Source of the DNA: Nitrososphaeria archaeon
Lineage (GTDB): Archaea > Thermoproteota > Nitrososphaeria > Nitrososphaerales > JANXEG01
NCBI GenBank assembly: GCA_029775915.1
Contig: JARVKA010000009.1
Coordinates: 1-52,476 of the forward strand
DNA length: 52,476 nucleotides
Reading direction: 5' to 3'
Below the pieces are notes generated by a model. That model was not told where the DNA came from. It made no database searches and saw nothing but the letters and a program-made list of their open reading frames with translations. The translations under genes were made by a program, and so were the position numbers. Of the stretch, positions 1 through 52,476 are shown one piece after another; within the stretch, counting starts at the first letter, position 1; the number at the start of each line of letters is the position of its first letter.

Positions 1-108
1 TATTCTAAGCTTTTGTTTTAATTCATAAATATGGCCTATCTTTTGAAGCATATTTCCTCAAATAAGTTAGTATAAAGGAGCTTAAAAACTTGACATCACA
101 TTATAGGT

Positions 109-834
109 GGGATTGTCAAGATAAGCCCAACCTGATCTCTAGATTATAAAGCTTGATGAACACGTTTAAGAATTTAGTTATTGATGATATAGATGCTCTA
201 AATGGGAAGCTATTGTAAAAGGCTTTAAGCCTTCTCTTCACCCTTGCGAAACCAAGACTCTATGCTATTTCTCTTACCTCTTGCTACTTGCTCATATTTC
301 AATCCTAGCCTCTTCAATGCATCCACATACCAAGGCCCGTGATCCACGAGTATTAAGGGCTTATTCTCACAATATTGAAGAACCTGCTTGAGAAAGAGTT
401 CTGCATCCAACCCACTTCTTGTATATGATACTCTTACTGCAAGGACTTCTCTTGTATCCACATCTCTTGCCATCCATACATAAACTTGCTCGCTATGAAG
501 CTTGGTCTTGGTTTCATCTATAGCTATGGTTCTCCTCAGCTTCCTCTCAGGCTCCTTCAACACCCTTCTTAAGGCATGATACCATTGTCTAACAGCTTCA
601 TATGTGAAGCCTCTCCATTTGCTATACTTCTCAAGGATGAGCCTGAATAATGCATGAGGGCTGAAAGAACCTTATCCTGCAACGGTACTTTATTCCTTTT
701 AAAGATCTTAGCCTCCTTTACTATCCTCACAAGGTAATCCAGTCCACTCATAGAGTATGGAGAGGGTAAAATAGAACAAAAAGCCTAAGGTCAAATAGAC
801 CAGACAAAATGGAGAACGTTATCTTGACAATCCC
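109..834 (-). mobile_element. Decayed IS element with intact 16-bp terminal inverted repeats
   Basis: The left end at 109-124 reads GGGATTGTCAAGATAA and the right end at 819-834 is its exact reverse complement, giving a 726-bp element. It encloses a minus-strand DDE transposase interrupted by two frameshifts. The size, the short perfect ends and the transposase resemble the archaeal IS6-like group. No duplicated 8-mer is visible outside the ends (the left flank ends TTATAGGT, the right flank starts GATCTTTC), so the target duplication has eroded or the element has recombined. Boundaries are read directly from the sequence; the family is inferred from protein motifs. Confidence 0.85.
116..751 (-). 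pseudogene. IS6-like DDE transposase broken by two frameshifts
   Basis: Three reading-frame pieces join into one transposase. The N-terminal piece starts at 751. A frame change near 660-672 leads into the central catalytic part, which includes IAIDETKTK, VYVWMARDVDTREVLAVRVS, ILVDHGPWY and RNSIESWF. A second frame change near 240-250 leads into the C-terminal tail (RRLKAFYNSFPFR...), which ends at a stop at 116-118 just inside the left terminal repeat. Both catalytic aspartates (in IDETK and VDHGPWY) and the glutamate (in RNSIE) are present, so only the frame is lost. Either the element is recently dead or programmed frameshifting or read errors are involved. Confidence in the transposase assignment is high; the exact family is less sure. 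Confidence 0.85.
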
Positions 835-952
835 GATCTTTCCTGAAGCAAGTCTTAAAACATGTGTTAATAAGCCCTAATCCTAGATCGAGGGCATGTA
901 TCCACAGCATTGCATAACCATGATTTAAGATGGAGACATTAAACCTTCAGGC

Positions 953-1111
953 TAAGAAATGCGGATGGTTTCGAACACTTAAGGATCGAATGAGAAGATT
1001 TTATAACAACTTCTAGACAAGAAAGGGACTCATAAAGATCAACTTATTCCTCAACTTCTTCATACTTTATAATTGGATAAGACCTCATCAAACCCTGGAA
1101 GACTGCTAGCA
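953..1111 (+). pseudogene. Transposase C-terminal remnant
   Basis: Plus-strand translation gives GWFRTLKDRMRRFYNNF, a stop, then INLFLNFFILYNWIRPHQTL. This is the conserved tail of the same kind of DDE transposase (WFRTLK...RFYNNF...FYNxxRPHQTL). No N-terminal or catalytic aspartate region is recognisable upstream, and an internal stop near 1014 confirms it is dead. It is a separate copy from the element at 109-834, because it lies outside that element's inverted repeats and in the opposite orientation. Confidence 0.75.
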
Positions 1112-1418
1112 ATAACGTAAACCTAAAACTAACAGTATCTTGGGTCTTCAAGATAGAGCTTATAAGTAAAGATTTCGAGGTTAAAAGCTTATAGAGATGT
1201 TATCTGAAAAGGTTAATAGGCAAGAGTAGTTAAGGTATCTGAACTCTTTTGTTGTTGGCCTTGTAATAGCTGATGGAGGCGTAGTAACATACCACCATTT
1301 CTTACAAAACTAAATGATAAAGTCAATTTTGCAACGAAGCAAAAAAGTGTCCATATAATTATTTGAGTAATCTGAAGCGCATTTCTTTTGAACAGCTGGA
1401 CTGTTAAGATCGCCTTTT

Positions 1419-1631
1419 TCACGATAGGGTTAGAACTTCCTGTAAAAAGTCATTCTCCCAACATGTCACAGCTGTGAGAGCCATACCATCTACAGTCGAC
1501 ATAACGGCTGCGAATATGGCAGCTAACATAATTCCAATGAGAATTGGTGGGAAATTCATTATAATGAGCTCAATGAAGGCTAAGTCTGGCGTGTGAAGAT
1601 TTACACGTAACGCTCTAGCTATAAAAGACAA
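1419..1631 (-). pseudogene. Sodium:solute symporter (SSF) fragment
   Basis: About 70 codons translate to a segment with PDLAFIELI, FPPILIGIMLAAIFAAVMST and VDGMAL. This closely matches the core of the sodium:solute symporter family (typical pattern LPPxLxGxxLAAIxAAxMSTxDS). A stop in the same frame lies just upstream and the frame breaks after the SSF-like core, so only roughly one seventh of a normal transporter remains. The downstream minus-strand reading between 1213 and 1422 could be more of the same gene in another frame, but I could not match it to the family. Confidence 0.7.
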
Positions 1632-1689
1632 GAAACTCTATGGTGCATGCATCATCTAGGAGAGTACTCGGATTATGAAGCCATTTGAT

Positions 1690-1850
1690 TATTATGGATA
1701 GAGGATCGGGCTCTACAGCGATAGAGTTAAACTGATAGATGTAACCTTTGGTAAGAGGAACGGATAGGGAGATGGTTCAGAACTTCAAACATATAATGAA
1801 AAGGTTCTATAAACAACATCAACCAGAGAGTTCATGACATACTTGATATA
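1690..1850 (+). pseudogene. Transposase remnant, frameshifted
   Basis: Plus-strand reading gives IDVTFGKRNG followed, in the next frame, by VQNFKHIMKRFYKQ. This corresponds to the transposase stretch HVTFGKRNAVERWFRTxKxRMKRFYxxF. Stops and frame changes on both sides show it is a dead scrap. With the remnants at 116-751 and 953-1111 it makes three transposase copies in the first 1.9 kb. Confidence 0.65.
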
Positions 1851-1999
1851 TACCTCTTCCTTAAGCTCTACTCCTTTGATACAACAATCTTAGCTCATCA
1901 GAGCCTATGCAAATACTCTCCATATGTAACGTTAGGTTAAAATATCCAAGAGCAATGCGCTATGTTTATAATCAAGTGCCCTTTAAAATAGGGCATAAA

Positions 2000-2845
2000 A
2001 TGAAGAATTTGAAGGATATTGAAACTATAGGGATTATAGGGGCTGGGAAGCTAGGTGAAGCTTTAATACAAGGTTTTCTCAAATCTCAAATAAAGGGCTC
2101 TAAAATATGTATATTTGAGATAGATCGAGACCGATCCAAGTATATAAGTGAAAAGTATAATGTAAGATGCTTAGATAGTGTAAGTGCAGTAGTAAAAGAG
2201 AGCGATTTAATTATTATCGCAGTCAAACCTATCGATGTAAAGACTGTAGCAAAGCAGATTGGGGAAACGATCACACCGGGAAAGATCGTTTTAACATTCG
2301 CTGCAGCTACACCTATAGAGTATATTTCAAAATATCTTCCAAAAAACACGCCTATTATAAGAGGGATGCCAAATCTTGCTGTATCGGTTCGTGAAGGTAT
2401 GACCGCTATAGCTCATTCTGAAAATTGCTCAAGTGAGCAAGTTCAAGCAGTGATAAAGATTTTAAGCCTGTTGGGGAAGGTTGTTCAAGTGAATGAGCGA
2501 TATTTAAATGTTGTTACAGCGTTATCTGGGAGCGGTCCAGCTTACATAGCTCTTATAATAGATTCTTTAGCTGATGCGGGTGTTAGATTCGGACTTCCTA
2601 AAGATATATCATTATTAATGGCGACTCAAACGGTATTGGGTGGTGCAAAGATGTTATTAGAATCGAATCAACACCCTGCTTTGCTTAGAGATATGGTTGC
2701 AACACCAGCTGGTACTACGATTGAGGCATTATTGAAGCTTGAAAGGGGTGGTTTTCGTGCAATGTTGGTAGATGCTGTTACAGCAGCTACTAAAAGGGCT
2801 GAACAATTGGAGCGTTTAAACCTTCTCAATAAAAATGATGATTAA
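2000..2845 (+). CDS. proC: Pyrroline-5-carboxylate reductase
   Basis: A 281-residue NAD(P)H-dependent reductase that converts 1-pyrroline-5-carboxylate to L-proline, the last step of proline synthesis, in the cytosol. The N-terminal Rossmann loop GIIGAGKLGEAL (residues about 11-22), GSGPAYI and the family signature DMVATPAGTT near the C-terminus are all visible, and the length is normal. An in-frame ATG at 1907 would add 31 residues before the Rossmann strand. I prefer 2000 because a TATA-like TTTATA at 1965-1970 sits about 30 nt upstream, as expected for a leaderless transcript. It borders IS-derived debris on its 5' side. Confidence 0.93.
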   Translation: MKNLKDIETIGIIGAGKLGEALIQGFLKSQIKGSKICIFEIDRDRSKYISEKYNVRCLDSVSAVVKESDLIIIAVKPIDVKTVAKQIGETITPGKIVLTFAAATPIEYISKYLPKNTPIIRGMPNLAVSVREGMTAIAHSENCSSEQVQAVIKILSLLGKVVQVNERYLNVVTALSGSGPAYIALIIDSLADAGVRFGLPKDISLLMATQTVLGGAKMLLESNQHPALLRDMVATPAGTTIEALLKLERGGFRAMLVDAVTAATKRAEQLERLNLLNKNDD

Positions 2846-2893
2846 TAGTTTTATCACTTTGCAAGAATAATTATCAAATTAAAAGTTTAGATT

Positions 2894-3976
2894 TTATAAT
2901 GAATTAATTGATTTATTTAATGTTAAGCTCTTTTCCAATTCTTTAAAACCCTTCTCTAACTCAAAATATATAAACCGACCAATGTCCCAAAAGAATATTA
3001 CTACAATCGCTCCAACTACCGCTTGACCCGCTGCTCCTAAATAAATCCCTATAGTTGGTATTAAGTTAATGTAAGGAGATATCACAAAGAAAGATATTAA
3101 AATGATCATTACAATCATTAAATTTAAAGAAAATCTTTTTAATTTTGACATTCTTTGCATATCCAAAATTGGAAGAATTTTCAAAAGAATCTCTGGCTCA
3201 AATCCGAATAAACCTATAAGATTTCTTATAAGTGAGAAGACTGAGAGGGTTATTGCAGCTAAAACTACAATCCAATATACAATTCCTAAAGCGAGATTAG
3301 TACTTGGGATTGTTATATTCACTCCAAGAGAAATAGCTGGGAATAAAGCATAAGCTATAATCATTAATGTGAGTGTGAGTAATAAATATGTGAATACTTT
3401 AAGAATTCTCATTTTTAATAGCGCCAAAGTGTTCATACCTTGATACTCCTCAATTTTCATATTCAATCTTTTATTCAAGCTTTGATAAATCATACTGCCT
3501 AAACTCCAAAAGAAGAGAGAGATAATAGCAGCTATAGCCAATTGAGTCCCTGCAGCGATATACTCTCCAATCCCAGGGATTAAATATAAAGCTGGTGAGA
3601 ATATCCAATATAAAATTAAAATAATCATTAATGTAAGTGAATTGAGAAAAAGTTTCGTAGTAGTTTTGGGATGCTCACTCGCTAATCCAGGTAAATGTTG
3701 TAAAATCACACTTTGAATTTTAAGAAAGCTTAGTATAGATCTAATAAGCCCTATTAACGAATAAATAAAAAGTGCACTAATAATTAAAAATAACATAGTG
3801 CTTGGTTGCAAACCAAGTAAAGGTAAATAAGTTTTAGGTAAGAGATTTATAAGTGGCATGAATGCGTAACCCATAATCAAAGCAATGGATAATAATATAT
3901 AAGATCTTAACAATCGATTTATAGTAATCAAAACCCTACTTCTTTCCAATCTTTTATTGCTAAACTCACTTTTCAT
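2894..3976 (-). CDS. Multi-pass membrane protein with internal duplication
   Basis: A 360-residue integral membrane protein with about eight hydrophobic segments and no recognised family. Its two halves (about residues 15-170 and 190-350) repeat the same plan: a helix pair ending in a YAFMPLINLLP- or YALFPAISLG-like segment, a helix with SLIGLIRSIL or SLIRNLIGLF, then a helix pair with IFSPALYLIPGIGEYIAAG or VISPYINLIPTIGIYLGAA, a small-residue-rich helix, and FFWSLGSMIY or FFWDIGRFIY. This is an ancient tandem duplication. The tail is basic and charged (FKELEKSL). It resembles MscS- or mechanosensing-type TM scaffolds only superficially; function unknown. Confidence 0.75.
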   Translation of the reverse strand: MKSEFSNKRLERSRVLITINRLLRSYILLSIALIMGYAFMPLINLLPKTYLPLLGLQPSTMLFLIISALFIYSLIGLIRSILSFLKIQSVILQHLPGLASEHPKTTTKLFLNSLTLMIILILYWIFSPALYLIPGIGEYIAAGTQLAIAAIISLFFWSLGSMIYQSLNKRLNMKIEEYQGMNTLALLKMRILKVFTYLLLTLTLMIIAYALFPAISLGVNITIPSTNLALGIVYWIVVLAAITLSVFSLIRNLIGLFGFEPEILLKILPILDMQRMSKLKRFSLNLMIVMIILISFFVISPYINLIPTIGIYLGAAGQAVVGAIVVIFFWDIGRFIYFELEKGFKELEKSLTLNKSINSL

Positions 3977-4141
3977 AATGCTAAATCTTCAAACCCTTTC
4001 TACATTAAATGAATTATTTAAAGGTATAGTTTCAAAAACTCTTAACAAATTATAAAATTTTGAATATTATTTTTAGATTTTTTCCAAAGCTCTTAATACA
4101 TATTTATAAGCTCGTTTATGCGAAAATATTATGGTAACCTT

Positions 4142-4498
4142 ATGATAATTATTGAATCTTTAGGAAATTCAGTAAAATTAACATCAGAATATTTAAGTTT
4201 AAGCATTAATGAATCAACTATTCAAGAGTTAAAGAATCTTGTTGCTCAACAACCAATACTTAGAGAGGCATTAGAGAATCTCTTAAGATGGGTTGATTTT
4301 CCAATCATTCGGATAAGTGATATAATTTCAGTTTCACTTGAAGCTATTCCAACTACTCCAGGTGGGGAACATTTATTCAAACTTTCAATCTTAGCTAAAT
4401 ATCGAGGAGGTCAAAGAAATTATGAAATCCATTTGAAGCCTGATGATGCAAGGAGAATCGCATTTGAGATTGAAAGTCTTATTCAAAAAAGATTCTAA
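4142..4498 (+). CDS. Conserved hypothetical small protein
   Basis: A roughly 118-residue soluble alpha/beta protein with no recognised motif. The central part is moderately hydrophobic (FPIIRISDIISVSLEAIP) and the C-terminus is charged (IHLKPDDARRIAFEIESLIQ). A TATA box TTTATAAG at 4103-4110 would start transcription near 4130, so the ATG at 4142 fits a nearly leaderless mRNA. The upstream in-frame ATG at 4118 lies too close to that box. It is followed by treT 57 nt downstream on the same strand. Function unknown. Confidence 0.65.
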   Translation: MIIIESLGNSVKLTSEYLSLSINESTIQELKNLVAQQPILREALENLLRWVDFPIIRISDIISVSLEAIPTTPGGEHLFKLSILAKYRGGQRNYEIHLKPDDARRIAFEIESLIQKRF

Positions 4499-4554
4499 AA
4501 TCTCTTTCAATGCTTGAATAACGGTATTAAATACACATTAAAGAAAGACTAATT

Positions 4555-5886
4555 ATGAAGGAGTGTGATATAAATTTGATGGTTAGTCTTAATGATTATC
4601 GGAGCATCGTAGGACAAGAAATTTTAGATGAAATAAAAGGGCTTGGAGAAAGGTTAGCGGGTGCTAAAGTTATTCATATAAATTCAACTAGAGTTGGTGG
4701 TGGCGTGGTAGAGATTCTTGAGAAATTAATTCCACTCCTTAAAGAGAGTGGTGTAGATGCTGAATGGTACGTTATTAAAGGTGATGAGATGTTTTTTAGA
4801 ATAACTAAAAGTTTTCATAATGCGCTTCATGGGATGCAACTAACTATTAAGCAAGATATGTTTGATTATTATTTGAAGATTAATAAGTTAAATGCTGAAG
4901 AGATGGAGATTTTAAATGAAGCAGATTTTGTAGTTATACATGATCCACAACCCGCTGCATTAATAAAATACTTTCCTAAACGTAAAGGTAAGTGGATTTG
5001 GAGATGCCATATTGATGTTTCCACACCAAATCCTCAAATTTGGGAATTCTTTAAAGAATTCATTGCACAATATGATGCAACTGTTTTTCATGTAGATAAA
5101 TTTGCAAAAAGAGATTTGTTAATAAGGCAATTCATTGTACCTCCATCTATCGATCCTCTTAGCCCTAAAAATAAAGATATGAAAACAGATGAAGTTAAAA
5201 AAATTCTTGAGAAGTATGATTTAAACCTTAAAAAACCACTCATATCTCAAATTGGGCGATTTGATAAGTTAAAAGATCCAGAAGGGGTTATAAAAGTTTA
5301 CCAACAATTAAAGAATCCAGAAGGGGTTATAGAATTGGGAAGGTTCTTGAGAGGAGGAGAGTTATTCGATATGACTCAATTTGTTAGCGAGCCTATCGAT
5401 TGCCAACTTCTTCTTGCTGGTGGACTCGCTACCGATGATCCTGAGGGTTTAGAAGTTTATAAATCAGTTCTCCGTCAAGCTAAAGATGATAAAGATATTC
5501 ATATATTAATACTTCCTCCCCATGCAGATCTCGATATTAATGCTATGCAAAGGGGCTCTAATGTGGTACTTCAAAAATCATTAAAAGAAGGGTTTGCACT
5601 TACCGTTAGTGAAGCTTTATGGAAGGGTACACCAGTTGTAGGCGGTAATACAGGAGGAATTCCCCTTCAAATCATTAATGGTGTGAATGGCTTTTTAGTT
5701 GATAGTATTGAAGAAGCGGTTGCTAAAGTACGTTTTCTCTTAAAAAATCCAAAAAAAGCAAAAGAAATGGGTGAGAGGGGGAGAGAGTATGTGCGAAAGA
5801 ATTTTCTTATTACTCGGCAAGTTAGAGATCATCTTCTCATATACTTAACGCTAAAGTATATTCCAAAAAAGTTAATTCAACTTTAA
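4555..5886 (+). CDS. treT: Trehalose glycosyltransferring synthase (TreT-like, GT4)
   Basis: A 443-residue GT4 glycosyltransferase. The N-terminal pattern VIHINSTRVGGGVVEIL, the stretch VIKGDEMFFRITKSFHNALHG, HDPQPAALI and WRCHIDVSTPN are hallmarks of TreT, which joins NDP-glucose and glucose into trehalose. The C-terminal nucleotide-sugar site appears as KEGFALTVSEALWKGTPVVG followed by TGGIPLQI. Between residues about 240 and 285 the protein is longer than usual and contains a 13-codon tandem repeat (KDPEGVI / KNPEGVI), described separately. The start could also be the ATG at 4579. A role as compatible-solute synthase is inferred from the family. Confidence 0.85.
   Translation: MKECDINLMVSLNDYRSIVGQEILDEIKGLGERLAGAKVIHINSTRVGGGVVEILEKLIPLLKESGVDAEWYVIKGDEMFFRITKSFHNALHGMQLTIKQDMFDYYLKINKLNAEEMEILNEADFVVIHDPQPAALIKYFPKRKGKWIWRCHIDVSTPNPQIWEFFKEFIAQYDATVFHVDKFAKRDLLIRQFIVPPSIDPLSPKNKDMKTDEVKKILEKYDLNLKKPLISQIGRFDKLKDPEGVIKVYQQLKNPEGVIELGRFLRGGELFDMTQFVSEPIDCQLLLAGGLATDDPEGLEVYKSVLRQAKDDKDIHILILPPHADLDINAMQRGSNVVLQKSLKEGFALTVSEALWKGTPVVGGNTGGIPLQIINGVNGFLVDSIEEAVAKVRFLLKNPKKAKEMGERGREYVRKNFLITRQVRDHLLIYLTLKYIPKKLIQL
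5278..5331 (+). repeat. 15-bp direct repeat within treT, 39-bp period
   Basis: CCAGAAGGGGTTATA occurs at 5278-5292 and 5317-5331, 39 nt apart, which is exactly 13 codons. It encodes PEGVI twice in the loop following the first strand of the C-terminal Rossmann domain. The exact identity at DNA level and the in-frame period suggest a recent duplication that lengthened this loop. Confidence 0.8.
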
Positions 5887-5952
5887 TGAATCATTATGTA
5901 TGATAGTATTTATTAATTTAAATTAACCATAAATTTTTAATAAGTGTTAATT

Positions 5953-6753
5953 ATGAGTGTGCTCCAAGAAATAATATCTCTAAATTATCAAATGATTATT
6001 CAACAAATCCAAGCATGTATTAGAAATAAAGTGATAAGTTCGGGAAAGGATGGTGTTGTTTTAGGCTTGAGTGGAGGTCTCGATTCAACAGTAACTGCAT
6101 TTCTTGCAACAAAAGCATTAGGTAATGATAAAGTGTTAGCATTAATTATGCCCGATAGAAGAATTACACCAATTCAAGATATTAGGGATGCAAAAGAAGT
6201 GGCTAATATGCTAAATATTGAGTATAAGATTATTGAGATCGAGCCTATTCATAAAGCATTTATGCAAAATTTAAAGGTAGATCGATTAGCAGAAGGTAAT
6301 TTAAGAGCTAGAATTAGAATGTGTATACTTTATTATCATGCAAATCTTTTGAATCGGCTCGTAATGGGCACTAGTGATAGAAGTGAGGTATTAATAGGTT
6401 ATTTTACAAAGTATGGTGATGGAGGTGTGGATTTTAATCCTCTCACGTGCTTATTTAAAACCCAAGTGAAAGAGTTAGCAAGGGTAATAGGCGTACCAGA
6501 GCGTGTAATTATTAAGAAAAGTAGCCCAAGATTATGGTTAAATCAAACTGCAGAAGATGAGATTGGCTTACCTTATGAAATTATTGATCAAATACTTTAT
6601 CTCACATTTGATAAAGCTTTACCAAGAGAAGAAGTTGCGAAAAGGATTGGAATAAATTTGGATGGTGTGATAAAGATTTTGGAAATGTATGAGCAAACTC
6701 GGCATAAAAGAATGCCTCCTGACGTTTGTTATTTAAGATTAAATTATAAATAA
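5953..6753 (+). CDS. nadE: NH3-dependent NAD+ synthetase
   Basis: A 266-residue cytosolic enzyme that amidates deamido-NAD+ to NAD+ using ATP. The PP-loop SGGLDST lies at about residues 40-46, with downstream family motifs NLRARIRMCILYYHAN, MGTSDRSEVLIGYFTKYGDG and KSSPRLW. The glutaminase domain of longer NadE forms is absent, so free ammonia is the nitrogen source. An upstream in-frame GTG at 5944 adds only three residues; the ATG at 5953 is preferred. A TTTATTAATTTAAA-like promoter lies about 35 nt upstream. It converges with the glycosyltransferase gene on the other strand. Confidence 0.93.
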   Translation: MSVLQEIISLNYQMIIQQIQACIRNKVISSGKDGVVLGLSGGLDSTVTAFLATKALGNDKVLALIMPDRRITPIQDIRDAKEVANMLNIEYKIIEIEPIHKAFMQNLKVDRLAEGNLRARIRMCILYYHANLLNRLVMGTSDRSEVLIGYFTKYGDGGVDFNPLTCLFKTQVKELARVIGVPERVIIKKSSPRLWLNQTAEDEIGLPYEIIDQILYLTFDKALPREEVAKRIGINLDGVIKILEMYEQTRHKRMPPDVCYLRLNYK

Positions 6754-6778
6754 TGTGTAATTTGCACAAGAATTATGA

Positions 6779-8071
6779 TTAAGATATCGTAGTTGCTACT
6801 TTTATCCTTGAATTTAAAGCTAATACACGTTCATATAAATCTAAATTATCTCTAACACCCCTTTCTAAACTATACTGCTTTTCATAAATCTCTCTCGCTT
6901 TAACTCCTAATGACTTTCTCAACTCATCATTTGATAAAATCGTTATAATCGCTTGTGATAATTGTTCAACATCGTTGGGCTTTAAAAGATAACCATTAAC
7001 TCCAGGCCAAATTTGCATCATTATACCACCTGTAGCCGATCCAATCACGGGCTTTCCAAATGCCATACCTTCTGCAATAGTTAAACCAAACCCTTCCATA
7101 ATTGAAGGCAAAACTACTACATCACATGCTTCATAAGCTTGCATTAACTCATCCCTTGATATACTTCCAGTAAAGATCACTTTATCCTGTAATTGCAATT
7201 CTTTTACAAGTTGTTTCAAATTTTGATCATAAATTCTTTTTTCACTTGCTTTCAATACCTCTTTTGTCATGGAACCATTACCAATAAATACACATTTTAC
7301 TTTAGGAATCGCTTTAATAATATTAGGTAAAGCTTTAATCAATTTATCTTGACCCTTTAAAGAATCTATTCTTGCCACACAAAGAATGATTTTCTCATCA
7401 TGATTTATCCCATATTTTTTTCTAAATTCATTAATTTCAGGTTTTTCTACTGTTACAAATGGAGCTATACAAGATATTTTATTCCAAGGCATGCCATGAT
7501 GCAATGCGGTAGCCACATAAGATTTTGTAGATAAGACCACATTATCATACTCTTTCATATAATTGATGATAAAATCTATCCATACTTTAGGTACTTTACT
7601 AGTGAATGGAATATGCCAAGTGAAGATTTTAGGCACTTTAAGATCTCTTAACATCGATCCAAGTGGTAATACTTGAAAGTCATGCACATGTAAAAGATCA
7701 AAATTCTCCTTTTCATATACCTCCTTAACCATTTTAGCAAATTCCGTATTAACTATTAAATACTCATTGAAACCATATAGATGCTTATTTATCAATTTCT
7801 CCTCAGAAGCCTCTACACAATGAAATACCTTTAAAATAAGTTCTTTAAATCTTGTATAACCCTCTATAACTCTTGGATTTAAATCATTTTTCGGCACACG
7901 GTAAACCTTTATGCCTTTAATCTCTTCCTCAACGGGTGAATCTTTAGGGCGAAGGTGTATCACGTATAACTTATGCCCAATTTTATTGCACCAACAACCG
8001 AGCCAAAGTAGGTAATAAGAAACACCTCCAGTATATGGAAAGAAAGATTGGCTAACTGCACAAATCTTCAT
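6779..8071 (-). CDS. GT4 glycosyltransferase
   Basis: A 430-residue GT-B fold glycosyltransferase. It begins with the typical loop SQSFFPYTGGVSYYLLWL, has HVHDFQVLPLGSML in the N-terminal domain, KIILCVARIDSLKGQDKLIKAL at the inter-domain strand and SIMEGFGLTIAEGMAFGKPVIG for the nucleotide-sugar site. The closing VNGYLLKPNDVEQLSQAI is also standard. It is related to, but clearly different from, the TreT enzyme two genes away. Its first codons overlap the last 4 nt of the coiled-coil gene upstream, so the two are translationally coupled. The substrate cannot be read from sequence; a surface-glycan, lipid or solute sugar is possible. Confidence 0.88.
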   Translation of the reverse strand: MKICAVSQSFFPYTGGVSYYLLWLGCWCNKIGHKLYVIHLRPKDSPVEEEIKGIKVYRVPKNDLNPRVIEGYTRFKELILKVFHCVEASEEKLINKHLYGFNEYLIVNTEFAKMVKEVYEKENFDLLHVHDFQVLPLGSMLRDLKVPKIFTWHIPFTSKVPKVWIDFIINYMKEYDNVVLSTKSYVATALHHGMPWNKISCIAPFVTVEKPEINEFRKKYGINHDEKIILCVARIDSLKGQDKLIKALPNIIKAIPKVKCVFIGNGSMTKEVLKASEKRIYDQNLKQLVKELQLQDKVIFTGSISRDELMQAYEACDVVVLPSIMEGFGLTIAEGMAFGKPVIGSATGGIMMQIWPGVNGYLLKPNDVEQLSQAIITILSNDELRKSLGVKAREIYEKQYSLERGVRDNLDLYERVLALNSRIKVATTIS

Positions 8072-9999
8072 TCAAACTCACCCTCAAATCTTAAATCATG
8101 CTTTTCTAAACTCTTGCCCCTCTTTAAAGCGTATTTTGATAAAAATACCATTATTTTACTAGCCTCCTTATTAGAAATAAGCTTTCTAAGTTTTAATTGA
8201 TTAATACCTTTAATTAAATCTTCAAATATTCCAGACCTTTCAAGTAGGTTAAGTTTAATACAGCAATTGAGGAGTTCATTTTCGAATGAGAAATCCTGCT
8301 CCATTAACTCATATATCTTATTCTTCATAATTTGATCGAAAATCTTCATTCGAATGTATATCTTCTTAAATGGGAGTATTTTATAAACTCGCTTAATAAC
8401 TATAGGTGAATAAAAATTATACTTACGTTCACCCATTGTCTCGTAACATACCATATAAAAAGGTATCTCCAACATAATTGGAGTATCGAACTTTAAGTTT
8501 TTAGGGAGATAAACCGATGCATAAAGAAAGTTACGAATAAATGAAGATTTTAATTCACTTAATCTATCAATTTGTAATACTATCTTATCAGTTCTCATTA
8601 TTATTTCATTTATCCATCTTTTTATATTCTCAATCTTTTGTGTCATCTCACTTTGCAATATTTTAATTCTATCCCTCATTTCATCAAATTTAACCCTATA
8701 CTCTTTATCTATTTTTAAAATCTCCTCATGCCGCCTTTTCTTGACATCTTCAATTTGATAAGATATGCTTGTTAAACGATCTTTCTTCTCCATAATCAAT
8801 AAGTTAGAATCTTTTATCAACCTTTCTAAATCACCTATTTGCTTATTCAACTTTATTAATGAGTCTTGAAGAACTTCTCTTTTTTCATTCTCTTGGCGTA
8901 ATTCACGCTCTAATTGTAATGTAAATTCACCAATCTTATTCATCTCTCCATTAATTTGTAAAAGGCGCTCTCTTATTAAACTCAATTCCTCAATAATTCC
9001 TTTACGTGCTTCAGCTAAATCTTCGAGTTTATTCCGCTCCATTTTCAAAGTTTCAAGTTGAGCTGTTTGACTCAAAAGTTTATTAGATAACTCATTACGT
9101 TTACGTTGTAGTATATCTAATTGCTTAGAAAGAGTTTTACTTTGCTCATTTAAATCCTCTAAAACTTTAGAGTATTCCTTTTGTTTTTCTTGTAAATTTT
9201 GAATTTCTTTTTGTATTATTATTGATTCACTCATTAAGCTTTTAATCTCTTCTTCCATTCTTCTATTAACTTCATCAACCTTTGATTGATACTCAACTTG
9301 TAATTCTTTTATTTTATCTTCAGTCTTATCACTTTCAATCTTTGTTGAATATCTTTTTTGAATATTCTCAATCTCCTTTTTTAGCTTTCCTATCTCTTCA
9401 TTAGTCTTCTCTATAAGATCTTTTCTTATACCATTAAGTGTTTTAATATCTGCTTCAGACTCTTTTAAAATTTGAATAAAATTCGAAACTTGTTGCCAAG
9501 AGAGTTTAGGATTTAAAGAGAGAGCATTAGTAATATTATCCTTCTTATAATGAATAATGCATGATTGTATATCAAAAATTATATCTTTTCTCGGAAAAAT
9601 GCTTATAATGAGTGATCTAGAGCCTTTGAAATCGAGAAAGTTTAATGAATACTCTCTTAATTTATTTAAGTATTCTTCAGTTGATGATTTCTTAATTCCT
9701 TCAATAAAATTTGTATAATTTGGAATTTCATGATAATATATAATTTGAGGGAAAATATTCAAACCATCAATAATCAAACCAATATCTTCTTTCCAAGGCG
9801 CAATCCATAATGGGTAATAAATTTTAGTTATAAATGAAATTTTTACAATACCTTTAAATTTTTTAAAAAGTTTTTTAAATTCGGATTCAATTAAAAGAAA
9901 AAGAAGAGCTATTTCCGCTTCTTTTGGAAGATCCCTCTCCATTCCTTTCTCATCAATCTCAAGCGCGTAAGGTAATACTGGTAATGTTACCTCTTCCAA
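8068..9999 (-). CDS. Large coiled-coil protein of unknown function
   Basis: A 643-residue protein in three parts. An N-terminal globular domain (about 1-165) has several strand-like segments (VKISFITKIYYPLWIAPW, IGLIIDGLNIFPQIIYYHEI). A very long charged coiled coil runs from about 175 to 475 with heptad-like L/I spacing (KKEIENIQKR, LSKQLDILQRKRNELSNKLL). A C-terminal globular domain (about 485-643) contains IPFYMVCYETMGERKYNFYSP and a helical end. No Walker A motif or ABC signature is visible, so it is not an SMC or Rad50 ATPase. There is no signal peptide or obvious TM segment. It overlaps the GT4 gene by 4 nt. I do not recognise the family. Confidence 0.75.
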   Translation of the reverse strand: MEEVTLPVLPYALEIDEKGMERDLPKEAEIALLFLLIESEFKKLFKKFKGIVKISFITKIYYPLWIAPWKEDIGLIIDGLNIFPQIIYYHEIPNYTNFIEGIKKSSTEEYLNKLREYSLNFLDFKGSRSLIISIFPRKDIIFDIQSCIIHYKKDNITNALSLNPKLSWQQVSNFIQILKESEADIKTLNGIRKDLIEKTNEEIGKLKKEIENIQKRYSTKIESDKTEDKIKELQVEYQSKVDEVNRRMEEEIKSLMSESIIIQKEIQNLQEKQKEYSKVLEDLNEQSKTLSKQLDILQRKRNELSNKLLSQTAQLETLKMERNKLEDLAEARKGIIEELSLIRERLLQINGEMNKIGEFTLQLERELRQENEKREVLQDSLIKLNKQIGDLERLIKDSNLLIMEKKDRLTSISYQIEDVKKRRHEEILKIDKEYRVKFDEMRDRIKILQSEMTQKIENIKRWINEIIMRTDKIVLQIDRLSELKSSFIRNFLYASVYLPKNLKFDTPIMLEIPFYMVCYETMGERKYNFYSPIVIKRVYKILPFKKIYIRMKIFDQIMKNKIYELMEQDFSFENELLNCCIKLNLLERSGIFEDLIKGINQLKLRKLISNKEASKIMVFLSKYALKRGKSLEKHDLRFEGEFE

Positions 10000-10072
10000 A
10001 AAATAAAAACCTCCAATTAAATTTACGTGTATGTGTTAATTAACACATTCAACCTAAATAAAGTTTCCCTAA

Positions 10073-10080
10073 TGCTATAA
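10073..10080. repeat. Target site duplication, left copy
   Basis: TGCTATAA directly abuts the left end of the IS at 10081 and recurs at 10716-10723 directly after its right end. An 8-bp duplication identifies the transposition target and shows that this insertion is intact at both ends. Confidence 0.9.
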
Positions 10081-10715
10081 GGCTCTGTTAACTTAAGGTC
10101 GTTTCTATCACCCATTAATGTCACGGATTATCCACATCATCTCAGGGCTGAATAGCTGGATAGGTTAGCCACCTCTAAACATATTCCAGTATGCATGCCC
10201 TCCTCTTGCGTTGAAGCACTCAGTCTATCCTTGAGCCTCTGAATTTCTCTCTATCACCTCATGGAACCAGCTGAATTCATACTTACGATGCTCGAGCTTG
10301 GTGCACGCCTTCGAGTAATAAGGGCGCCATTCATATTGGATGCCTCTCATAAGCCAAGGTCGTCAGGAATAGCTCGCCTGGATGCTATTCCTAGTCCAAG
10401 AGAGCCAAAACTTTAGGAAGCGTCTCTGGCTCGTAGGCGACCCATACCCATGCCACTAAGCCCCTAACTATGATGGCTGTCTTATCCAAGAGGAACAACG
10501 ACATAGCCTTGAAGAACCTCCTGAAGCCTCTGGACCCCACTTCCAGACCGCCACGTGGCTCTTATCCATAAAAGGCTTAAGAGCCTTGAGGTAGACTTGA
10601 AGCTCAAGGCTACGAGGTAGAGGCTGTAGAGGACTACCGGAAAGGCAATCCTCACTCTTATAAACATGGGGAAAAGGCTGTAGCCCTAAGTCAAAAGCCT
10701 TAAGTTAACAGAGCC
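10081..10715 (-). mobile_element. Defective 635-bp IS with 18-bp TIRs and 8-bp TSD
   Basis: The left end at 10081-10098 (GGCTCTGTTAACTTAAGG) and the right end at 10698-10715 are perfect reverse complements. Both flanks carry TGCTATAA (10073-10080 and 10716-10723). The interior is visibly more GC-rich than the host and encodes only shattered pieces of a transposase on the minus strand. It sits in the divergent intergenic region between the coiled-coil gene and the phosphoglycolate phosphatase gene. The 8-bp duplication and GGCTCTGTT-type ends fit IS6-like elements, though the family assignment is inference. Confidence 0.9.
10150..10667 (-). pseudogene. Transposase remains within the IS, multiply frameshifted
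   Basis: On the minus strand, separate frames show transposase-like pieces. The first is RVRIAFPVVLYSLYLVALSF...WIRATWR near the start at 10667. The next is VWVAYEPETLPKVLALLD at 10394-10447. The last is YYSKACTKLEHRKYEFSWFH followed by EVIERN around 10248-10325. These match the order of an archaeal DDE transposase of the type with V(W/Y)VAYEP...ALL(D/W) and a C-terminal WFxxVIERN. At least three frame breaks and several stops separate them, so the copy cannot make a working enzyme and may be mobilised only in trans. Confidence 0.7.
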
Positions 10716-10723
10716 TGCTATAA
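10716..10723. repeat. Target site duplication, right copy
   Basis: TGCTATAA immediately follows the right terminal repeat and is identical to 10073-10080. Confidence 0.9.
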
Positions 10724-10832
10724 TTACAAAATATTAAAATAGTAAAACTTTTTTCAAATCGCTTATTAAGAAAATATACGAATTGGAAGTGAGCGTTTAA
10801 ATCTATTCACACCTTATTAATAATCAATAGAA

Positions 10833-11507
10833 ATGCGTTTAAATTTATCAATGATATCAGCAGTAGTGATAGATTATGATAGAACACTAACTGATGAGAA
10901 TCTTAACTTATCGATTAAAGCTTTAGAAGCTTTAATAAGGCTTAAGGGAATGAGAGGTTGGCGTATTATTATAGCTTCAGGCAGACCTTTAAGCTTCTTC
11001 ATTAGCCATAATGAAATTATTGAGTTGGTTGATGCGATAGTTGCTGAAAATGGTGCTGTAATATACCTTCCAAAAGATAGTAAAAAAATTATTATAAGGT
11101 TTGATGATCTTTCTAAGATTAAAGAGAGATTGTTAAAATTTAACATACCTATTGAAACTTTTGATGTGATTATATCGGTTAAGAGGGAAGTTGAAGAGCT
11201 TATAAAAAAACTCATTAATGAATCTGGTGTTGATGCTAAAATAGAGTATAATGTAGATACAGTTATGATTATGCCAAAAATAGTTAATAAGTTAAGAGGT
11301 GTTCAAATGGCTTTAAAATTGCTAAATATTAAAGGTGGCTTTATAGCGTTTGGAGATGGAGAGAATGATGCTGAAGTTATAGATAAAGCTAATATCGGCA
11401 TTGCAGTAGCTAATGCTACTGAGATAGTTAAAGCTAAAGCAGATTATATTACCAATAAGCCTTATGGTTGTGGTGTAGCTGAGTTTATCGAAAGTTACCT
11501 TCTTTAA
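10833..11507 (+). CDS. pgp: Archaeal phosphoglycolate phosphatase (HAD family)
   Basis: A 224-residue HAD hydrolase of the Cof/SPP-like archaeal phosphoglycolate phosphatase type, a Mg-dependent cytosolic phosphatase. Motif I is DYDRTLT at residues 14-20 with both nucleophile-region aspartates (D14, D16), although the usual DxDGTLT glycine is arginine. Motif II is IIASGRPLSF, and motif IV is FGDGENDAEV followed by the typical IGIAVANA and ADYITNKPYGCGVAEFI. Length is normal. A TTTAAA box at about 10795 precedes the start. The true substrate could be another small phosphate ester. Confidence 0.85.
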   Translation: MRLNLSMISAVVIDYDRTLTDENLNLSIKALEALIRLKGMRGWRIIIASGRPLSFFISHNEIIELVDAIVAENGAVIYLPKDSKKIIIRFDDLSKIKERLLKFNIPIETFDVIISVKREVEELIKKLINESGVDAKIEYNVDTVMIMPKIVNKLRGVQMALKLLNIKGGFIAFGDGENDAEVIDKANIGIAVANATEIVKAKADYITNKPYGCGVAEFIESYLL

Positions 11508-11540
11508 ATATCAAGTTTGTTGAATTAATAATAAATCATT

Positions 11541-12257
11541 TTATAATTTGGAGTAAATTAATATAGTTAATAAATCGCCAATTACCAACATGATTATAAA
11601 ACCTATAGTTATGTAAAATATTAGAGGTATAGCTGGCGTTGCCCATACACCACTATCTCGAAGGTAATCTTCATTAGCTCTTAATAAAGAGATTTTGAAT
11701 TTACGCTTCCCATTTTTCACTTCCTCTAAAGCAAAGTAAAACCTTTTCCTCTCATTAGTATTTAATTTGTATCCAAGTAAACAAACTAAGAACTTTTTCC
11801 ATAAACGCTCAGATTCAAAACCTTGAAAGATTTTTTTACCTCTAATTATGCGTGTTAAATTCTTAATAAGATAATATATTGGTAAAGCTAAAGTTAAGAG
11901 AATTGAATTGGTGAATGTGATTATAGGTGAGAATGGATATAAAGAGTAAGGTGGTTGATAAATAGGCAGTAAAAATGATAGTGATATAAGTGCTTTTGCA
12001 TCAGCACCACCATAAAAACCACCGTAATAAAGTCCAATAGCGATAATTGAAGTAATGCCAATTGAGATAATTATTGATAAAAATTTGCTAAATAACATGC
12101 TTTCGAATACGAATTCATAAATTAATGTAATAATACCGATCGTTGAAAAAATGATCCAAAGTTTATCAGCCACCTCGCGATTCTTCAAATCACTATATGA
12201 AGCATATGTTAGCATAATGAGGCATAATAAAATTCTAAGTGTGAGAAGATTTAACAT
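11541..12257 (-). CDS. Type IV prepilin/prearchaellin peptidase (A24, PibD/FlaK-like)
   Basis: A 238-residue membrane aspartyl protease that removes class III signal peptides from archaellins and pilins. Both catalytic aspartates are in the expected contexts: YSDLKNREV with D23 after the first TM helix, and the GGADAK motif with D86 at the cytoplasmic face. Around six hydrophobic helices are present, with a basic cytoplasmic loop around residues 135-180 and a C-terminal TM segment (IPLIFYITIGFIIMLVIGDL). No pilin or archaellin gene is visible in this window, so its substrates lie elsewhere. It converges with the HAD phosphatase gene. Confidence 0.88.
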   Translation of the reverse strand: MLNLLTLRILLCLIMLTYASYSDLKNREVADKLWIIFSTIGIITLIYEFVFESMLFSKFLSIIISIGITSIIAIGLYYGGFYGGADAKALISLSFLLPIYQPPYSLYPFSPIITFTNSILLTLALPIYYLIKNLTRIIRGKKIFQGFESERLWKKFLVCLLGYKLNTNERKRFYFALEEVKNGKRKFKISLLRANEDYLRDSGVWATPAIPLIFYITIGFIIMLVIGDLLTILIYSKL

Positions 12258-12308
12258 TAATGCAACCTCAATATCAATATTCCGATCATCACATTTTTAA
12301 TTTTCTAA

Positions 12309-12665
12309 TTAAAAGTTTGTTTTTGTTCCAACCCTCATAACGTATAAATGAGAGAAGGAAGAATCTTCTGTAGCACCATGCCAATGCTTCTCTCCAGCAG
12401 GTATTAATATAATATCACCAACAGTTACTAATCGCTCCTCTTTTTCAGTCGCAACTATACCCTTCCCTTGTATTACATAAAGTAATTGATCATGATCATG
12501 AATGTGAAATTTATTTTTAGCACCTGGTGGAAATGTTACAATTGCAACTCTAAATTCCTCAGAGCCCATAGATTCATCAAAAAGAGTGGTTACTTCTACA
12601 GTGCCTAAAAATATACCTCCAGATCTTTTTTCAACTTTCGCATCTTTAACATTTACTATCTTCAT
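12309..12665 (-). CDS. Cupin-domain protein
   Basis: A 118-residue single-domain cupin. Cupin motif 1 appears as FHIHDHDQLLYVIQGKG and motif 2 as VGDIILIPAGEKHWHGA, giving the usual metal-binding histidines. The N-terminal strands (VKDAKVEKRSGGIFLGTVEV) complete the small beta-barrel. Such stand-alone cupins are found as isomerases, dioxygenases or stress proteins; nothing here tells which. It is transcribed divergently from speD. Confidence 0.85.
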   Translation of the reverse strand: MKIVNVKDAKVEKRSGGIFLGTVEVTTLFDESMGSEEFRVAIVTFPPGAKNKFHIHDHDQLLYVIQGKGIVATEKEERLVTVGDIILIPAGEKHWHGATEDSSFSHLYVMRVGTKTNF

Positions 12666-12833
12666 AATTAATCACCACCATTATACAGCTTCCTATATTA
12701 ATATTTGCATATAAATTTAATCGAGCATTTAAGAATTTACTATAAGCCTTCTCAAATATTTTTCAATAAGATTTAAAATTAAAGTGATATTGTGAGTAAA
12801 AGTTTATGAATTTTACCATTTTTAAAAACAAAA

Positions 12834-12843
12834 TTTATATATG
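12834..12843 (+). promoter_or_regulatory. TATA box of speD-bpsA
   Basis: TTTATATATG preceded by an A/T-rich BRE-like stretch. Archaeal spacing of about 25 nt predicts transcription start near 12862-12866. This leaves a leader of about 70 nt before the ATG at 12934, which is long for this window, where most promoters sit about 30 nt from the start codon. Confidence 0.5.
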
Positions 12844-12880
12844 AGATTTCCCTAAAAAACAAAGGGATAAGACAAGTTAT

Positions 12881-12991
12881 GCTTGGTTTATATTACACCA
12901 AGCTCGGGAGTTCGACGATATGGGGTGTCCGTAATGGGCATCCACATTATCGCCGAATTTCGGGGCGTAGACCCCAAAAAGATATCCCGAG
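12881..12991 (+). promoter_or_regulatory. Candidate structured RNA element at 5' end of speD
   Basis: About 100 nt of roughly 55 percent GC in an AT-rich genome, able to fold into several stems. Stem A pairs GCTTGGT (12881-12887) with ACCAAGC (12897-12903). Stem B pairs TCGGGA (12904-12909) with TCCCGA (12985-12990), stacking directly on A. Inside B, GGGTGTCC (12923-12930) pairs with GGGCATCC (12936-12943) around a 5-nt loop, holding the ATG at 12934-12936 at the loop/stem junction. GGGG (12962-12965) can pair either with CCCC (12972-12975) or with the CCGA/CGCC region at 12951-12956, two exclusive states. The pairings are read directly from the sequence; a switch function is inference. Confidence 0.45.
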
Positions 12992-13287
12992 TGGAGGAAC
13001 TTCAAGTAATTTTAGATAAAATAATTATTAAATCCGGTCTTCATGTTGTATCTTCAAAATTCCATCAATTCGAACCTTATGGTGTTTCTGCCATTTATCT
13101 TCTCAGTGAATCACACTTAAGTGTTCATACATGGCCTGAATATAGTTATATGGCTTTAGATATTTTTACTTGTGGGGATGATAATCCAGCTTTGAAAGCT
13201 TTCGAGTTATTAATAGCAGAGTTTCAACCAAAAAAGGTTAAAAAAAGGATTATCAGAAGGGATGTGATTGGAGAAGATAAAAGCTAA
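12934..13287 (+). CDS. speD: S-adenosylmethionine decarboxylase proenzyme
   Basis: A 117-residue prokaryotic-type AdoMet decarboxylase proenzyme that self-cleaves to make a pyruvoyl cofactor and produces decarboxylated SAM, the aminopropyl donor for polyamines. The LSESHLSVHTWPEY stretch contains the Glu-Ser cleavage site, the processing histidine follows, and FTCGDD supplies the catalytic cysteine. An arginine-decarboxylase activity, known for some crenarchaeal paralogues, cannot be excluded. I chose ATG 12934 because the family begins a few residues before G-x-H; in-frame TTG 12883 or GTG 12925 are alternatives. The first 60 nt are unusually GC-rich. It overlaps bpsA by 20 nt. Confidence 0.9.
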   Translation: MGIHIIAEFRGVDPKKISRVEELQVILDKIIIKSGLHVVSSKFHQFEPYGVSAIYLLSESHLSVHTWPEYSYMALDIFTCGDDNPALKAFELLIAEFQPKKVKKRIIRRDVIGEDKS

Positions 13288-14314
13288 AATTTTAAATGAA
13301 ATTGCAACTTCAAATAAAACTTTTTGGGAGCTTCTCGATAAATCAAATTGCTCTCTTAAAGATTTTATCACAACGTTGAGAACGCTTTATAAAAAAGGTA
13401 TTATTACTACTGATGGTAATTATTTTTATTTAACCGATAAGGGTAAGAATAACATTAATTTAAAGAGTTTAAATTTTAAGGTAGATATTTGTTCAAATTG
13501 CTATGGTAAGCGTATAATTCCAAGAATGAAATTTAAAGAGATTTTGGAAGGTTTTAAGCGTATAATTGAGAAAAGACCACGTCCAAATCTTGATTTCTTT
13601 CAAGGTTATATGTTAGAACAAGATGTGATTTCAAGGGTTGCTTTAATGCATTATTATGGCGATTTGGATGGAAAGAGTATTATTTTAATTGGTGATGATG
13701 ATTTATTAAGTATCGCTTTATCTTTAACTGAATTACCATCACGTATAACAGTCTTAGATATTGATAAAAGGATAGGTGAGTTTATAAAATCTATTAATAA
13801 GGATTATGGCTTTAATATTGAATTTATAGAGTATGATGTATCTAACCCATTGCCTCAAGATCTTTATGAAAATTTTGATACTTTCTCTTCAGAGCCCCTT
13901 GAAACATATTCTGGTTTAAGAGCATTTTTAATACGTGGTGTGAGTTGCTTAAAAGAAAATGGTGTTGGTTATTTTGGCTTAACTCTTTATGAAGCCTCAC
14001 TTAAAAAATGGTTAGCTATACAAAAGCTCCTTTCAAAAATGAATTGTGTTATTACTGATATAATTCAAGGCTTCTCAACTTATCCAATGGATTACGGTAA
14101 TTTGAATTATGAAGAATTCGCTTACAATTTGGGTTTTAAAGTTGGAAAAAATCTTGGTGTGAATTGGTATAAATCTGCTTTGTATAGATTTGAAATACTC
14201 GGTAAAGCTAAGTTACCACTCGAATTTAATAAAAAATTAAGGGTTAAATTTATTGATTTAAATGAGGATATAACTCATCCAAAACTTTATAAAAAAATTT
14301 TAAAAGAAGAATAA
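13268..14314 (+). CDS. bpsA: N4-bis(aminopropyl)spermidine synthase (branched polyamine synthase)
   Basis: A 348-residue aminopropyltransferase of the BpsA type. An N-terminal winged helix (about 1-65) and a CSNC pair (C75, C78) precede a Rossmann methyltransferase-like domain with the diagnostic IGDDDLLSIALSL (GDDD at 142-145), VLDIDKRIGEFI and SSEPLETYSGLRAFLIRG. BpsA adds two aminopropyl groups from decarboxylated SAM to spermidine, giving quaternary branched polyamines typical of thermophiles. The start is TTG inside the end of speD, with a 20-nt overlap, so the enzyme and its donor-making partner are translationally coupled. Confidence 0.9.
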   Translation: MEKIKAKILNEIATSNKTFWELLDKSNCSLKDFITTLRTLYKKGIITTDGNYFYLTDKGKNNINLKSLNFKVDICSNCYGKRIIPRMKFKEILEGFKRIIEKRPRPNLDFFQGYMLEQDVISRVALMHYYGDLDGKSIILIGDDDLLSIALSLTELPSRITVLDIDKRIGEFIKSINKDYGFNIEFIEYDVSNPLPQDLYENFDTFSSEPLETYSGLRAFLIRGVSCLKENGVGYFGLTLYEASLKKWLAIQKLLSKMNCVITDIIQGFSTYPMDYGNLNYEEFAYNLGFKVGKNLGVNWYKSALYRFEILGKAKLPLEFNKKLRVKFIDLNEDITHPKLYKKILKEE

Positions 14315-14547
14315 AATTTTATTCTTAAACCCATGCTTAGAATTTAAATTCATTCAAAACAAAAATTAAAGATTGTGTGAGTGTTAAAAATTTATTAAAG
14401 TTTTTGAACATTTTTAGTGTTAGATTTTTTTGAAAAATTAAAATTTTTCCTTACACACTTACACTAAATGGAATAATAGTGAATGGTTTCAATATTAGAA
14501 AATTTTAAATTAAAGAAAATTGCAAAAATAAGTTTGCAATTAACAAT

Positions 14548-15189
14548 TTGCAAGTCTTGTTTAAATTATCAAAAATGGTGAATTGTGAGGTTATAGAGAG
14601 AATCACAAGATTTACTGTAAGGGTAAAGATTAATGGAGAAGAGAAATTAGCATTATTGCGTAATACAGGGCGCCTTTATGATTTAATTTATCGAGGTTCA
14701 TTAGGGGTATGCTTAAAAACTCAATCACCAAAGAAGAACGAATTTATTTTAATTGGTATAAAGGTAAATAAAGAGCAAATCGCTTTAATCGATACTAAAT
14801 TGCAAGCTAAAGCTTTTGAACAAACTATTAATTTGAATTTAATCCCTTGGTTGTATGGGTGGGTTATTAATTCTAAAGAGGTTTTTATTCAAGATTCTAA
14901 GCTTGATTACTCTATTTTAAGTTTAAATAATGAGCAAGGCTTTTTAGAGTTAAAATCTGCGATTCAATTTAATGGTTATTACGCTAAATATCCAGATTGT
15001 CCAACTTTACGTGGTCGTAAGCATATTCACCTATTAAGAATAATTAAGAGAAATGGATATCGAAGTATTATAGCATTTATAGTAGCCCATCCTTACGCTC
15101 AAGCCTTTACACCAAATGTAAATTCAGATCCTAATTTAGCTGAAGAATTGAATCAAGCGTATAAAGAAGGTGTTGAAGTAATGCGGTGA
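14548..15189 (+). CDS. sfsA: SfsA family nuclease-like protein, 3' end frameshifted
   Basis: The reading frame gives 213 residues with the SfsA hallmarks: LLRNTGRLYDLIY, a degenerate DTKLQAKAFE, LELKSAIQF, YPDCPTLRGRKHIHLL and FTPNVNSDPNLAEELNQAY. SfsA proteins have an OB-fold and an endonuclease-like core; the old name refers to sugar fermentation stimulation and the molecular role is unsettled. The frame stops right after GVEVMR, whereas the family normally continues about 20-25 residues; that tail is present in another frame at 15186-15254. The start is TTG 14548 or ATG 14575. Confidence 0.8.
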   Translation: MQVLFKLSKMVNCEVIERITRFTVRVKINGEEKLALLRNTGRLYDLIYRGSLGVCLKTQSPKKNEFILIGIKVNKEQIALIDTKLQAKAFEQTINLNLIPWLYGWVINSKEVFIQDSKLDYSILSLNNEQGFLELKSAIQFNGYYAKYPDCPTLRGRKHIHLLRIIKRNGYRSIIAFIVAHPYAQAFTPNVNSDPNLAEELNQAYKEGVEVMR

Positions 15190-15254
15190 AGATTTATTTA
15201 ATTAAAGATGGTTCAATTATTTTACTCAACCCTAATTTACCAATTCGAATTTAA
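15186..15254 (+). other. Out-of-frame C-terminal tail of SfsA
   Basis: A GTG-initiated 22-codon frame reads VKIYLIKDGSIILLNPNLPI and ends in a stop. It corresponds to the final strand segment of SfsA proteins (pattern GVEV-x-aYxxxxxxxGIxLxxxLPI). It begins four bases before the stop of the main frame, so a single-base frame change near 15180-15185 separates the two. This is a real frameshift mutation, a stop-start overlap splitting the protein, or a sequence error. Confidence 0.6.
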
Positions 15255-15259
15255 ATATA
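15250..15259 (+). promoter_or_regulatory. TATA box of trmO
   Basis: TTTAAATATA lies about 30 nt before the TTG start at 15289, which is the spacing for a leaderless transcript. It overlaps the end of the SfsA tail. Confidence 0.45.
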
Positions 15260-15288
15260 TCTACTATTATTATATAGTGTGAGAGTTC

Positions 15289-15714
15289 TTGAGCTACATA
15301 TTGAGACCTATAGGAGTAGTTGAGAAATGTGAGGGTGAAATAGCTAAAATAAGAATTTACAATGATTTTATAGAAGGGTTAGAAAGAATAAATGATTTCT
15401 CACATATAATTATAATTGGTTGGCTTCATCTTAGTGATAAAGAAGAAAAAAGAAAAACGATTAAGGTTAAGCCTAAAAGACATCTTGGAGCACCTATAAT
15501 TGGAGTATTTGCATCTAGGAGTCCCGATAGGCCTAACCCAATCGGGCTTTGTGTTGTTGAACTCTTAAAGGTGGAAGATTCTACTTTAATTGTAAAGGGA
15601 TTAGATTTTTTTGAAGGTACACCAATTGTTGATATCAAGCCTTATGTACCAAGGGCTGATTGTATTATTAATGCTAAAGCTCCAGAATGGACGCTTCATG
15701 GTCCACCGATGTAA
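15289..15714 (+). CDS. trmO: tRNA (N6-threonylcarbamoyladenosine37-N6)-methyltransferase
   Basis: A 141-residue TrmO/YaeB (UPF0066) single beta-barrel protein. IGVVEKCEG at the start, FSHIIIIGWLHL, the SAM-site signature ASRSPDRPNPIGLCVVEL and LDFFEGTPIVDIKPYVPRAD are all diagnostic. It methylates N6 of t6A37 in certain tRNAs, using SAM. The start is TTG at 15289, supported by the TATA box about 30 nt upstream. The t6A precursor is made by the KEOPS proteins encoded further along this window. Confidence 0.92.
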   Translation: MSYILRPIGVVEKCEGEIAKIRIYNDFIEGLERINDFSHIIIIGWLHLSDKEEKRKTIKVKPKRHLGAPIIGVFASRSPDRPNPIGLCVVELLKVEDSTLIVKGLDFFEGTPIVDIKPYVPRADCIINAKAPEWTLHGPPM

Positions 15715-15748
15715 AGGCTTAAAAATATTGCTCGTAAAGGCATCAAGA

Positions 15749-16156
15749 TTATAGATATTGTGTTATTGTAGATTCTAAAATTTTCTTAGGCATAGCTCCT
15801 ATGATTTGATCCACAAGCTTTCCATTTTTAAAGATTAATAATGTTGGTATACTCATTATTCCATACTCCATTGCAGTAGCATTATTTAAATCCACATTTA
15901 ATTTTCCAAATACGATTTTACCCTTATACTCTCGAGCCAACTCTTCTATAATTGGAGCGATCATGTGGCATGGACCACACCATTCAGCCCAAAAATCCAC
16001 TACTAATAATGGGTATTTACGAATAGCTTCTTTAAAATTCTCATCAGTGAGTTCAATCGGTTCACTTGGTAAATCTTGCTTTTCACCTTTAATTCGATTC
16101 ATCATCTCTCGTAACTTCTTTTGCTTGAGCCTTTCTAATTCATCTATATCGCTCAT
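15749..16156 (-). CDS. trxA: Thioredoxin
   Basis: A 135-residue thioredoxin with the active site FWAEWCGPCHMIAP (C60, C63), the cis-proline in SIPTLLIFKNGK and the GAMPK loop. About 30 extra residues at the N-terminus (DELERLKQKKLREMMNRIKG) form a charged helix not found in the minimal 105-residue thioredoxins. There is no signal peptide, so it acts in the cytosol as a disulfide reductase. It converges with trmO. Confidence 0.93.
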   Translation of the reverse strand: MSDIDELERLKQKKLREMMNRIKGEKQDLPSEPIELTDENFKEAIRKYPLLVVDFWAEWCGPCHMIAPIIEELAREYKGKIVFGKLNVDLNNATAMEYGIMSIPTLLIFKNGKLVDQIIGAMPKKILESTITQYL

Positions 16157-16257
16157 AACGATTATTTTGCGTTAAATAATTGCTTAAAAGCCTATCGCTA
16201 TTAAATAATCCATTACTTAATCTCATAATTTATTTCAAATACCATTTTAATATTATT

Positions 16258-17502
16258 TCATTCATATCTCAATGCTACTACAGGGATCATTCTTGATGCT
16301 CGCCAAGATGGTAATAATCCAGCTAAAGCACCTATCGCTACTGCCATGGCGAATGTTCCAATTAATAATTCAGGCGTTATTATAGGCGTAATAATTGTTG
16401 ATTGAATAGCGGTAGCTGCTTGCCCAGGTGGTCTAAAACCAATAAATCCTAAACCCCCTCCACCAAACATCCCTATAATAGCAAAGGATAAGAATGAGCC
16501 GAGAATTATGCCGATGAGTCCTCCTAATGCACCAGTTAAAGTCGCTTCTGCTAAAAATATACCAAGTATATCCCTTGGGCTGTAACCAAGTGATTTCAAA
16601 ATACCTATCTCTTTTGTTCTTTCATGAACCGATGTAAACATCGTTGTCATTATACCGATAAAAGCGACTATTACCGACATAAAAGCTACAGAGACTAAAA
16701 TTGCTGAGATGCTTTCATTTACCGATTGAATATTAGATAGCATTGCAGAAACAGCAACTACTCTAACCCTACTGCCATACAAGTCTGATATTGCATTTTG
16801 AATATTACTAACATCATTAATTGTACGTGCGACAACGTAAATGCCCGAGTATGTTTGTGAACCAGTTAATGATTTGCCAATACCTATTGGTACAAAGATA
16901 GTATCATCAGGATTTATAAAGAAACTTTGCCCGAATGGTTTAAGTATCCCACTAACTACAAAAGCTCTACTTACTTTTACAATTCTCGTTCCAATGCGTG
17001 TATTAATCGATGTTGAAATAACATTATTAAGCGTTACACCTTGAGAGCCATCTTGTGGATTTGCTATATTCGATCCAATAACAGCTTGAGATAATGCTTT
17101 TGGAAACTCACCTTCCTCAAGGGATATTCCAGGCAATATCGACTTTAACTTAGAGATATCTAAAGCTATTATTGAAATATCTTTAGTTTGACTACCACTT
17201 CTAATTGTAGCTCTAATATTGTAATATGGTATAACAACTTCTACATTTGGTATTTGGCTAATAGTTCTCACTACTGTATCATCCATTCTTAAACTAGATC
17301 TCATACCTGGCATAACGAAGATTGTTGTTAAACCAAGTTTATTGAATCGTTCAGTAACACTAGCACCAAACCCTTGTGTAGCACCAACTAAAGCGACTAT
17401 TACAGCAGGACCGATTGTAATACCGAGAATTGTTAAAATAGCCCTTAACTTTCTATTCTTCAATGCTCCAAAAGCGAATTTTATAATTCGTAATATTTTC
17501 AT
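16258..17502 (-). CDS. ABC transporter permease, MacB/FtsX type
   Basis: A 414-residue permease. TM1 is near residues 15-40 (AILTILGITIGPAVIVALVGA), a large extracytoplasmic MacB-type domain spans about 45-260, and three further TM segments follow in the FtsX-like region (VSVAFMSVIVAFIGIMTTMF, ALGGLIGIILGSFLSFAIIG, LLIGTFAMAVAIGALAGLLP). The conserved cytosolic coupling loop VHERTKEIGILKSLGYSPRDI and final LPSWRASRMIPVVALRYE are classic. Such mechanotransmission permeases work with a LolD-type ATPase, encoded 9 nt upstream, and with periplasmic-side partners rather than transporting through a channel. It is the last gene of the cassette. Confidence 0.93.
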   Translation of the reverse strand: MKILRIIKFAFGALKNRKLRAILTILGITIGPAVIVALVGATQGFGASVTERFNKLGLTTIFVMPGMRSSLRMDDTVVRTISQIPNVEVVIPYYNIRATIRSGSQTKDISIIALDISKLKSILPGISLEEGEFPKALSQAVIGSNIANPQDGSQGVTLNNVISTSINTRIGTRIVKVSRAFVVSGILKPFGQSFFINPDDTIFVPIGIGKSLTGSQTYSGIYVVARTINDVSNIQNAISDLYGSRVRVVAVSAMLSNIQSVNESISAILVSVAFMSVIVAFIGIMTTMFTSVHERTKEIGILKSLGYSPRDILGIFLAEATLTGALGGLIGIILGSFLSFAIIGMFGGGGLGFIGFRPPGQAATAIQSTIITPIITPELLIGTFAMAVAIGALAGLLPSWRASRMIPVVALRYE

Positions 17503-17511
17503 AATCCCACC

Positions 17512-18219
17512 TTAATCACTATGCATTTTACTCTTATCACTATGAATTACAACTCGCTCAATCACACCATCTCTTATATGAAAGACTCTTTGAGCATAAG
17601 CCGCAACTTCCATATTATGTGTAACGATTACCATAGTAATCTTCAACTTCTCATTAAGATATTTTAATAATTTCATAATTGAGTGAGTTGCTTTCGTATC
17701 TATATTACCAGTAGGCTCATCACCTAGAATTATTTTGGGTTGGGTAATAAGCGCTCTAGCTATAGCTACACGTTGCTGCTCTCCTCCACTCAATCTATCT
17801 GGCGTGTGATGAATTCGATTAGCTAATCCAACCCAACCTAATATTCTTCGAGCTTTTTCCCTTATCTCTCGATCTGGAATATTTCGTATAAGTAAAGGTA
17901 CTTCAACATTTTCTAATGCGGTCATTCTTTGAATGAGATTAAAAGTTTGAAATATAAAGCCAATCTTTTGATTTCTAAGTTCAGCAAGGGCATAATCATT
18001 AAGCTGAGATAAATCTACACCATCGATGAATACTTTTCCCTTTGTTGGTCTATCTAAAGCACCCATTAAATTCAAAAGTGTGGATTTGCCACTGCCCGAT
18101 GGCCCCATTATACAAACGAATTCTCCAGCATTTATATGAAGAGATATTCCTCTAAGTGCTGGAGTATAATATCCACCACTCGTATAAACTTTATGAACAT
18201 TCTCGCACACAATACTCAT
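17512..18219 (-). CDS. ABC transporter ATP-binding protein, MacB/LolD type
   Basis: A 235-residue ATPase. Walker A is GPSGSGKST (about 39-47), the Q-loop is [20 protein letters not shown], the ABC signature is [15 protein letters not shown], Walker B is [12 protein letters not shown] and the H-loop is [12 protein letters not shown]. The LNxxxxLxxxxxxxxxRNxxxGFxFQxFxL pattern is that of the lipoprotein/MacB class of ABC ATPases. It overlaps the upstream small membrane protein gene by 4 nt and precedes the permease gene by 9 nt. Confidence 0.95.
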
Positions 18220-18575
18220 TGATTAGCCTCCTCTTTAGGAGTTTCAAAACTTTCCCAAGGAGGGGGTTGTGAAGATTCTTGAGTTTCTTGAGGCTCTATC
18301 TCCTTTTTTAATTTTGATGGTAATGATAAACCTATAATAATAAGAGCTAAGCCACTCGCTCCAATTAGGTAAGAAATAACCCTTAAATAACCCATTTGTT
18401 GCGAAAGAGCGGTTGAAGTGATTGCTAATTGAGCACCACTTCTACTCGATGGGCTTGGATTAAAGGTTTGAGGGAGGCCGAATAATAATATTCTAAGTTG
18501 CGTATCTGAATATGCTAAAGTTATTAAAGCTGCAGCGATGAAAACTATACCGAATATTAATAAAAATTTACGCAT
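18216..18575 (-). CDS. Small two-TM membrane protein of the ABC cassette
   Basis: A 119-residue protein with an N-terminal hydrophobic segment (FLLIFGIVFIAAALITLAYS), a short exposed stretch rich in S/Q/P, a second TM segment (VISYLIGASGLALIIIGLSL) and an acidic, proline-rich cytosolic tail (EPQETQESSQPPPWESFETP). No family is recognised. It overlaps both neighbours (4 nt with the ATPase gene, 8 nt with the large secreted protein gene), so it is probably an accessory subunit of the same complex. Confidence 0.75.
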   Translation of the reverse strand: MRKFLLIFGIVFIAAALITLAYSDTQLRILLFGLPQTFNPSPSSRSGAQLAITSTALSQQMGYLRVISYLIGASGLALIIIGLSLPSKLKKEIEPQETQESSQPPPWESFETPKEEANQ

Positions 18576-21375
18576 TAAATATCACCCAATATTTTAAATC
18601 ACCAAGTATAAACTTCATACTAAATATTCTATTGGGAGATATTAGAACTTTAACTACTGACTCTTGTGCAGTCTTTTTTATCGATTTTCGAACCTTCAAC
18701 AATACAATTATCGTAAGAATAATAATTAAAGCTAATGCTGTAAAGAAAGCCAAGCCTATATATGTCATACCTAAAATCAATGTTTGTTGTGTTGTTGGTT
18801 GGGTTACTCTAATTTGCTCTTGAAAAGTACCTATAGTTATACTTGTTGAAGTAGTAACACTCATAGTTTTATTGTAATTATCACTGTAAGTTATAATTAT
18901 TGTAATAGGGTATGTTCCATTTCTCGCTCTTCGATCAACTTGTGCAGTAATACTGAATGGAGTTATTACATTCGTATCCACTTGGCCTATATATTGTGGA
19001 ACACACGTGATGAATGGTGCTGTGCTACGTGCACTAGCAATTGTATACATGGCTGGAGTATTTCCACGATTGAGAAGATTGCCCACAATGGTAAAATTAC
19101 CCCCAGGCGTAACTCGTGATGGTGAAACTTCCAAATCTTGAATCGTCATATATATAAGGCCATGTATAGCAAGATTGATAATTTGAGTTTCAGAATAGGA
19201 TATACCAGAAGAGTCTTCATAACTCATATCCATTTGAAGTGTGCAAATTTTATCAATTGAATCGAGTGTGGCGAAGATTTTTGGCGATATGGTAATACTA
19301 CCTTTTGCTGGAATAGATTCAATAAACCATTTATTTTGACTAGCTAAACTTATTGTAGTTGATGGTGTTGATAAAGTTATTACAATTGAATAAATCGGAT
19401 TTACATCAATGTTGGTAATTTTAATTCCAAGATTGTTAACAATACCAGCGGTTAATATGTTATCATTAAGTGAGATTAAGATTGGGCTTATTAACTTCTT
19501 AATTGATAGTCCTATCACTCTACTCTCTGTATATGTTATCTCACGTTCATCCAAGTATGTGAGTGTGAGCTGTAATTGAAGAGAGCTTCCTTGAAAGCTT
19601 TGAGGTACTAATAACGATACAATAAAAGAAGTATTGGCGTTTGGTTGAATTATATTTGAATATGTTTGCTTATCCCCTGAGATTATAATTGCTGGTGATG
19701 GTGCTATAATCGATAGAGATAAATTATGAATAGGTTGGCTTCGAGTATTTGTTACAGTTATGCATAATTTACTTACAGTATTTGGAATTATCGAACTTAT
19801 ATTTTGAGATATTTTTAAAAAACTTGAAGAATCTTTAGCAATTTTAAAACCTATAACTCTAATTGATGATTGAGTTGAGCCGTCTGGCTTACGATAAGAT
19901 ATGGATAACTGCAATTGTATCATGGATCCTTCAGCTGATGGGGAAACATAAATTGAGATTGGAGATTCAATCACGCTAAATCCTTCAAGTTTTTGAAAGT
20001 ATAGAGAGTTGCTACCACTTATAATCGCTAAACCACTTGGTGGTGAAAATATAATTTCTAAATCATTAATTGTTAATGGTCCTAAATTTCTTATTAAGAT
20101 GGGGATTTTGTTAATCATACCTGGTAAAAGGTTTGAAGTTCGAGTTTGAATTTCTATAATTGAGTATTCAGAAGGTAAGATATTAAACCCTATTACTCTA
20201 CTTGAGGATTGTAAAAAGCCATATCCATCTCTATAAGACATTGAGATAGCTATTTGAATATTTGAAAGTGCTAAATTATTAGTTACATGAATGGTTAACT
20301 TTTTATAAAGTACATCATTCGGTGCAATAGATTTAATACCAATTCTATTATCACCATTTACAATTACTACACCATTGGGAAGAGTTAAAGTAGCTTCAAA
20401 GGATGATGCTTTTCCCGATCCCGTATTCTCAATTCTTAATAATAATTCATTCAAGCCTCCTGGAATAAGATAACTTGAATTTGCTGAGATGATGATATTT
20501 GGTTTGCCTAAAAGAGGAATATTCACTTCGATTTCAACGGGAATTGCTCGAATAGGCCCATCCTTTGATACCATATAATATTCAATATTCATTGTTAAAT
20601 TATAATTACCAATCTTAGCCTCAGGATCTACATTAAGAATAAATGTAAAGGTAGCTATCTCTCCAGGTTTAACTGTTGAACTATAAAATGATGTAGTTTT
20701 ATCCCCACCTAATGTATTAGAGAAAGGATATTTGAGATTGAGTGATGCAATGAGTGATGTTATAGTGTAATTAACTTGATGGCTTACCATAATCGTTAAT
20801 GGTACACCAGAATCACCAGGTGCAACAGATAACTTTGAGTTAACCTCACCCCAATGTACTGAAACTATTCTAAAATCACTTACAAAAACTTTTAACTCAT
20901 AAGTAGCAGGTCTTGCATAATATACTAAACCTTTAACCCTAATATAATGAAAACCAGCTCTCTCTGTTACATAAACGATTTTCTCAATGCCACCTACATC
21001 CATATACTCCCAATTCTCTGAAGATGCTAAAAGTCCAGTGTAGCCATCTACAGTATCTGGTGAGTATAAATATAGATCTAAACTCGCTTTACCAGGAACT
21101 ACAAGAATTATACTAATCTTTTGCCCAGGTTGTAAATCTATTTTAAACCATTGATCTTGATCGTAAAAATCAAATAAATACCTACCAGATGTTATTTGTA
21201 ATGCATTTTTTGGTAAGTTGCCAGGATTTTGTGCACCATAAATAGGTTGTAGATTTATAAGTATGGGTGTAAGAAAGATTAAGCAAATGAAAGTCACAAT
21301 ATAGTATTTCTTGAGTTTATACACGCTTATGCGCTTATAGGTATTTTTTATGCTAAATAAATTAATATTATTCAT
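18568..21375 (-). CDS. Large surface-anchored protein with PPC-like and CARDB-like repeats
   Basis: A 935-residue exported protein. A signal peptide or N-terminal anchor lies at about 25-48 (YYIVTFICLIFLTPILINL), followed by a pre-peptidase-C-like domain (about 55-165: QITSGRYLFDFYDQDQWFKI, then SLDLYLYSPD). Four or five Ig-like repeats of about 110-130 residues follow, each with a P-G-x-x-N/S-x-L-x-I-x-I-x-N motif and ending RVIGFNI, RVIGFKI, RVIGLSI or QIINLAI. A C-terminal TM segment near residue 870-890 and a basic tail anchor it. This looks like an extracellular partner of the MacB-type transporter. It overlaps the next gene by 1 nt and the small membrane protein gene by 8 nt. Confidence 0.8.
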   Translation of the reverse strand: MNNINLFSIKNTYKRISVYKLKKYYIVTFICLIFLTPILINLQPIYGAQNPGNLPKNALQITSGRYLFDFYDQDQWFKIDLQPGQKISIILVVPGKASLDLYLYSPDTVDGYTGLLASSENWEYMDVGGIEKIVYVTERAGFHYIRVKGLVYYARPATYELKVFVSDFRIVSVHWGEVNSKLSVAPGDSGVPLTIMVSHQVNYTITSLIASLNLKYPFSNTLGGDKTTSFYSSTVKPGEIATFTFILNVDPEAKIGNYNLTMNIEYYMVSKDGPIRAIPVEIEVNIPLLGKPNIIISANSSYLIPGGLNELLLRIENTGSGKASSFEATLTLPNGVVIVNGDNRIGIKSIAPNDVLYKKLTIHVTNNLALSNIQIAISMSYRDGYGFLQSSSRVIGFNILPSEYSIIEIQTRTSNLLPGMINKIPILIRNLGPLTINDLEIIFSPPSGLAIISGSNSLYFQKLEGFSVIESPISIYVSPSAEGSMIQLQLSISYRKPDGSTQSSIRVIGFKIAKDSSSFLKISQNISSIIPNTVSKLCITVTNTRSQPIHNLSLSIIAPSPAIIISGDKQTYSNIIQPNANTSFIVSLLVPQSFQGSSLQLQLTLTYLDEREITYTESRVIGLSIKKLISPILISLNDNILTAGIVNNLGIKITNIDVNPIYSIVITLSTPSTTISLASQNKWFIESIPAKGSITISPKIFATLDSIDKICTLQMDMSYEDSSGISYSETQIINLAIHGLIYMTIQDLEVSPSRVTPGGNFTIVGNLLNRGNTPAMYTIASARSTAPFITCVPQYIGQVDTNVITPFSITAQVDRRARNGTYPITIIITYSDNYNKTMSVTTSTSITIGTFQEQIRVTQPTTQQTLILGMTYIGLAFFTALALIIILTIIVLLKVRKSIKKTAQESVVKVLISPNRIFSMKFILGDLKYWVIFNA

Positions 21376-22634
21376 TAATAACTCACCAATAATTTGCGCA
21401 ATATTACTTTAAGTAATGAATAAACTATAAAGATAGTCATACCAATTATAATGAGCCATTGAAAGTTTGTGAGATTTATTAGTGATGGGATATAAAGGGG
21501 TGCGAATAAAAAAATTTCAGGATCTTGAAAGATCTTCTCATTAAAGTGGGGGAAGGTGAGTTGATGAGCAAATACCATACGATAATGCCAATTTATATTC
21601 TCACTAAAGCTTGGATTTAACCCTTTCACATTAACACCTTCAGGCACATTTATAGGTGTTGATATTAAAAATACTGGTTGAAGAGTAGAAATTACAACAT
21701 TCATTTGATAATTACCATCTATGATTGCATCTGGGTTATGAGTTATTAAAGATTTCACAGATTCGCTAACCTTCTCTATTAAAGCTACTCTTTGATCTTT
21801 AATCTCTAAAAAGTCTTTATATTTGCCTTCCTCTTTAATTATAACCTCATTCTTACCATGATAAAGAACTGCTGAAATGAGTGCTAATTTAACATCCTCA
21901 CCAGAGAGCCACTTCATATTATCAATACTATACCCAATCTTAACTTTCGGTCCGTTGCGCTCAAGAGTTAAATGATAATCGAGGCGTATATTCACGGTAT
22001 CCCTTTCAAATTTATATTTGTAATCTATAAAGCGCCAATTGAAACTTTTAACCGATGCTGATATACTCCATTTATATTCAAATGGTACTTCAGCTCTTAT
22101 TACAGTTGGACCATTAAATGTCCAAGACCATAATTGCTCACCACGCTCAAAACGATTAAGCATAGGTGCTAATGGATATATTTTAAGAATTTTATCCTTA
22201 TTAAGATTCCAATTAACCTCTTCATCAAAGAGTTCTTTATTCAAGCTCTTTCTTACTGCTACATTAAGAATACCATCACCATTCATATCATCAAATTGTA
22301 TTAAGTAAAGTGGGATGTAAGTTAATGAGTAATCGAGTGAGTCGTCTTTTAAAAGCTTTACCATTTGGAGTATTGGATATGTATCATAAACTCTTAAAGA
22401 AGTGCTACTTTCTCTCAAGCCTCTTTCAGATGCTATCTCCCATGCAAAAGTAATATCGACCTTACCACCATCTTGTGTTGGTATTGTAATTTTAAATCCT
22501 GTGTATCGAGAATCTTTATATCCTGCATGAACATAGGTTATAGATGGCCCATCAGCTTGAGCAAAAAAAGTGGGGCTGGAGAGTACTGCCACGAGCATTA
22601 GCACCAACAGTACTCTCCTTAACATTTTTCTCAC
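21375..22634 (-). CDS. Secreted, C-terminally anchored protein of unknown function
   Basis: A 419-residue protein with a clear signal peptide (MLRRVLLVLMLVAVLSSPTFFAQA), a beta-rich ectodomain (YVHAGYKDSRYTGFKITIP, FDDMNGDGILNVAVRKSLN) and a C-terminal TM segment (FQWLIIIGMTIFIVYSLLKV) with a short basic tail. The DDMNGDGILN piece resembles a calcium-binding loop. No known family is recognised. It abuts the large repeat protein gene (1-nt overlap) and lies 2 nt from the PepSY protein gene, so it belongs to the same operon. Confidence 0.75.
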   Translation of the reverse strand: MRKMLRRVLLVLMLVAVLSSPTFFAQADGPSITYVHAGYKDSRYTGFKITIPTQDGGKVDITFAWEIASERGLRESSTSLRVYDTYPILQMVKLLKDDSLDYSLTYIPLYLIQFDDMNGDGILNVAVRKSLNKELFDEEVNWNLNKDKILKIYPLAPMLNRFERGEQLWSWTFNGPTVIRAEVPFEYKWSISASVKSFNWRFIDYKYKFERDTVNIRLDYHLTLERNGPKVKIGYSIDNMKWLSGEDVKLALISAVLYHGKNEVIIKEEGKYKDFLEIKDQRVALIEKVSESVKSLITHNPDAIIDGNYQMNVVISTLQPVFLISTPINVPEGVNVKGLNPSFSENINWHYRMVFAHQLTFPHFNEKIFQDPEIFLFAPLYIPSLINLTNFQWLIIIGMTIFIVYSLLKVILRKLLVSY

Positions 22635-22636
22635 AC

Positions 22637-23566
22637 CTACTTACGTAGCGGTGGAAGAGCAATAGGCATTATTTCACCAGTCTTGCCATCTACTTTTACA
22701 TTACCGATTGTATTACCTTTATAATCAATGATCGGTACATTGTAAATAAATCGGAGTTGCTTTGGTTCACCAGCACTCCAACCTTTCTTTAATGATTCCT
22801 CAACAACTTTTTTAGCATCTTCGGATGTTGGTGTATTAAGCTTCGCAAGAATTATATTCATAATCACTTTATCTTTGTATTTAATACCCACAACCCATAC
22901 GTTAACTCTATCCTTTACTTCACCAACTTTAAATTCCTTTATAGCATTATTTACTATAGTCTTAGCTTGTTCACTATTTATCTTAAGTATCGTTGAAGGC
23001 CTTCTTAGAATCTCACCACTCTTTCCATCAACCATTACGTAACCTATCGTTAAATTATTTGAGTCAATAATTGGAACAATGTATATAGTTCCCATTAATT
23101 TTGGTTCACCAGCACTCCAACCTTTCTTTAATGATTCCTCAACAATACTCCTCGCTTGCTCTACGGTTGGAGCACTAATCTTACTTATTCGAATTGATAA
23201 TACTACACCCTTATCATCTTCTATAGGAATAATCCAATCCATTTTAGAAGAAGAAATTGTACCTATTTTGAAGTTAGGAATGTCCGCTTCAACAATCGCT
23301 CTAGCTTGGTCAGCATTTATAGTTAAATTACCAAACCAGCCCCGATTTGTAGGCACTATTGGACCTTTAAAGCCCCATTTATTGAGATCGATATATGCTA
23401 CTCCGAATGAATAACCAATTCTTGATTGAGCGAGCTTAGAATGGTCAAAGAGTGTTGATGTTCTTGATTCTGCTCTAAATGCTTCACTTATTGAAAGTGT
23501 TAAACCTATCGTTACCGTTACTACTAAAATGGCCACCATTGCTATCAATACGATTTTACGATTCAT
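22637..23566 (-). CDS. Exported protein with two PepSY-like repeat units
   Basis: A 309-residue protein with an N-terminal signal/anchor (IVLIAMVAILVVTVTIGLTLSI) and two tandem modules, each with a PepSY-like half (I/L-x-A-D-Q/S-A-x-x-I-V...KVG, ...GVKYKDKVIMN) and a half ending in EESLKKGWSAGEPK...VPIID...GYVMVDGKSGEI. PepSY domains occur in protease propeptides and sensor proteins. The two modules share a 46-nt exact DNA repeat (described separately). It is the first gene of the ABC cassette; the regulator gene lies about 110 nt upstream. Confidence 0.8.
   Translation of the reverse strand: MNRKIVLIAMVAILVVTVTIGLTLSISEAFRAESRTSTLFDHSKLAQSRIGYSFGVAYIDLNKWGFKGPIVPTNRGWFGNLTINADQARAIVEADIPNFKIGTISSSKMDWIIPIEDDKGVVLSIRISKISAPTVEQARSIVEESLKKGWSAGEPKLMGTIYIVPIIDSNNLTIGYVMVDGKSGEILRRPSTILKINSEQAKTIVNNAIKEFKVGEVKDRVNVWVVGIKYKDKVIMNIILAKLNTPTSEDAKKVVEESLKKGWSAGEPKQLRFIYNVPIIDYKGNTIGNVKVDGKTGEIMPIALPPLRK
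22761..23145 (-). repeat. 46-bp exact direct repeat inside the PepSY gene
   Basis: The segments 22761-22806 and 23100-23145 are identical over 46 nt and encode the VEESLKKGWSAGEPK stretch in both PepSY modules. The flanking DNA of the two modules has diverged much more, so the identity points to gene conversion or a recent copy. Confidence 0.85.
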
Positions 23567-23674
23567 ATTCCCACACCATTTAATTAAGAAAAAAGGTTTT
23601 TGAGCCTTTTCTTTCGAATTTTTCGAAGATTTACAAGGATGATATATTCGGAATTTTCGAATAAGATTTCATAA

Positions 23675-24505
23675 TTAGTAAATATTAGATAAAATGAACG
23701 CCAACGCTAATGAAATGTAAAGTGTAATGGAGGCTGAAAGAGCAGCTTTTTCTGCACCCAATCCCTTAGATAGGGATATGGCTGAGGTAAGAAAGCAAAG
23801 GGAATAACCAATCCCAACAATCATGAGAATTTGAACTTGGAGGCTTGTTAATGTAATTTGAAAACTTTTTGTTATCACATATACCGTTGGCAATATAAGA
23901 TTAGGGATGAGTGAAAAAGCTGAGCCTAAAAAGAGATACTTTACACCTTCAGAATTTCTATAAACAATATAGGATATTAGATTTGCAAGGATATTAATCA
24001 TCAAATATCCAAAGATGAAGATTATAGGTATGTAAAATTTTTGGATTGGCAAATACTCCACATATATTAGAATAAGTGGGTATAATTCCGATAAATATGT
24101 GATTAAAGCACCATAAATAAGAGTTAGAGTGGCGATAAGAATTGAGAGTTTTGGCATAGCGTATAAATGAGAAATGAGCTTCCATCCTATGAGCCATAAA
24201 GTGATATAACCAGTTATTGTTGAATCACGCTTAATAAAGCGGCTCGATGTTAATTTTTCACTACTTTTTAATAATAATTGATATGCAAATTTTCCCTTAT
24301 CATTCAAATAATACTTTCTATCTTCATTTTGCTCAATGAGGTTTTTAAGGAGATCAAGTTGATAATAAAGAGTGCCAGTACTAACATTTAAATAAGCTTT
24401 AAGATCGGTAAAACTACCAAATTCATGCTCACCAAGATAACGAATTATCTTCCTCCTTAAAGGATGGCCAAGCATAGTGAAGAAATATGAGATTTCATCC
24501 TCCAA
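23675..24505 (-). CDS. Membrane-anchored winged-helix regulator
   Basis: A 276-residue protein. Residues about 1-80 form an ArsR-like winged helix (FTMLGHPLRRKIIRYLGEHE, FTDLKAYLNVSTGTLYYQLD, YYLNDKGKFAYQLL). The rest has about six hydrophobic segments (ITLWLIGWKLISHLYAMPKL to ITLYISLALAFILSNIY). One-component membrane regulators of this plan are common in archaea and respond to envelope signals. It lies just upstream of, and in the same direction as, the six-gene ABC/secreted-protein cassette, so it is a likely regulator of that cassette; this is inferred from position. Confidence 0.82.
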   Translation of the reverse strand: MEDEISYFFTMLGHPLRRKIIRYLGEHEFGSFTDLKAYLNVSTGTLYYQLDLLKNLIEQNEDRKYYLNDKGKFAYQLLLKSSEKLTSSRFIKRDSTITGYITLWLIGWKLISHLYAMPKLSILIATLTLIYGALITYLSELYPLILIYVEYLPIQKFYIPIIFIFGYLMINILANLISYIVYRNSEGVKYLFLGSAFSLIPNLILPTVYVITKSFQITLTSLQVQILMIVGIGYSLCFLTSAISLSKGLGAEKAALSASITLYISLALAFILSNIY

Positions 24506-24597
24506 GTTAATCCATCACATTTTCTATAAGCAATATTAATTACGATAATCATAAAGTTTTTTGTGTTAATAATTTAATTCTTCACAAAAATTAAAAT

Positions 24598-25869
24598 TTA
24601 CCCAGTAATAACCTTTAAACCACCCATATAAGGCTGTAAAGCTTCTGGAATAGCTATACTACCATCCTTTTGTTGATAATTCTCCATAATAGCAATTAAA
24701 GCCCTCTCAGTAGCTACTAAAGTACTATTCAAAGTGTGCACAAACTTAGCCTCTTCATGGGGTTTATCTCTATACTTTATGTTCAATCTTCTAGCTTGAT
24801 AATCTGTACAATTGCTACATGATACGACCTCACGATACTTTCCTTGACCTGGGAACCAAGCCTCTAAATCGTATGTTTTAGCAGCTACTTTACCCATATC
24901 TCCAGAGCATAATAATACTACCCGATATGGAATTCCCAATCTTTTAAAGAATTCTTCAGCATTGCTAATCATAAACTCATGCTCTTTCCAAGAATCTTCA
25001 GGTTTACTAAACACAAATTGCTCTACCTTTTCGAATTGATGAACTCTAAATATGCCCTTTGTATCTCTACCATGTGCGCCAGCTTCTTTTCTAAAGCAAG
25101 GGCTCATACCCGTATATCTTAATGGCAAATCTTTACCATCCAAAACTTCATTCATATGCATTGCAGCTAAAGCATGTTCAGAAGTACCGATTAAATACAA
25201 ATCTTCACCTTCTAACTTATAAATCACATCTTCAAAATCTGATAGGATAATAGCACCCGACATTGCTTCTCTTTTCAACATATATGGCGGTTGAACAAGA
25301 GTAAAGCCCTTTCCCTTCATAAAATCGAGTGCAAAGTGAATTAAAGCGTAATTTAAAAGTACTAAATCGCCCTTCAAATAGTAAAATCTAGCTCCAGCAA
25401 CCTTAGCAGCTCTATCCAAATCGATTAAACCTAACTTCAAACCAAGATCGATGTGATCTTTAGGCTCAAAATCGAATTGGGGCGGTTCTCCCCAACTTCT
25501 AATTACCACATTATCATTCTCATCCTTTCCCTCTGGTACAGATTCATGGATAAGATTTGGAAGTTGAAGCATGAGGTTATTGAATTCCTTCTCTATCTCT
25601 TGAATCTTATAATCTATCTCTTGAATCTTATTTGATAAATCCTTCATCTCAACAATTTTTTTTGAAATATCCATACCTTGCTTCTTTAAATTACCAATCT
25701 CTTCCGATACTAAATTCCTTTGATGCTTCAACTTTTGAACTTCTGTAATTAAAGCTCTTCGAGTTTGATCAAGATTTATCAATCTATCTAAAGGAAAACT
25801 TATACCACGCTTTCTTAACATCTCTTTAATTAACTCAGGATTTTCTCGAATAAGTTTAATATCCAGCAT
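24598..25869 (-). CDS. serS: Seryl-tRNA synthetase (bacterial/eukaryotic type)
   Basis: A 423-residue class II synthetase. An N-terminal coiled-coil arm (about 30-110: ALITEVQKLKHQRNLVSEEI, IQEIDYKIQEIEKEFN) binds the long extra arm of tRNA-Ser. Motif 2 appears as MSPCFRKEAGAHGRDTKGIF followed by RVHQFEKVEQF, the serine site region as LIGTSEHALAAMHM, and motif 3 as ALIAIMENYQQKDGSIAIPE. It is the standard SerRS, not the divergent methanogen form. Its start overlaps the last base of pcc1, forming a serS-pcc1-DHH chain. Confidence 0.96.
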   Translation of the reverse strand: MLDIKLIRENPELIKEMLRKRGISFPLDRLINLDQTRRALITEVQKLKHQRNLVSEEIGNLKKQGMDISKKIVEMKDLSNKIQEIDYKIQEIEKEFNNLMLQLPNLIHESVPEGKDENDNVVIRSWGEPPQFDFEPKDHIDLGLKLGLIDLDRAAKVAGARFYYLKGDLVLLNYALIHFALDFMKGKGFTLVQPPYMLKREAMSGAIILSDFEDVIYKLEGEDLYLIGTSEHALAAMHMNEVLDGKDLPLRYTGMSPCFRKEAGAHGRDTKGIFRVHQFEKVEQFVFSKPEDSWKEHEFMISNAEEFFKRLGIPYRVVLLCSGDMGKVAAKTYDLEAWFPGQGKYREVVSCSNCTDYQARRLNIKYRDKPHEEAKFVHTLNSTLVATERALIAIMENYQQKDGSIAIPEALQPYMGGLKVITG

Positions 25870-26117
25870 TAATCTTCAACCACCTTTATTACACCCAATA
25901 AGACTTGAACATTCTCTAATAACTCATCAACCATAGATATTAAAGTTTCCATACTTTTTGAGGAATGAATATCAATTATTAAATCCTCACCTTTTATATC
26001 CATACTCATAGATAACCCTTGAGGGAAGTTAACATTATCGGGTAAAAGGCTTTTGTATATACTCTCTGCCACACGATGATTCTCACAATGTATTACCAAC
26101 TTTAACTCTTCCCTCAT
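25869..26117 (-). CDS. pcc1: KEOPS complex subunit Pcc1
   Basis: An 82-residue protein with the Pcc1 layout: a first strand LKLVIHCENHRVAESIYKSL, then NVNFPQGLSMSMDIKGEDL, and a final helix of the kind STLISMVDELLENVQVLLGV. Pcc1 dimerises and binds Kae1 in KEOPS, which makes t6A37 on ANN-decoding tRNAs. It overlaps the upstream DHH gene by 4 nt and serS by 1 nt. kae1 and bud32 are encoded about 3-4 kb upstream on the same strand. Confidence 0.85.
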   Translation of the reverse strand: MREELKLVIHCENHRVAESIYKSLLPDNVNFPQGLSMSMDIKGEDLIIDIHSSKSMETLISMVDELLENVQVLLGVIKVVED

Positions 26118-27520
26118 TTCAAACTCCTTAATTTAAGGGAGATAAATTCTAAAAATTTTTCTACATTGGTTAGTGGAATTCTAGCTCCAGCTGCTGTATC
26201 ATGACCTCCTCCCAAACCTCCACATTGAGTTGCGGCTTCATTAATTAAAGATGCGAGGCTAATAAATGGCTCACAATCTATACCAAATCTCACTGAAAAC
26301 TTAACTTCATTATTATTCATAATAGTCTTAACCAATATTAACTTACCTTTAAATCGAGGAATAGTAGCTAATATCGATGCTAATGGACTGAGCATATTCG
26401 GATTTACCAATCCATCACCATTTATAAGAGACCACATCTCATTATCGATTACCCTCGATTGATCGGTGAGAATGATTTGTAAATAACGATTCAAATCTTG
26501 CCGATACTCTTCAAGAATCTTTTGAGCTTCTTGAAGAGCTTGATCTCTATCATTTAAGCAAATGGATATGCCAATACTAGCCCTTCCCATTCTACCACAT
26601 GCATTCAAAAGAGTTCCAAATTCTCTTGCATCTCTTAATGGTGTATTTTCATCTTCTTTAATTAAAGTATAAACTGTACCGATCAAATCTTCCACTTTTT
26701 TATTAACAGCTCCGCTTAAATGAGGGATTATCACTTCTACCACCTTCATCTTCTCCTCATTGGAGAGTTCAGCAATCGTTCTCCATCGCCCATTATCCTT
26801 TAATTTAATACCTGCAGATGTAAGACTAGCGAGGCATAAATCCCTATTACTTGATAAATTAGGGATGTAAGGCATAGTTGTAGAGGCTATTGCTTCATGT
26901 ATGGGTTTTGTCTCTCTACCATGAAGGAGAAGATCAGTAGTAACTTTTAAATATCCATACTTTAAAGCGTCATTAACGATCTTTTCATTTAAGCTAATAA
27001 GAGATCTTTTAATGCCTTGATCTTGCCTATCAGCTAAAGAGGCTATTACAGGCAAATATGAGAGATCTACATTATTTTCATCCATTTTTATAGCTATGAA
27101 GTAAGCCATACCAGCGCCACAAATCTCAACGCTACCATTAAAACCGAATTGCCATGCATTAAAAACATTATCCATACTTAACTCTTCATTGGATACTTTA
27201 TGATGATCGATTATAATCCATCGATCTTGAAGTCTTTTAATAATCTCATTTACCAATCCACCACCAATTTCACAAAAGATGAATAACTCATAATCGCTCT
27301 CTTTAAGCTCATCCAACAATTGTAATTCTAAATCTCCAATAACCCTAACCATGAATCGACCACTTTTCCGATAAATAGCTTTGATAAGAATACTTGCAGT
27401 AGCTATACCATCCGCATCGATATGAGCTATTAAAGCGATTTTCTTCCCAGCCTTAATTACATTAATTATTCGCTTAGCAATTTCTTCAGCCTTTTGTAAA
27501 AGCTTTTCAAAATCGCCCAT
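26114..27520 (-). CDS. DHH-family phosphoesterase (archaeal RecJ/GAN-like)
   Basis: A 468-residue DHH/DHHA1 phosphoesterase. Motifs are IALIAHIDADGIATASIL (DxD), FCEIGGG with the motif II aspartate replaced, IIDHHKVS (motif III, DHH), ASLADRQDQG (motif IV) and the DHHA1 signature CGGLGGGHDTAAGARIP. Archaeal homologues act as 5'-3' exonucleases at the replisome (GAN) or in RNA processing. Two variants coexist in many archaea, so the substrate is uncertain. It is part of an S15-DHH-pcc1-serS gene string. Confidence 0.88.
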   Translation of the reverse strand: MGDFEKLLQKAEEIAKRIINVIKAGKKIALIAHIDADGIATASILIKAIYRKSGRFMVRVIGDLELQLLDELKESDYELFIFCEIGGGLVNEIIKRLQDRWIIIDHHKVSNEELSMDNVFNAWQFGFNGSVEICGAGMAYFIAIKMDENNVDLSYLPVIASLADRQDQGIKRSLISLNEKIVNDALKYGYLKVTTDLLLHGRETKPIHEAIASTTMPYIPNLSSNRDLCLASLTSAGIKLKDNGRWRTIAELSNEEKMKVVEVIIPHLSGAVNKKVEDLIGTVYTLIKEDENTPLRDAREFGTLLNACGRMGRASIGISICLNDRDQALQEAQKILEEYRQDLNRYLQIILTDQSRVIDNEMWSLINGDGLVNPNMLSPLASILATIPRFKGKLILVKTIMNNNEVKFSVRFGIDCEPFISLASLINEAATQCGGLGGGHDTAAGARIPLTNVEKFLEFISLKLRSLK

Positions 27521-27530
27521 GCTTATTACT

Positions 27531-27980
27531 CTATGCTAATTGTGCCACAACTGCAGAATATTTCCAATCTGGTGGTAACTTCCCCAGCTCTTTATAATAT
27601 TCTGATAATCTATGTATTTTTGCTTCTAAAAGTTCTAAAGCATGAATGCTTTTTCTATCACCTTTATGAATTTTGAGATGAGCTTGAATCCTACTCGCTC
27701 TCCTTAAAAGATTGCTCAAATCTTCAGGTATGGGAGGGAGTAGTTTATTTTCTTCTAAAACTTTTGTAATCGATTTGCCTAAAATCGGTTTAACCAATGG
27801 GATGGCGTATTCATCCCTTAATTTCATACCTATTTCACTAGGAGTTAATCCATCCTTCGCCATTTTCACAATCAAAGCGGTGATTTCATCCGGGCTATAA
27901 GTAACCCATGATGGAATATGTCGAGAGGCGAGTCTAGTGGAGTGAGATTTTCCACGCCTGTGTGAGTGTGTCCTTGCCAT
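27531..27980 (-). CDS. rps15: 30S ribosomal protein S15 (uS15)
   Basis: A 149-residue archaeal/eukaryotic-form S15. An N-terminal extension begins MARTHSHRRGKSHSTRLA with the conserved PSWV and MAKDGLTPSEIGMKLRDEY, followed by the S15 core (LLRRASRIQAHLKIHKGDRK, LSEYYKELGKLPPDWKY). It binds the central domain of 16S rRNA. It lies 10 nt upstream of the DHH gene, the usual archaeal linkage. Confidence 0.96.
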   Translation of the reverse strand: MARTHSHRRGKSHSTRLASRHIPSWVTYSPDEITALIVKMAKDGLTPSEIGMKLRDEYAIPLVKPILGKSITKVLEENKLLPPIPEDLSNLLRRASRIQAHLKIHKGDRKSIHALELLEAKIHRLSEYYKELGKLPPDWKYSAVVAQLA

Positions 27981-28101
27981 TTTCTATCATTAAAATCGCT
28001 ATTATTATTTGTAAATAAAGATTGCGATATATAAAATTTGAATATTGAATGTTAACCTTAATATGAAATTTGGGTAAACAAAATTTACAATCACGTTCTA
28101 A

Positions 28102-28689
28102 TTATTTATTAATTTCTTTGAGTGACCAATTAATAAATTTCATCAAAGCTTTAGCCCTATGGGAATATTTATTCTTCTCTTGAGGGGGCATCTCTCCAAA
28201 GGTTTTAGATAAATGATTGGGGATGAAAATGGGGTCGAAACCGAATCCATAAGTCCCGCGAGCTTCATATGATATTCTTCCCTTAACTACACCTATAAAG
28301 CTCTTAATATTCATAGATTTGTCTGCAAAAGCTATCACCGATTTAAATTCAGCTTGCCGATCTTCTACACCTTCCAAAATCTTCAAAATACCATTCAAAC
28401 CTATAGTACGATAAACATAGGATGAATATGGTCCAGGGAAGCCATTTAAACTGCGTATGAATAAACCTGAGTCCTCTAATATTAAAGGGGTTTTTGTACC
28501 GCTCTTCAAAGCGTTATATAAAGATTGGGTAGCAATTTCAATTAAATTATCACTTTGTATTTCCAATATCTTTCTTCTTACCATAATTACATTTATCCCA
28601 TACTTTGAAAGTATATTACTTACTTCCGTAAATTTGTGAATATTACTTGTAGCAAAGTATATTTTTTTAATACTATCCTGCACGTGCAT
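28102..28689 (-). CDS. rdgB: XTP/dITP diphosphatase (RdgB/HAM1)
   Basis: A 195-residue non-canonical purine NTP pyrophosphatase. Hallmarks are FATSNIHKFTEVSNIL at the N-terminus, LEDSGLFIRSLNGFPGPYSS, YGFGFDPIFIP and NKYSHRAKAL. It cleanses the nucleotide pool by hydrolysing ITP, dITP and XTP to monophosphates. It overlaps bud32 by 17 nt, a common archaeal pairing. Confidence 0.94.
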   Translation of the reverse strand: MHVQDSIKKIYFATSNIHKFTEVSNILSKYGINVIMVRRKILEIQSDNLIEIATQSLYNALKSGTKTPLILEDSGLFIRSLNGFPGPYSSYVYRTIGLNGILKILEGVEDRQAEFKSVIAFADKSMNIKSFIGVVKGRISYEARGTYGFGFDPIFIPNHLSKTFGEMPPQEKNKYSHRAKALMKFINWSLKEINK

Positions 28690-29308
28690 ACCTACCTCTT
28701 CGCTCTATCTCCTTAATTTTGTTAAGTAAAACTTTAACCATACTCTCCCCAGCTATAGTGCCATAACCTTCTAAAATCTTTGCAAAGATTTTTTTACTAT
28801 TCTTATGTGCACTTGTTAATACCTCTTTGATTAAATGAAGATCTACCGCTTTATCCTCCAATCTTTGGGAGAAAAAGGATAATCCAAAATCGATTAACAC
28901 TAAATTCCCATCATTTGAAAGAATAAAGTTGGAAGTGGTTAAATCCCCATGAATAAAATTTTTTCTATGTAGCTTTGCAATACATTGACCCAACTTTATA
29001 CATAATTCATCAATCGATTCACCATTTGATGAATCGATAATCTCTTTCATCCTCCTCCCTTCTATATATTGCATAATAATCTCACACCTCTTTGTATCCA
29101 CTAAATAAACTAAAGGTGTGGAAACGCCTAATTCACGAGCTCTCATTAAAAATAACGCTTCTTGTAATGTTCTGCGCTTCCTTATTTCCTCATCTAATTG
29201 AGAATGTCTGTAAGGCTTAGCATCCCTTCTCTTAACTATAACCTTCTCTCCAAAGTATTCTGTAAGATATAAGCTAGCTTCAGCCCCTCTTTTGATTAAT
29301 ATCTCCAT
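28673..29308 (-). CDS. bud32: KEOPS complex kinase/ATPase Bud32
   Basis: A 211-residue minimal protein-kinase-fold protein. GAEASLYLTEYFGEKVIVKR is the ATP-binding start, LVDTKRCEIIMQYIEGRRM the linker, FIHGDLTTSNFIL the catalytic loop and LVLIDFGLSFFS the metal-binding DFG. Bud32 acts as an ATPase that switches Kae1 during t6A synthesis. Here it is a separate polypeptide, not fused to Kae1 as in some euryarchaea. It overlaps kae1 by 13 nt and rdgB by 17 nt. Confidence 0.93.
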   Translation of the reverse strand: MEILIKRGAEASLYLTEYFGEKVIVKRRDAKPYRHSQLDEEIRKRRTLQEALFLMRARELGVSTPLVYLVDTKRCEIIMQYIEGRRMKEIIDSSNGESIDELCIKLGQCIAKLHRKNFIHGDLTTSNFILSNDGNLVLIDFGLSFFSQRLEDKAVDLHLIKEVLTSAHKNSKKIFAKILEGYGTIAGESMVKVLLNKIKEIERRGRYARAG

Positions 29309-30354
29309 TTCACAAGCACCTTATCAAATCTCCAAGATTGGTGCACAAAACTCTTCTCAATATCAACCCTCACACCAGATAAGTAAGCTAAGAGACCAGT
29401 CCAAGATATTTGAGCACCACAATCCCCACTATACCTTAATGGAACGATTAGAGGGCGAGCGTTATGTTGATGGCACATTTCTTTAAGCATCTCTTGAAGT
29501 CTTAAATTGGCAGCTACACCACCTACCAATAAAACCTCCTTTTTTTCTGAGAATGCTAAAGCTCTTTCAGTAGCTTCGATTAACATAGCGAAAGCAGTCT
29601 CTTGTAAAGAATAGCATAAATCCTCCAATTTTTTTCCTTCTTTAAGCATATTTTTAGCGGCTGTTAATATACCAGAGAAAGAAACATCATTACCCTTCAC
29701 ACTATACGGTAATGGTATATAATTCGAAGATTTTTTAGCTAACTCTTCAATTTTAGCTCCACAAGGTGAGCTAAATCCAACCTCCCTACCAAATTGATCG
29801 ATTAATTGACCAATCGTTAAATCGAGAGTTTCACCGAAGATTTTCCACCTACCAGATATGTAAGCAGTAATAGCAGTATGCCCGCCCGTTACTAGCAAAA
29901 CAACGGGGTCTATCGCTCCAGTTAACATAATTGATAATTCAATATGGCCTAATGCGTGATTAACCGGAATTAAAGGCTTTTTAAAGTATGAAGAAAGAGC
30001 TCGAGCAGAAACCGCACCAACCCTTAAGCATGGGCCAAGTCCGGGACCAGCTGAATAAGCTATTGCATCAACCCTTTTAATATCAACACCAGCCATGGTG
30101 AGAGCTTTATGAATAACACTCGCTGCATTCATTGCATGGTATCTTGATGCCTCACGGGGATGTATTCCTGATCCTGAAGGAGGTTGATATACACTCTTTA
30201 CATCACATAAAATCCTTCCTTTACGATCAGATATTTGAGTGAGTGCAACCCCAAAGGTATGAGCTGTTGACTCTATACCGAGGCATATTTTTCCCTCACC
30301 CACCTTACTAAAAATCGATCGATGGTAAGATGGTGGTAAGTCTCGAGAAATCAT
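29296..30354 (-). CDS. kae1: KEOPS catalytic subunit Kae1 (t6A synthase)
   Basis: A TsaD/Kae1/Qri7 ASKHA enzyme that transfers threonylcarbamoyl to A37 of tRNA. Evident are CLGIESTAHTFGVAL, GIHPREASRYHA (metal histidine), YSAGPGLGPCLRVGA, NHALGHIE, LVTGGHTAI and VLLVGGVAANLRLQEM. I prefer the ATG at 30354, because a TTTAAAA promoter box sits about 35 nt upstream and the frame extending to 30456 begins with TTG. A still later GTG just before GEGKICLGIE is possible. It overlaps bud32 by 13 nt. Confidence 0.93.
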   Translation of the reverse strand: MISRDLPPSYHRSIFSKVGEGKICLGIESTAHTFGVALTQISDRKGRILCDVKSVYQPPSGSGIHPREASRYHAMNAASVIHKALTMAGVDIKRVDAIAYSAGPGLGPCLRVGAVSARALSSYFKKPLIPVNHALGHIELSIMLTGAIDPVVLLVTGGHTAITAYISGRWKIFGETLDLTIGQLIDQFGREVGFSSPCGAKIEELAKKSSNYIPLPYSVKGNDVSFSGILTAAKNMLKEGKKLEDLCYSLQETAFAMLIEATERALAFSEKKEVLLVGGVAANLRLQEMLKEMCHQHNARPLIVPLRYSGDCGAQISWTGLLAYLSGVRVDIEKSFVHQSWRFDKVLVKWRY

Positions 30355-30458
30355 CTTCTTCTCTTCGAAATACTCAATCTCTGTAATTTTTAAAGTTTTC
30401 AAATAATTATCCGTTATTCTCACTTCATCCCAAATTACAATAATTAATAAGCTCAAGA

Positions 30459-31295
30459 TTAAACACGAAATAACTTTTTGATTGAATTACTCAATTGGAT
30501 TAGTTTTATATCGATTAAATCAACTAATGCATTCATGAGTATGAGGGTAATAAGAAGGAATTGTATAGGATTTATGATAAAACGAAGAATAAATGCCATT
30601 AATGCTGTTATAACTCCGTAAATATTCTGATTGTGTAGAGGTGATGTGGGCGGATCGGTAAGCATAAAGAATGTAAAGAAGAAGAGGCCACCTCCTGCAC
30701 CAAAAAATTCGATGAGTAACCTAATTGAAACATCTTGATTTACGTATAAAGCGCAAATTGTGAAAATAGAGGCATAAGTGATGAGAAAGCTTAGAGTAAG
30801 GTTAAGTTTTCTTGCTCTGTATGCGATCAATAAACCTAAAACGATTATAGCCATACTTGATGCAAACCCTATTGCACAATGTGTACTCCAAATTAATACT
30901 TCCCATTTATTCAGTCGAAGATACGAATAAGCAAAGTATACGCTACTACGCTCTAATAAGTAATTTGAATGATTCAAGTAAAATTCTCTAGGGAATAAGA
31001 AGCTAACAATTAAGAGTGAAAAAGCTGCTGGATTAAATATATTCTTTTTACGCTTTCTTATAACGTGTTTTGAAATAATCGCTACAACTGCTGTTAAAAA
31101 TGGAATATATAAAGCTTGAGCTCTTATGCTCATTAAGCCTATAATCATTCCTGAGATTATCGCGCCCCAAGGAATAGTTAATTTTTGGAATTTTACAAAA
31201 TGAATAATTACATCAATTATAAATGCTGTAATAACAGGTGTGAGAATTTGAAGACTTATCTCAATACCATAAAGATTAATAGCAATACATATCAA
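30459..31295 (-). CDS. RnfD/NqrB-family membrane protein (orphan)
   Basis: A 278-residue protein with about eight to nine TM helices. KKNIFNPAAFSLLIVSF and FFFTFFMLTDPPTSPLH are diagnostic for the NqrB/RnfD/RnfE superfamily, whose members carry electrons or ions across the membrane using covalent FMN or riboflavin. I do not see the SGAT-type flavinylation threonine. No other Rnf or Nqr subunit gene is in the window, so this is a solitary copy, as found in some archaea with unknown partners. It lies upstream of kae1 on the same strand. Confidence 0.8.
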   Translation of the reverse strand: MICIAINLYGIEISLQILTPVITAFIIDVIIHFVKFQKLTIPWGAIISGMIIGLMSIRAQALYIPFLTAVVAIISKHVIRKRKKNIFNPAAFSLLIVSFLFPREFYLNHSNYLLERSSVYFAYSYLRLNKWEVLIWSTHCAIGFASSMAIIVLGLLIAYRARKLNLTLSFLITYASIFTICALYVNQDVSIRLLIEFFGAGGGLFFFTFFMLTDPPTSPLHNQNIYGVITALMAFILRFIINPIQFLLITLILMNALVDLIDIKLIQLSNSIKKLFRV

Positions 31296-31452
31296 AGTAA
31301 GTAAGGAGAGAATGAGTTGAATTTTAATATTTAGATAATTTTGAATCGATATTATTAATCCCCATAATTTAAGATGATATATTATCTAAAAAACCTTAAA
31401 CCTTATCCAACAATAATCCTTATATCTCCTAAGCTGCTTTAATTGTTAAGGA

Positions 31453-31881
31453 TTGGTAATATCCTCAGCTGAAATTTCATTTATTATTCATGCAACTGAG
31501 AATGAAGAAAAAGTTTTAGAGAATGTTATGAAGAAATTATCAATCCCTAAAGAAATTTTTAAAGTGAGAAAAATGGAGGGGCATTTTGGAAATCCGATTT
31601 ATCTTTATTATGCAAAATTGAGTGGTAATAATGCTGAAAAATTCGCTAAACAATTATTTTCATCTTTAAATAACATCGATAAAAATTTAATGAGTTTAGA
31701 GTTGTGGAAGTATATTGATGAGCATGGTTCATTATATTTAAGAATTGATAAACAAACATTCTTTGAAGATAAAGGTAAGCTTCGTTTAGCACAAGAAGAT
31801 GCAGTAAGAGTTAAATTAAAAGCTAAACACAAGTTTGGAGATATGCTTTTTGAGTATAGGGATTTGTTAAAAACACAATAG
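31453..31881 (+). CDS. COG1325-type RNA-binding protein
   Basis: A 142-residue protein of the archaeal family annotated as exosome-associated or dsRBD-fold RNA-binding proteins. The features are the opening EISFIIHATENEEKVLENVM, GHFGNPIYLYYAKLSG, LYLRIDKQTFFEDKGKLRL and a VRVKLKAKHKF stretch. The start is TTG at 31453. It is transcribed away from the RnfD-like gene. The family name is recalled from pattern similarity; the exact RNA target is unknown. Confidence 0.75.
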   Translation: MVISSAEISFIIHATENEEKVLENVMKKLSIPKEIFKVRKMEGHFGNPIYLYYAKLSGNNAEKFAKQLFSSLNNIDKNLMSLELWKYIDEHGSLYLRIDKQTFFEDKGKLRLAQEDAVRVKLKAKHKFGDMLFEYRDLLKTQ

Positions 31882-31979
31882 TTATTGATTTGTAAATTTC
31901 TAAACCTTCTTGAAGAATAGCGGTAATTAATAGATAATCATTCAAGGTATTGAAGCTTTATTAAAGATTTTATTTTTTA

Positions 31980-33884
31980 TTAATGGGTATTTATTAAATT
32001 AATTACAGATGGGAATAGTTCTTTTTTCAAATGTGGGAATGGTAATGCAGATAGGAATTCTTCATTAAAATCTGGTTGAGCGCCTAACTCTACATATTTC
32101 ACCTTTTTCAAAATATTCTTTAAATCTTTTCGTAATTCTTTTGATTTTAATAAAATTTCAGCTCCAGATAAAGCAGCATTACCAACAAACTCAATTCTCT
32201 CCGTAGGTACATCAGGAATGAGTCCAATGATCTTTGCATTATTTAAATTAATGTAGCCTCCAAAAGCTCCAGCAATGAATACTTTCTTTATATCCCTTGT
32301 TTCAATCCCTTTTCTTTTCATTAAGATACGGCAACCACAATATATTGCAGCCTTTGCTAATTGTAATTCAGCTATATCTGTTTGAGTAATAACTATATCC
32401 TCACCTATATCTGTCTCATTAAACCACGCAACCACATATTCGTAACCAAATTCACCCTTTCTTAATCGAGGAGTTTTAACTTCATTTCTATATCTACCCC
32501 TATTATCTATTAAACCACACTTTAACATTTCCGCAAGAAGATCTATCATTGCTGAACCACAAATTCCTATCGGTCTCAACCCACCAATCGTTTTATAATG
32601 TGCTTCATAAGTTTGATGATTTATAGAAACTTTCTCAATAGCACCCTCTACAGCTTTCATGCCGTGCTTTATATGCCCACCCTCAAACGCTGGTCCGGAA
32701 GCGCAGGAGCAACAAAGAATCTCATCCTTATTACCTAAGTTAATCTCAGTATTAGTACCGAGATCTATCATCAAACTCATATCTTCAATTTCATAAAAAT
32801 TGGTAGATAGTAAATCTGCTGTATTATCTGAGCCGATAAAGCCGGCTATTACTGGAGGTAAATAAACTCGACCACCATTATTTATTTGTATATTCAATTC
32901 ATTCGCACGTAAATTTAATTGATCGTTAATTACCGGCACGTATGGTGATAATCCTAAATACTTAGTTTCTAATCCAAGAAAAAGATGATGCATAACGGTA
33001 TTGCCTACCAAAACTATCTCATAAACATTATTAATATCCACATTCGCTGCTTTGCATAAATCAGTTACTATTGAATTCACACCTTCAACAGCGAGGCGCT
33101 TCAATTCATCAAGTTGCTCTTTACCAATCGCAGCGTATGTAATTCGTGAGATTATATCTTCACCATAAATTACTTGAGGATTATCAAAACCATTAGACAT
33201 TATCAAATTACCATTTATCAAATCGATTAAACTCGCTACAATTTTAGAGGTTCCTAAATCGATAGCAACACCGTATAAAGAGTTAGTAGTATCCCTTGGC
33301 TCAACCGATATAACCGTTCCATCATCCATTAAAGTTATAGTAAGATCCCAATTCGCATCTCTTGCTATTTTAGGCAACTCTCTCAATACTTCAAGATTGA
33401 ATTTTAACTCATGTATATTATAAACTTCTTTTATAGTTGAAGTTATTCTCTCCACATCAGATCGATTATCTTGAATTGATGGGTGTGGGATTTTAATATG
33501 TAATTTCTTAATTGTTGGCTTTAACCTTACTTCTCTTTTAATACCAAAAATTTGAAGCCTTCGTTTACGTATTTTACTCTCTTCTGGCACAAATACTCTA
33601 ACCTCCCCACGTATAATCGATTGGCATGCAAGTCGATAACCTTTTTTTAACTCAGACTCTCCTAAAAGCTCCCTCTCAACCTTTGTAGGAGAATTCAGAT
33701 TAGATTGATCTTTTATTATAATTTTGCATTTACCACACTTACCGAATATACCACCACACTCATTCCTAATCCCTATCCCCGATCTCAATGCGGAGCGAAG
33801 AATATTATCCCCTAGCTTTACCTTAATCCTCCTACCCATAGGCTCAAAGATAATGCTCGTAAATTCTTGATTTTCTTTAAGCAT
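31980..33884 (-). CDS. RACo-like ATP-dependent corrinoid reductive activator
   Basis: A 634-residue protein with an N-terminal [2Fe-2S] ferredoxin domain (C43, C50, C53, C87), a linker, and a C-terminal ASKHA ATPase domain of the DUF4445 type (VAIDLGTSKIVASLIDL, IVLVGNTVMHHLFLGL, LMIDLGTNTEINLGN, KVFIAGAFGGYINLNNA). Such activators (RACo, RamA-like) reduce inactive Co(II) corrinoid proteins in methyl transfer using ATP. The first cysteine spacing is C-x6-C rather than the plant-ferredoxin C-x5-C. No corrinoid or methyltransferase gene lies nearby in the window, so the partner is unknown. Confidence 0.85.
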   Translation of the reverse strand: MLKENQEFTSIIFEPMGRRIKVKLGDNILRSALRSGIGIRNECGGIFGKCGKCKIIIKDQSNLNSPTKVERELLGESELKKGYRLACQSIIRGEVRVFVPEESKIRKRRLQIFGIKREVRLKPTIKKLHIKIPHPSIQDNRSDVERITSTIKEVYNIHELKFNLEVLRELPKIARDANWDLTITLMDDGTVISVEPRDTTNSLYGVAIDLGTSKIVASLIDLINGNLIMSNGFDNPQVIYGEDIISRITYAAIGKEQLDELKRLAVEGVNSIVTDLCKAANVDINNVYEIVLVGNTVMHHLFLGLETKYLGLSPYVPVINDQLNLRANELNIQINNGGRVYLPPVIAGFIGSDNTADLLSTNFYEIEDMSLMIDLGTNTEINLGNKDEILCCSCASGPAFEGGHIKHGMKAVEGAIEKVSINHQTYEAHYKTIGGLRPIGICGSAMIDLLAEMLKCGLIDNRGRYRNEVKTPRLRKGEFGYEYVVAWFNETDIGEDIVITQTDIAELQLAKAAIYCGCRILMKRKGIETRDIKKVFIAGAFGGYINLNNAKIIGLIPDVPTERIEFVGNAALSGAEILLKSKELRKDLKNILKKVKYVELGAQPDFNEEFLSALPFPHLKKELFPSVINLINTH

Positions 33885-33986
33885 TATTCATATTTGATAA
33901 GTTCTACTATTTAATCATAAATCATTAAAGTTATTTAAATTAGGGCAAGATAAAATAATGGAAAAAATAATCGTTGAATAAATGAA

Positions 33987-34157
33987 TCAATATGTATTCT
34001 TAAATAAAAAGAATCTATTCGTGTTTAAACTCTTATTTTGACGAGCTTTATGTTGATAACACTCATGATCCAATTCTAAATGAAGCTCTAATGCAACCTT
34101 TGTAGTAAAGTATCTGGCACAATATGGGCATTTTTCATATAGATAAAACCTTTTCAT
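33987..34157 (-). CDS. Small C2H2 zinc finger protein (56 aa)
   Basis: A 56-residue frame from ATG 34157 to a stop at 33987 reads MKRFYLYEKCPYCARYFTTK, then VALELHLELDH, then a basic/polar tail. The C-x2-C...F...L-x2-H-x4-H pattern is a classical C2H2 finger, a form common among tiny archaeal nucleic-acid or protein-binding proteins. Upstream A/T-rich DNA could hold a promoter. It occupies most of what would otherwise be an empty 350-nt gap between the RACo-like gene and ino1. The function is unknown. Confidence 0.72.
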   Translation of the reverse strand: MKRFYLYEKCPYCARYFTTKVALELHLELDHECYQHKARQNKSLNTNRFFLFKNTY

Positions 34158-34238
34158 ACCTTAATTAATAAATTCTTTAATGATACTTTTTTAATTATGT
34201 GCAGATTATGATACAAGATGGTAAAATTTTTATAACAT

Positions 34239-35309
34239 TCACCTAAGGTATATTTCTTTAAATCTTTGATAAGATTCATCAAGATTCATTATTTTTGGAG
34301 AGCGTTTAAAACCATAATTACAAATTTCATTCACCAAACCATAATATCCATTTCTCCTTGCGAATTGAACTGCTCTAATAACATCTAAAAGGATATTACC
34401 TGCATTCGGTCCATCTCTTGTTTTCAAATAAATATCTATTTTGATTGGTGAACCAAGAAAGCCTTCACCTTCAATCCAAAAGTAGCTAACTCGATTATTG
34501 CCAAGGTAATCTACATAATCTGTCGTACCCGCAACACTTTCAAATTCATAAGGAATTTCACTAATAATTGCATTCGTTTTCAATATGCGCTTATTCGCTT
34601 TAATCTCCTCATCTATCGTGTTTAAAGTCTCTAAACCTCCACCAACATCCAATTGATAACTCTTCAAAACCTTCACCCCTCTTTTATGCATAAATGAAAG
34701 AATTCCCTTATGAAAAACGGTACCGCCAAATTGGCTCATTAAATCATCGCCAATCAATACGAGTTTTGAATCTTCAAACCCCTTTACCAATTCTTCATTA
34801 GAGATTATAGGAGATGGTGTACAATTTATGAAGCTACACTTTGCTTGAAGTGCGGCTTTTGCATAAGCATAAGAGGATTTATCCATACCTGATGAGATTA
34901 AATTCACGAAAATATCTACCTTACCCTCAATGAGAATTTTGGCTATATCCTCAATGCTAACTTCATTATTACTTAAGTTAATCGCTTGCTTCAAATAGGG
35001 TGATAATCGATCGAGTAAAATACCCTCCCTTACCTTTACACCAAAACTCTTAAGGTTAACATACTTTGCTACATTATTCGGTGGCATAAATATAGCTTCA
35101 GTTAAATCCAAACCTACCTTATTGGAATCAATATCAAAAGCTTCAACAATCTCAATATCAGAAACTCTAAAACCACCAACTACTCGATGCCATAAACCTG
35201 GTAATGTATCATCTTTACCATAATATTGCAATCCTTGAATTAATACACTCGCACAATTTCCTACACCAGCGATAGCTATTCGAATCCTCTCAGACATAAT
35301 CATCACCAT
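34239..35309 (-). CDS. ino1: Myo-inositol-1-phosphate synthase
   Basis: A 356-residue NAD-dependent synthase turning glucose-6-phosphate into L-myo-inositol-1-phosphate for inositol phospholipids or compatible solutes. It shows the Rossmann start IAIAGVGNCASVLIQGLQYY, the family stretch GLWHRVVGGFRVSDIEIVEA, INLISSG-like VFVNLISSGMD, IGDDLMSQFGGTVFHKGIL, and DGPNAGNILLDVIRAVQFAR. Length matches the short archaeal form. The likely start is ATG 35297 (MSERIRIAI); the frame extends a few codons upstream and touches the next gene. Confidence 0.94.
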   Translation of the reverse strand: MVMIMSERIRIAIAGVGNCASVLIQGLQYYGKDDTLPGLWHRVVGGFRVSDIEIVEAFDIDSNKVGLDLTEAIFMPPNNVAKYVNLKSFGVKVREGILLDRLSPYLKQAINLSNNEVSIEDIAKILIEGKVDIFVNLISSGMDKSSYAYAKAALQAKCSFINCTPSPIISNEELVKGFEDSKLVLIGDDLMSQFGGTVFHKGILSFMHKRGVKVLKSYQLDVGGGLETLNTIDEEIKANKRILKTNAIISEIPYEFESVAGTTDYVDYLGNNRVSYFWIEGEGFLGSPIKIDIYLKTRDGPNAGNILLDVIRAVQFARRNGYYGLVNEICNYGFKRSPKIMNLDESYQRFKEIYLR

Positions 35310-35530
35310 TACCTTAACTTACTTATTAAAGCTATACCTCCAGATATTATAAATAAAATTGATATTAGGTAAAAAACCATTGAAACTTGCTCTAAGAGTG
35401 GTGTGGTAGCGGTAATGTAAGAAATAACAATGCCAATTATCACAAATATCAATCCGAGAATTCGAATGAGAATATCCAATCTAGTTTCTATAATTTTCTT
35501 TGAGCTTGACATCGCCATACTATTCACCAA
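35309..35530 (-). CDS. Small two-TM membrane protein
   Basis: A 73-residue protein with two hydrophobic helices (LDILIRILGLIFVIIGIVIS and VSMVFYLISILFIISGGIAL) and short basic ends. No family is recognised. It overlaps the extended ino1 frame by a base and lies 22 nt downstream of the topo VI A gene, so it is probably co-transcribed with ino1 and may assist inositol-lipid metabolism; that role is only a positional guess. Confidence 0.65.
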   Translation of the reverse strand: MVNSMAMSSSKKIIETRLDILIRILGLIFVIIGIVISYITATTPLLEQVSMVFYLISILFIISGGIALISKLR

Positions 35531-35551
35531 TAAACTTATTAGACCTTTCTA

Positions 35552-36652
35552 TTAAAAACTCTTAATTTCACTCAACTTTTTGGGCAAGTATTTATCAGTA
35601 ATTGTAGTTAAGCCATATTTAGAGAAAGCTTCTAATTCACTCTTTCTTTTAATCTCTAAGAATACATCAAGCTCTCTTTGCCATATCCCACCCTTATACC
35701 TTGGATCTTTTTTCAACTCATAAATTCTTTTAATATCAGCTTCAGTAAGTCGAACGCTAGGCAATTTATACTCTATAATATCTGAGCCCCAAATTCCGAT
35801 CCATTTGGCTGACGGTACCGTTAATTCTCTTAAATGAGCTGCATTTGCTGACCCTGATATAATAACCATCGCTATATGCTCACCGTATACATCGCCATCC
35901 GTTAGAATATAAACGGGTAAGTTCAATTCTTGATTCAATCTTCTCAGCATGTAGCGTGTGGAGCGTGGAGGTTGGCCAGCGGTATCGATAATTAATGCTT
36001 TATACCTCTTAGGAATATTCTCTTCAACAAATCTAGTGAATAAACCTCCTTTTTCAACAGCTATCACCATCTCAGCCGATGTATCTATAAATTCTGCTGT
36101 GCTAAGACTTGGGCCTATTAAATAACCATCTGGATGTGAGGCTAAATTGAGTCTCTTCCCTTCATAACCCGGGACGGTATATTCAATAGTAAGATCACCA
36201 AAAATCGCTGAACGCTCCTCAGGATATACATTAAAATCCTCTCTAGCCCTTCCCAATAATACCTCAAGATCGGTTATCATCTCATCAGATTCATCTTGAT
36301 CAGTAAAATCTATACCATATGCTTGAGAAGAATAAAAAACATCTCGAAGCGTGGATGTTTTTCCCTCATTTATCAATTTATTTACAAAAGATGCTAACCA
36401 TATGAGTTGAGTGAAAGGCCGGATATGTTTAATATTTTGTGAAGACCTTCTCACCATACTTTGACCTAACACGTATTGTTTTAACTCCTCATTGTATACA
36501 ATATTTCTTACAGATCTACTTGGAAAGATTACTTCGGGAAATATTCCATTATTTAAAGATTGATAAATCATCATACCCAATTTTTTAAGTTGTTGCTTAA
36601 CTTCCTCTTTTTTACGGCTAATCTTTATTGGAGTGTGTTTTTCATGATTCAT
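35552..36652 (-). CDS. top6A: DNA topoisomerase VI subunit A
   Basis: The Spo11-like DNA-cleaving subunit of type IIB topoisomerase. The catalytic tyrosine lies in SLRD-like TLRDVFYSSQAYG, the Toprim metal glutamate in MVIAVEKGGLFTRF, and the DxD in VYILTDGDVYGEHIAMV. The helical end LKKDPRYKGGIWQRELDVFL is typical. I chose ATG 36652; a TTG-initiated extension to 36676 would overlap top6B. Together with subunit B it forms the heterotetramer that relaxes and decatenates DNA. Confidence 0.96.
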   Translation of the reverse strand: MNHEKHTPIKISRKKEEVKQQLKKLGMMIYQSLNNGIFPEVIFPSRSVRNIVYNEELKQYVLGQSMVRRSSQNIKHIRPFTQLIWLASFVNKLINEGKTSTLRDVFYSSQAYGIDFTDQDESDEMITDLEVLLGRAREDFNVYPEERSAIFGDLTIEYTVPGYEGKRLNLASHPDGYLIGPSLSTAEFIDTSAEMVIAVEKGGLFTRFVEENIPKRYKALIIDTAGQPPRSTRYMLRRLNQELNLPVYILTDGDVYGEHIAMVIISGSANAAHLRELTVPSAKWIGIWGSDIIEYKLPSVRLTEADIKRIYELKKDPRYKGGIWQRELDVFLEIKRKSELEAFSKYGLTTITDKYLPKKLSEIKSF

Positions 36653-36659
36653 TTTATAA

Positions 36660-38168
36660 CTACCCAATTTTACCAATTAATTTTTTGTATTGCGGCAATC
36701 TTTTTGCACCACTCAACTCAGTAGAAAATTGTGCAATAAGTGGTAAATATTTCTCATAAATATTAATCTTCCTTTTTATCATCTCCATCGAGCCTTTCTT
36801 TGATAAATATGAACTTAACCTTCTCAATACTTCACGAATGCCATTCTTTAACTCCCTCTCAATTTCAGGTCTATCAGCCAAATACTCCTTACCCACTGTT
36901 TTGTAAGGAACTTTTGTTGAGCAAATATGAGTTATTATAGCTAAAGGAGCGTCCGAAGGTATTTTGTAACGTTTCCAATCAACCTCTTCATGAATAACCT
37001 TCCATGATATATCATTAGCTTCATCATAAAGAAGAGGGATACGATTTGCAAATCTAAAGAGCTTTAAACCTGGCTGTAAAACTTTCCCTCCATAAGCCAA
37101 GCCTATCTCCACAATAAATGGGAAGCCAGAGTAAGCTGATGGTGGGCGAGTAGTAACAGCGATAAACTCAGGCTTTAACTCTTTATTAATTCCTGCAGCT
37201 AAAATCTCCTCGCCAATTGGAGATAAACAACTTGCATCAGGTTGAAGAAAGCCATTATAATTGTGCAAAGCTTCAACAAATGATACAATTTCATCATCAT
37301 TTAGAGACTTTGGACTTCGATTCAAATCAATATTAGCATATTCAAGGAATTTTCGAGCGATTCTTTTGCCCACCCTATGAAAATTTTTATACATAAACTT
37401 TAACATTGTATCTTGCTTAGATTGCCTTAACATCCTTTTGAGAGCCTCTACATCAATACCATAGGGATGTGGGAGGGTTTCTTGAGGGGGTTTTGGCATA
37501 ATTTGTGTCGCTCTTTGAAAGATCGTTATAAAACCTTGTGGATCCATAAAAGTGATATTTGCATAAGGCGCTACCATTGCGGTTTGCCTTAAATACTCAT
37601 AAATCTTTAGTGAGGCGCGTTGAAAATCCCCCTCTAATGTTATTTCAACTGATGTTCCAGTCTCTCCATTCGCTGGGTGTTGAGCCTTTCTAACAATATT
37701 TGGCGTATTATCTTGAATATTAATAAAAAGTTCAAAAGTGTGAATCGTTTTACCATCTGATGATGTGGATACGATTACAGGCTTATTTGTAGTAATCTGA
37801 CCATATAATATTGCCATTGTGCCACCCATACCGAATATACCTCTTGATTGACGCAATAGAAACTTTGAGCCAAAAAAGATCTTCCCAAAAGCGTTAGGCA
37901 CATATTTAGGATCTACACCAGGACCATTATCCTTAACTTTAATCACGTAGGGTTTAGGATCGGGTTGTAAATCATTTAAAGCAGATATTCTAATATAAAT
38001 CTCGGGCAATATTTGGAATAACTCACAAGCATCAAGAGAGTTTTCAATTAACTCTCTAACCGCAGAATATAAGGCACGTGATGGATTTGTGAAACCAGCT
38101 AAATCTCTATTTCTATAAAAAAATTCACTCGGAGAGATTTCAGTATAAACTACTCGGGATTTAGACAT
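36660..38168 (-). CDS. top6B: DNA topoisomerase VI subunit B
   Basis: A 502-residue GHKL ATPase subunit. It has ELIENSLDACELFQ (N-box), IKVKDNGPGVDPKYV (G1), SRGIFGMGGTMAILYGQ (ATP lid) and the transducer region with KVPYKTVGKEYLADRPEIER. The ATG at 38168, overlapping the end of the KH gene by 8 nt, gives the normal N-terminus MSKSRVVYTEISPSEFFYRN. A longer in-frame start at 38246 is unlikely. It stops 8 nt before top6A. Confidence 0.96.
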   Translation of the reverse strand: MSKSRVVYTEISPSEFFYRNRDLAGFTNPSRALYSAVRELIENSLDACELFQILPEIYIRISALNDLQPDPKPYVIKVKDNGPGVDPKYVPNAFGKIFFGSKFLLRQSRGIFGMGGTMAILYGQITTNKPVIVSTSSDGKTIHTFELFINIQDNTPNIVRKAQHPANGETGTSVEITLEGDFQRASLKIYEYLRQTAMVAPYANITFMDPQGFITIFQRATQIMPKPPQETLPHPYGIDVEALKRMLRQSKQDTMLKFMYKNFHRVGKRIARKFLEYANIDLNRSPKSLNDDEIVSFVEALHNYNGFLQPDASCLSPIGEEILAAGINKELKPEFIAVTTRPPSAYSGFPFIVEIGLAYGGKVLQPGLKLFRFANRIPLLYDEANDISWKVIHEEVDWKRYKIPSDAPLAIITHICSTKVPYKTVGKEYLADRPEIERELKNGIREVLRRLSSYLSKKGSMEMIKRKINIYEKYLPLIAQFSTELSGAKRLPQYKKLIGKIG

Positions 38169-38739
38169 ACGATTCGCCCCCTTCCCACAATTTAAGCCTA
38201 TCCATTTTCGCTTTTGTTCTAATTTTTTGTAACATATTATAAACAACTTTGTGAGGACTACCTGTAGCTAACATTACCACAGCATCTGTAGCTGTCTTAA
38301 CTTGATCCACATCACCTATAATCGCTACCATATGGCCATAAACCGAAATATTCGCCTCTGTAAGCTCCTCGATAATTCTTCTCGCTTTACCATTCAAACC
38401 TATAATCCTACCCTTTATTCTTTGCAAATTGCTTTTAGATTTGCCAGCGTAATTTTTTAGATCAATTATATTAAGAACGGTATTCTCATCGAGTAATCTA
38501 AAAGCTCTCATTGGTGAGAATCCTCTCGCTATTGCAGCTACTATATCAACAGCCTTTAATGGTAAGCTTTCTGTAAGATTACCAGTACTTTTAATTAATA
38601 CTTCTCCAGTTTTGCTATCTACCTTAATCTTTACTCCACACTTTTTCTCAATCTCAGCCTTTACTTTCCCACCTTTACCTATTAATACGCCAATTCGATC
38701 AAGTGGTAATTTTATAACCCTTTCAAAACTCATTATCAA
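38161..38739 (-). CDS. KH-domain RNA-binding protein (Dim2/Pno1-like)
   Basis: A 192-residue protein with two KH domains. KH1 carries the GxxG loop in IGVLIGKGGKVKAEIEKKCG, and KH2 has LQRIKGRIIGLNGKARRIIE followed by TEANISVYGHMVAIIGD. The archaeal/eukaryotic Dim2/Pno1 family assists 16S/18S rRNA 3'-end maturation and partners with Rio kinases and Nob1. Its gene overlaps rio1 by 17 nt and top6B by 8 nt, a layout retained in many archaea. Confidence 0.92.
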   Translation of the reverse strand: MIMSFERVIKLPLDRIGVLIGKGGKVKAEIEKKCGVKIKVDSKTGEVLIKSTGNLTESLPLKAVDIVAAIARGFSPMRAFRLLDENTVLNIIDLKNYAGKSKSNLQRIKGRIIGLNGKARRIIEELTEANISVYGHMVAIIGDVDQVKTATDAVVMLATGSPHKVVYNMLQKIRTKAKMDRLKLWEGGESYV

Positions 38740-39526
38740 CCACCTTTTTAAAGATAATGGATTCAGACTCTACATCAATCCCTCTTTTCATAAAGAATCG
38801 ATTAATATTAAATATATCACGCATGAGGAATTGATGGGCTGATGGGTGGCCTAGATCAACTGCTGAACCTAAATCAAAGATTATCAATTCCCCATGCCAC
38901 TTAAAGATATTATATTCAGAGAGATCGGCATGAACAAGTTTAGCTTTTCTATACATATTTTTGATTATAGATATAACTTTTTTATAATCGGTTTTGGTAA
39001 CTTCAACTTCATTTAAAAGTGGTGCTGGATGGTTATCCTCACCTATAAACTCCATAACAAGAACATTCTTCATTACAGCGATTGGTTGAGGGACCCTAAT
39101 TCCAGCGTTAAAAGCGGTAACAAGATTTCTATATTCTTTACGAGCCCATAATTCAACAATATTTTTCATACCTTTCTTAACTCTATTAAATCTTGGATCG
39201 CCCATAATGTATGGTAATCTTTTTTTAAATTCAGCAGTAGTAACGAGAAATATTTTAACTGCAACACTCGAACCATCCTCCCGCTCACCTCTATAAATCC
39301 TAGCTTCTTTGCCAGAATCTACAACACCATGTAAATATCTAAAAACATTTGAATTCATTAAATGGTATAAAACCATTAATGTAGATTTATCGAATACTTC
39401 TTCTAAAGCAGCTCTCTCAGATGAGCGATCCTTTATTAAGAATCGATCCCTTCTCTCCAGTGTGGTGAGTTTGTGAACTAATTGCCTTACTATCTTTTTA
39501 TCAAGGGGTTGTTCAAACTCAGCCAT
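38723..39526 (-). CDS. rio1: RIO1-type serine protein kinase/ATPase
   Basis: A 267-residue RIO kinase. VVDSGKEARIYRGEREDGSS is the RIO ATP loop, followed by VAVKIFLVTTAEFKKR, hinge VLVMEFIGEDN, catalytic LVHADLSEYNIF and the metal-binding IIFDLGSAVDLGHPSA. It acts as an ATPase/kinase in late small-subunit maturation, the same pathway as the coupled KH protein. The C-terminus (FFMKRGIDVESESIIFKKV) is as expected. Confidence 0.94.
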   Translation of the reverse strand: MAEFEQPLDKKIVRQLVHKLTTLERRDRFLIKDRSSERAALEEVFDKSTLMVLYHLMNSNVFRYLHGVVDSGKEARIYRGEREDGSSVAVKIFLVTTAEFKKRLPYIMGDPRFNRVKKGMKNIVELWARKEYRNLVTAFNAGIRVPQPIAVMKNVLVMEFIGEDNHPAPLLNEVEVTKTDYKKVISIIKNMYRKAKLVHADLSEYNIFKWHGELIIFDLGSAVDLGHPSAHQFLMRDIFNINRFFMKRGIDVESESIIFKKVVDNEF

Positions 39527-39677
39527 ATCTCTAATTCCCCACTATTTATTTTGGTTATATTTAAGTGCTGGTGAAATAATAACATTATTCATACTTTTAG
39601 TTTTAATTCTGAATGATATTAAGATGCATTATCTAAAATTAAGCTCATTTTTATAAACTCATGAATAAAAAATGTTA

Positions 39678-41462
39678 TTAAAAGCCATACAATGGGTTTA
39701 CCTTACGTCTAATCTTAATAATCTCATCTAAAACCTTAACCTCATCCTCACTTAATCTATGCATATATTTACTCTTCAAAAGCTTTACATCGGCTTCATC
39801 AGGAAGTGTGTAAAGAATTTCACCCTCATGGATTTGCCTACCTACTATAGGCTCCATCATAGAGATAGCGACTTGTGAACCAGCGTAAGCTTCATTTATA
39901 TTTTCACCCTTATCTTGAATTTGATGAACTGTACCAATAGTCTTACCATTCTCATTCATAACCGTAACCTTTTGCTTAAGTCTACCATATAAAACCTCAA
40001 TTCCAAAAATCGCTGGATTACTCCTTCTAAACACATACCCTTTAAGTATGCGGAATTTGCAAGGTGGTGTTAATTTCATAAACTCTAAGCGCTCAGCAGC
40101 TTCCTTCTCTTTTGTAACCCAGTCCAAATAACTTTGAATTAAATTATACACTATAGGATCTGAGAAAACTCTGATATTATACTTAGCAGCTTCATCCTCT
40201 GCATCAGGTAATAGTTTAACACCAAAGGTTAATACCACACCCAAATAAGGATCAACTTTTGCCACAGTACTCGCTTCAATTATATCCCTTCTTGTCACGG
40301 GACCTATATCAGCGATTCTTATCGGAACATTTCTCCGCTTCAACATCTCTACAATAGCTTCAAGAGAGCCGAGAGTGTCAGCTTTAACAATTACACCAAT
40401 ATTATCAGTATTAATAAAAACTCTTTTAACTTCACTCTCAATTGATTTAATCGCCTCTTTAATATCATTAGATGTTTCAACACCAAATAAAGGAGTACCA
40501 GCTAAAACTCCTTCTAAATCTTGAGTAATGAGTTTAACACCAGCTGCAGCACTTACAAACTCAACAGGTGTGAATTTATCACGGGGGTCTCTCATTTCAT
40601 CTAATGGCTTTGGCATAAATAAAGCTTTAACCTTAGTTACTACAGCACCATCTCTCTTGCCTAACACCACAGTATCGCCAACCTTTAACGTACCATCTAA
40701 AAGTATCACATTAGCAGTGTAACCTAAACCCATCTCTTCCTTCACCTCTAAAGTAATGCCTCGCGCCAATTTTGAGGTTAAAGTGAGTCTCTTCGTTAAA
40801 TACTGTTGAGCTAATCCTATCAATATCGCCATAAGCTCGGGTATGCCTTCACCAGTTTTAGCACTCACAGGCACAATCGCAATCTCTTTAGTGAAATCTC
40901 TTACACGATAAAAAGCTTCAGATTTGAAATTTAAGCGTGAAAAACTTCCAACCACGTTGTATATTTTTTCATCTAACTCTTTAATTACTGAATCATCTTG
41001 AATTTTTAAAGAATTAGTAAAATAAGGAGTATTACCACTTCTCCAACCAGGTATTAAATCTATTTTATTTAATGCTACTACAAAAGGAACTTTTCTACTC
41101 CTTAAAATTTCCACACTCTCATAAGTTTGAACCTCAAAGCCTTTCAAAATATCAATCACCAATATCGCTAAATCAGCCGCTGAACCCCCTCTACTACGTA
41201 AATTCGCAAATACTTCATGCCCTGGTGTATCTATTACTAATAAACCGGGAAGGCGAATCTCAGCTTTAAATGAGGCTAATAAAGGTCCACAAATTTGCTT
41301 TAATGTCTCAATTGGGAAGAAACTTGCACCTATATGTTGTGTCATTCCTCCAACCTCTCTTGCTTGAACTGCAGTACCACGAATTTTATCCAATAAGGAG
41401 GTCTTTCCTGAATCTACATGGCCCAATACTACAACCACTGGTTGCCTTATTTGATTAGTCAA
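39678..41462 (-). CDS. infB: Translation initiation factor aIF5B
   Basis: A 594-residue GTPase that promotes subunit joining. The G domain shows GHVDSGKTSLLDKIRG, VGGMTQHIGASFFP (switch I), LVIDTPGHEVFANLR, VALNKIDLIP and VSAKTGEGI. Domains II-IV follow with KEEMGLGYTANVILLDGTLK and VIVKADTLGSLEAIVEML. Length is normal and no intein interrupts the GTPase motifs, a site where some archaea carry one. It stands alone between rio1 and ndk with about 150 and 78 nt of spacing. Confidence 0.96.
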   Translation of the reverse strand: MTNQIRQPVVVVLGHVDSGKTSLLDKIRGTAVQAREVGGMTQHIGASFFPIETLKQICGPLLASFKAEIRLPGLLVIDTPGHEVFANLRSRGGSAADLAILVIDILKGFEVQTYESVEILRSRKVPFVVALNKIDLIPGWRSGNTPYFTNSLKIQDDSVIKELDEKIYNVVGSFSRLNFKSEAFYRVRDFTKEIAIVPVSAKTGEGIPELMAILIGLAQQYLTKRLTLTSKLARGITLEVKEEMGLGYTANVILLDGTLKVGDTVVLGKRDGAVVTKVKALFMPKPLDEMRDPRDKFTPVEFVSAAAGVKLITQDLEGVLAGTPLFGVETSNDIKEAIKSIESEVKRVFINTDNIGVIVKADTLGSLEAIVEMLKRRNVPIRIADIGPVTRRDIIEASTVAKVDPYLGVVLTFGVKLLPDAEDEAAKYNIRVFSDPIVYNLIQSYLDWVTKEKEAAERLEFMKLTPPCKFRILKGYVFRRSNPAIFGIEVLYGRLKQKVTVMNENGKTIGTVHQIQDKGENINEAYAGSQVAISMMEPIVGRQIHEGEILYTLPDEADVKLLKSKYMHRLSEDEVKVLDEIIKIRRKVNPLYGF

Positions 41463-41540
41463 ATCATCAACCTCATGCTTACAACTTTATTATCATGATG
41501 GGATTTATTATCAAATAAGTTTTTATTAAAATTTGAATAT

Positions 41541-41942
41541 CTAGGAAAAAATGATTTTGGATTCTCTAATAAAATTCTCAACCGAATCTGAAGCGTGTAT
41601 AAGATTTTCCGTTATAGCTAAACCATAATCGCCACGAATAGTTCCAGGAGCGGCTTCCAAAGGATTTGTTGAACCAATCATTTTTCTCACCACACTTATT
41701 GATGATGGGCCTTCAAGTATAGCTGCAACTACTGGCCCTGAGGTTATGAATGATATCAATTCCTCATAAAAGTGCTTTCCTACATGAGGGGCATAAAACT
41801 CTTCAGCTTGCTTTCTCGTCATTCTAAACATCTTTAAATCTACAATTTTAAAGCCCTTATTTTCAAATCTTGAAATAATCGCACCTATTAAACCTCTTCT
41901 CACACCATCAGGCTTTATTACAATTAAAGTTCTCTCAATCAT
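41541..41942 (-). CDS. ndk: Nucleoside diphosphate kinase
   Basis: A 133-residue enzyme balancing NTP pools. It opens with [20 protein letters not shown] and has [39 protein letters not shown] and the catalytic histidine in NLIHASDS. It overlaps the L24e gene by 4 nt and closes the L7Ae-S28e-L24e-ndk ribosomal string. Confidence 0.96.
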
Positions 41943-42130
41943 TTCTTTACCTCCATTTTATAAAAGCGGGTCCATTTAAGTTTACGAGGATCACGCTTCA
42001 ATTTTAAAGCGCTTTTTCTGCATTTCGATGAACAATACCACCGAACTGAACCATCATTCTTAACGAACATAATCCCTCGACCTAATGGTACATCCCCACC
42101 ACAAAAAGAGCATTTTTTACTTGTATACAA
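41939..42130 (-). CDS. rpl24e: 50S ribosomal protein L24e (eL24)
   Basis: A 63-residue zinc-ribbon protein with [20 protein letters not shown] and [20 protein letters not shown]; four cysteines bind zinc. It lies 6 nt after S28e and overlaps ndk by 4 nt, the conserved archaeal order. Confidence 0.95.
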
Positions 42131-42136
42131 GATTAA

Positions 42137-42352
42137 TCACTTAATCTTACGAGCTTCACGTTCTACCTCTCTTAACATTAATATATCTCCAAGGCGAACT
42201 GGGCCTTTTACATTCCGAGTTAAGATACGACCTTTATCCCGACCTTCCATAATTTTAACCCTCACTTGAATTATTTCGCCAGATACGCCAGTCCTACCAA
42301 CGATTTGTATAACTTCAGCGGGAGTTAAACGTTCCTCTTGCGCTTTACTCAA
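42137..42352 (-). CDS. rps28e: 30S ribosomal protein S28e (eS28)
   Basis: A 71-residue OB-fold protein with [40 protein letters not shown] and the C-terminal [11 protein letters not shown]. It lies 3 nt downstream of L7Ae and 6 nt upstream of L24e. Confidence 0.96.
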
Positions 42353-42355
42353 GAG

Positions 42356-42742
42356 TTACCGCCCTGCAGACTTATTTATTTTTGATATCGCATTAATTAT
42401 TTGCTCTATCAAACCTTGAGCTTCACCAGGCTCTATCACACAAGCTGAAGCAGCAGCTACATCTATACCCAATACCGAGCCCATTTGAGCTTTACTTGGT
42501 ACATAAACGTAAGGAACCTTCCTTTCTTCACAAAGTATTGGGAGATGAGCTACAACTTCAGGGGGCTCTACATCCTCAGCAATTACAACAAGTTTAGCCA
42601 ATCCTCTTTCAATAGCCTTTGTAGTTTCATTAGTACCTTTTTTAACCTTACCAGTTTGTCTAGCTTGCCTTAATGCTTCATAAGCAGCTTCAGAAATTTC
42701 TTTTGGTGTCTCGAATTTTACATAATAGGGTTTGGGGGTCAT
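42356..42742 (-). CDS. rpl7ae: 50S ribosomal protein L7Ae (eL8)
   Basis: A 128-residue kink-turn-binding protein with YEALRQARQTGKVKKGTNET, VVIAEDVEPPEVVAHLPILC and VPYVYVPSKAQMGSVLGIDV. In archaea it serves the ribosome, box C/D and H/ACA sRNPs and RNase P. The true start is ATG 42742 (MTPKPYYVKFETPKEIS), preceded by a TATA box at 42775-42784. The upstream in-frame ATG at 42853 would add 37 low-complexity residues across the promoter. An 18-bp palindrome lies just upstream of the TATA box. Confidence 0.95.
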   Translation of the reverse strand: MTPKPYYVKFETPKEISEAAYEALRQARQTGKVKKGTNETTKAIERGLAKLVVIAEDVEPPEVVAHLPILCEERKVPYVYVPSKAQMGSVLGIDVAAASACVIEPGEAQGLIEQIINAISKINKSAGR

Positions 42743-42774
42743 CTTCAATCGCCCATAAAAGCCTATTAAAGTGG

Positions 42775-42784
42775 TTTTATAAAA
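42775..42784 (-). promoter_or_regulatory. TATA box of the L7Ae-S28e-L24e-ndk operon
   Basis: On the minus strand, TTTTTATAAA lies about 35-40 nt before the ATG at 42742, consistent with a short leader of about 10-15 nt. Confidence 0.5.
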
Positions 42785-42800
42785 ATATGTTGCTAATTTA

Positions 42801-42818
42801 TTGTAACAAATGTTACAA
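42801..42818. promoter_or_regulatory. Perfect 18-bp palindrome upstream of the L7Ae promoter
   Basis: TTGTAACA-AA-TGTTACAA is a perfect 8-bp inverted repeat with a 2-bp centre. It lies about 17 nt upstream of the L7Ae TATA box, in the divergent region with tbp. Placement is right for a dimeric activator or repressor site. Confidence 0.5.
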
Positions 42819-42996
42819 TAAATAAAAGCAGATATTCCACGTATTATTACCATTGTGCATTTTAATCTTTTTAAAAATTATGAATCCTACAAGGATTTAT
42901 TTTATTGAGATAAATTTAATTGGGTTTTGACCTTTTGGTAGATTATTCATTAATCTTATCTTTATTTATTAATAAATGTGATTCAACATTAAGAGA

Positions 42997-43557
42997 GTGA
43001 AAGTGCCACAAGTTAAGACCATTATCGGTATTGAGAATGTGGTAGCTACCGCTACGATTAAAGAAGAATTGAACCTCAATAAATTGATTAATTGTATTCC
43101 AGAGATAAATTATGAACCGAGAAGATTTCCCGGATTGATAATTAAGTTGAAGAAGCCAAAGATGACTGCACTTATCTTCCCATCGGGCAGACTCGTTTGT
43201 ACAGGTGCTCGATCTGAAGAACAAGTACATAAAGCGGTAAAAATTTTAATGCAAAGGTTAAAAGATGTAGTGAATATTGAGAGTGAGCCTGAGATTAAGA
43301 TTCAAAATATCGTAGGTGCAGCTTATCTTGGAGGAAGGGTGAAGATTGAAGATGCGGCTAAAATTTTAAAGAGGAGTTTTTATGAACCTGAACAATTTCC
43401 AGGATTGATATATAGAATGGATGATCCTCAAACAGTCTTCATAATATTTGCATCAGGTAAGCTTGTATGTACTGGAGCAAAGAAAGAGGTTGAGGTTTAT
43501 AAAGCGATTAATAAACTCCATAATATATTGGAAGAGAAGGGATTAATGATATATTGA
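42997..43557 (+). CDS. tbp: TATA-binding protein
   Basis: A 186-residue two-repeat saddle protein. Repeat 1 includes IENVVATATIKEELNLNKL, RRFPGLIIKLKKPKMTALIF and SGRLVCTGARSEEQVHKAV. Repeat 2 includes IQNIVGAAYLGGRVKIEDAA, EQFPGLIYRMDDPQTVFIIF and SGKLVCTGAKKEVEVYKAI. The start is GTG 42997, with a TTTATTTATTAATA box about 30 nt upstream. It is the basal factor that reads the TATA boxes noted here. Confidence 0.96.
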   Translation: MKVPQVKTIIGIENVVATATIKEELNLNKLINCIPEINYEPRRFPGLIIKLKKPKMTALIFPSGRLVCTGARSEEQVHKAVKILMQRLKDVVNIESEPEIKIQNIVGAAYLGGRVKIEDAAKILKRSFYEPEQFPGLIYRMDDPQTVFIIFASGKLVCTGAKKEVEVYKAINKLHNILEEKGLMIY

Positions 43558-43648
43558 TTATATTTTGTTAAAAATTATTAACCTTAAAAATTTTATTCAA
43601 AATGCTTAATAGCGTTAAGGATTAAATTAACCCCAACTTTAACATTTT

Positions 43649-44794
43649 ATGAATATGCTCGATCTTAGTATATTAGAGCCTAAACCGGAATGGGCTAAAT
43701 TAGTTACCTTTATACCAAATAAGAAAGTTCCCATACACAATTGGTTTTATTTTAAAGAAGGTTTCTCAAGAGATTTTGTTATTAAAATCTTTGATATTTT
43801 TAAGGTGAGAGAAGGTATGAAAATATTAGATCCATTTTGTGGTTCTGGCACAACTCTACTTGTAGCAAAAGAGTTTGGAATTGATGCTTGTGGTGTGGAT
43901 GCTTCACCTTTAGCGGTTTTTGTAACTCAAGTTAAATTGGCTGATTATGATATAGATGAGTTGAATAAGGTTAGTGAAATGCTATTTAAGAAGGGTTTTA
44001 GAAAGTGTGATATTGGCAAATTAAGTTGGCTTACAAAAGCCGCTTTTTCAAAATATGCTTTAGAGGATATAGCATTTTTTAAAGAGGAGATAAAGCAAAT
44101 TGAGGATCCAAAAATAAGGAATTTTTTTACATTAGCTTTAATGAATTCAGCGAATAAAGTGAGTTACGCAATTAAAGATGGTTCATATATAAGGATTCAT
44201 AAAAAGCCACACCCCCCTTTAAGAAAGGTATTCAAAGCTATTATAAAGAAAATGATTAAGGATTTGAAAAGGTTTAAATGTAAAGGCTCAAATGTGGAAG
44301 TTATTCTTGGTGATGCAAGGGATCTCAAATTCTTGACTGATGAAGAATTTGATGCAATAATTACATCACCACCTTATCTCAATAAGATTGAATATACAAA
44401 AGTTTATCGTATTGAATATGAGTTATTCTTTCCACATGTGAAGGTTGATTCGCTTCGCTCTTACATTGGTATGAATACTAATGTGAAAAATGATCCATTT
44501 CCTGAGCTTCAATTACCATTAGCGGCAAAAGCTTACTTGAGCGATATTAATAAATCACTTGAGGAAATTAGGAGGGTATCAAAGATTGGGGCGAAGATAG
44601 CTTTAGTTATTGCTGAAGGTGCTTTTCCAGATCGCATAGTCCCTTGTGATTTATTAATCGCAGAACTTGCAGAGAGGATTGGTTTTCATATTGATAAGAT
44701 ATTTGTGGCTGCTAAAAGAGTTGTTACAAGAGATAGAACTATAAAAATAGGTAGAGCAAGAGAGAGTGTTATTTTAATGCAAAGATCGATTTGA
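43649..44794 (+). CDS. Orphan DNA (N4/N6)-methyltransferase
   Basis: A 381-residue SAM-dependent methyltransferase of the N6_N4_Mtase type. The SAM loop is LDPFCGSGTTLLVAKEFGID followed by GVDASPLAVF, and the catalytic motif is ITSPPYLNKIEYT (SPPY). The N-terminal HNWFYFKEGFSRDFV is typical of the archaeal/bacterial family, so it likely methylates cytosine N4 or adenine N6 in DNA. TRM11-like tRNA N2-guanine methylases have a similar PPY motif but carry a THUMP domain, not seen here. No restriction endonuclease gene is adjacent. Confidence 0.82.
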   Translation: MNMLDLSILEPKPEWAKLVTFIPNKKVPIHNWFYFKEGFSRDFVIKIFDIFKVREGMKILDPFCGSGTTLLVAKEFGIDACGVDASPLAVFVTQVKLADYDIDELNKVSEMLFKKGFRKCDIGKLSWLTKAAFSKYALEDIAFFKEEIKQIEDPKIRNFFTLALMNSANKVSYAIKDGSYIRIHKKPHPPLRKVFKAIIKKMIKDLKRFKCKGSNVEVILGDARDLKFLTDEEFDAIITSPPYLNKIEYTKVYRIEYELFFPHVKVDSLRSYIGMNTNVKNDPFPELQLPLAAKAYLSDINKSLEEIRRVSKIGAKIALVIAEGAFPDRIVPCDLLIAELAERIGFHIDKIFVAAKRVVTRDRTIKIGRARESVILMQRSI

Positions 44795-45127
44795 GGCTAT
44801 TTATGGAATTTTTATTATGATTAACAAAAATGTATATTACAGTTTTGCCTTCTATATGAATAAAGAAAATTGCGAATGCAGTTAAGATTTATTTAAAGAT
44901 TGAAGATAAGAGATAACCAAATGATTGCTGATGCTATTATAATAGGTCAGATGAAGTGATAAATTAATAGATGAGTTAGGGATAATACTTAACTAGTGAG
45001 GGCTTAGATTTAGAGAAGAACCTTTTTCAAAAAATTAGAAATAGTACGAAAGATGGTAAAATAAAATTTTATCTTTTAAATCACAAAATAAGCAAAAATA
45101 TTATTTAGAGGCTTACATATTGGTGTT
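44795..45127. other. 333-nt gap, no recognisable gene
   Basis: A very AT-rich stretch with many stops in all frames. A short plus-strand frame around 45000-45110 (EKNLFQKIRNSTKDGKIKFY) lacks a start codon and a partner, so I do not call it. The last 60 nt probably carry the promoter of the following membrane protein gene. Confidence 0.5.
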
Positions 45128-45643
45128 TTGATGACCTTTTCTAAAGTTAATAAAGTTGCGATTACATCCATCTTTAGTGTTATAATATTTACCTCTAAAT
45201 TATTTTTACCAACACCAATAGATAAGATGTTTATTATTATTCAAGCTCTTTTACTCGCACTTTCATCATTAATATTGAAAAGAATGGGAGCTACGTATGT
45301 AGCCACGATAAGTGGCATACTTATAACTCTATGTAGGCCTACACTCGCCCCATTCAGCTTAATCTTCTCTATAATGTATGGGGTATTAATAGATGCTCTC
45401 TTTTATTTATTTAAAGTTAAAATTCCTCAAGGTGATGTAAGAACTAATAGAGTTATTTTAGCTCTTACATTAAGTACAGCGATTGTAGGATTACTCACAT
45501 TTTACGTAACAGTTATGATAGGTTTAATGCCTATGCTACCCATTTTATATTTAACCATAATAATCTCAGGGATTATTAATGGATTTATAGCTGGCTATTT
45601 CACATCAATTATTTGGAATAAATATTTAAAGTATAAATTTTAA
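45128..45643 (+). CDS. ECF-transporter S-component-like membrane protein
   Basis: A 171-residue protein with about five TM helices, similar in size and plan to the substrate-binding S components of energy-coupling-factor vitamin transporters. Evident are an AITSIFSVIIFTSKLFLPTP start, GATYVATISGILITL, FSLIFSIMYGVLIDALFYLF and a final IISGIINGFIAGYFTSIIW. No EcfA or EcfT gene is nearby, so it would use shared modules encoded elsewhere. The vitamin cannot be deduced. Confidence 0.65.
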   Translation: MMTFSKVNKVAITSIFSVIIFTSKLFLPTPIDKMFIIIQALLLALSSLILKRMGATYVATISGILITLCRPTLAPFSLIFSIMYGVLIDALFYLFKVKIPQGDVRTNRVILALTLSTAIVGLLTFYVTVMIGLMPMLPILYLTIIISGIINGFIAGYFTSIIWNKYLKYKF

Positions 45644-45650
45644 TGGGGCT

Positions 45651-46550
45651 TTAAAATATTGGAATTTTAATCTTTGTTAAATCTTCAAATACCTTTATTA
45701 AAGAAGAAGTATCTTTATCACCCAAGCCCATAGTTCTAGCCATACCGAATAATTGTTGCGCAACACTTGCCATTACCATTGGAACCTTAAGCTCTTTTGC
45801 TAACTTTAATGCTTCCCCTAAGTCTTTATACATTAAATCTACTTTAAATCCAGGCTCAAAATCACCTTTAAAAATGTGATTAGAAAATTTTCTTTCAAAA
45901 GTTCGGCTAGTACCACTACTTACAGATATGATCTCATAAAGTAGTTTAGGGTTAATACCCGCTTTAATACCCATTACCATAGCTTCTATAGCACCAACTA
46001 AATTTACTGCAGCCATTGAATTGTTAACCAATTTAACGATTTGGCCCGAGCCTAAAGGGCCAACGTAAAAAATATTCTTTCCAATTACCTTTAAAACTTC
46101 TTGAACTCTTTTAAAAGCATCCTCATCACCACCAAATATAATCGTTAATGTTCCAGCTTCTGCTCCTTCTGTACCACCACTTACTGGCGCATCACAAAGC
46201 TTTACATTCCTCTTTTTTAAAATTTCATCACACTCTTTATAAATGGTTGGCTCAATCGTGCTTAAATCGATTACAATCGAATTCTCCTTTACACCATATG
46301 AAACACCATTTTCCCCTAAAAGAATTTCTTTTACCGCTTTAGAGTCTGGTAAGCTCATCATAATAATATCTGAATTTATTGCAACTTCTTTTGGATTATT
46401 GCAAGGTTTCACTCCTAATTGTATTAAGCTTTGCATCTTCTCCTTAATTATGTCATAAACATAAAGTTCATAACCAGCCTTTAAGAGGCGCGTTACTATT
46501 CTAATACCCATAGCTCCAAGGCCGATAAAACCTATTTTCATCGCAATCAT
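45651..46550 (-). CDS. Beta-hydroxyacid dehydrogenase (HIBADH/GarR family)
   Basis: A 299-residue NAD(P)-dependent oxidoreductase. The Rossmann loop IGFIGLGAMGIRIVTRLLKA opens the protein, MMSLPDSKAVKEILLG follows, the substrate signature is LCDAPVSGGTEGAEAGTLTI, and the catalytic lysine is in GSGQIVKLVNNSM. Family substrates include 3-hydroxyisobutyrate, tartronate semialdehyde and succinic semialdehyde; the specific one is unknown. It converges with the ECF-S-like gene. Confidence 0.88.
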   Translation of the reverse strand: MIAMKIGFIGLGAMGIRIVTRLLKAGYELYVYDIIKEKMQSLIQLGVKPCNNPKEVAINSDIIMMSLPDSKAVKEILLGENGVSYGVKENSIVIDLSTIEPTIYKECDEILKKRNVKLCDAPVSGGTEGAEAGTLTIIFGGDEDAFKRVQEVLKVIGKNIFYVGPLGSGQIVKLVNNSMAAVNLVGAIEAMVMGIKAGINPKLLYEIISVSSGTSRTFERKFSNHIFKGDFEPGFKVDLMYKDLGEALKLAKELKVPMVMASVAQQLFGMARTMGLGDKDTSSLIKVFEDLTKIKIPIF

Positions 46551-46694
46551 TTTAGTGAAGCAATCTTATTTATACATTGCCTATAATGTTAATAATTTAA
46601 ATCATAAAGGTATAGTAAGTTGAATCATATTTAAATATCAATAAACATACCTTATAATGAATAAATATTTATATCTCAAATTTTCTGTTAAACA

Positions 46695-46713
46695 AAACAT
46701 ATATAAACATATA
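46695..46713 (+). promoter_or_regulatory. Tandem 9-mer overlapping a TATA box
   Basis: AAACATATA occurs twice, at 46695-46703 and 46705-46713, 10 bp apart, so both copies face the same side of the helix. The spacing to the ATG at 46735 makes the repeat overlap the expected TATA position. A repressor acting here would block TBP binding. Confidence 0.35.
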
Positions 46714-46734
46714 AACTTATTTCCTTAAGTGGGA

Positions 46735-46989
46735 ATGTTGGGAACTGTAAAAATCCTTGGAACTGGTTGCCCTCGATGCCAAGAAACAAAGAGGTTAGTA
46801 CTCAAAGCTCTATCTGAGCTTCAACTTAATGCTAATGTGCAAGAGGTTAAAGACCCTAAAGAAATTGCAAGGCATGGTGTTATGCTCACTCCAGCAATTA
46901 TTATTAATAATGAACTTGTATCTCAAGGAAGAATACCTACATATGAGGAAGTGAAGAAGTGGCTTCTCGATAGAGTATCTAAGGAATAA
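46735..46989 (+). CDS. Thioredoxin-like redox-active disulfide protein
   Basis: An 84-residue small thioredoxin-fold protein with GTGCPRCQETKRLV, whose CPRC active site replaces CGPC, then QEVKDPKEIARHGVMLTPAI with the cis-proline. This is the thioredoxin_3 / redox-active disulfide protein 2 family. The ATG at 46735 is chosen over the in-frame GTG at 46729. It lies 29 nt before the permease gene, a recurrent pairing, and may reduce or shuttle metal or metalloid for it. Confidence 0.85.
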   Translation: MLGTVKILGTGCPRCQETKRLVLKALSELQLNANVQEVKDPKEIARHGVMLTPAIIINNELVSQGRIPTYEEVKKWLLDRVSKE

Positions 46990-47018
46990 TCACTTAATGT
47001 AAAAAGAAGGGAAATAGT

Positions 47019-48071
47019 ATGATTGATGAGTTAATTATCGCAGGCCTTCTCGCTTTAGAAGATTATATAGCAGCTCATGTTTTAACATGCCTTATACCAG
47101 CATTTCTTCTTGCAGGTGCGATAGTAACATTCATCAATCGTGAAGTTATTTTGAGTTATTTAGGTGAAAAAGTCAATAAGATTAAGTCTTTTACTTTAGC
47201 AAGTATCTCAAGCTTTTTATTGGCCGTTTGCTCTTGCACAGTTATTCCAATTGCGAGTGGGCTTTATCATAGTGGTGCAGGGGTTGGTGTTACTTTTATC
47301 TTTCTTTGGGTTGCACCAGCAGCAAATATTCTCGCGCTTATTTATACAGGAGGCATTCTTGGATATGAGATTGCTATATCAAGAATCTTAGCTGCTTTAC
47401 TCATGGCATTCATTATCGGTTTTTTAATGAGCTTTATCTTTAGTAATGAAAAAGGAGATGAGATAATTATTACACGAAAAAGATTGAATGAGAAGAGCTT
47501 AATTGAAAGAAAGGCTTTTATCCTTCTTATATTAATACTTTTATCACTTTTATTACCCAATTATTTAGCAATAGGTAAACATTATCTCTACAAAGTTATT
47601 ATTTGGGCTATCTCTACATTAATTATGATAATTTATGCCTCAAAAGCAATACCAAGGGATAAGGTTAAAGATTGGTTGAGAGAGGTTTGGTGGTTCGTTA
47701 AAATCATTTTTCCTCTTTTATTAGTTGGTGTTTTCATTATCGGTATAATAGGTAAGATACTACCAGAAGAATGGATTAAAAATTGGCTTGGTGGGAATGG
47801 AATAAATGCTTCTTTTCTCGCTACGATGATTGGAGCTGTAAGTTATTTTGCCACTTTAACCGAAGCACCATTCGTTGATACACTTATAAAATTAGGTATG
47901 GGTAAAGGCCCAGCTCTCGCTCTTCTTCTTACAGGGCCTGGGTTGAGTTTACCGAATTGGTTAGCAATAGCGAGAATTTTTGGAATTAAAAAAGCAATCA
48001 TTTATGTAATTACCATTATTATTCTTGGAACTTTAGTAGGTTGGTTTTTTGGAAACTTCATTCTTAAATAA
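47019..48071 (+). CDS. DUF318/UPF0718-type permease
   Basis: A 350-residue permease with about eight to ten TM helices. Diagnostic are VCSCTVIPIASGLYHSGAGV (C71, C73), FLWVAPAANILALIYTGGIL and, in the second half, TLTEAPFVDTLIKLGMGKGP and LTGPGLSLPNWLAIARIFG. Related proteins (ArsP and SO_0444 families) export organoarsenicals or metals. The vicinal cysteines could bind such a substrate. The partner thioredoxin-like protein is encoded directly upstream; metal or metalloid efflux is therefore a reasonable inference. Confidence 0.82.
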   Translation: MIDELIIAGLLALEDYIAAHVLTCLIPAFLLAGAIVTFINREVILSYLGEKVNKIKSFTLASISSFLLAVCSCTVIPIASGLYHSGAGVGVTFIFLWVAPAANILALIYTGGILGYEIAISRILAALLMAFIIGFLMSFIFSNEKGDEIIITRKRLNEKSLIERKAFILLILILLSLLLPNYLAIGKHYLYKVIIWAISTLIMIIYASKAIPRDKVKDWLREVWWFVKIIFPLLLVGVFIIGIIGKILPEEWIKNWLGGNGINASFLATMIGAVSYFATLTEAPFVDTLIKLGMGKGPALALLLTGPGLSLPNWLAIARIFGIKKAIIYVITIIILGTLVGWFFGNFILK

Positions 48072-48241
48072 GATTTTGTAATAATACATCTTAATTAACT
48101 GAATTAATGAAAATTTAAGACTTTTAATGGGGATAAAAAGAGCTCTCCAATATATAATTTTCAAAAGATAAATTAGTCTTAAAGTAATAGAAAAGGAATA
48201 AAAACATAAAAGATCATATGCTCTTTTAATGACGTGAGAAT

Positions 48242-49177
48242 ATGATTAAAGAGTGGATCGATAAGGTTTTGGATAATATATCAAGAGTTATCGTTGGAAA
48301 GAGAGATAGTATTAAACTTGCTTTAATAGCGCTTCTTTGTGAAGGGCATATACTTATTGAGGATATTCCAGGTATTGGGAAGACAACTTTCGCTCGTGCT
48401 CTTGCTCGCTCAGTCAGTTGTAGTTTTCGACGTATACAATTTACACCAGATGTTCTCCCATCAGATATCGTAGGAGTTTACTACTTTAATCAAAAAACGA
48501 ATGATTTTGAGTTTCGACCTGGTCCAATTATGGCAAATATTGTGTTAGCAGATGAGATTAACCGTGCAACCCCACGAACTCAATCATGCTTACTTGAATG
48601 TATGCAAGAGTATCAAGTTACAGTGGAGGGTGTGACTAGAGAATTACCGAGGCCGTTCATGGTTATTGCCACACAAAACCCAATAGAGTTAGAGGGCACA
48701 TTTCCTTTACCAGAGGCTCAATTGGATCGGTTCATGATGAGAGTAAAGCTTGGATACCCTTCAAAAGAAGAGGAGGATATAATACTTTTACGCTTTCAAG
48801 GGTGTAATCCTCTTGATAAACTCGAACCTGTATTATCGATTCAACAATTGTTAAACCTTCAAAGAGTGTGTGAGAAGGTTTATGTGGAGAAGTCTATTCG
48901 AGCATACATCTTAGATATTGTGAGAGCGACAAGAGAAAATCCGAATATCGCACTTGGATTAAGCCCAAGAGCAACTTTGCATCTCTTCAAAGCTTGTAAA
49001 GCGTTAGCAGCGATGGAAGGGCGTGATTATGTAATTCCTGATGATGTAAAATTTTTGGCCACACCAGTTTTAGCGCACCGCATTATATTGAATACAGAAT
49101 CTCAAATAAAGGGGAAATCAAAGGAAGATATAATTAATAATATTATCTCTGTATTATCAGTCCCAGTTGAAGGATAG
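48242..49177 (+). CDS. MoxR-family AAA+ ATPase
   Basis: A 311-residue ATPase. Walker A is EDIPGIGKTTFARALA, Walker B is IVLADEINRATPRTQSCLLE, sensor 1 is MVIATQNPIELEGTFPLPEA, and sensor 2 is in LSPRATLHLFKA. It is a chaperone-type ATPase that works with DUF58/VWA proteins. It is followed by a DUF58 gene 6 nt downstream. A TATA-like ATAAAAACATAAAAG lies upstream. Confidence 0.94.
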   Translation: MIKEWIDKVLDNISRVIVGKRDSIKLALIALLCEGHILIEDIPGIGKTTFARALARSVSCSFRRIQFTPDVLPSDIVGVYYFNQKTNDFEFRPGPIMANIVLADEINRATPRTQSCLLECMQEYQVTVEGVTRELPRPFMVIATQNPIELEGTFPLPEAQLDRFMMRVKLGYPSKEEEDIILLRFQGCNPLDKLEPVLSIQQLLNLQRVCEKVYVEKSIRAYILDIVRATRENPNIALGLSPRATLHLFKACKALAAMEGRDYVIPDDVKFLATPVLAHRIILNTESQIKGKSKEDIINNIISVLSVPVEG

Positions 49178-49183
49178 CGCGAG

Positions 49184-50401
49184 ATGACTGAAAAGAGCTT
49201 GGAAGGTTTTATTCGTAAACCAGAAGGTCCAGTAGTGATATTTTACTGGCCCTTCATAACCATAGTTGCAGCATTGTTAATTTTAGGTATTCTTATTAAT
49301 CATGCTTCCCTTGCAATTTTATCAAGCATCTTTCTTATAACGACATTGATTAGTTTAGGTTGGAGCGAATTCAGCTTCAATAATATAAAGTATAAGGGGA
49401 TCCTTAATGAATACCGCGCCTTCCCGGGGGAAACGGTTCAGTTTGAGATACAAGTGCTAAATAAGAAGCCACTCCCTCTTGGATGGTTAGACATATACGT
49501 GGATTTCCCATCTAAACTACTTACTAAAAATGCGCCATTGAGAGTTTTGACTTACATACCTTGGTTCAGAAAAATGCGATGGTGTTTCCCTATTTATTGC
49601 ACTTCTCGAGGATATTACCCTATTGGACCCATAACGATGAGTTCTGGAGATGTATTCGGTTTTTTCACAAAAAGTATTAAAATTTATGATATTCAATATT
49701 TAATTGTATACCCAAAGATAATACCTCTTCAAAATTTATACCTCCCTCTTAAGCACCATTTTGGTGAAAAAGTATCCCTTTATACATTATTTGAAGATCC
49801 GAGTAGATTCTCAGGGGTAAGAGAATACCGTCAAGAAGATGCATTCAAAAAGATTCATTGGAAGGCAAGTGCTCGTCTTCGTAAACTTCAAGTTAAGACT
49901 TATGAAGCTACTATGGCGTTAAGCCTCATTATCCTACTTGATATTGAGAGCTTTAAGGATAAGGAAGGAAGATTAGATATGGAAAAGTTAGAATGGGGCA
50001 TTAGTATTGCTGCATCATTGGCATACGATGCTCTTAAGCGTAAGATTCCAGTTGGTTTACTTATGAATGGCAATAACCTTGAAGGTGGAGATTATGTAAA
50101 GGTAGCGGTTTCTCGAAGTCCAAATCAACTGACAAGAATATTAGAGTGTTTAGCAAAGCTTCAGCCATACCCAAGTTTATCTTTTAAATCTATAATCGAC
50201 ATTGAGAGAGATAAATTCCCAAATGGTGTAACTCTTGTATTCGTTATAAACTCTTTAAATGAGCAAAACTTAACATTAATCCTTAATTTGAAAGCACACC
50301 ATAAAGTCGCTATTTTATATGTAGGAGAGGAAGATCTTGGATTATTATTTGAGAAGATTACAATTATTCCAATTAAACCTCAAGGCGGAGCTTATGGTTA
50401 A
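49184..50401 (+). CDS. DUF58 membrane protein, MoxR partner
   Basis: A 405-residue protein with two N-terminal TM segments (FYWPFITIVAALLILGILIN, ASLAILSSIFLITTLISLGW), a beta-rich region (FPGETVQFEIQVLNKKPLPL) and the DUF58 core GVREYRQEDAFKKIHWKASA followed by LSLIILLDIESFK, a VWA-like strand. It lies 6 nt after the moxR gene and overlaps the next gene by 8 nt. Together these form a conserved operon of unclear role, often tied to cell-envelope assembly. Confidence 0.9.
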   Translation: MTEKSLEGFIRKPEGPVVIFYWPFITIVAALLILGILINHASLAILSSIFLITTLISLGWSEFSFNNIKYKGILNEYRAFPGETVQFEIQVLNKKPLPLGWLDIYVDFPSKLLTKNAPLRVLTYIPWFRKMRWCFPIYCTSRGYYPIGPITMSSGDVFGFFTKSIKIYDIQYLIVYPKIIPLQNLYLPLKHHFGEKVSLYTLFEDPSRFSGVREYRQEDAFKKIHWKASARLRKLQVKTYEATMALSLIILLDIESFKDKEGRLDMEKLEWGISIAASLAYDALKRKIPVGLLMNGNNLEGGDYVKVAVSRSPNQLTRILECLAKLQPYPSLSFKSIIDIERDKFPNGVTLVFVINSLNEQNLTLILNLKAHHKVAILYVGEEDLGLLFEKITIIPIKPQGGAYG

Positions 50402-51839
50402 GTTACAAAGAACTTTTGGTCTTAATATAAGGCAAGAAACTTTATACTTTTCCGTAATAATGGCTGAGATATGTTGGCTCCTCCCACTCATCTTATTATT
50501 CACCCAATCTATGAATGTAATATTTTTTAATCTCCTTCTTTTAATCCTAATGTCATTTATTATAGCTTTTTATTCGACTCGAATTTTGCAAAGATTCAAA
50601 TTGCACCCCTTTCTATTCTCTTGTGCTCATATTGCTACAGCCCTTTTAACCATTTTTATGTCCATTAGTTTTTGCACGGTTAAAGAATACAAATTCTTTA
50701 ACTTTGCATGGGTTACAAGACTTATCGATTGGGTTAATTACTTTAATTGGAAATATGCACAATTTCCAGTTGAACTTGTCTTTATTATAATAACATGCTT
50801 TTTTTGGATTAGAGGTGCGATTTTAACAAGGCAAAGTCTTGAATTTGAATATAAGTTAAAGGAGTTTCAAGTTGGTATTGTGGTGCTTTACTTAGTAGTA
50901 TTAATACAAGTTGGAGGAGGTTTTGTTTTAAATGAAGCACCCTTCATAGTTTTGAGCTTTTACTTCTTTAGCCTCTTAGCTTTAGCAATATCACACCTTG
51001 ATAGTATGATGGAAGATAAGTATGTTTCAATAAAGAATCGATGGCTTTGGCTCCCACTTACTAGCTCCGCTACTATGCTACTCTTAGGAATTATTTTTAT
51101 TACGATAGTTTCTCCAAATCTCATCAAATCCTTCTTAGAGGTGATTATATACCTACTTACACAATTATGGTATATTATACTCTATATCTTGAGTTTATTA
51201 CCAAATCCCAAACCTTTACCATCAGAGCCACCAAAAGGTTCTCGAGGCTTTATTCCTCAGGAAGAGGTTATTTCTGGACAACCTCTTCCTCCATGGTTAG
51301 GAAGTCTCCTATATTGGTTAATGTTAGGATTAATCTTTGCTTTAGTCATTTTAATTCTGTTTATAATTATTCATGGCTTGAGAATATTATCAAGGCCTAA
51401 ACCTGAATTCATAAGAGTAGAGCGAGTAGCCGAGATTGAACCACAAAGAAGAAAGTTAATCAATTGGTTGAAAATGCTGATTTATACGTTAATCAAGTTA
51501 ATGCGATTGTTTGGAAGAGTTAGCACTAAGATTATAGTTGAAGAAGTTATTTATCCATCTATACCATCTGCAAGAGAGCTTTATCGCCAATTCTTAAAAT
51601 TAATGACTTCTTATGGGTATCCTAGAATGCATAATGAAACACCATTTGAATATCGAGATAGAATAATACCTATAATTCCAACAAGCGAATCAAACTTAAA
51701 GTATTTTACAGAAAAGTATGTAAAGGCTCGTTATGGATTTATGGAGATTAGTCAAGAAGAGTTACGATTGATGAATGAAGCGTTGGTTCGAATTAATGAA
51801 GCTATAAAGATAAACACAATACAAAAACATCAAAAATAA
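50394..51839 (+). CDS. Multi-TM protein with DUF4129-like C-terminus
   Basis: A 481-residue protein starting at ATG 50394 inside the stop region of the DUF58 gene (8-nt overlap). About six TM helices occupy residues 15-250, a proline-rich loop follows (NPKPLPSEPPKGSRGFIPQE), then another TM segment (LMLGLIFALVILILFIIIHG). The end is a cytosolic domain with YRQFLKLMTSYGYPRMHNET and YVKARYGFMEIS, typical of DUF4129. MoxR-DUF58 operons often end in a TgpA-like protein with a transglutaminase domain; that domain appears to be missing here. Confidence 0.8.
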   Translation: MVKLQRTFGLNIRQETLYFSVIMAEICWLLPLILLFTQSMNVIFFNLLLLILMSFIIAFYSTRILQRFKLHPFLFSCAHIATALLTIFMSISFCTVKEYKFFNFAWVTRLIDWVNYFNWKYAQFPVELVFIIITCFFWIRGAILTRQSLEFEYKLKEFQVGIVVLYLVVLIQVGGGFVLNEAPFIVLSFYFFSLLALAISHLDSMMEDKYVSIKNRWLWLPLTSSATMLLLGIIFITIVSPNLIKSFLEVIIYLLTQLWYIILYILSLLPNPKPLPSEPPKGSRGFIPQEEVISGQPLPPWLGSLLYWLMLGLIFALVILILFIIIHGLRILSRPKPEFIRVERVAEIEPQRRKLINWLKMLIYTLIKLMRLFGRVSTKIIVEEVIYPSIPSARELYRQFLKLMTSYGYPRMHNETPFEYRDRIIPIIPTSESNLKYFTEKYVKARYGFMEISQEELRLMNEALVRINEAIKINTIQKHQK

Positions 51840-52416
51840 TTTATTCTAAGGCCGATATTCAAAATCCTACTCTTCTTTTGGTTGTAGATTATTCCATTAA
51901 TCCACTCTTAAGAAACTATATTTTTCTTTACTCTAGGTTAAATAGCTCCATTTTTGTTATCTTAAATATTATTTCTTCCATATGGAAGCTTTGAGGGGGA
52001 TTTTGAAGATTTCAGCGAATTTTTCTCGGCAGTATAAAAGGGTGCAATTCTATTGGAATCTCAGAGAAATTCGGATATATTAATTATTAACTTCCTTATT
52101 TAACTAAGGTAGGCAAATCTATCCTGACTTTCTATTTTTTAGCTTTTTTACTTAGGATTTGAGTGCTTCAAGAATTTATTTCTTAACTCTACTACTAAGG
52201 GGTAGATCGCTACACTTAACGTACTCATTACACAATGGCTTCACTATCTGATTATATTCACTTCCCACTAGGCAAATTTTGATAACTCATAAGTAGTTGA
52301 AATGCTAGCTAAGAGAATAGTTGAGGAGATTGTTAACAAATTGGATAAATCTACAGCGATAGCTCAGCCACTTTCCATTAACGCTTTGAATTGTGAGGTA
52401 TCTCAAAGGGTTATAT
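51840..52416. other. 577-nt gap with no recognisable gene
   Basis: AT-rich intergenic DNA between the end of the MoxR operon and the tRNA. A plus-strand frame from ATG 52302 (MLAKRIVEEIVNKLDKS) runs straight through the tRNA to the window edge, so it is probably fortuitous. No inverted-repeat ends or transposase motifs are visible. Confidence 0.5.
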
Positions 52417-52476
52417 TGGTAGCCCGGGGCAGATTCGAACGGCCGTCACCGGCGCCAAAGGCCGGTATTCAAGGGT
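52417..52476 (-). tRNA. tRNA-Gln(UUG), 3' part, truncated by the window edge
   Basis: On the minus strand the sequence reads an anticodon stem CCGGC / GCCGG around the 7-base loop CTTTGGC, giving anticodon TTG (glutamine CAA). It is followed by a short variable loop, a T loop TTCGAAT, the acceptor strand CCGGGCT, discriminator A and an encoded CCA at 52417-52419. The D arm and 5' acceptor strand lie beyond 52476. One T-stem pair looks mismatched (C opposite T). Confidence 0.88.

Follow-up and report, generated by a model that had tools for sequence, protein, structure and literature searches.

A conserved hairpin at the speD start

In the window, by which we mean the whole 52,476-nucleotide stretch of archaeal DNA analysed here, the start codon of speD is enclosed in a hairpin that recurs at related archaeal loci, and on balance we favour its being a conserved cis-acting RNA that controls speD-bpsA translation through a masked start, with an upstream open reading frame (uORF) opening the duplex and duplex stability tuning the output. 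The parts of this proposal differ in strength: comparative sequence evidence makes it virtually certain that the hairpin is a real RNA structure; translational control by it is highly likely; coupling through the uORF has about an even chance; and sensing by helix stability is put forward tentatively. Branched-chain polyamines, the product of this operon, enable hyperthermophiles to grow at heat, and passages on Thermococcus describe branched polyamines as important for high-temperature growth (PMC12979288, PMC12175538). What we describe looks like a novel control of polyamine synthesis, built into the mRNA itself, in heat-adapted archaea, and offers a route to testing how such organisms sense their need for polyamines; it is a phylogenetically broad structured element in which covariation links the leader to a protein-coding arm, and a case of a uORF conserved for its overlap, not for its peptide. 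To our knowledge few regulatory leaders are known in archaea, and no RNA element at archaeal speD or bpsA was apparent in the open-access literature, as judged by titles and the beginnings of abstracts.

A preliminary description of this DNA had proposed a regulatory RNA over the speD start, within a patch of about 55% GC and preceded by a leader of about 70 nt. The position of the TATA-like element (Table 1) predicts a transcript start near 12860-12864, in agreement with that leader length, and the computed GC content of 12895-12994 is 0.54 against 0.334 for the whole window, a value reached by 2 of 5238 100-nt windows, one at the speD start and one near 10461. The minimum-energy fold of 12862-12995 is a single dominant hairpin, 12907-12961, of 23 pairs, interrupted by an A.C mismatch (12915/12953) and small breaks. 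The 8-bp hairpin noted earlier (12923-12930/12936-12943) proves to be the conserved part of this structure, whose outward extension had been overlooked. The fold has a z-score of -4.9, with none of 200 dinucleotide shuffles as low, and when foldability was scanned on both strands of the whole 52 kb (90-nt windows, step 15) the two lowest energies among 6986 windows fell at the speD start, other strongly folding windows lying at 51217 (-), 22567 (-) and 37411 (+).

Table 1. Coordinates of the speD-bpsA leader, the start-codon hairpin and neighbouring features in the window
Feature	Position	Strand	Basis
TATA-like promoter element TTTATATA	12834-12841	+	Sequence and spacing scan (prediction)
Predicted speD-bpsA 5' leader, about 70 nt	12864-12933	+	Position of the TATA-like element
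Overlapping uORF, frame +2 relative to speD, 46 codons plus stop, ending 83 nt inside speD	12879-13019	+	
7-bp hairpin at the uORF start (GCUUGGU/ACCAAGC)	12881-12903	+	Predicted fold; not conserved as such
Hairpin 5' arm, untranslated leader, A12915 opposite C12953	12907-12930	+	Fold, covariance-model match, pair counts
GGUG motif resembling a ribosome-binding site, within the stem, 6 nt upstream of the speD ATG	12924-12927	+	
Hairpin loop with A and T of the speD start codon	12931-12935	+	Predicted fold
Hairpin 3' arm, last base of the start codon and speD codons 2-10	12936-12961	+	Fold; synonymous sites constrained in relatives
speD (S-adenosylmethionine decarboxylase, MGIHIIAEF...)	12934-13287	+	PF02675 3.9e-35, TIGR03330 8.8e-36
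bpsA (branched-chain polyamine synthase)	13268-14314	+	PF01861 1.7e-70

That codon choice alone might produce the GC content had been offered as the alternative explanation. Codons 2-21 were recoded synonymously with the codon usage of nearby genes (n = 1000), giving a mean of -30.6 kcal/mol and a mean GC content of 0.362 against the native -52.5 kcal/mol and 0.524; since none of the 1000 recodings matched either the energy or the GC content, codon choice is insufficient as the sole cause. The region is marked by locally rare codons, namely GCC (5% of Ala) and, past the hairpin, TCC (3% of Ser).

The further stems of the preliminary description survive in part. For the 7-bp stem the complementarity is present, but the sister species has a different hairpin there; the proposed closing stem (12904-12909/12985-12990) is likewise complementary, but lacks its 5' side in the sister species and lies outside the minimum-energy fold; and of two hairpins said to compete for a GGGG, one (12962-12965/12972-12975) occurs in the predicted fold but the second was not found. 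Several other families, too, have small predicted hairpins at codons 10-16, the GG...CC there being supplied by the protein motif GVDP itself, and because codons 11-28 carry no added synonymous constraint we do not count hairpins of the GGGG type as part of the element.

Covariation and coding constraint

Pairing was assessed in a MAFFT alignment of 22 sequences (A5) that was not fitted to the structure, the structure being taken from one member; this alignment and another (A4) omit the weak or duplicate loci L079, L080, L083, L086, L087 and L088, and A5 further omits the window, L011 and L014, which have changes in arm length. In A5, 89.5% of 550 cells are paired, compared with 39-48% when the alignment is slid by 1-3 columns, and the compensatory changes that the preliminary description had proposed to look for in homologues are present as 23 double-changed cells spread over 8 of the 25 pairs. 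The covariation score is 0.227 versus 0.165, and none of 500 shuffles reaches either the pairing or the covariation score. Single pairs call for caution, since the number of pairs with change on both sides was reached by 16 of the 500 shuffles, and the number of further pair types was no higher than in shuffles, being equalled in 239. The clearest pair joins the leader with the first base of codon 5 (U-A in 10 sequences, C-G in 7, G-C in 1, U-G in 1 and unpaired in 3; n = 22), and its type tracks the presence of Ile or Val at SpeD residue 5.

An alignment of 43 loci fitted to a covariance model, taking the best match per locus after removal of ten antisense rows, gives a minimum of 26 double changes by a rough parsimony count, including 6 at the codon-5 pair. 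Among the 1026 cells of this model-fitted alignment G-U combinations far outnumber A-C combinations (186 versus 47), which identifies the plus strand as the folding RNA. When the lower stem was considered on its own, none of 20000 random re-assignments of arms paired as well as the true one, the preference of each arm for its own partner being moderate (own-arm mean rank 11.5 of 30, with 15.5 expected).

The coding arm shows constraint at synonymous sites. In the 28 ATG-start loci that remained of 39 non-redundant loci once UUG-start loci, L027 and L081 had been omitted, codons 2-9 have a synonymous identity of 0.83, and the value for codon 14 and beyond is 0.43; outside codons 2-9 no stretch of 8 codons exceeds 0.56. 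Across three divergence classes the values are 0.78/0.73/0.69 for codons 2-10, and 0.54/0.45/0.38 for codons 11-28 against 0.56/0.44/0.34 for the gene body. The covariance model (R1), built on 22 relatives with the window's genus excluded, matches the window at 12904-12972 with 65.1 bits (E 1.2e-11), its only other match in the genome being at the same site on the opposite strand with 24 bits. The proposal of a cis-regulatory RNA over the speD start finds support in covariation across archaeal classes, in a synonymous constraint confined to codons 2-10 and in a model match that owes nothing to the genus itself.

Distribution among archaea

Of 61 genomes searched at the DNA level, 4 (counting the window's own) matched, every one at speD. 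A SpeD-based scan of GTDB genomes supplied 80 loci, of 83 confirmed, 25 of which (L065-L088, L115; from Bathyarchaeota, Hadarchaeota, Nitrososphaeria and uncultured archaea) encode a SpeD N-terminus like that of the window; in the other 55 the SpeD start is different or not assignable, and these were excluded from membership. Of the 25, 22 show the hairpin clearly (L081 with just its apical part), and L079, L080 and L087 show it weakly. When R1 was applied to 44 selected loci, 43 matched at E <= 0.05; 22 of the 44 had built the model and match by construction, and of the 22 new loci 21 match, L209 marginally (0.048) and poorly aligned, the sole miss being L016, where speD-bpsA is present.

R1 matches were found in 6 of 250 genomes sampled from the phylum, including the window's own, and in 31 of 256 genomes of the class of G448 (Bathyarchaeia, by matching named loci). 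By comparison of coordinates, all 31 have a sense match 27-36 nt 5' of a speD start, and 3 additionally list an antisense match at the same site. A SpeD is encoded at E <= 1e-10 in 84 of the 256 genomes, and 36 belong to a close subfamily (E <= 4.5e-54). The close SpeDs without an R1 match number five: G855 and G462 share the leader of L079, a weak remnant with a UUG start; G504 has a weaker variant; in the predicted fold of G760 the GGUG pairs with CACC and the AUG lies in the loop, which is not so in that of G534.

A BpsA homologue lies immediately 3' of speD at all 43 loci examined, which were picked by protein motif. Outside that set, contig 100 of G830 (L168, L212) has the hairpin and uORF before a speD whose product reads HTWPK where others read HTWPE; the 1931 nt that follow yielded no bpsA, and on both counts this operon looks decayed. 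BpsA homologues are also encoded near speD in L090, L092 and the divergent Bathyarchaeial loci L219-L222, and the genomes of the last four are absent from the R1 matches of the 256-genome search. The hairpin is not general to speD beside bpsA, as L016 and L219-L222 have no R1 match.

Only the apical 9-10 bp remain in the genomes of family f34, with an apparent UUG start, and in two of its loci (L079, L206) the predicted fold lacks even the apical pairs; since the family retains no more than the apical hairpin, the long stem can be dispensed with. At the f34 loci (L150, L151, L175, L176, L177, L195, L206 and L079) speD apparently starts at a UUG in the loop of the short hairpin, and 6 of the 8 have an in-frame AUG in the 5' arm, 9 nt before it.

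An overlapping upstream open reading frame

As the GGUG lies in the stem and the ATG at the loop, both motif and start are masked; the 3' end of the 16S rRNA of this genome reads ...GGATCACCTCCTTA. On the predicted fold and the comparative evidence, the element belongs among hairpins that mask a ribosome-binding motif together with a start codon. A feature absent from the preliminary description is an open reading frame that begins upstream and reaches beyond the masked start; in the window its sequence reads MLGLYYTKLGSSTIWGVRNGHPHYRRISGRRPQKDIPSGGTSSNFR. Such a frame, starting with AUG, running through the hairpin in frame +1 or +2 and stopping at +59 or later inside speD, is present in 39 of 43 leaders, the window's included, and the other 4 lack one; in L174, L208 and L209 its AUG is at -25 to -31, within the hairpin or at its edge. 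In 28 leaders both out-of-frame frames are open into speD, and in 25 of these the longer is used, both being long in the other 3.

The frequency of uORFs exceeds that expected from composition. After dinucleotide shuffling of the upstream stretch, 13.4 of 40 leaders would be expected to have a uORF, compared with 36 found (L087, L208 and L209 joined the later count of 43); because the 43 leaders include near relatives we also give the figures by family, 14 of 17 against 5.1 expected. A conserved uORF peptide was considered and rejected, since even close relatives differ in using frame +1 or +2 and codons 11-28 are under no extra constraint. As the peptides are not conserved, we infer the uORF solely from the openness of the frame and the position of its start. 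We likewise rejected the idea that SpeD extends N-terminally, in frame, through the 5' arm: at 30 of the 43 loci the 33 nt preceding the ATG contain an in-frame stop. The window has no in-frame stop within that distance, the nearest being at -66, and from the sequence its speD could conceivably start at a GUG or UUG farther upstream.

Just after the predicted transcript start, 20 of the 43 leaders carry the block GAGG[AG][TC]A, followed in most by UAUGC; all 20 belong to Bathyarchaeia apart from L071, which comes from an unclassified archaeal MAG. In 17 of the 20 it lies 9-12 nt before the uORF start (a GUG in L074), a spacing seen in f25, f77, f88, f43, f75 and L071, and at three f81 loci the first of two GAGG motifs lies 18 nt before that start. 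The block was not found in the other 23 leaders, among them those of the window's genus and of Hadarchaeota. In L065-L070, L158, L159, L163 and others the sequence GAGGAUAGAAA followed by UAUGC stands about 80 to 93 nt before speD. The upstream block would be read more simply as a ribosome-binding motif with the uORF start, and it is possible that it forms a further RNA element.

Alternative explanations

The preliminary description had suggested that SAM or a polyamine might be sensed; we regard a true riboswitch, with a specific leader pocket for SAM, dcSAM, MTA or a polyamine and the hairpin as its expression platform, as unlikely. The gene would make dcSAM, judging from its family, and an RNA related to SAM-I that binds spermidine does precede polyamine genes in bacteria, according to part of PMC10853860. 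The assignment of SAM as substrate in the window is taken from the family model, and some SpeD homologues use ornithine or arginine and not SAM, as a passage of PMC10407285 states. The second conserved block near the predicted transcript start also speaks for a riboswitch, but this block fits a ribosome-binding motif and uORF start, is missing from over half of the leaders, and is, as GAGGAUAG, the only positive sequence support for a specific aptamer. Searches with Rfam 15, all its SAM riboswitch families included, returned no match in the whole window (SAM-I among those without a match), and the four matches within 12700-13300 are far under threshold, at E 1.1 or worse. The element is almost entirely paired; its few conserved unpaired positions are the start codon and the A.C mismatch, the latter being altered or missing in several members (e.g. 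L013, L027, L148), and the remaining unpaired positions are variable. The 7-bp and closing stems of the preliminary description do not recur in the same form even in the sister species.

Quite unlikely, too, is protein autoregulation, in which SpeD, BpsA or another RNA-binding protein binds the hairpin and blocks translation. The sequence of the hairpin is conserved as well as its pairing, three G-U pairs being nearly fixed in A5, and the hairpin travels with the operon; the ribosome-binding motif accounts, however, for part of the conserved letters of the 5' arm, and the protein for part of those of the 3' arm. We judge it very unlikely that the hairpin is a constitutive device that sets a fixed low level of speD, presents the AUG, or protects or processes the mRNA, and responds to no signal: the evidence here is all structural, and the f34 variants with their short or absent stem are compatible with such a role, but an overlapping uORF and long lower stems exceed the needs of a fixed weak start. 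A DNA-level palindrome (an operator) or a relict of GC-rich transferred DNA is scarcely credible, for whilst the window's SpeD lies inside a Bathyarchaeial clade, so that the operon was probably transferred, and the minus strand folds as well relative to shuffles (z -5.3), G-U cells greatly exceed A-C cells, the R1 score is far higher on the plus strand, and the extra synonymous identity across relatives is confined to the hairpin codons. A minus-strand RNA was rejected for its lower model score and fewer standard pairs.

Proposed mechanism and relation to known systems

In the translational control that we favour, the leader pairs with the first ten speD codons, hiding the GGUG and holding the AUG at the loop, a structure shown by the comparative evidence. 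Ribosomes would load near the 5' end at the upstream AUG and translate the out-of-frame ORF; since the AUG-started uORFs end at least 59 nt inside speD, these ribosomes would have to unwind the whole hairpin, and speD would then initiate on opened or slowly refolding RNA at a rate set by the time for which it stays open. As the element consists of little besides helix, its natural inputs would be temperature and polyamines that stabilise helices: heat or polyamine shortage would raise speD expression, and an abundance of branched polyamine would reduce it by stabilising the hairpin. Predicted hairpin energies for 30 members, calculated with nearest-neighbour parameters for 1 M salt without polyamines, range from -4.5 to -14.0 kcal/mol at 75 °C and from 0 to -2.9 kcal/mol at 90 °C. 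Stabilisation of stem-and-loop RNA by branched polyamines is described in part of PMC6393311. It is doubtful, yet conceivable, that the bare helix serves as a homeostatic gauge of the balance between temperature and branched polyamine, with uORF ribosomes as its helicase and the unit moved between lineages; were this true, a helix-stabilising polyamine would be made when the helices of the cell are too loose.

The closest parallels are partial. RNA thermometers (ROSE, fourU and similar) likewise mask a ribosome-binding motif and start codon in a hairpin that lacks an aptamer pocket and has G-U pairs close to the motif; here, by contrast, the stem is much longer, reaching ten codons into the gene, the setting is an archaeal polyamine operon with an overlapping uORF, and melting is predicted only. 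Eukaryotic S-adenosylmethionine decarboxylase mRNAs carry polyamine-responsive uORFs whose peptide sequence matters and on which the ribosome stalls; the downstream enzyme is the same, whereas in our leaders the peptides differ and the reading frame varies between relatives. In the polyamine modulon of E. coli, polyamine acts on an mRNA helix with activation as the effect; an action of polyamine on an mRNA helix is likewise what we propose here, without homology. One E. coli modulon gene, oppA, is mentioned in a passage of PMC10853860, and the spermidine riboswitch treated in the same source is also an RNA element before polyamine genes including speD, but is described there as bacterial, as a close variant of the SAM-I aptamer and as acting by transcription termination. 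At mgtQ/mgtB of Salmonella, as partly set out in PMC8092293, a short ORF overlaps stem-loops and its translation promotes that of the next gene; mgtQ is situated between two genes and is described as requiring particular acidic residues, whereas here the uORF peptide is not conserved, just its overlap and out-of-frame position.

History of the operon

In a tree of 43 SpeD sequences (FastTree, midpoint root, no support values shown) the window's genus is placed inside the Bathyarchaeia family f25, and the two f12 genomes are split between clades, one of them next to Hadarchaeum. SpeD of the window shares 82% identity with that of the Bathyarchaeal L065 and 81% with that of its own genus. Given this nesting and these identities, the operon was probably transferred between archaeal lineages, and from the sequences operon and leader seem to have moved together. 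The transfer pattern concerns the speD-bpsA loci of f1, f12 and f13 in relation to Bathyarchaeia and Hadarchaeota. The body of speD in the window has a low GC content (about 0.28-0.35) and the hairpin has not, a contrast that would fit retention of the hairpin under selection.

Additional observations

A second GC-rich patch of the window, 10281-10521, reaches 0.54 GC inside an interval of about 830 nt that contains no convincing gene; it gave no noteworthy Rfam match and has no counterpart among 25 relatives, the foldability of the minus strand over 10270-10570 is ordinary (z -0.8), and the RNase P RNA of the genome sits elsewhere. Betaproteobacterial speD starts (MDGIHLLGEWYG and the like; L106, L118, L120, L124, L142 and similar loci), whose loci yielded no BpsA homologue, also show strong folding in the region of the ATG, with energies of about -30 to -38 kcal/mol for these five, and their folds may merely reflect GC content.

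Follow-up and report, generated by a model that had tools for sequence, protein, structure and literature searches.

A MacB-class ABC gene cluster with an Ig-domain surface protein and a candidate tandem operator in a heat-loving archaeon

Organization of the gene cluster

The window, a 52,476-nt stretch of DNA from a heat-loving archaeon, contains seven genes on the minus strand that together span positions 16258-24505. Six of them, hereafter the structural genes, overlap or sit no more than 9 bp apart in an operon-like arrangement, and the seventh encodes a regulator that lies upstream. All seven open reading frames of the initial annotation were found again at the same positions and on the same strand. 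The full gene order is also present in a second species of the same genus, so the cluster is not a chance assembly. Analysis of the neighborhoods in relatives revealed that the seven genes form nested layers of conservation, as described below.

The ABC permease and ATPase

The permease (16258-17502, minus strand, 414 residues) matches two Pfam families above the gathering score: MacB_PCD (PF12704, 7.9e-20, residues 22-240) and FtsX (PF02687, 1.2e-20, residues 271-405). A large extracellular domain of about 220 residues, the size of that in MacB, is located between TM1 and TM2. Sequence matches of the permease in the PDB are MacB, YtrF and LolE, and an AlphaFold2 model built on a two-sequence alignment has a pLDDT of 44, too poor to confirm the architecture. 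The adjacent LolD/MacB-type ATPase (17512-18219, minus strand, 235 residues) matches ABC_tran (1.6e-35), with intact Walker A, signature, Walker B and H-loop motifs, and its best PDB match is MJ0796 (PDB 1f3o, 3.1e-65). The permease thus has a MacB_PCD-type extracellular domain ahead of its FtsX transmembrane domain, and the ATPase is of the LolD/MacB/FtsE class with complete catalytic motifs, which places the pair in the type VII (MacB/LolCE/FtsX) superfamily. The initial annotation, in which an ABC pair of the MacB/FtsX class is accompanied by surface proteins, is borne out.

Comparison with curated families showed that the pair differs from the best-known members. The top-scoring NCBIfam models are LolCE for the permease and LolD for the ATPase; a LolCDE lipoprotein releaser was nevertheless rejected, as the permease reaches 79.4 of 362.5 bits and the ATPase 259.7 of 307.8 bits, both short of the equivalog cut-offs. 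FtsEX was rejected as well, with 18-25 of 225-255 bits for the FtsX models, 219 of 264.9 bits for FtsE, and no operon protein identified as a hydrolase. The permease also stays below the MacB equivalog cut-off in NCBIfam, and a tripartite MacAB pump was discarded since no operon protein matches a MacA-type (HlyD-like) adaptor, the corresponding place being taken by a NEW3/CARDB protein.

Immediately upstream of the ATPase gene lies a gene for a two-helix membrane protein (18216-18575, minus strand, 119 residues). It matches no Pfam family; its homologues are found in the genomes G191, G165, G170 and G004, and in G196 it is fused in front of the ATPase. The protein is limited to one subclade of permeases. 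It is a probable small fourth subunit, and its C-terminus is presumably cytoplasmic.

The Ig-domain surface protein and the core trio

The largest protein of the cluster (18568-21375, minus strand, 935 residues) consists of an N-terminal hydrophobic segment, an array of NEW3/CARDB-like Ig domains and a C-terminal transmembrane anchor. Its own Pfam matches to NEW3 and CARDB are weak, and the assignment is secured by a 1370-residue homologue that matches both strongly (NEW3, 5.7e-39; CARDB, 1.5e-11). The earlier label "PPC/CARDB-like" thus holds for CARDB, via this homologue, whereas PPC was not confirmed. A PDB sequence search with the 935-residue protein gave nothing meaningful.

This surface protein has matches in 170 of the 200 genomes of the class, nearly always beside ABC genes. 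Starting from the 935-like protein, a NEW3/CARDB protein adjoins the ATPase and/or the permease in all 28 loci fetched; starting independently from the permease, 27 of 28 have a NEW3/CARDB protein beside them. Among the matches listed, a permease is found no more than 5 kb away for at least 57 of the 83 places with a 935-like protein, compared to about 1% expected by chance. We define a NEW3/CARDB protein beside an ATPase and/or a MacB-type permease as the archaeal NEW3/CARDB-ABC cassette, and the present locus contains one. The core, namely the LolD/MacB-type ATPase, the MacB-type permease and the NEW3/CARDB surface protein, is near-universal in this archaeal class; the same trio is found in one other class of the phylum as well, and the genome that carries the present locus has a second, ancient copy. 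There are exceptions: one 935-like gene of G196 has no ABC neighbors (locus L109), two permeases stand alone (L107 and L111), one ATPase-permease pair lacks the rod gene (L110), and the trio of G165 and G170 has no adjacent ATPase. Across relatives the surface protein varies in length from about 470 to 1370 residues and keeps its terminal hydrophobic segments, a pattern in the sequences that suggests a spacer.

Accessory surface proteins and nested conservation

The two remaining structural genes encode surface proteins of much narrower distribution. The C-terminally anchored 419-residue protein (21375-22634, minus strand) represents an orphan family with no match in Pfam, NCBIfam or the PDB, the last also searched with a four-row profile, and its structure model, built on an alignment of two sequences (pLDDT 34), is too poor to use. 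Homologues are found in G191 (58% identity), G196 (36%) and G241 (32%), so the family is seen in four genomes, and the G241 copy is an orphan far from any ABC gene. A scan of the genome collection for this family returned solely contig JARVJZ010000002.1 of G196. The calcium loop noticed earlier in this protein is only partly conserved, with D116 and G121 invariant in the four homologues.

The secreted or anchored 309-residue protein (22637-23566, minus strand) matches PepSY (3.6e-08). The PepSY repeats proposed for it were recovered in part: two tandem modules are visible by eye (EESLKKGWSAGEPK twice), and Pfam reported one. A PDB sequence search with this protein gave nothing meaningful. Its relatives are confined to the same genus (2 of the 200 genomes), and the gene is missing from the otherwise conserved operon of G196; thus it is a genus-specific accessory that cannot be central to the system. 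A search of the genome for additional PepSY genes did not recover the known one, and its outcome is therefore not evidence of absence.

Altogether, these distributions rejected the view of a single conserved seven-gene system, as only the 935-like protein, the ATPase and the permease recur widely. Partner genes occurring elsewhere without ABC genes had been named as evidence against a functional set; this applies to the accessory genes, given the 419 family in four genomes (once far from ABC genes) and PepSY in one genus, but not to the 935 family. The membrane-bound regulator and the 419-residue protein accompany the cassette only in two families, together with the tandem palindrome described below.

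The membrane-bound regulator and a tandem palindrome

The upstream gene (23675-24505, minus strand, 276 residues) encodes a protein with an N-terminal winged helix-turn-helix (HTH) and a multi-TM region, in agreement with its initial annotation as a one-component membrane regulator. The HTH is indicated by repeated weak ArsR-like/HTH_20 Pfam matches at residues 9-74, below the gathering score, and the hydrophobic segments were read from the sequence. A DNA-binding domain joined to a transmembrane region is the definition of transmembrane transcription regulators, and archaea commonly have HTH regulators that are bound to the membrane (PMC10269533). The orthologues in G191 and G196 are 76% and 59% identical, respectively, and nearly identical in the region of the recognition helix.

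Within the promoter gap flagged earlier (23567-23674), we found a tandem palindrome, in which TTCG-N7-CGAA occurs twice at 34-bp spacing with a 19-bp spacer (proximal copy, 23613-23627; distal copy, 23647-23661). These are the only two such palindromes in the window, with 0.26 expected by chance. In this genome, G191 and G196, the tandem directly precedes the first structural gene, with the same spacer length, and is kept although that first gene differs (PepSY or 419). Compared to G196, 13 of 15 bases are identical in the proximal palindrome versus 6 of 19 in the spacer. A candidate BRE/TATA stretch (23590-23612, minus strand) just downstream of the proximal palindrome has 13 of 23 positions identical with G196. 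The tandem occurs nowhere else in the three genomes with up to two mismatches allowed. Since a reversed control pattern occurs zero to three times per genome at two mismatches, the case for an operator is built on position, spacing and conservation rather than on rarity by itself. The tandem palindrome is probably the operator of the 276-residue regulator.

A proposed mechanotransmission machine

We propose, with somewhat more confidence than doubt, that the locus provides this single-membrane archaeon with a mechanotransmission machine: a type VII (MacB-class) ABC system that is inducible and in which the NEW3/CARDB rod takes the place of MacA. The gene products would assemble into a complex in which the ATPase and the four-helix permease use ATP binding and hydrolysis to move the permease extracellular domain, the mode of operation of bacterial type VII systems (PMC5985334; PMC12646458). 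The 935-residue rod, anchored by a C-terminal membrane helix of its own, would be the extracytoplasmic partner that replaces the adaptor and would pass motion or cargo outward from the membrane, possibly in the direction of the S-layer. The two-helix protein may be a membrane subunit tied to the ATPase, as small extra membrane subunits are known in bacterial type VII systems, including SweC/SweD (PMC6705773) and YknW (PMC5985334). The membrane HTH protein might sense a condition at the membrane and control this operon alone via the two tandem palindromes beside the promoter, whereas the 419-residue and PepSY proteins would be surface accessories of particular lineages that either handle the substrate or are themselves cargo. 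The machine probably pulls its substrate out of the outer membrane face or expels it from there, and its most likely job would be the removal or extrusion of hydrophobic or peptide molecules under stress.

A Lol-like machine, by which membrane-anchored surface proteins (the 419-residue protein or others) are extracted and then taken over by the rod or the S-layer, would account for the top-scoring LolCE and LolD models and for two anchored surface proteins in one operon. We consider it unlikely, since both scores fall under the curated cut-offs, inspection found no obvious lipobox in the signal region of either surface protein, and the core stands without the 419-residue partner almost everywhere. 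The FtsX extracellular domain is smaller than a MacB-size domain, and the permease domain accordingly exceeds it; this argues, together with FtsX scores far under their cut-offs and the lack of an identified hydrolase in the operon, against an FtsEX-like device in which ATP-driven movement switches cell-surface or S-layer remodelling on or off and nothing is transported. Such a device, which a long surface rod would fit and for which pure signal transmitters with small membrane co-factors set a precedent among type VII systems (PMC6705773), appears rather improbable.

We also give little credence to a loose association, in which the HTH, 419-residue and PepSY genes are co-transcribed neighbors of a trio that serves as a housekeeping exporter, and share no function with it. 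The sparse distribution of the accessory genes and the isolated G241 homologue speak for it; however, the arrangement HTH-419-(119)-ATPase-rod-permease is maintained with the tandem palindrome in two families, even though protein identity is low (36% for the 419-residue protein) and genes have been reshuffled. For the initial suggestion that surface proteins are released, folded or proteolysed we found no specific support: none of the operon proteins was identified as a peptidase or chaperone or by a lipoprotein motif. An extracellular machine for folding or proteolysis, with the PepSY-matching protein as protease inhibitor or chaperone, could draw on the known roles of PepSY domains as propeptides and inhibitors of peptidases; it is very unlikely, as Pfam and NCBIfam revealed no peptidase among the genes and the PepSY gene is limited to one genus and missing from G196.

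Comparison with known systems

The proposed mechanotransmission machine shares with MacAB(-TolC) and with the MacAB-like pumps YknWXYZ and Spr0693-0695 of Gram-positive bacteria the class of nucleotide-binding domain, a MacB_PCD plus FtsX permease and an extracytoplasmic partner encoded alongside. Like YknWXYZ, which contains the extra membrane protein YknW, it has one additional membrane protein. The ATPase and permease are separate, as in YknYZ and Spr0694-0695, but fused in MacB. The partner differs: a C-terminally anchored NEW3/CARDB Ig rod instead of the MacA adaptor fold of MacAB-type pumps, from which the present system is further distinguished by its one-component membrane HTH regulator and the absence of an outer membrane. 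YbbAP-TesA (PMC12646458) and FtsEX-SweDC (PMC6705773) combine the same ABC engine with other extracytoplasmic and small membrane partners; these systems are bacterial, and their partners are a hydrolase or hydrolase regulators rather than an Ig rod. ArnR/ArnR1 and other archaeal transmembrane transcription regulators likewise join an N-terminal HTH to a membrane region in one component; ArnR acts on archaellum genes, and the likeness to the 276-residue regulator is one of architecture.

The set had not been recognized as a described system, and our literature search found no paper describing it, nor a dedicated study among the literature on archaeal MacB/COG1361/NEW3 systems and COG pairs. A paper on Haloferax motility mutants concerns a different ABC system. 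In Thermococcus barophilus, the NPCBM/NEW3 surface protein TERMP_00597, encoded beside ABC genes, was found in the secretome with ABC transporters as reported STRING partners, a passing mention read as sugar transport in which no HTH, 419-like or PepSY partners are described (PMC10667668). A 2018 review of the MacB-class family does not mention archaea (PMC5985334). The present system is a widespread, little-described archaeal variant of the known MacB-class type, with extra surface parts only in close relatives, and the design of its core cassette is common in archaea yet almost unstudied.

MacB-class systems are well worked out in bacteria. In the archaeal class studied here, almost all of the permeases that we looked at are accompanied by an Ig-rod surface protein of the same sort, which provides the family with a definite, testable partner in archaea. 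MJ0796 of Methanocaldococcus jannaschii (PDB 1f3o, 1l2t), the best structural match of the ATPase, is a classic ABC structure studied as an isolated nucleotide-binding domain; our literature search found no description of its biological role. Its neighbors MJ0795 and MJ0797, which we take to resemble the same kind of trio, were mentioned in no paper that we found. As a more speculative extension, which we regard as possible though somewhat doubtful, the NEW3/CARDB rod with a LolD-type ATPase and a MacB-type permease could be the form that the type VII machine generally takes in archaea, with rods of varied length bridging the membrane to the S-layer instead of MacA; the present lineage would then have made it switchable with its own membrane-bound regulator and added cargo-handling surface proteins. 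For the proposed machine itself, the conserved tandem palindrome is a starting point in the search for the inducer.

Gene content and domain organization of the operon

All seven open reading frames listed in the initial annotation are present on the minus strand at 16258-24505. The six structural genes, from the PepSY gene to the permease gene, overlap or are separated by at most 9 bp, and the gene of the HTH regulator, in the same orientation, lies 108 bp upstream of the PepSY gene. Domain analysis revealed MacB_PCD and FtsX domains in the permease, an ABC_tran domain in the ATPase and a PepSY domain in the 309-aa protein, in addition to weak matches of the 276-aa regulator to an ArsR-like winged HTH and of the 935-aa protein to NEW3/CARDB, and no family was assigned to the 419-aa and 119-aa proteins. 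As a 1370-aa homologue of the 935-aa protein matches both NEW3 (5.7e-39) and CARDB (1.5e-11), the 935-aa protein is settled as a surface protein of Ig-like repeats, termed the rod hereafter. The host, probably a heat-loving archaeon, has a 1.47-Mb genome in 10 contigs, of which the window is C10.

The rod, ATPase and permease form a widespread core

Among the 200 Nitrososphaeria genomes compared, rod-like proteins were found in 170 and the permease in 181. An ATPase and/or a permease adjoins the rod-like protein in all 28 loci fetched through the latter, a set that leaves out the own locus and that of G191 (the second species of the genus) and includes two loci resolved by wider fetches. Of 28 loci fetched independently via the permease, 21 have a rod-like neighbor by phmmer and six more by Pfam NEW3/CARDB; the two sets have several genomes in common. 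For at least 57 of the 83 listed rod-like places, a listed permease is found no more than 5 kb away, compared to about 1% expected; this is a lower bound, as the permeases listed are only part of the total and several unpaired places (e.g. L060-L063) adjoin an ATPase. The initial annotation had linked the surface families to MacB genes; the link holds for the rod family and fails for the 419-aa family, one homologue of which, in a distant genome, stands alone on a 14.9-kb contig. The commonest order is ATPase, rod and permease, with ends that overlap or nearly touch, and the rod varies from about 470 to 1370 aa but retains both terminal hydrophobic segments. A pair or trio of the same type also occurs in another class of the phylum.

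There are a few exceptions. G196 (DRTY6_bin.124, of another family) has a rod gene without ABC neighbors (L109:5513-9184) and a paired ATPase and permease with no rod gene beside them (L110:6926-8904), which could be separated partners acting in trans. G165 (L104:6607-11275) and G170 (L105:6891-11622) encode a 119-like protein, a rod and a permease without an adjacent ATPase, and loci L107 and L111 carry lone permeases. A DNA-methylase-like gene adjoins the 119-like gene in both G165 and G170.

The own genome harbors a second trio at about 11216-15937 of contig C9 (L008:5217-9938), the rod gene of which is convergent to those of the permease and ATPase, an arrangement shared by G191. In a permease tree of 36 sequences, the C9 copy belongs to a different, deep clade, which it shares with most of the order's other families, and the window permease groups with those of G191, G165, G170, G196, G004, G020 and G026 (support 93/97). 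Every 119-aa homologue detected belongs to this latter group. In G196, the 119-aa protein is fused to the ATPase, an arrangement that connects the two proteins and implies a cytoplasmic C-terminus for the former; it is the strongest hint that the 119-aa protein may be a subunit.

The best PDB match to the window ATPase is MJ0796. The neighbors of MJ0796 presumably form a trio of the same kind. Overall, the system is a known engine with an archaeal variant as partner and local accessories. In the literature, we found no paper in which the trio or all seven genes are treated as a system; for Thermococcus barophilus, a NEW3 protein next to ABC genes is mentioned in passing (PMC10667668).

Accessory genes were found with the cassette only in the genus and one other family

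G191 retains the complete gene order of the operon, with an additional 86-aa wHTH-like gene between the 419 and rod homologues (L006:10817-11077) that is absent from the window. The order in G196 is HTH, 419, the 119-ATPase fusion, the 1370-aa rod and the permease, without PepSY. In the rest of the class, none of the HTH, 419 and PepSY partners turned up beside the cassette. The 419 family occurs in three of the 200 genomes, the own one included, and the PepSY protein in two. HTH homologues are present in 30; outside the own genome, G191 and G196, only one weak match has an ATPase match within the fetched flank.

A conserved tandem palindrome precedes the first structural gene

Two TTCG-N7-CGAA palindromes (23613-23627 and 23647-23661), 34 bp apart, lie between the HTH gene and the first structural gene, immediately ahead of a candidate BRE/TATA stretch. 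G191 and G196 carry this tandem too, with a spacer of the same length and likewise ahead of the first structural gene, a gene that differs: PepSY in G191 as in the window, 419 in G196. Allowing up to two mismatches, no other tandem site was found in these three genomes, and none in G165 or G170. Between the window and G196, 13/15 positions are identical in the proximal palindrome and 10/15 in the distal one, against 6/19 in the spacer and 7/23 in the leader. The regulator shares 76% and 59% identity with its homologues in G191 and G196, respectively, with a nearly identical recognition region. As a reversed control pattern gives 0-3 matches per genome, the case for an operator rests on position and conservation. 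From these sequence features, we infer that the HTH protein is probably a dedicated local regulator of the operon; sites lying directly upstream of the promoter would suit activation.

A putative mechanism of the system

In type VII ABC systems, ATP-driven closure of the NBDs moves an extracellular domain (PMC5985334, PMC12646458). The intact ATPase motifs and full-size MacB_PCD suggest that such a movement may occur here too. In bacteria that lack an outer membrane, pumps of this class still use MacA-type adaptors, as exemplified by YknX and SpMacA (PMC5985334). No MacA-type adaptor is present in the operon, which encodes a NEW3/CARDB rod in its place, and the rod is thus read as a putative archaeal extracytoplasmic partner. 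We propose that the NBDs would close with ATP and thereby move the extracellular domain of the permease, to which the rod would be the extracytoplasmic partner. The whole system is read as an inducible machine that probably extracts or exports a substrate on the outer face of the membrane. Compared to extraction or export, a Lol-like, an FtsEX-like or a proteolytic role is less supported.

Other features of the window

Directly 3' of the permease gene lies a same-strand thioredoxin gene (15749-16156), which is kept in G191 and has no signal peptide by eye. A 643-aa ORF without Pfam match (8068-9999) sits in a low-GC stretch (28%) and overlaps a glycosyltransferase gene (6779-8071). In addition, a MoxR ATPase-DUF58-DUF4129 cluster is found at 48242-51839, with an ArsP_1-type permease upstream (47019-48071).
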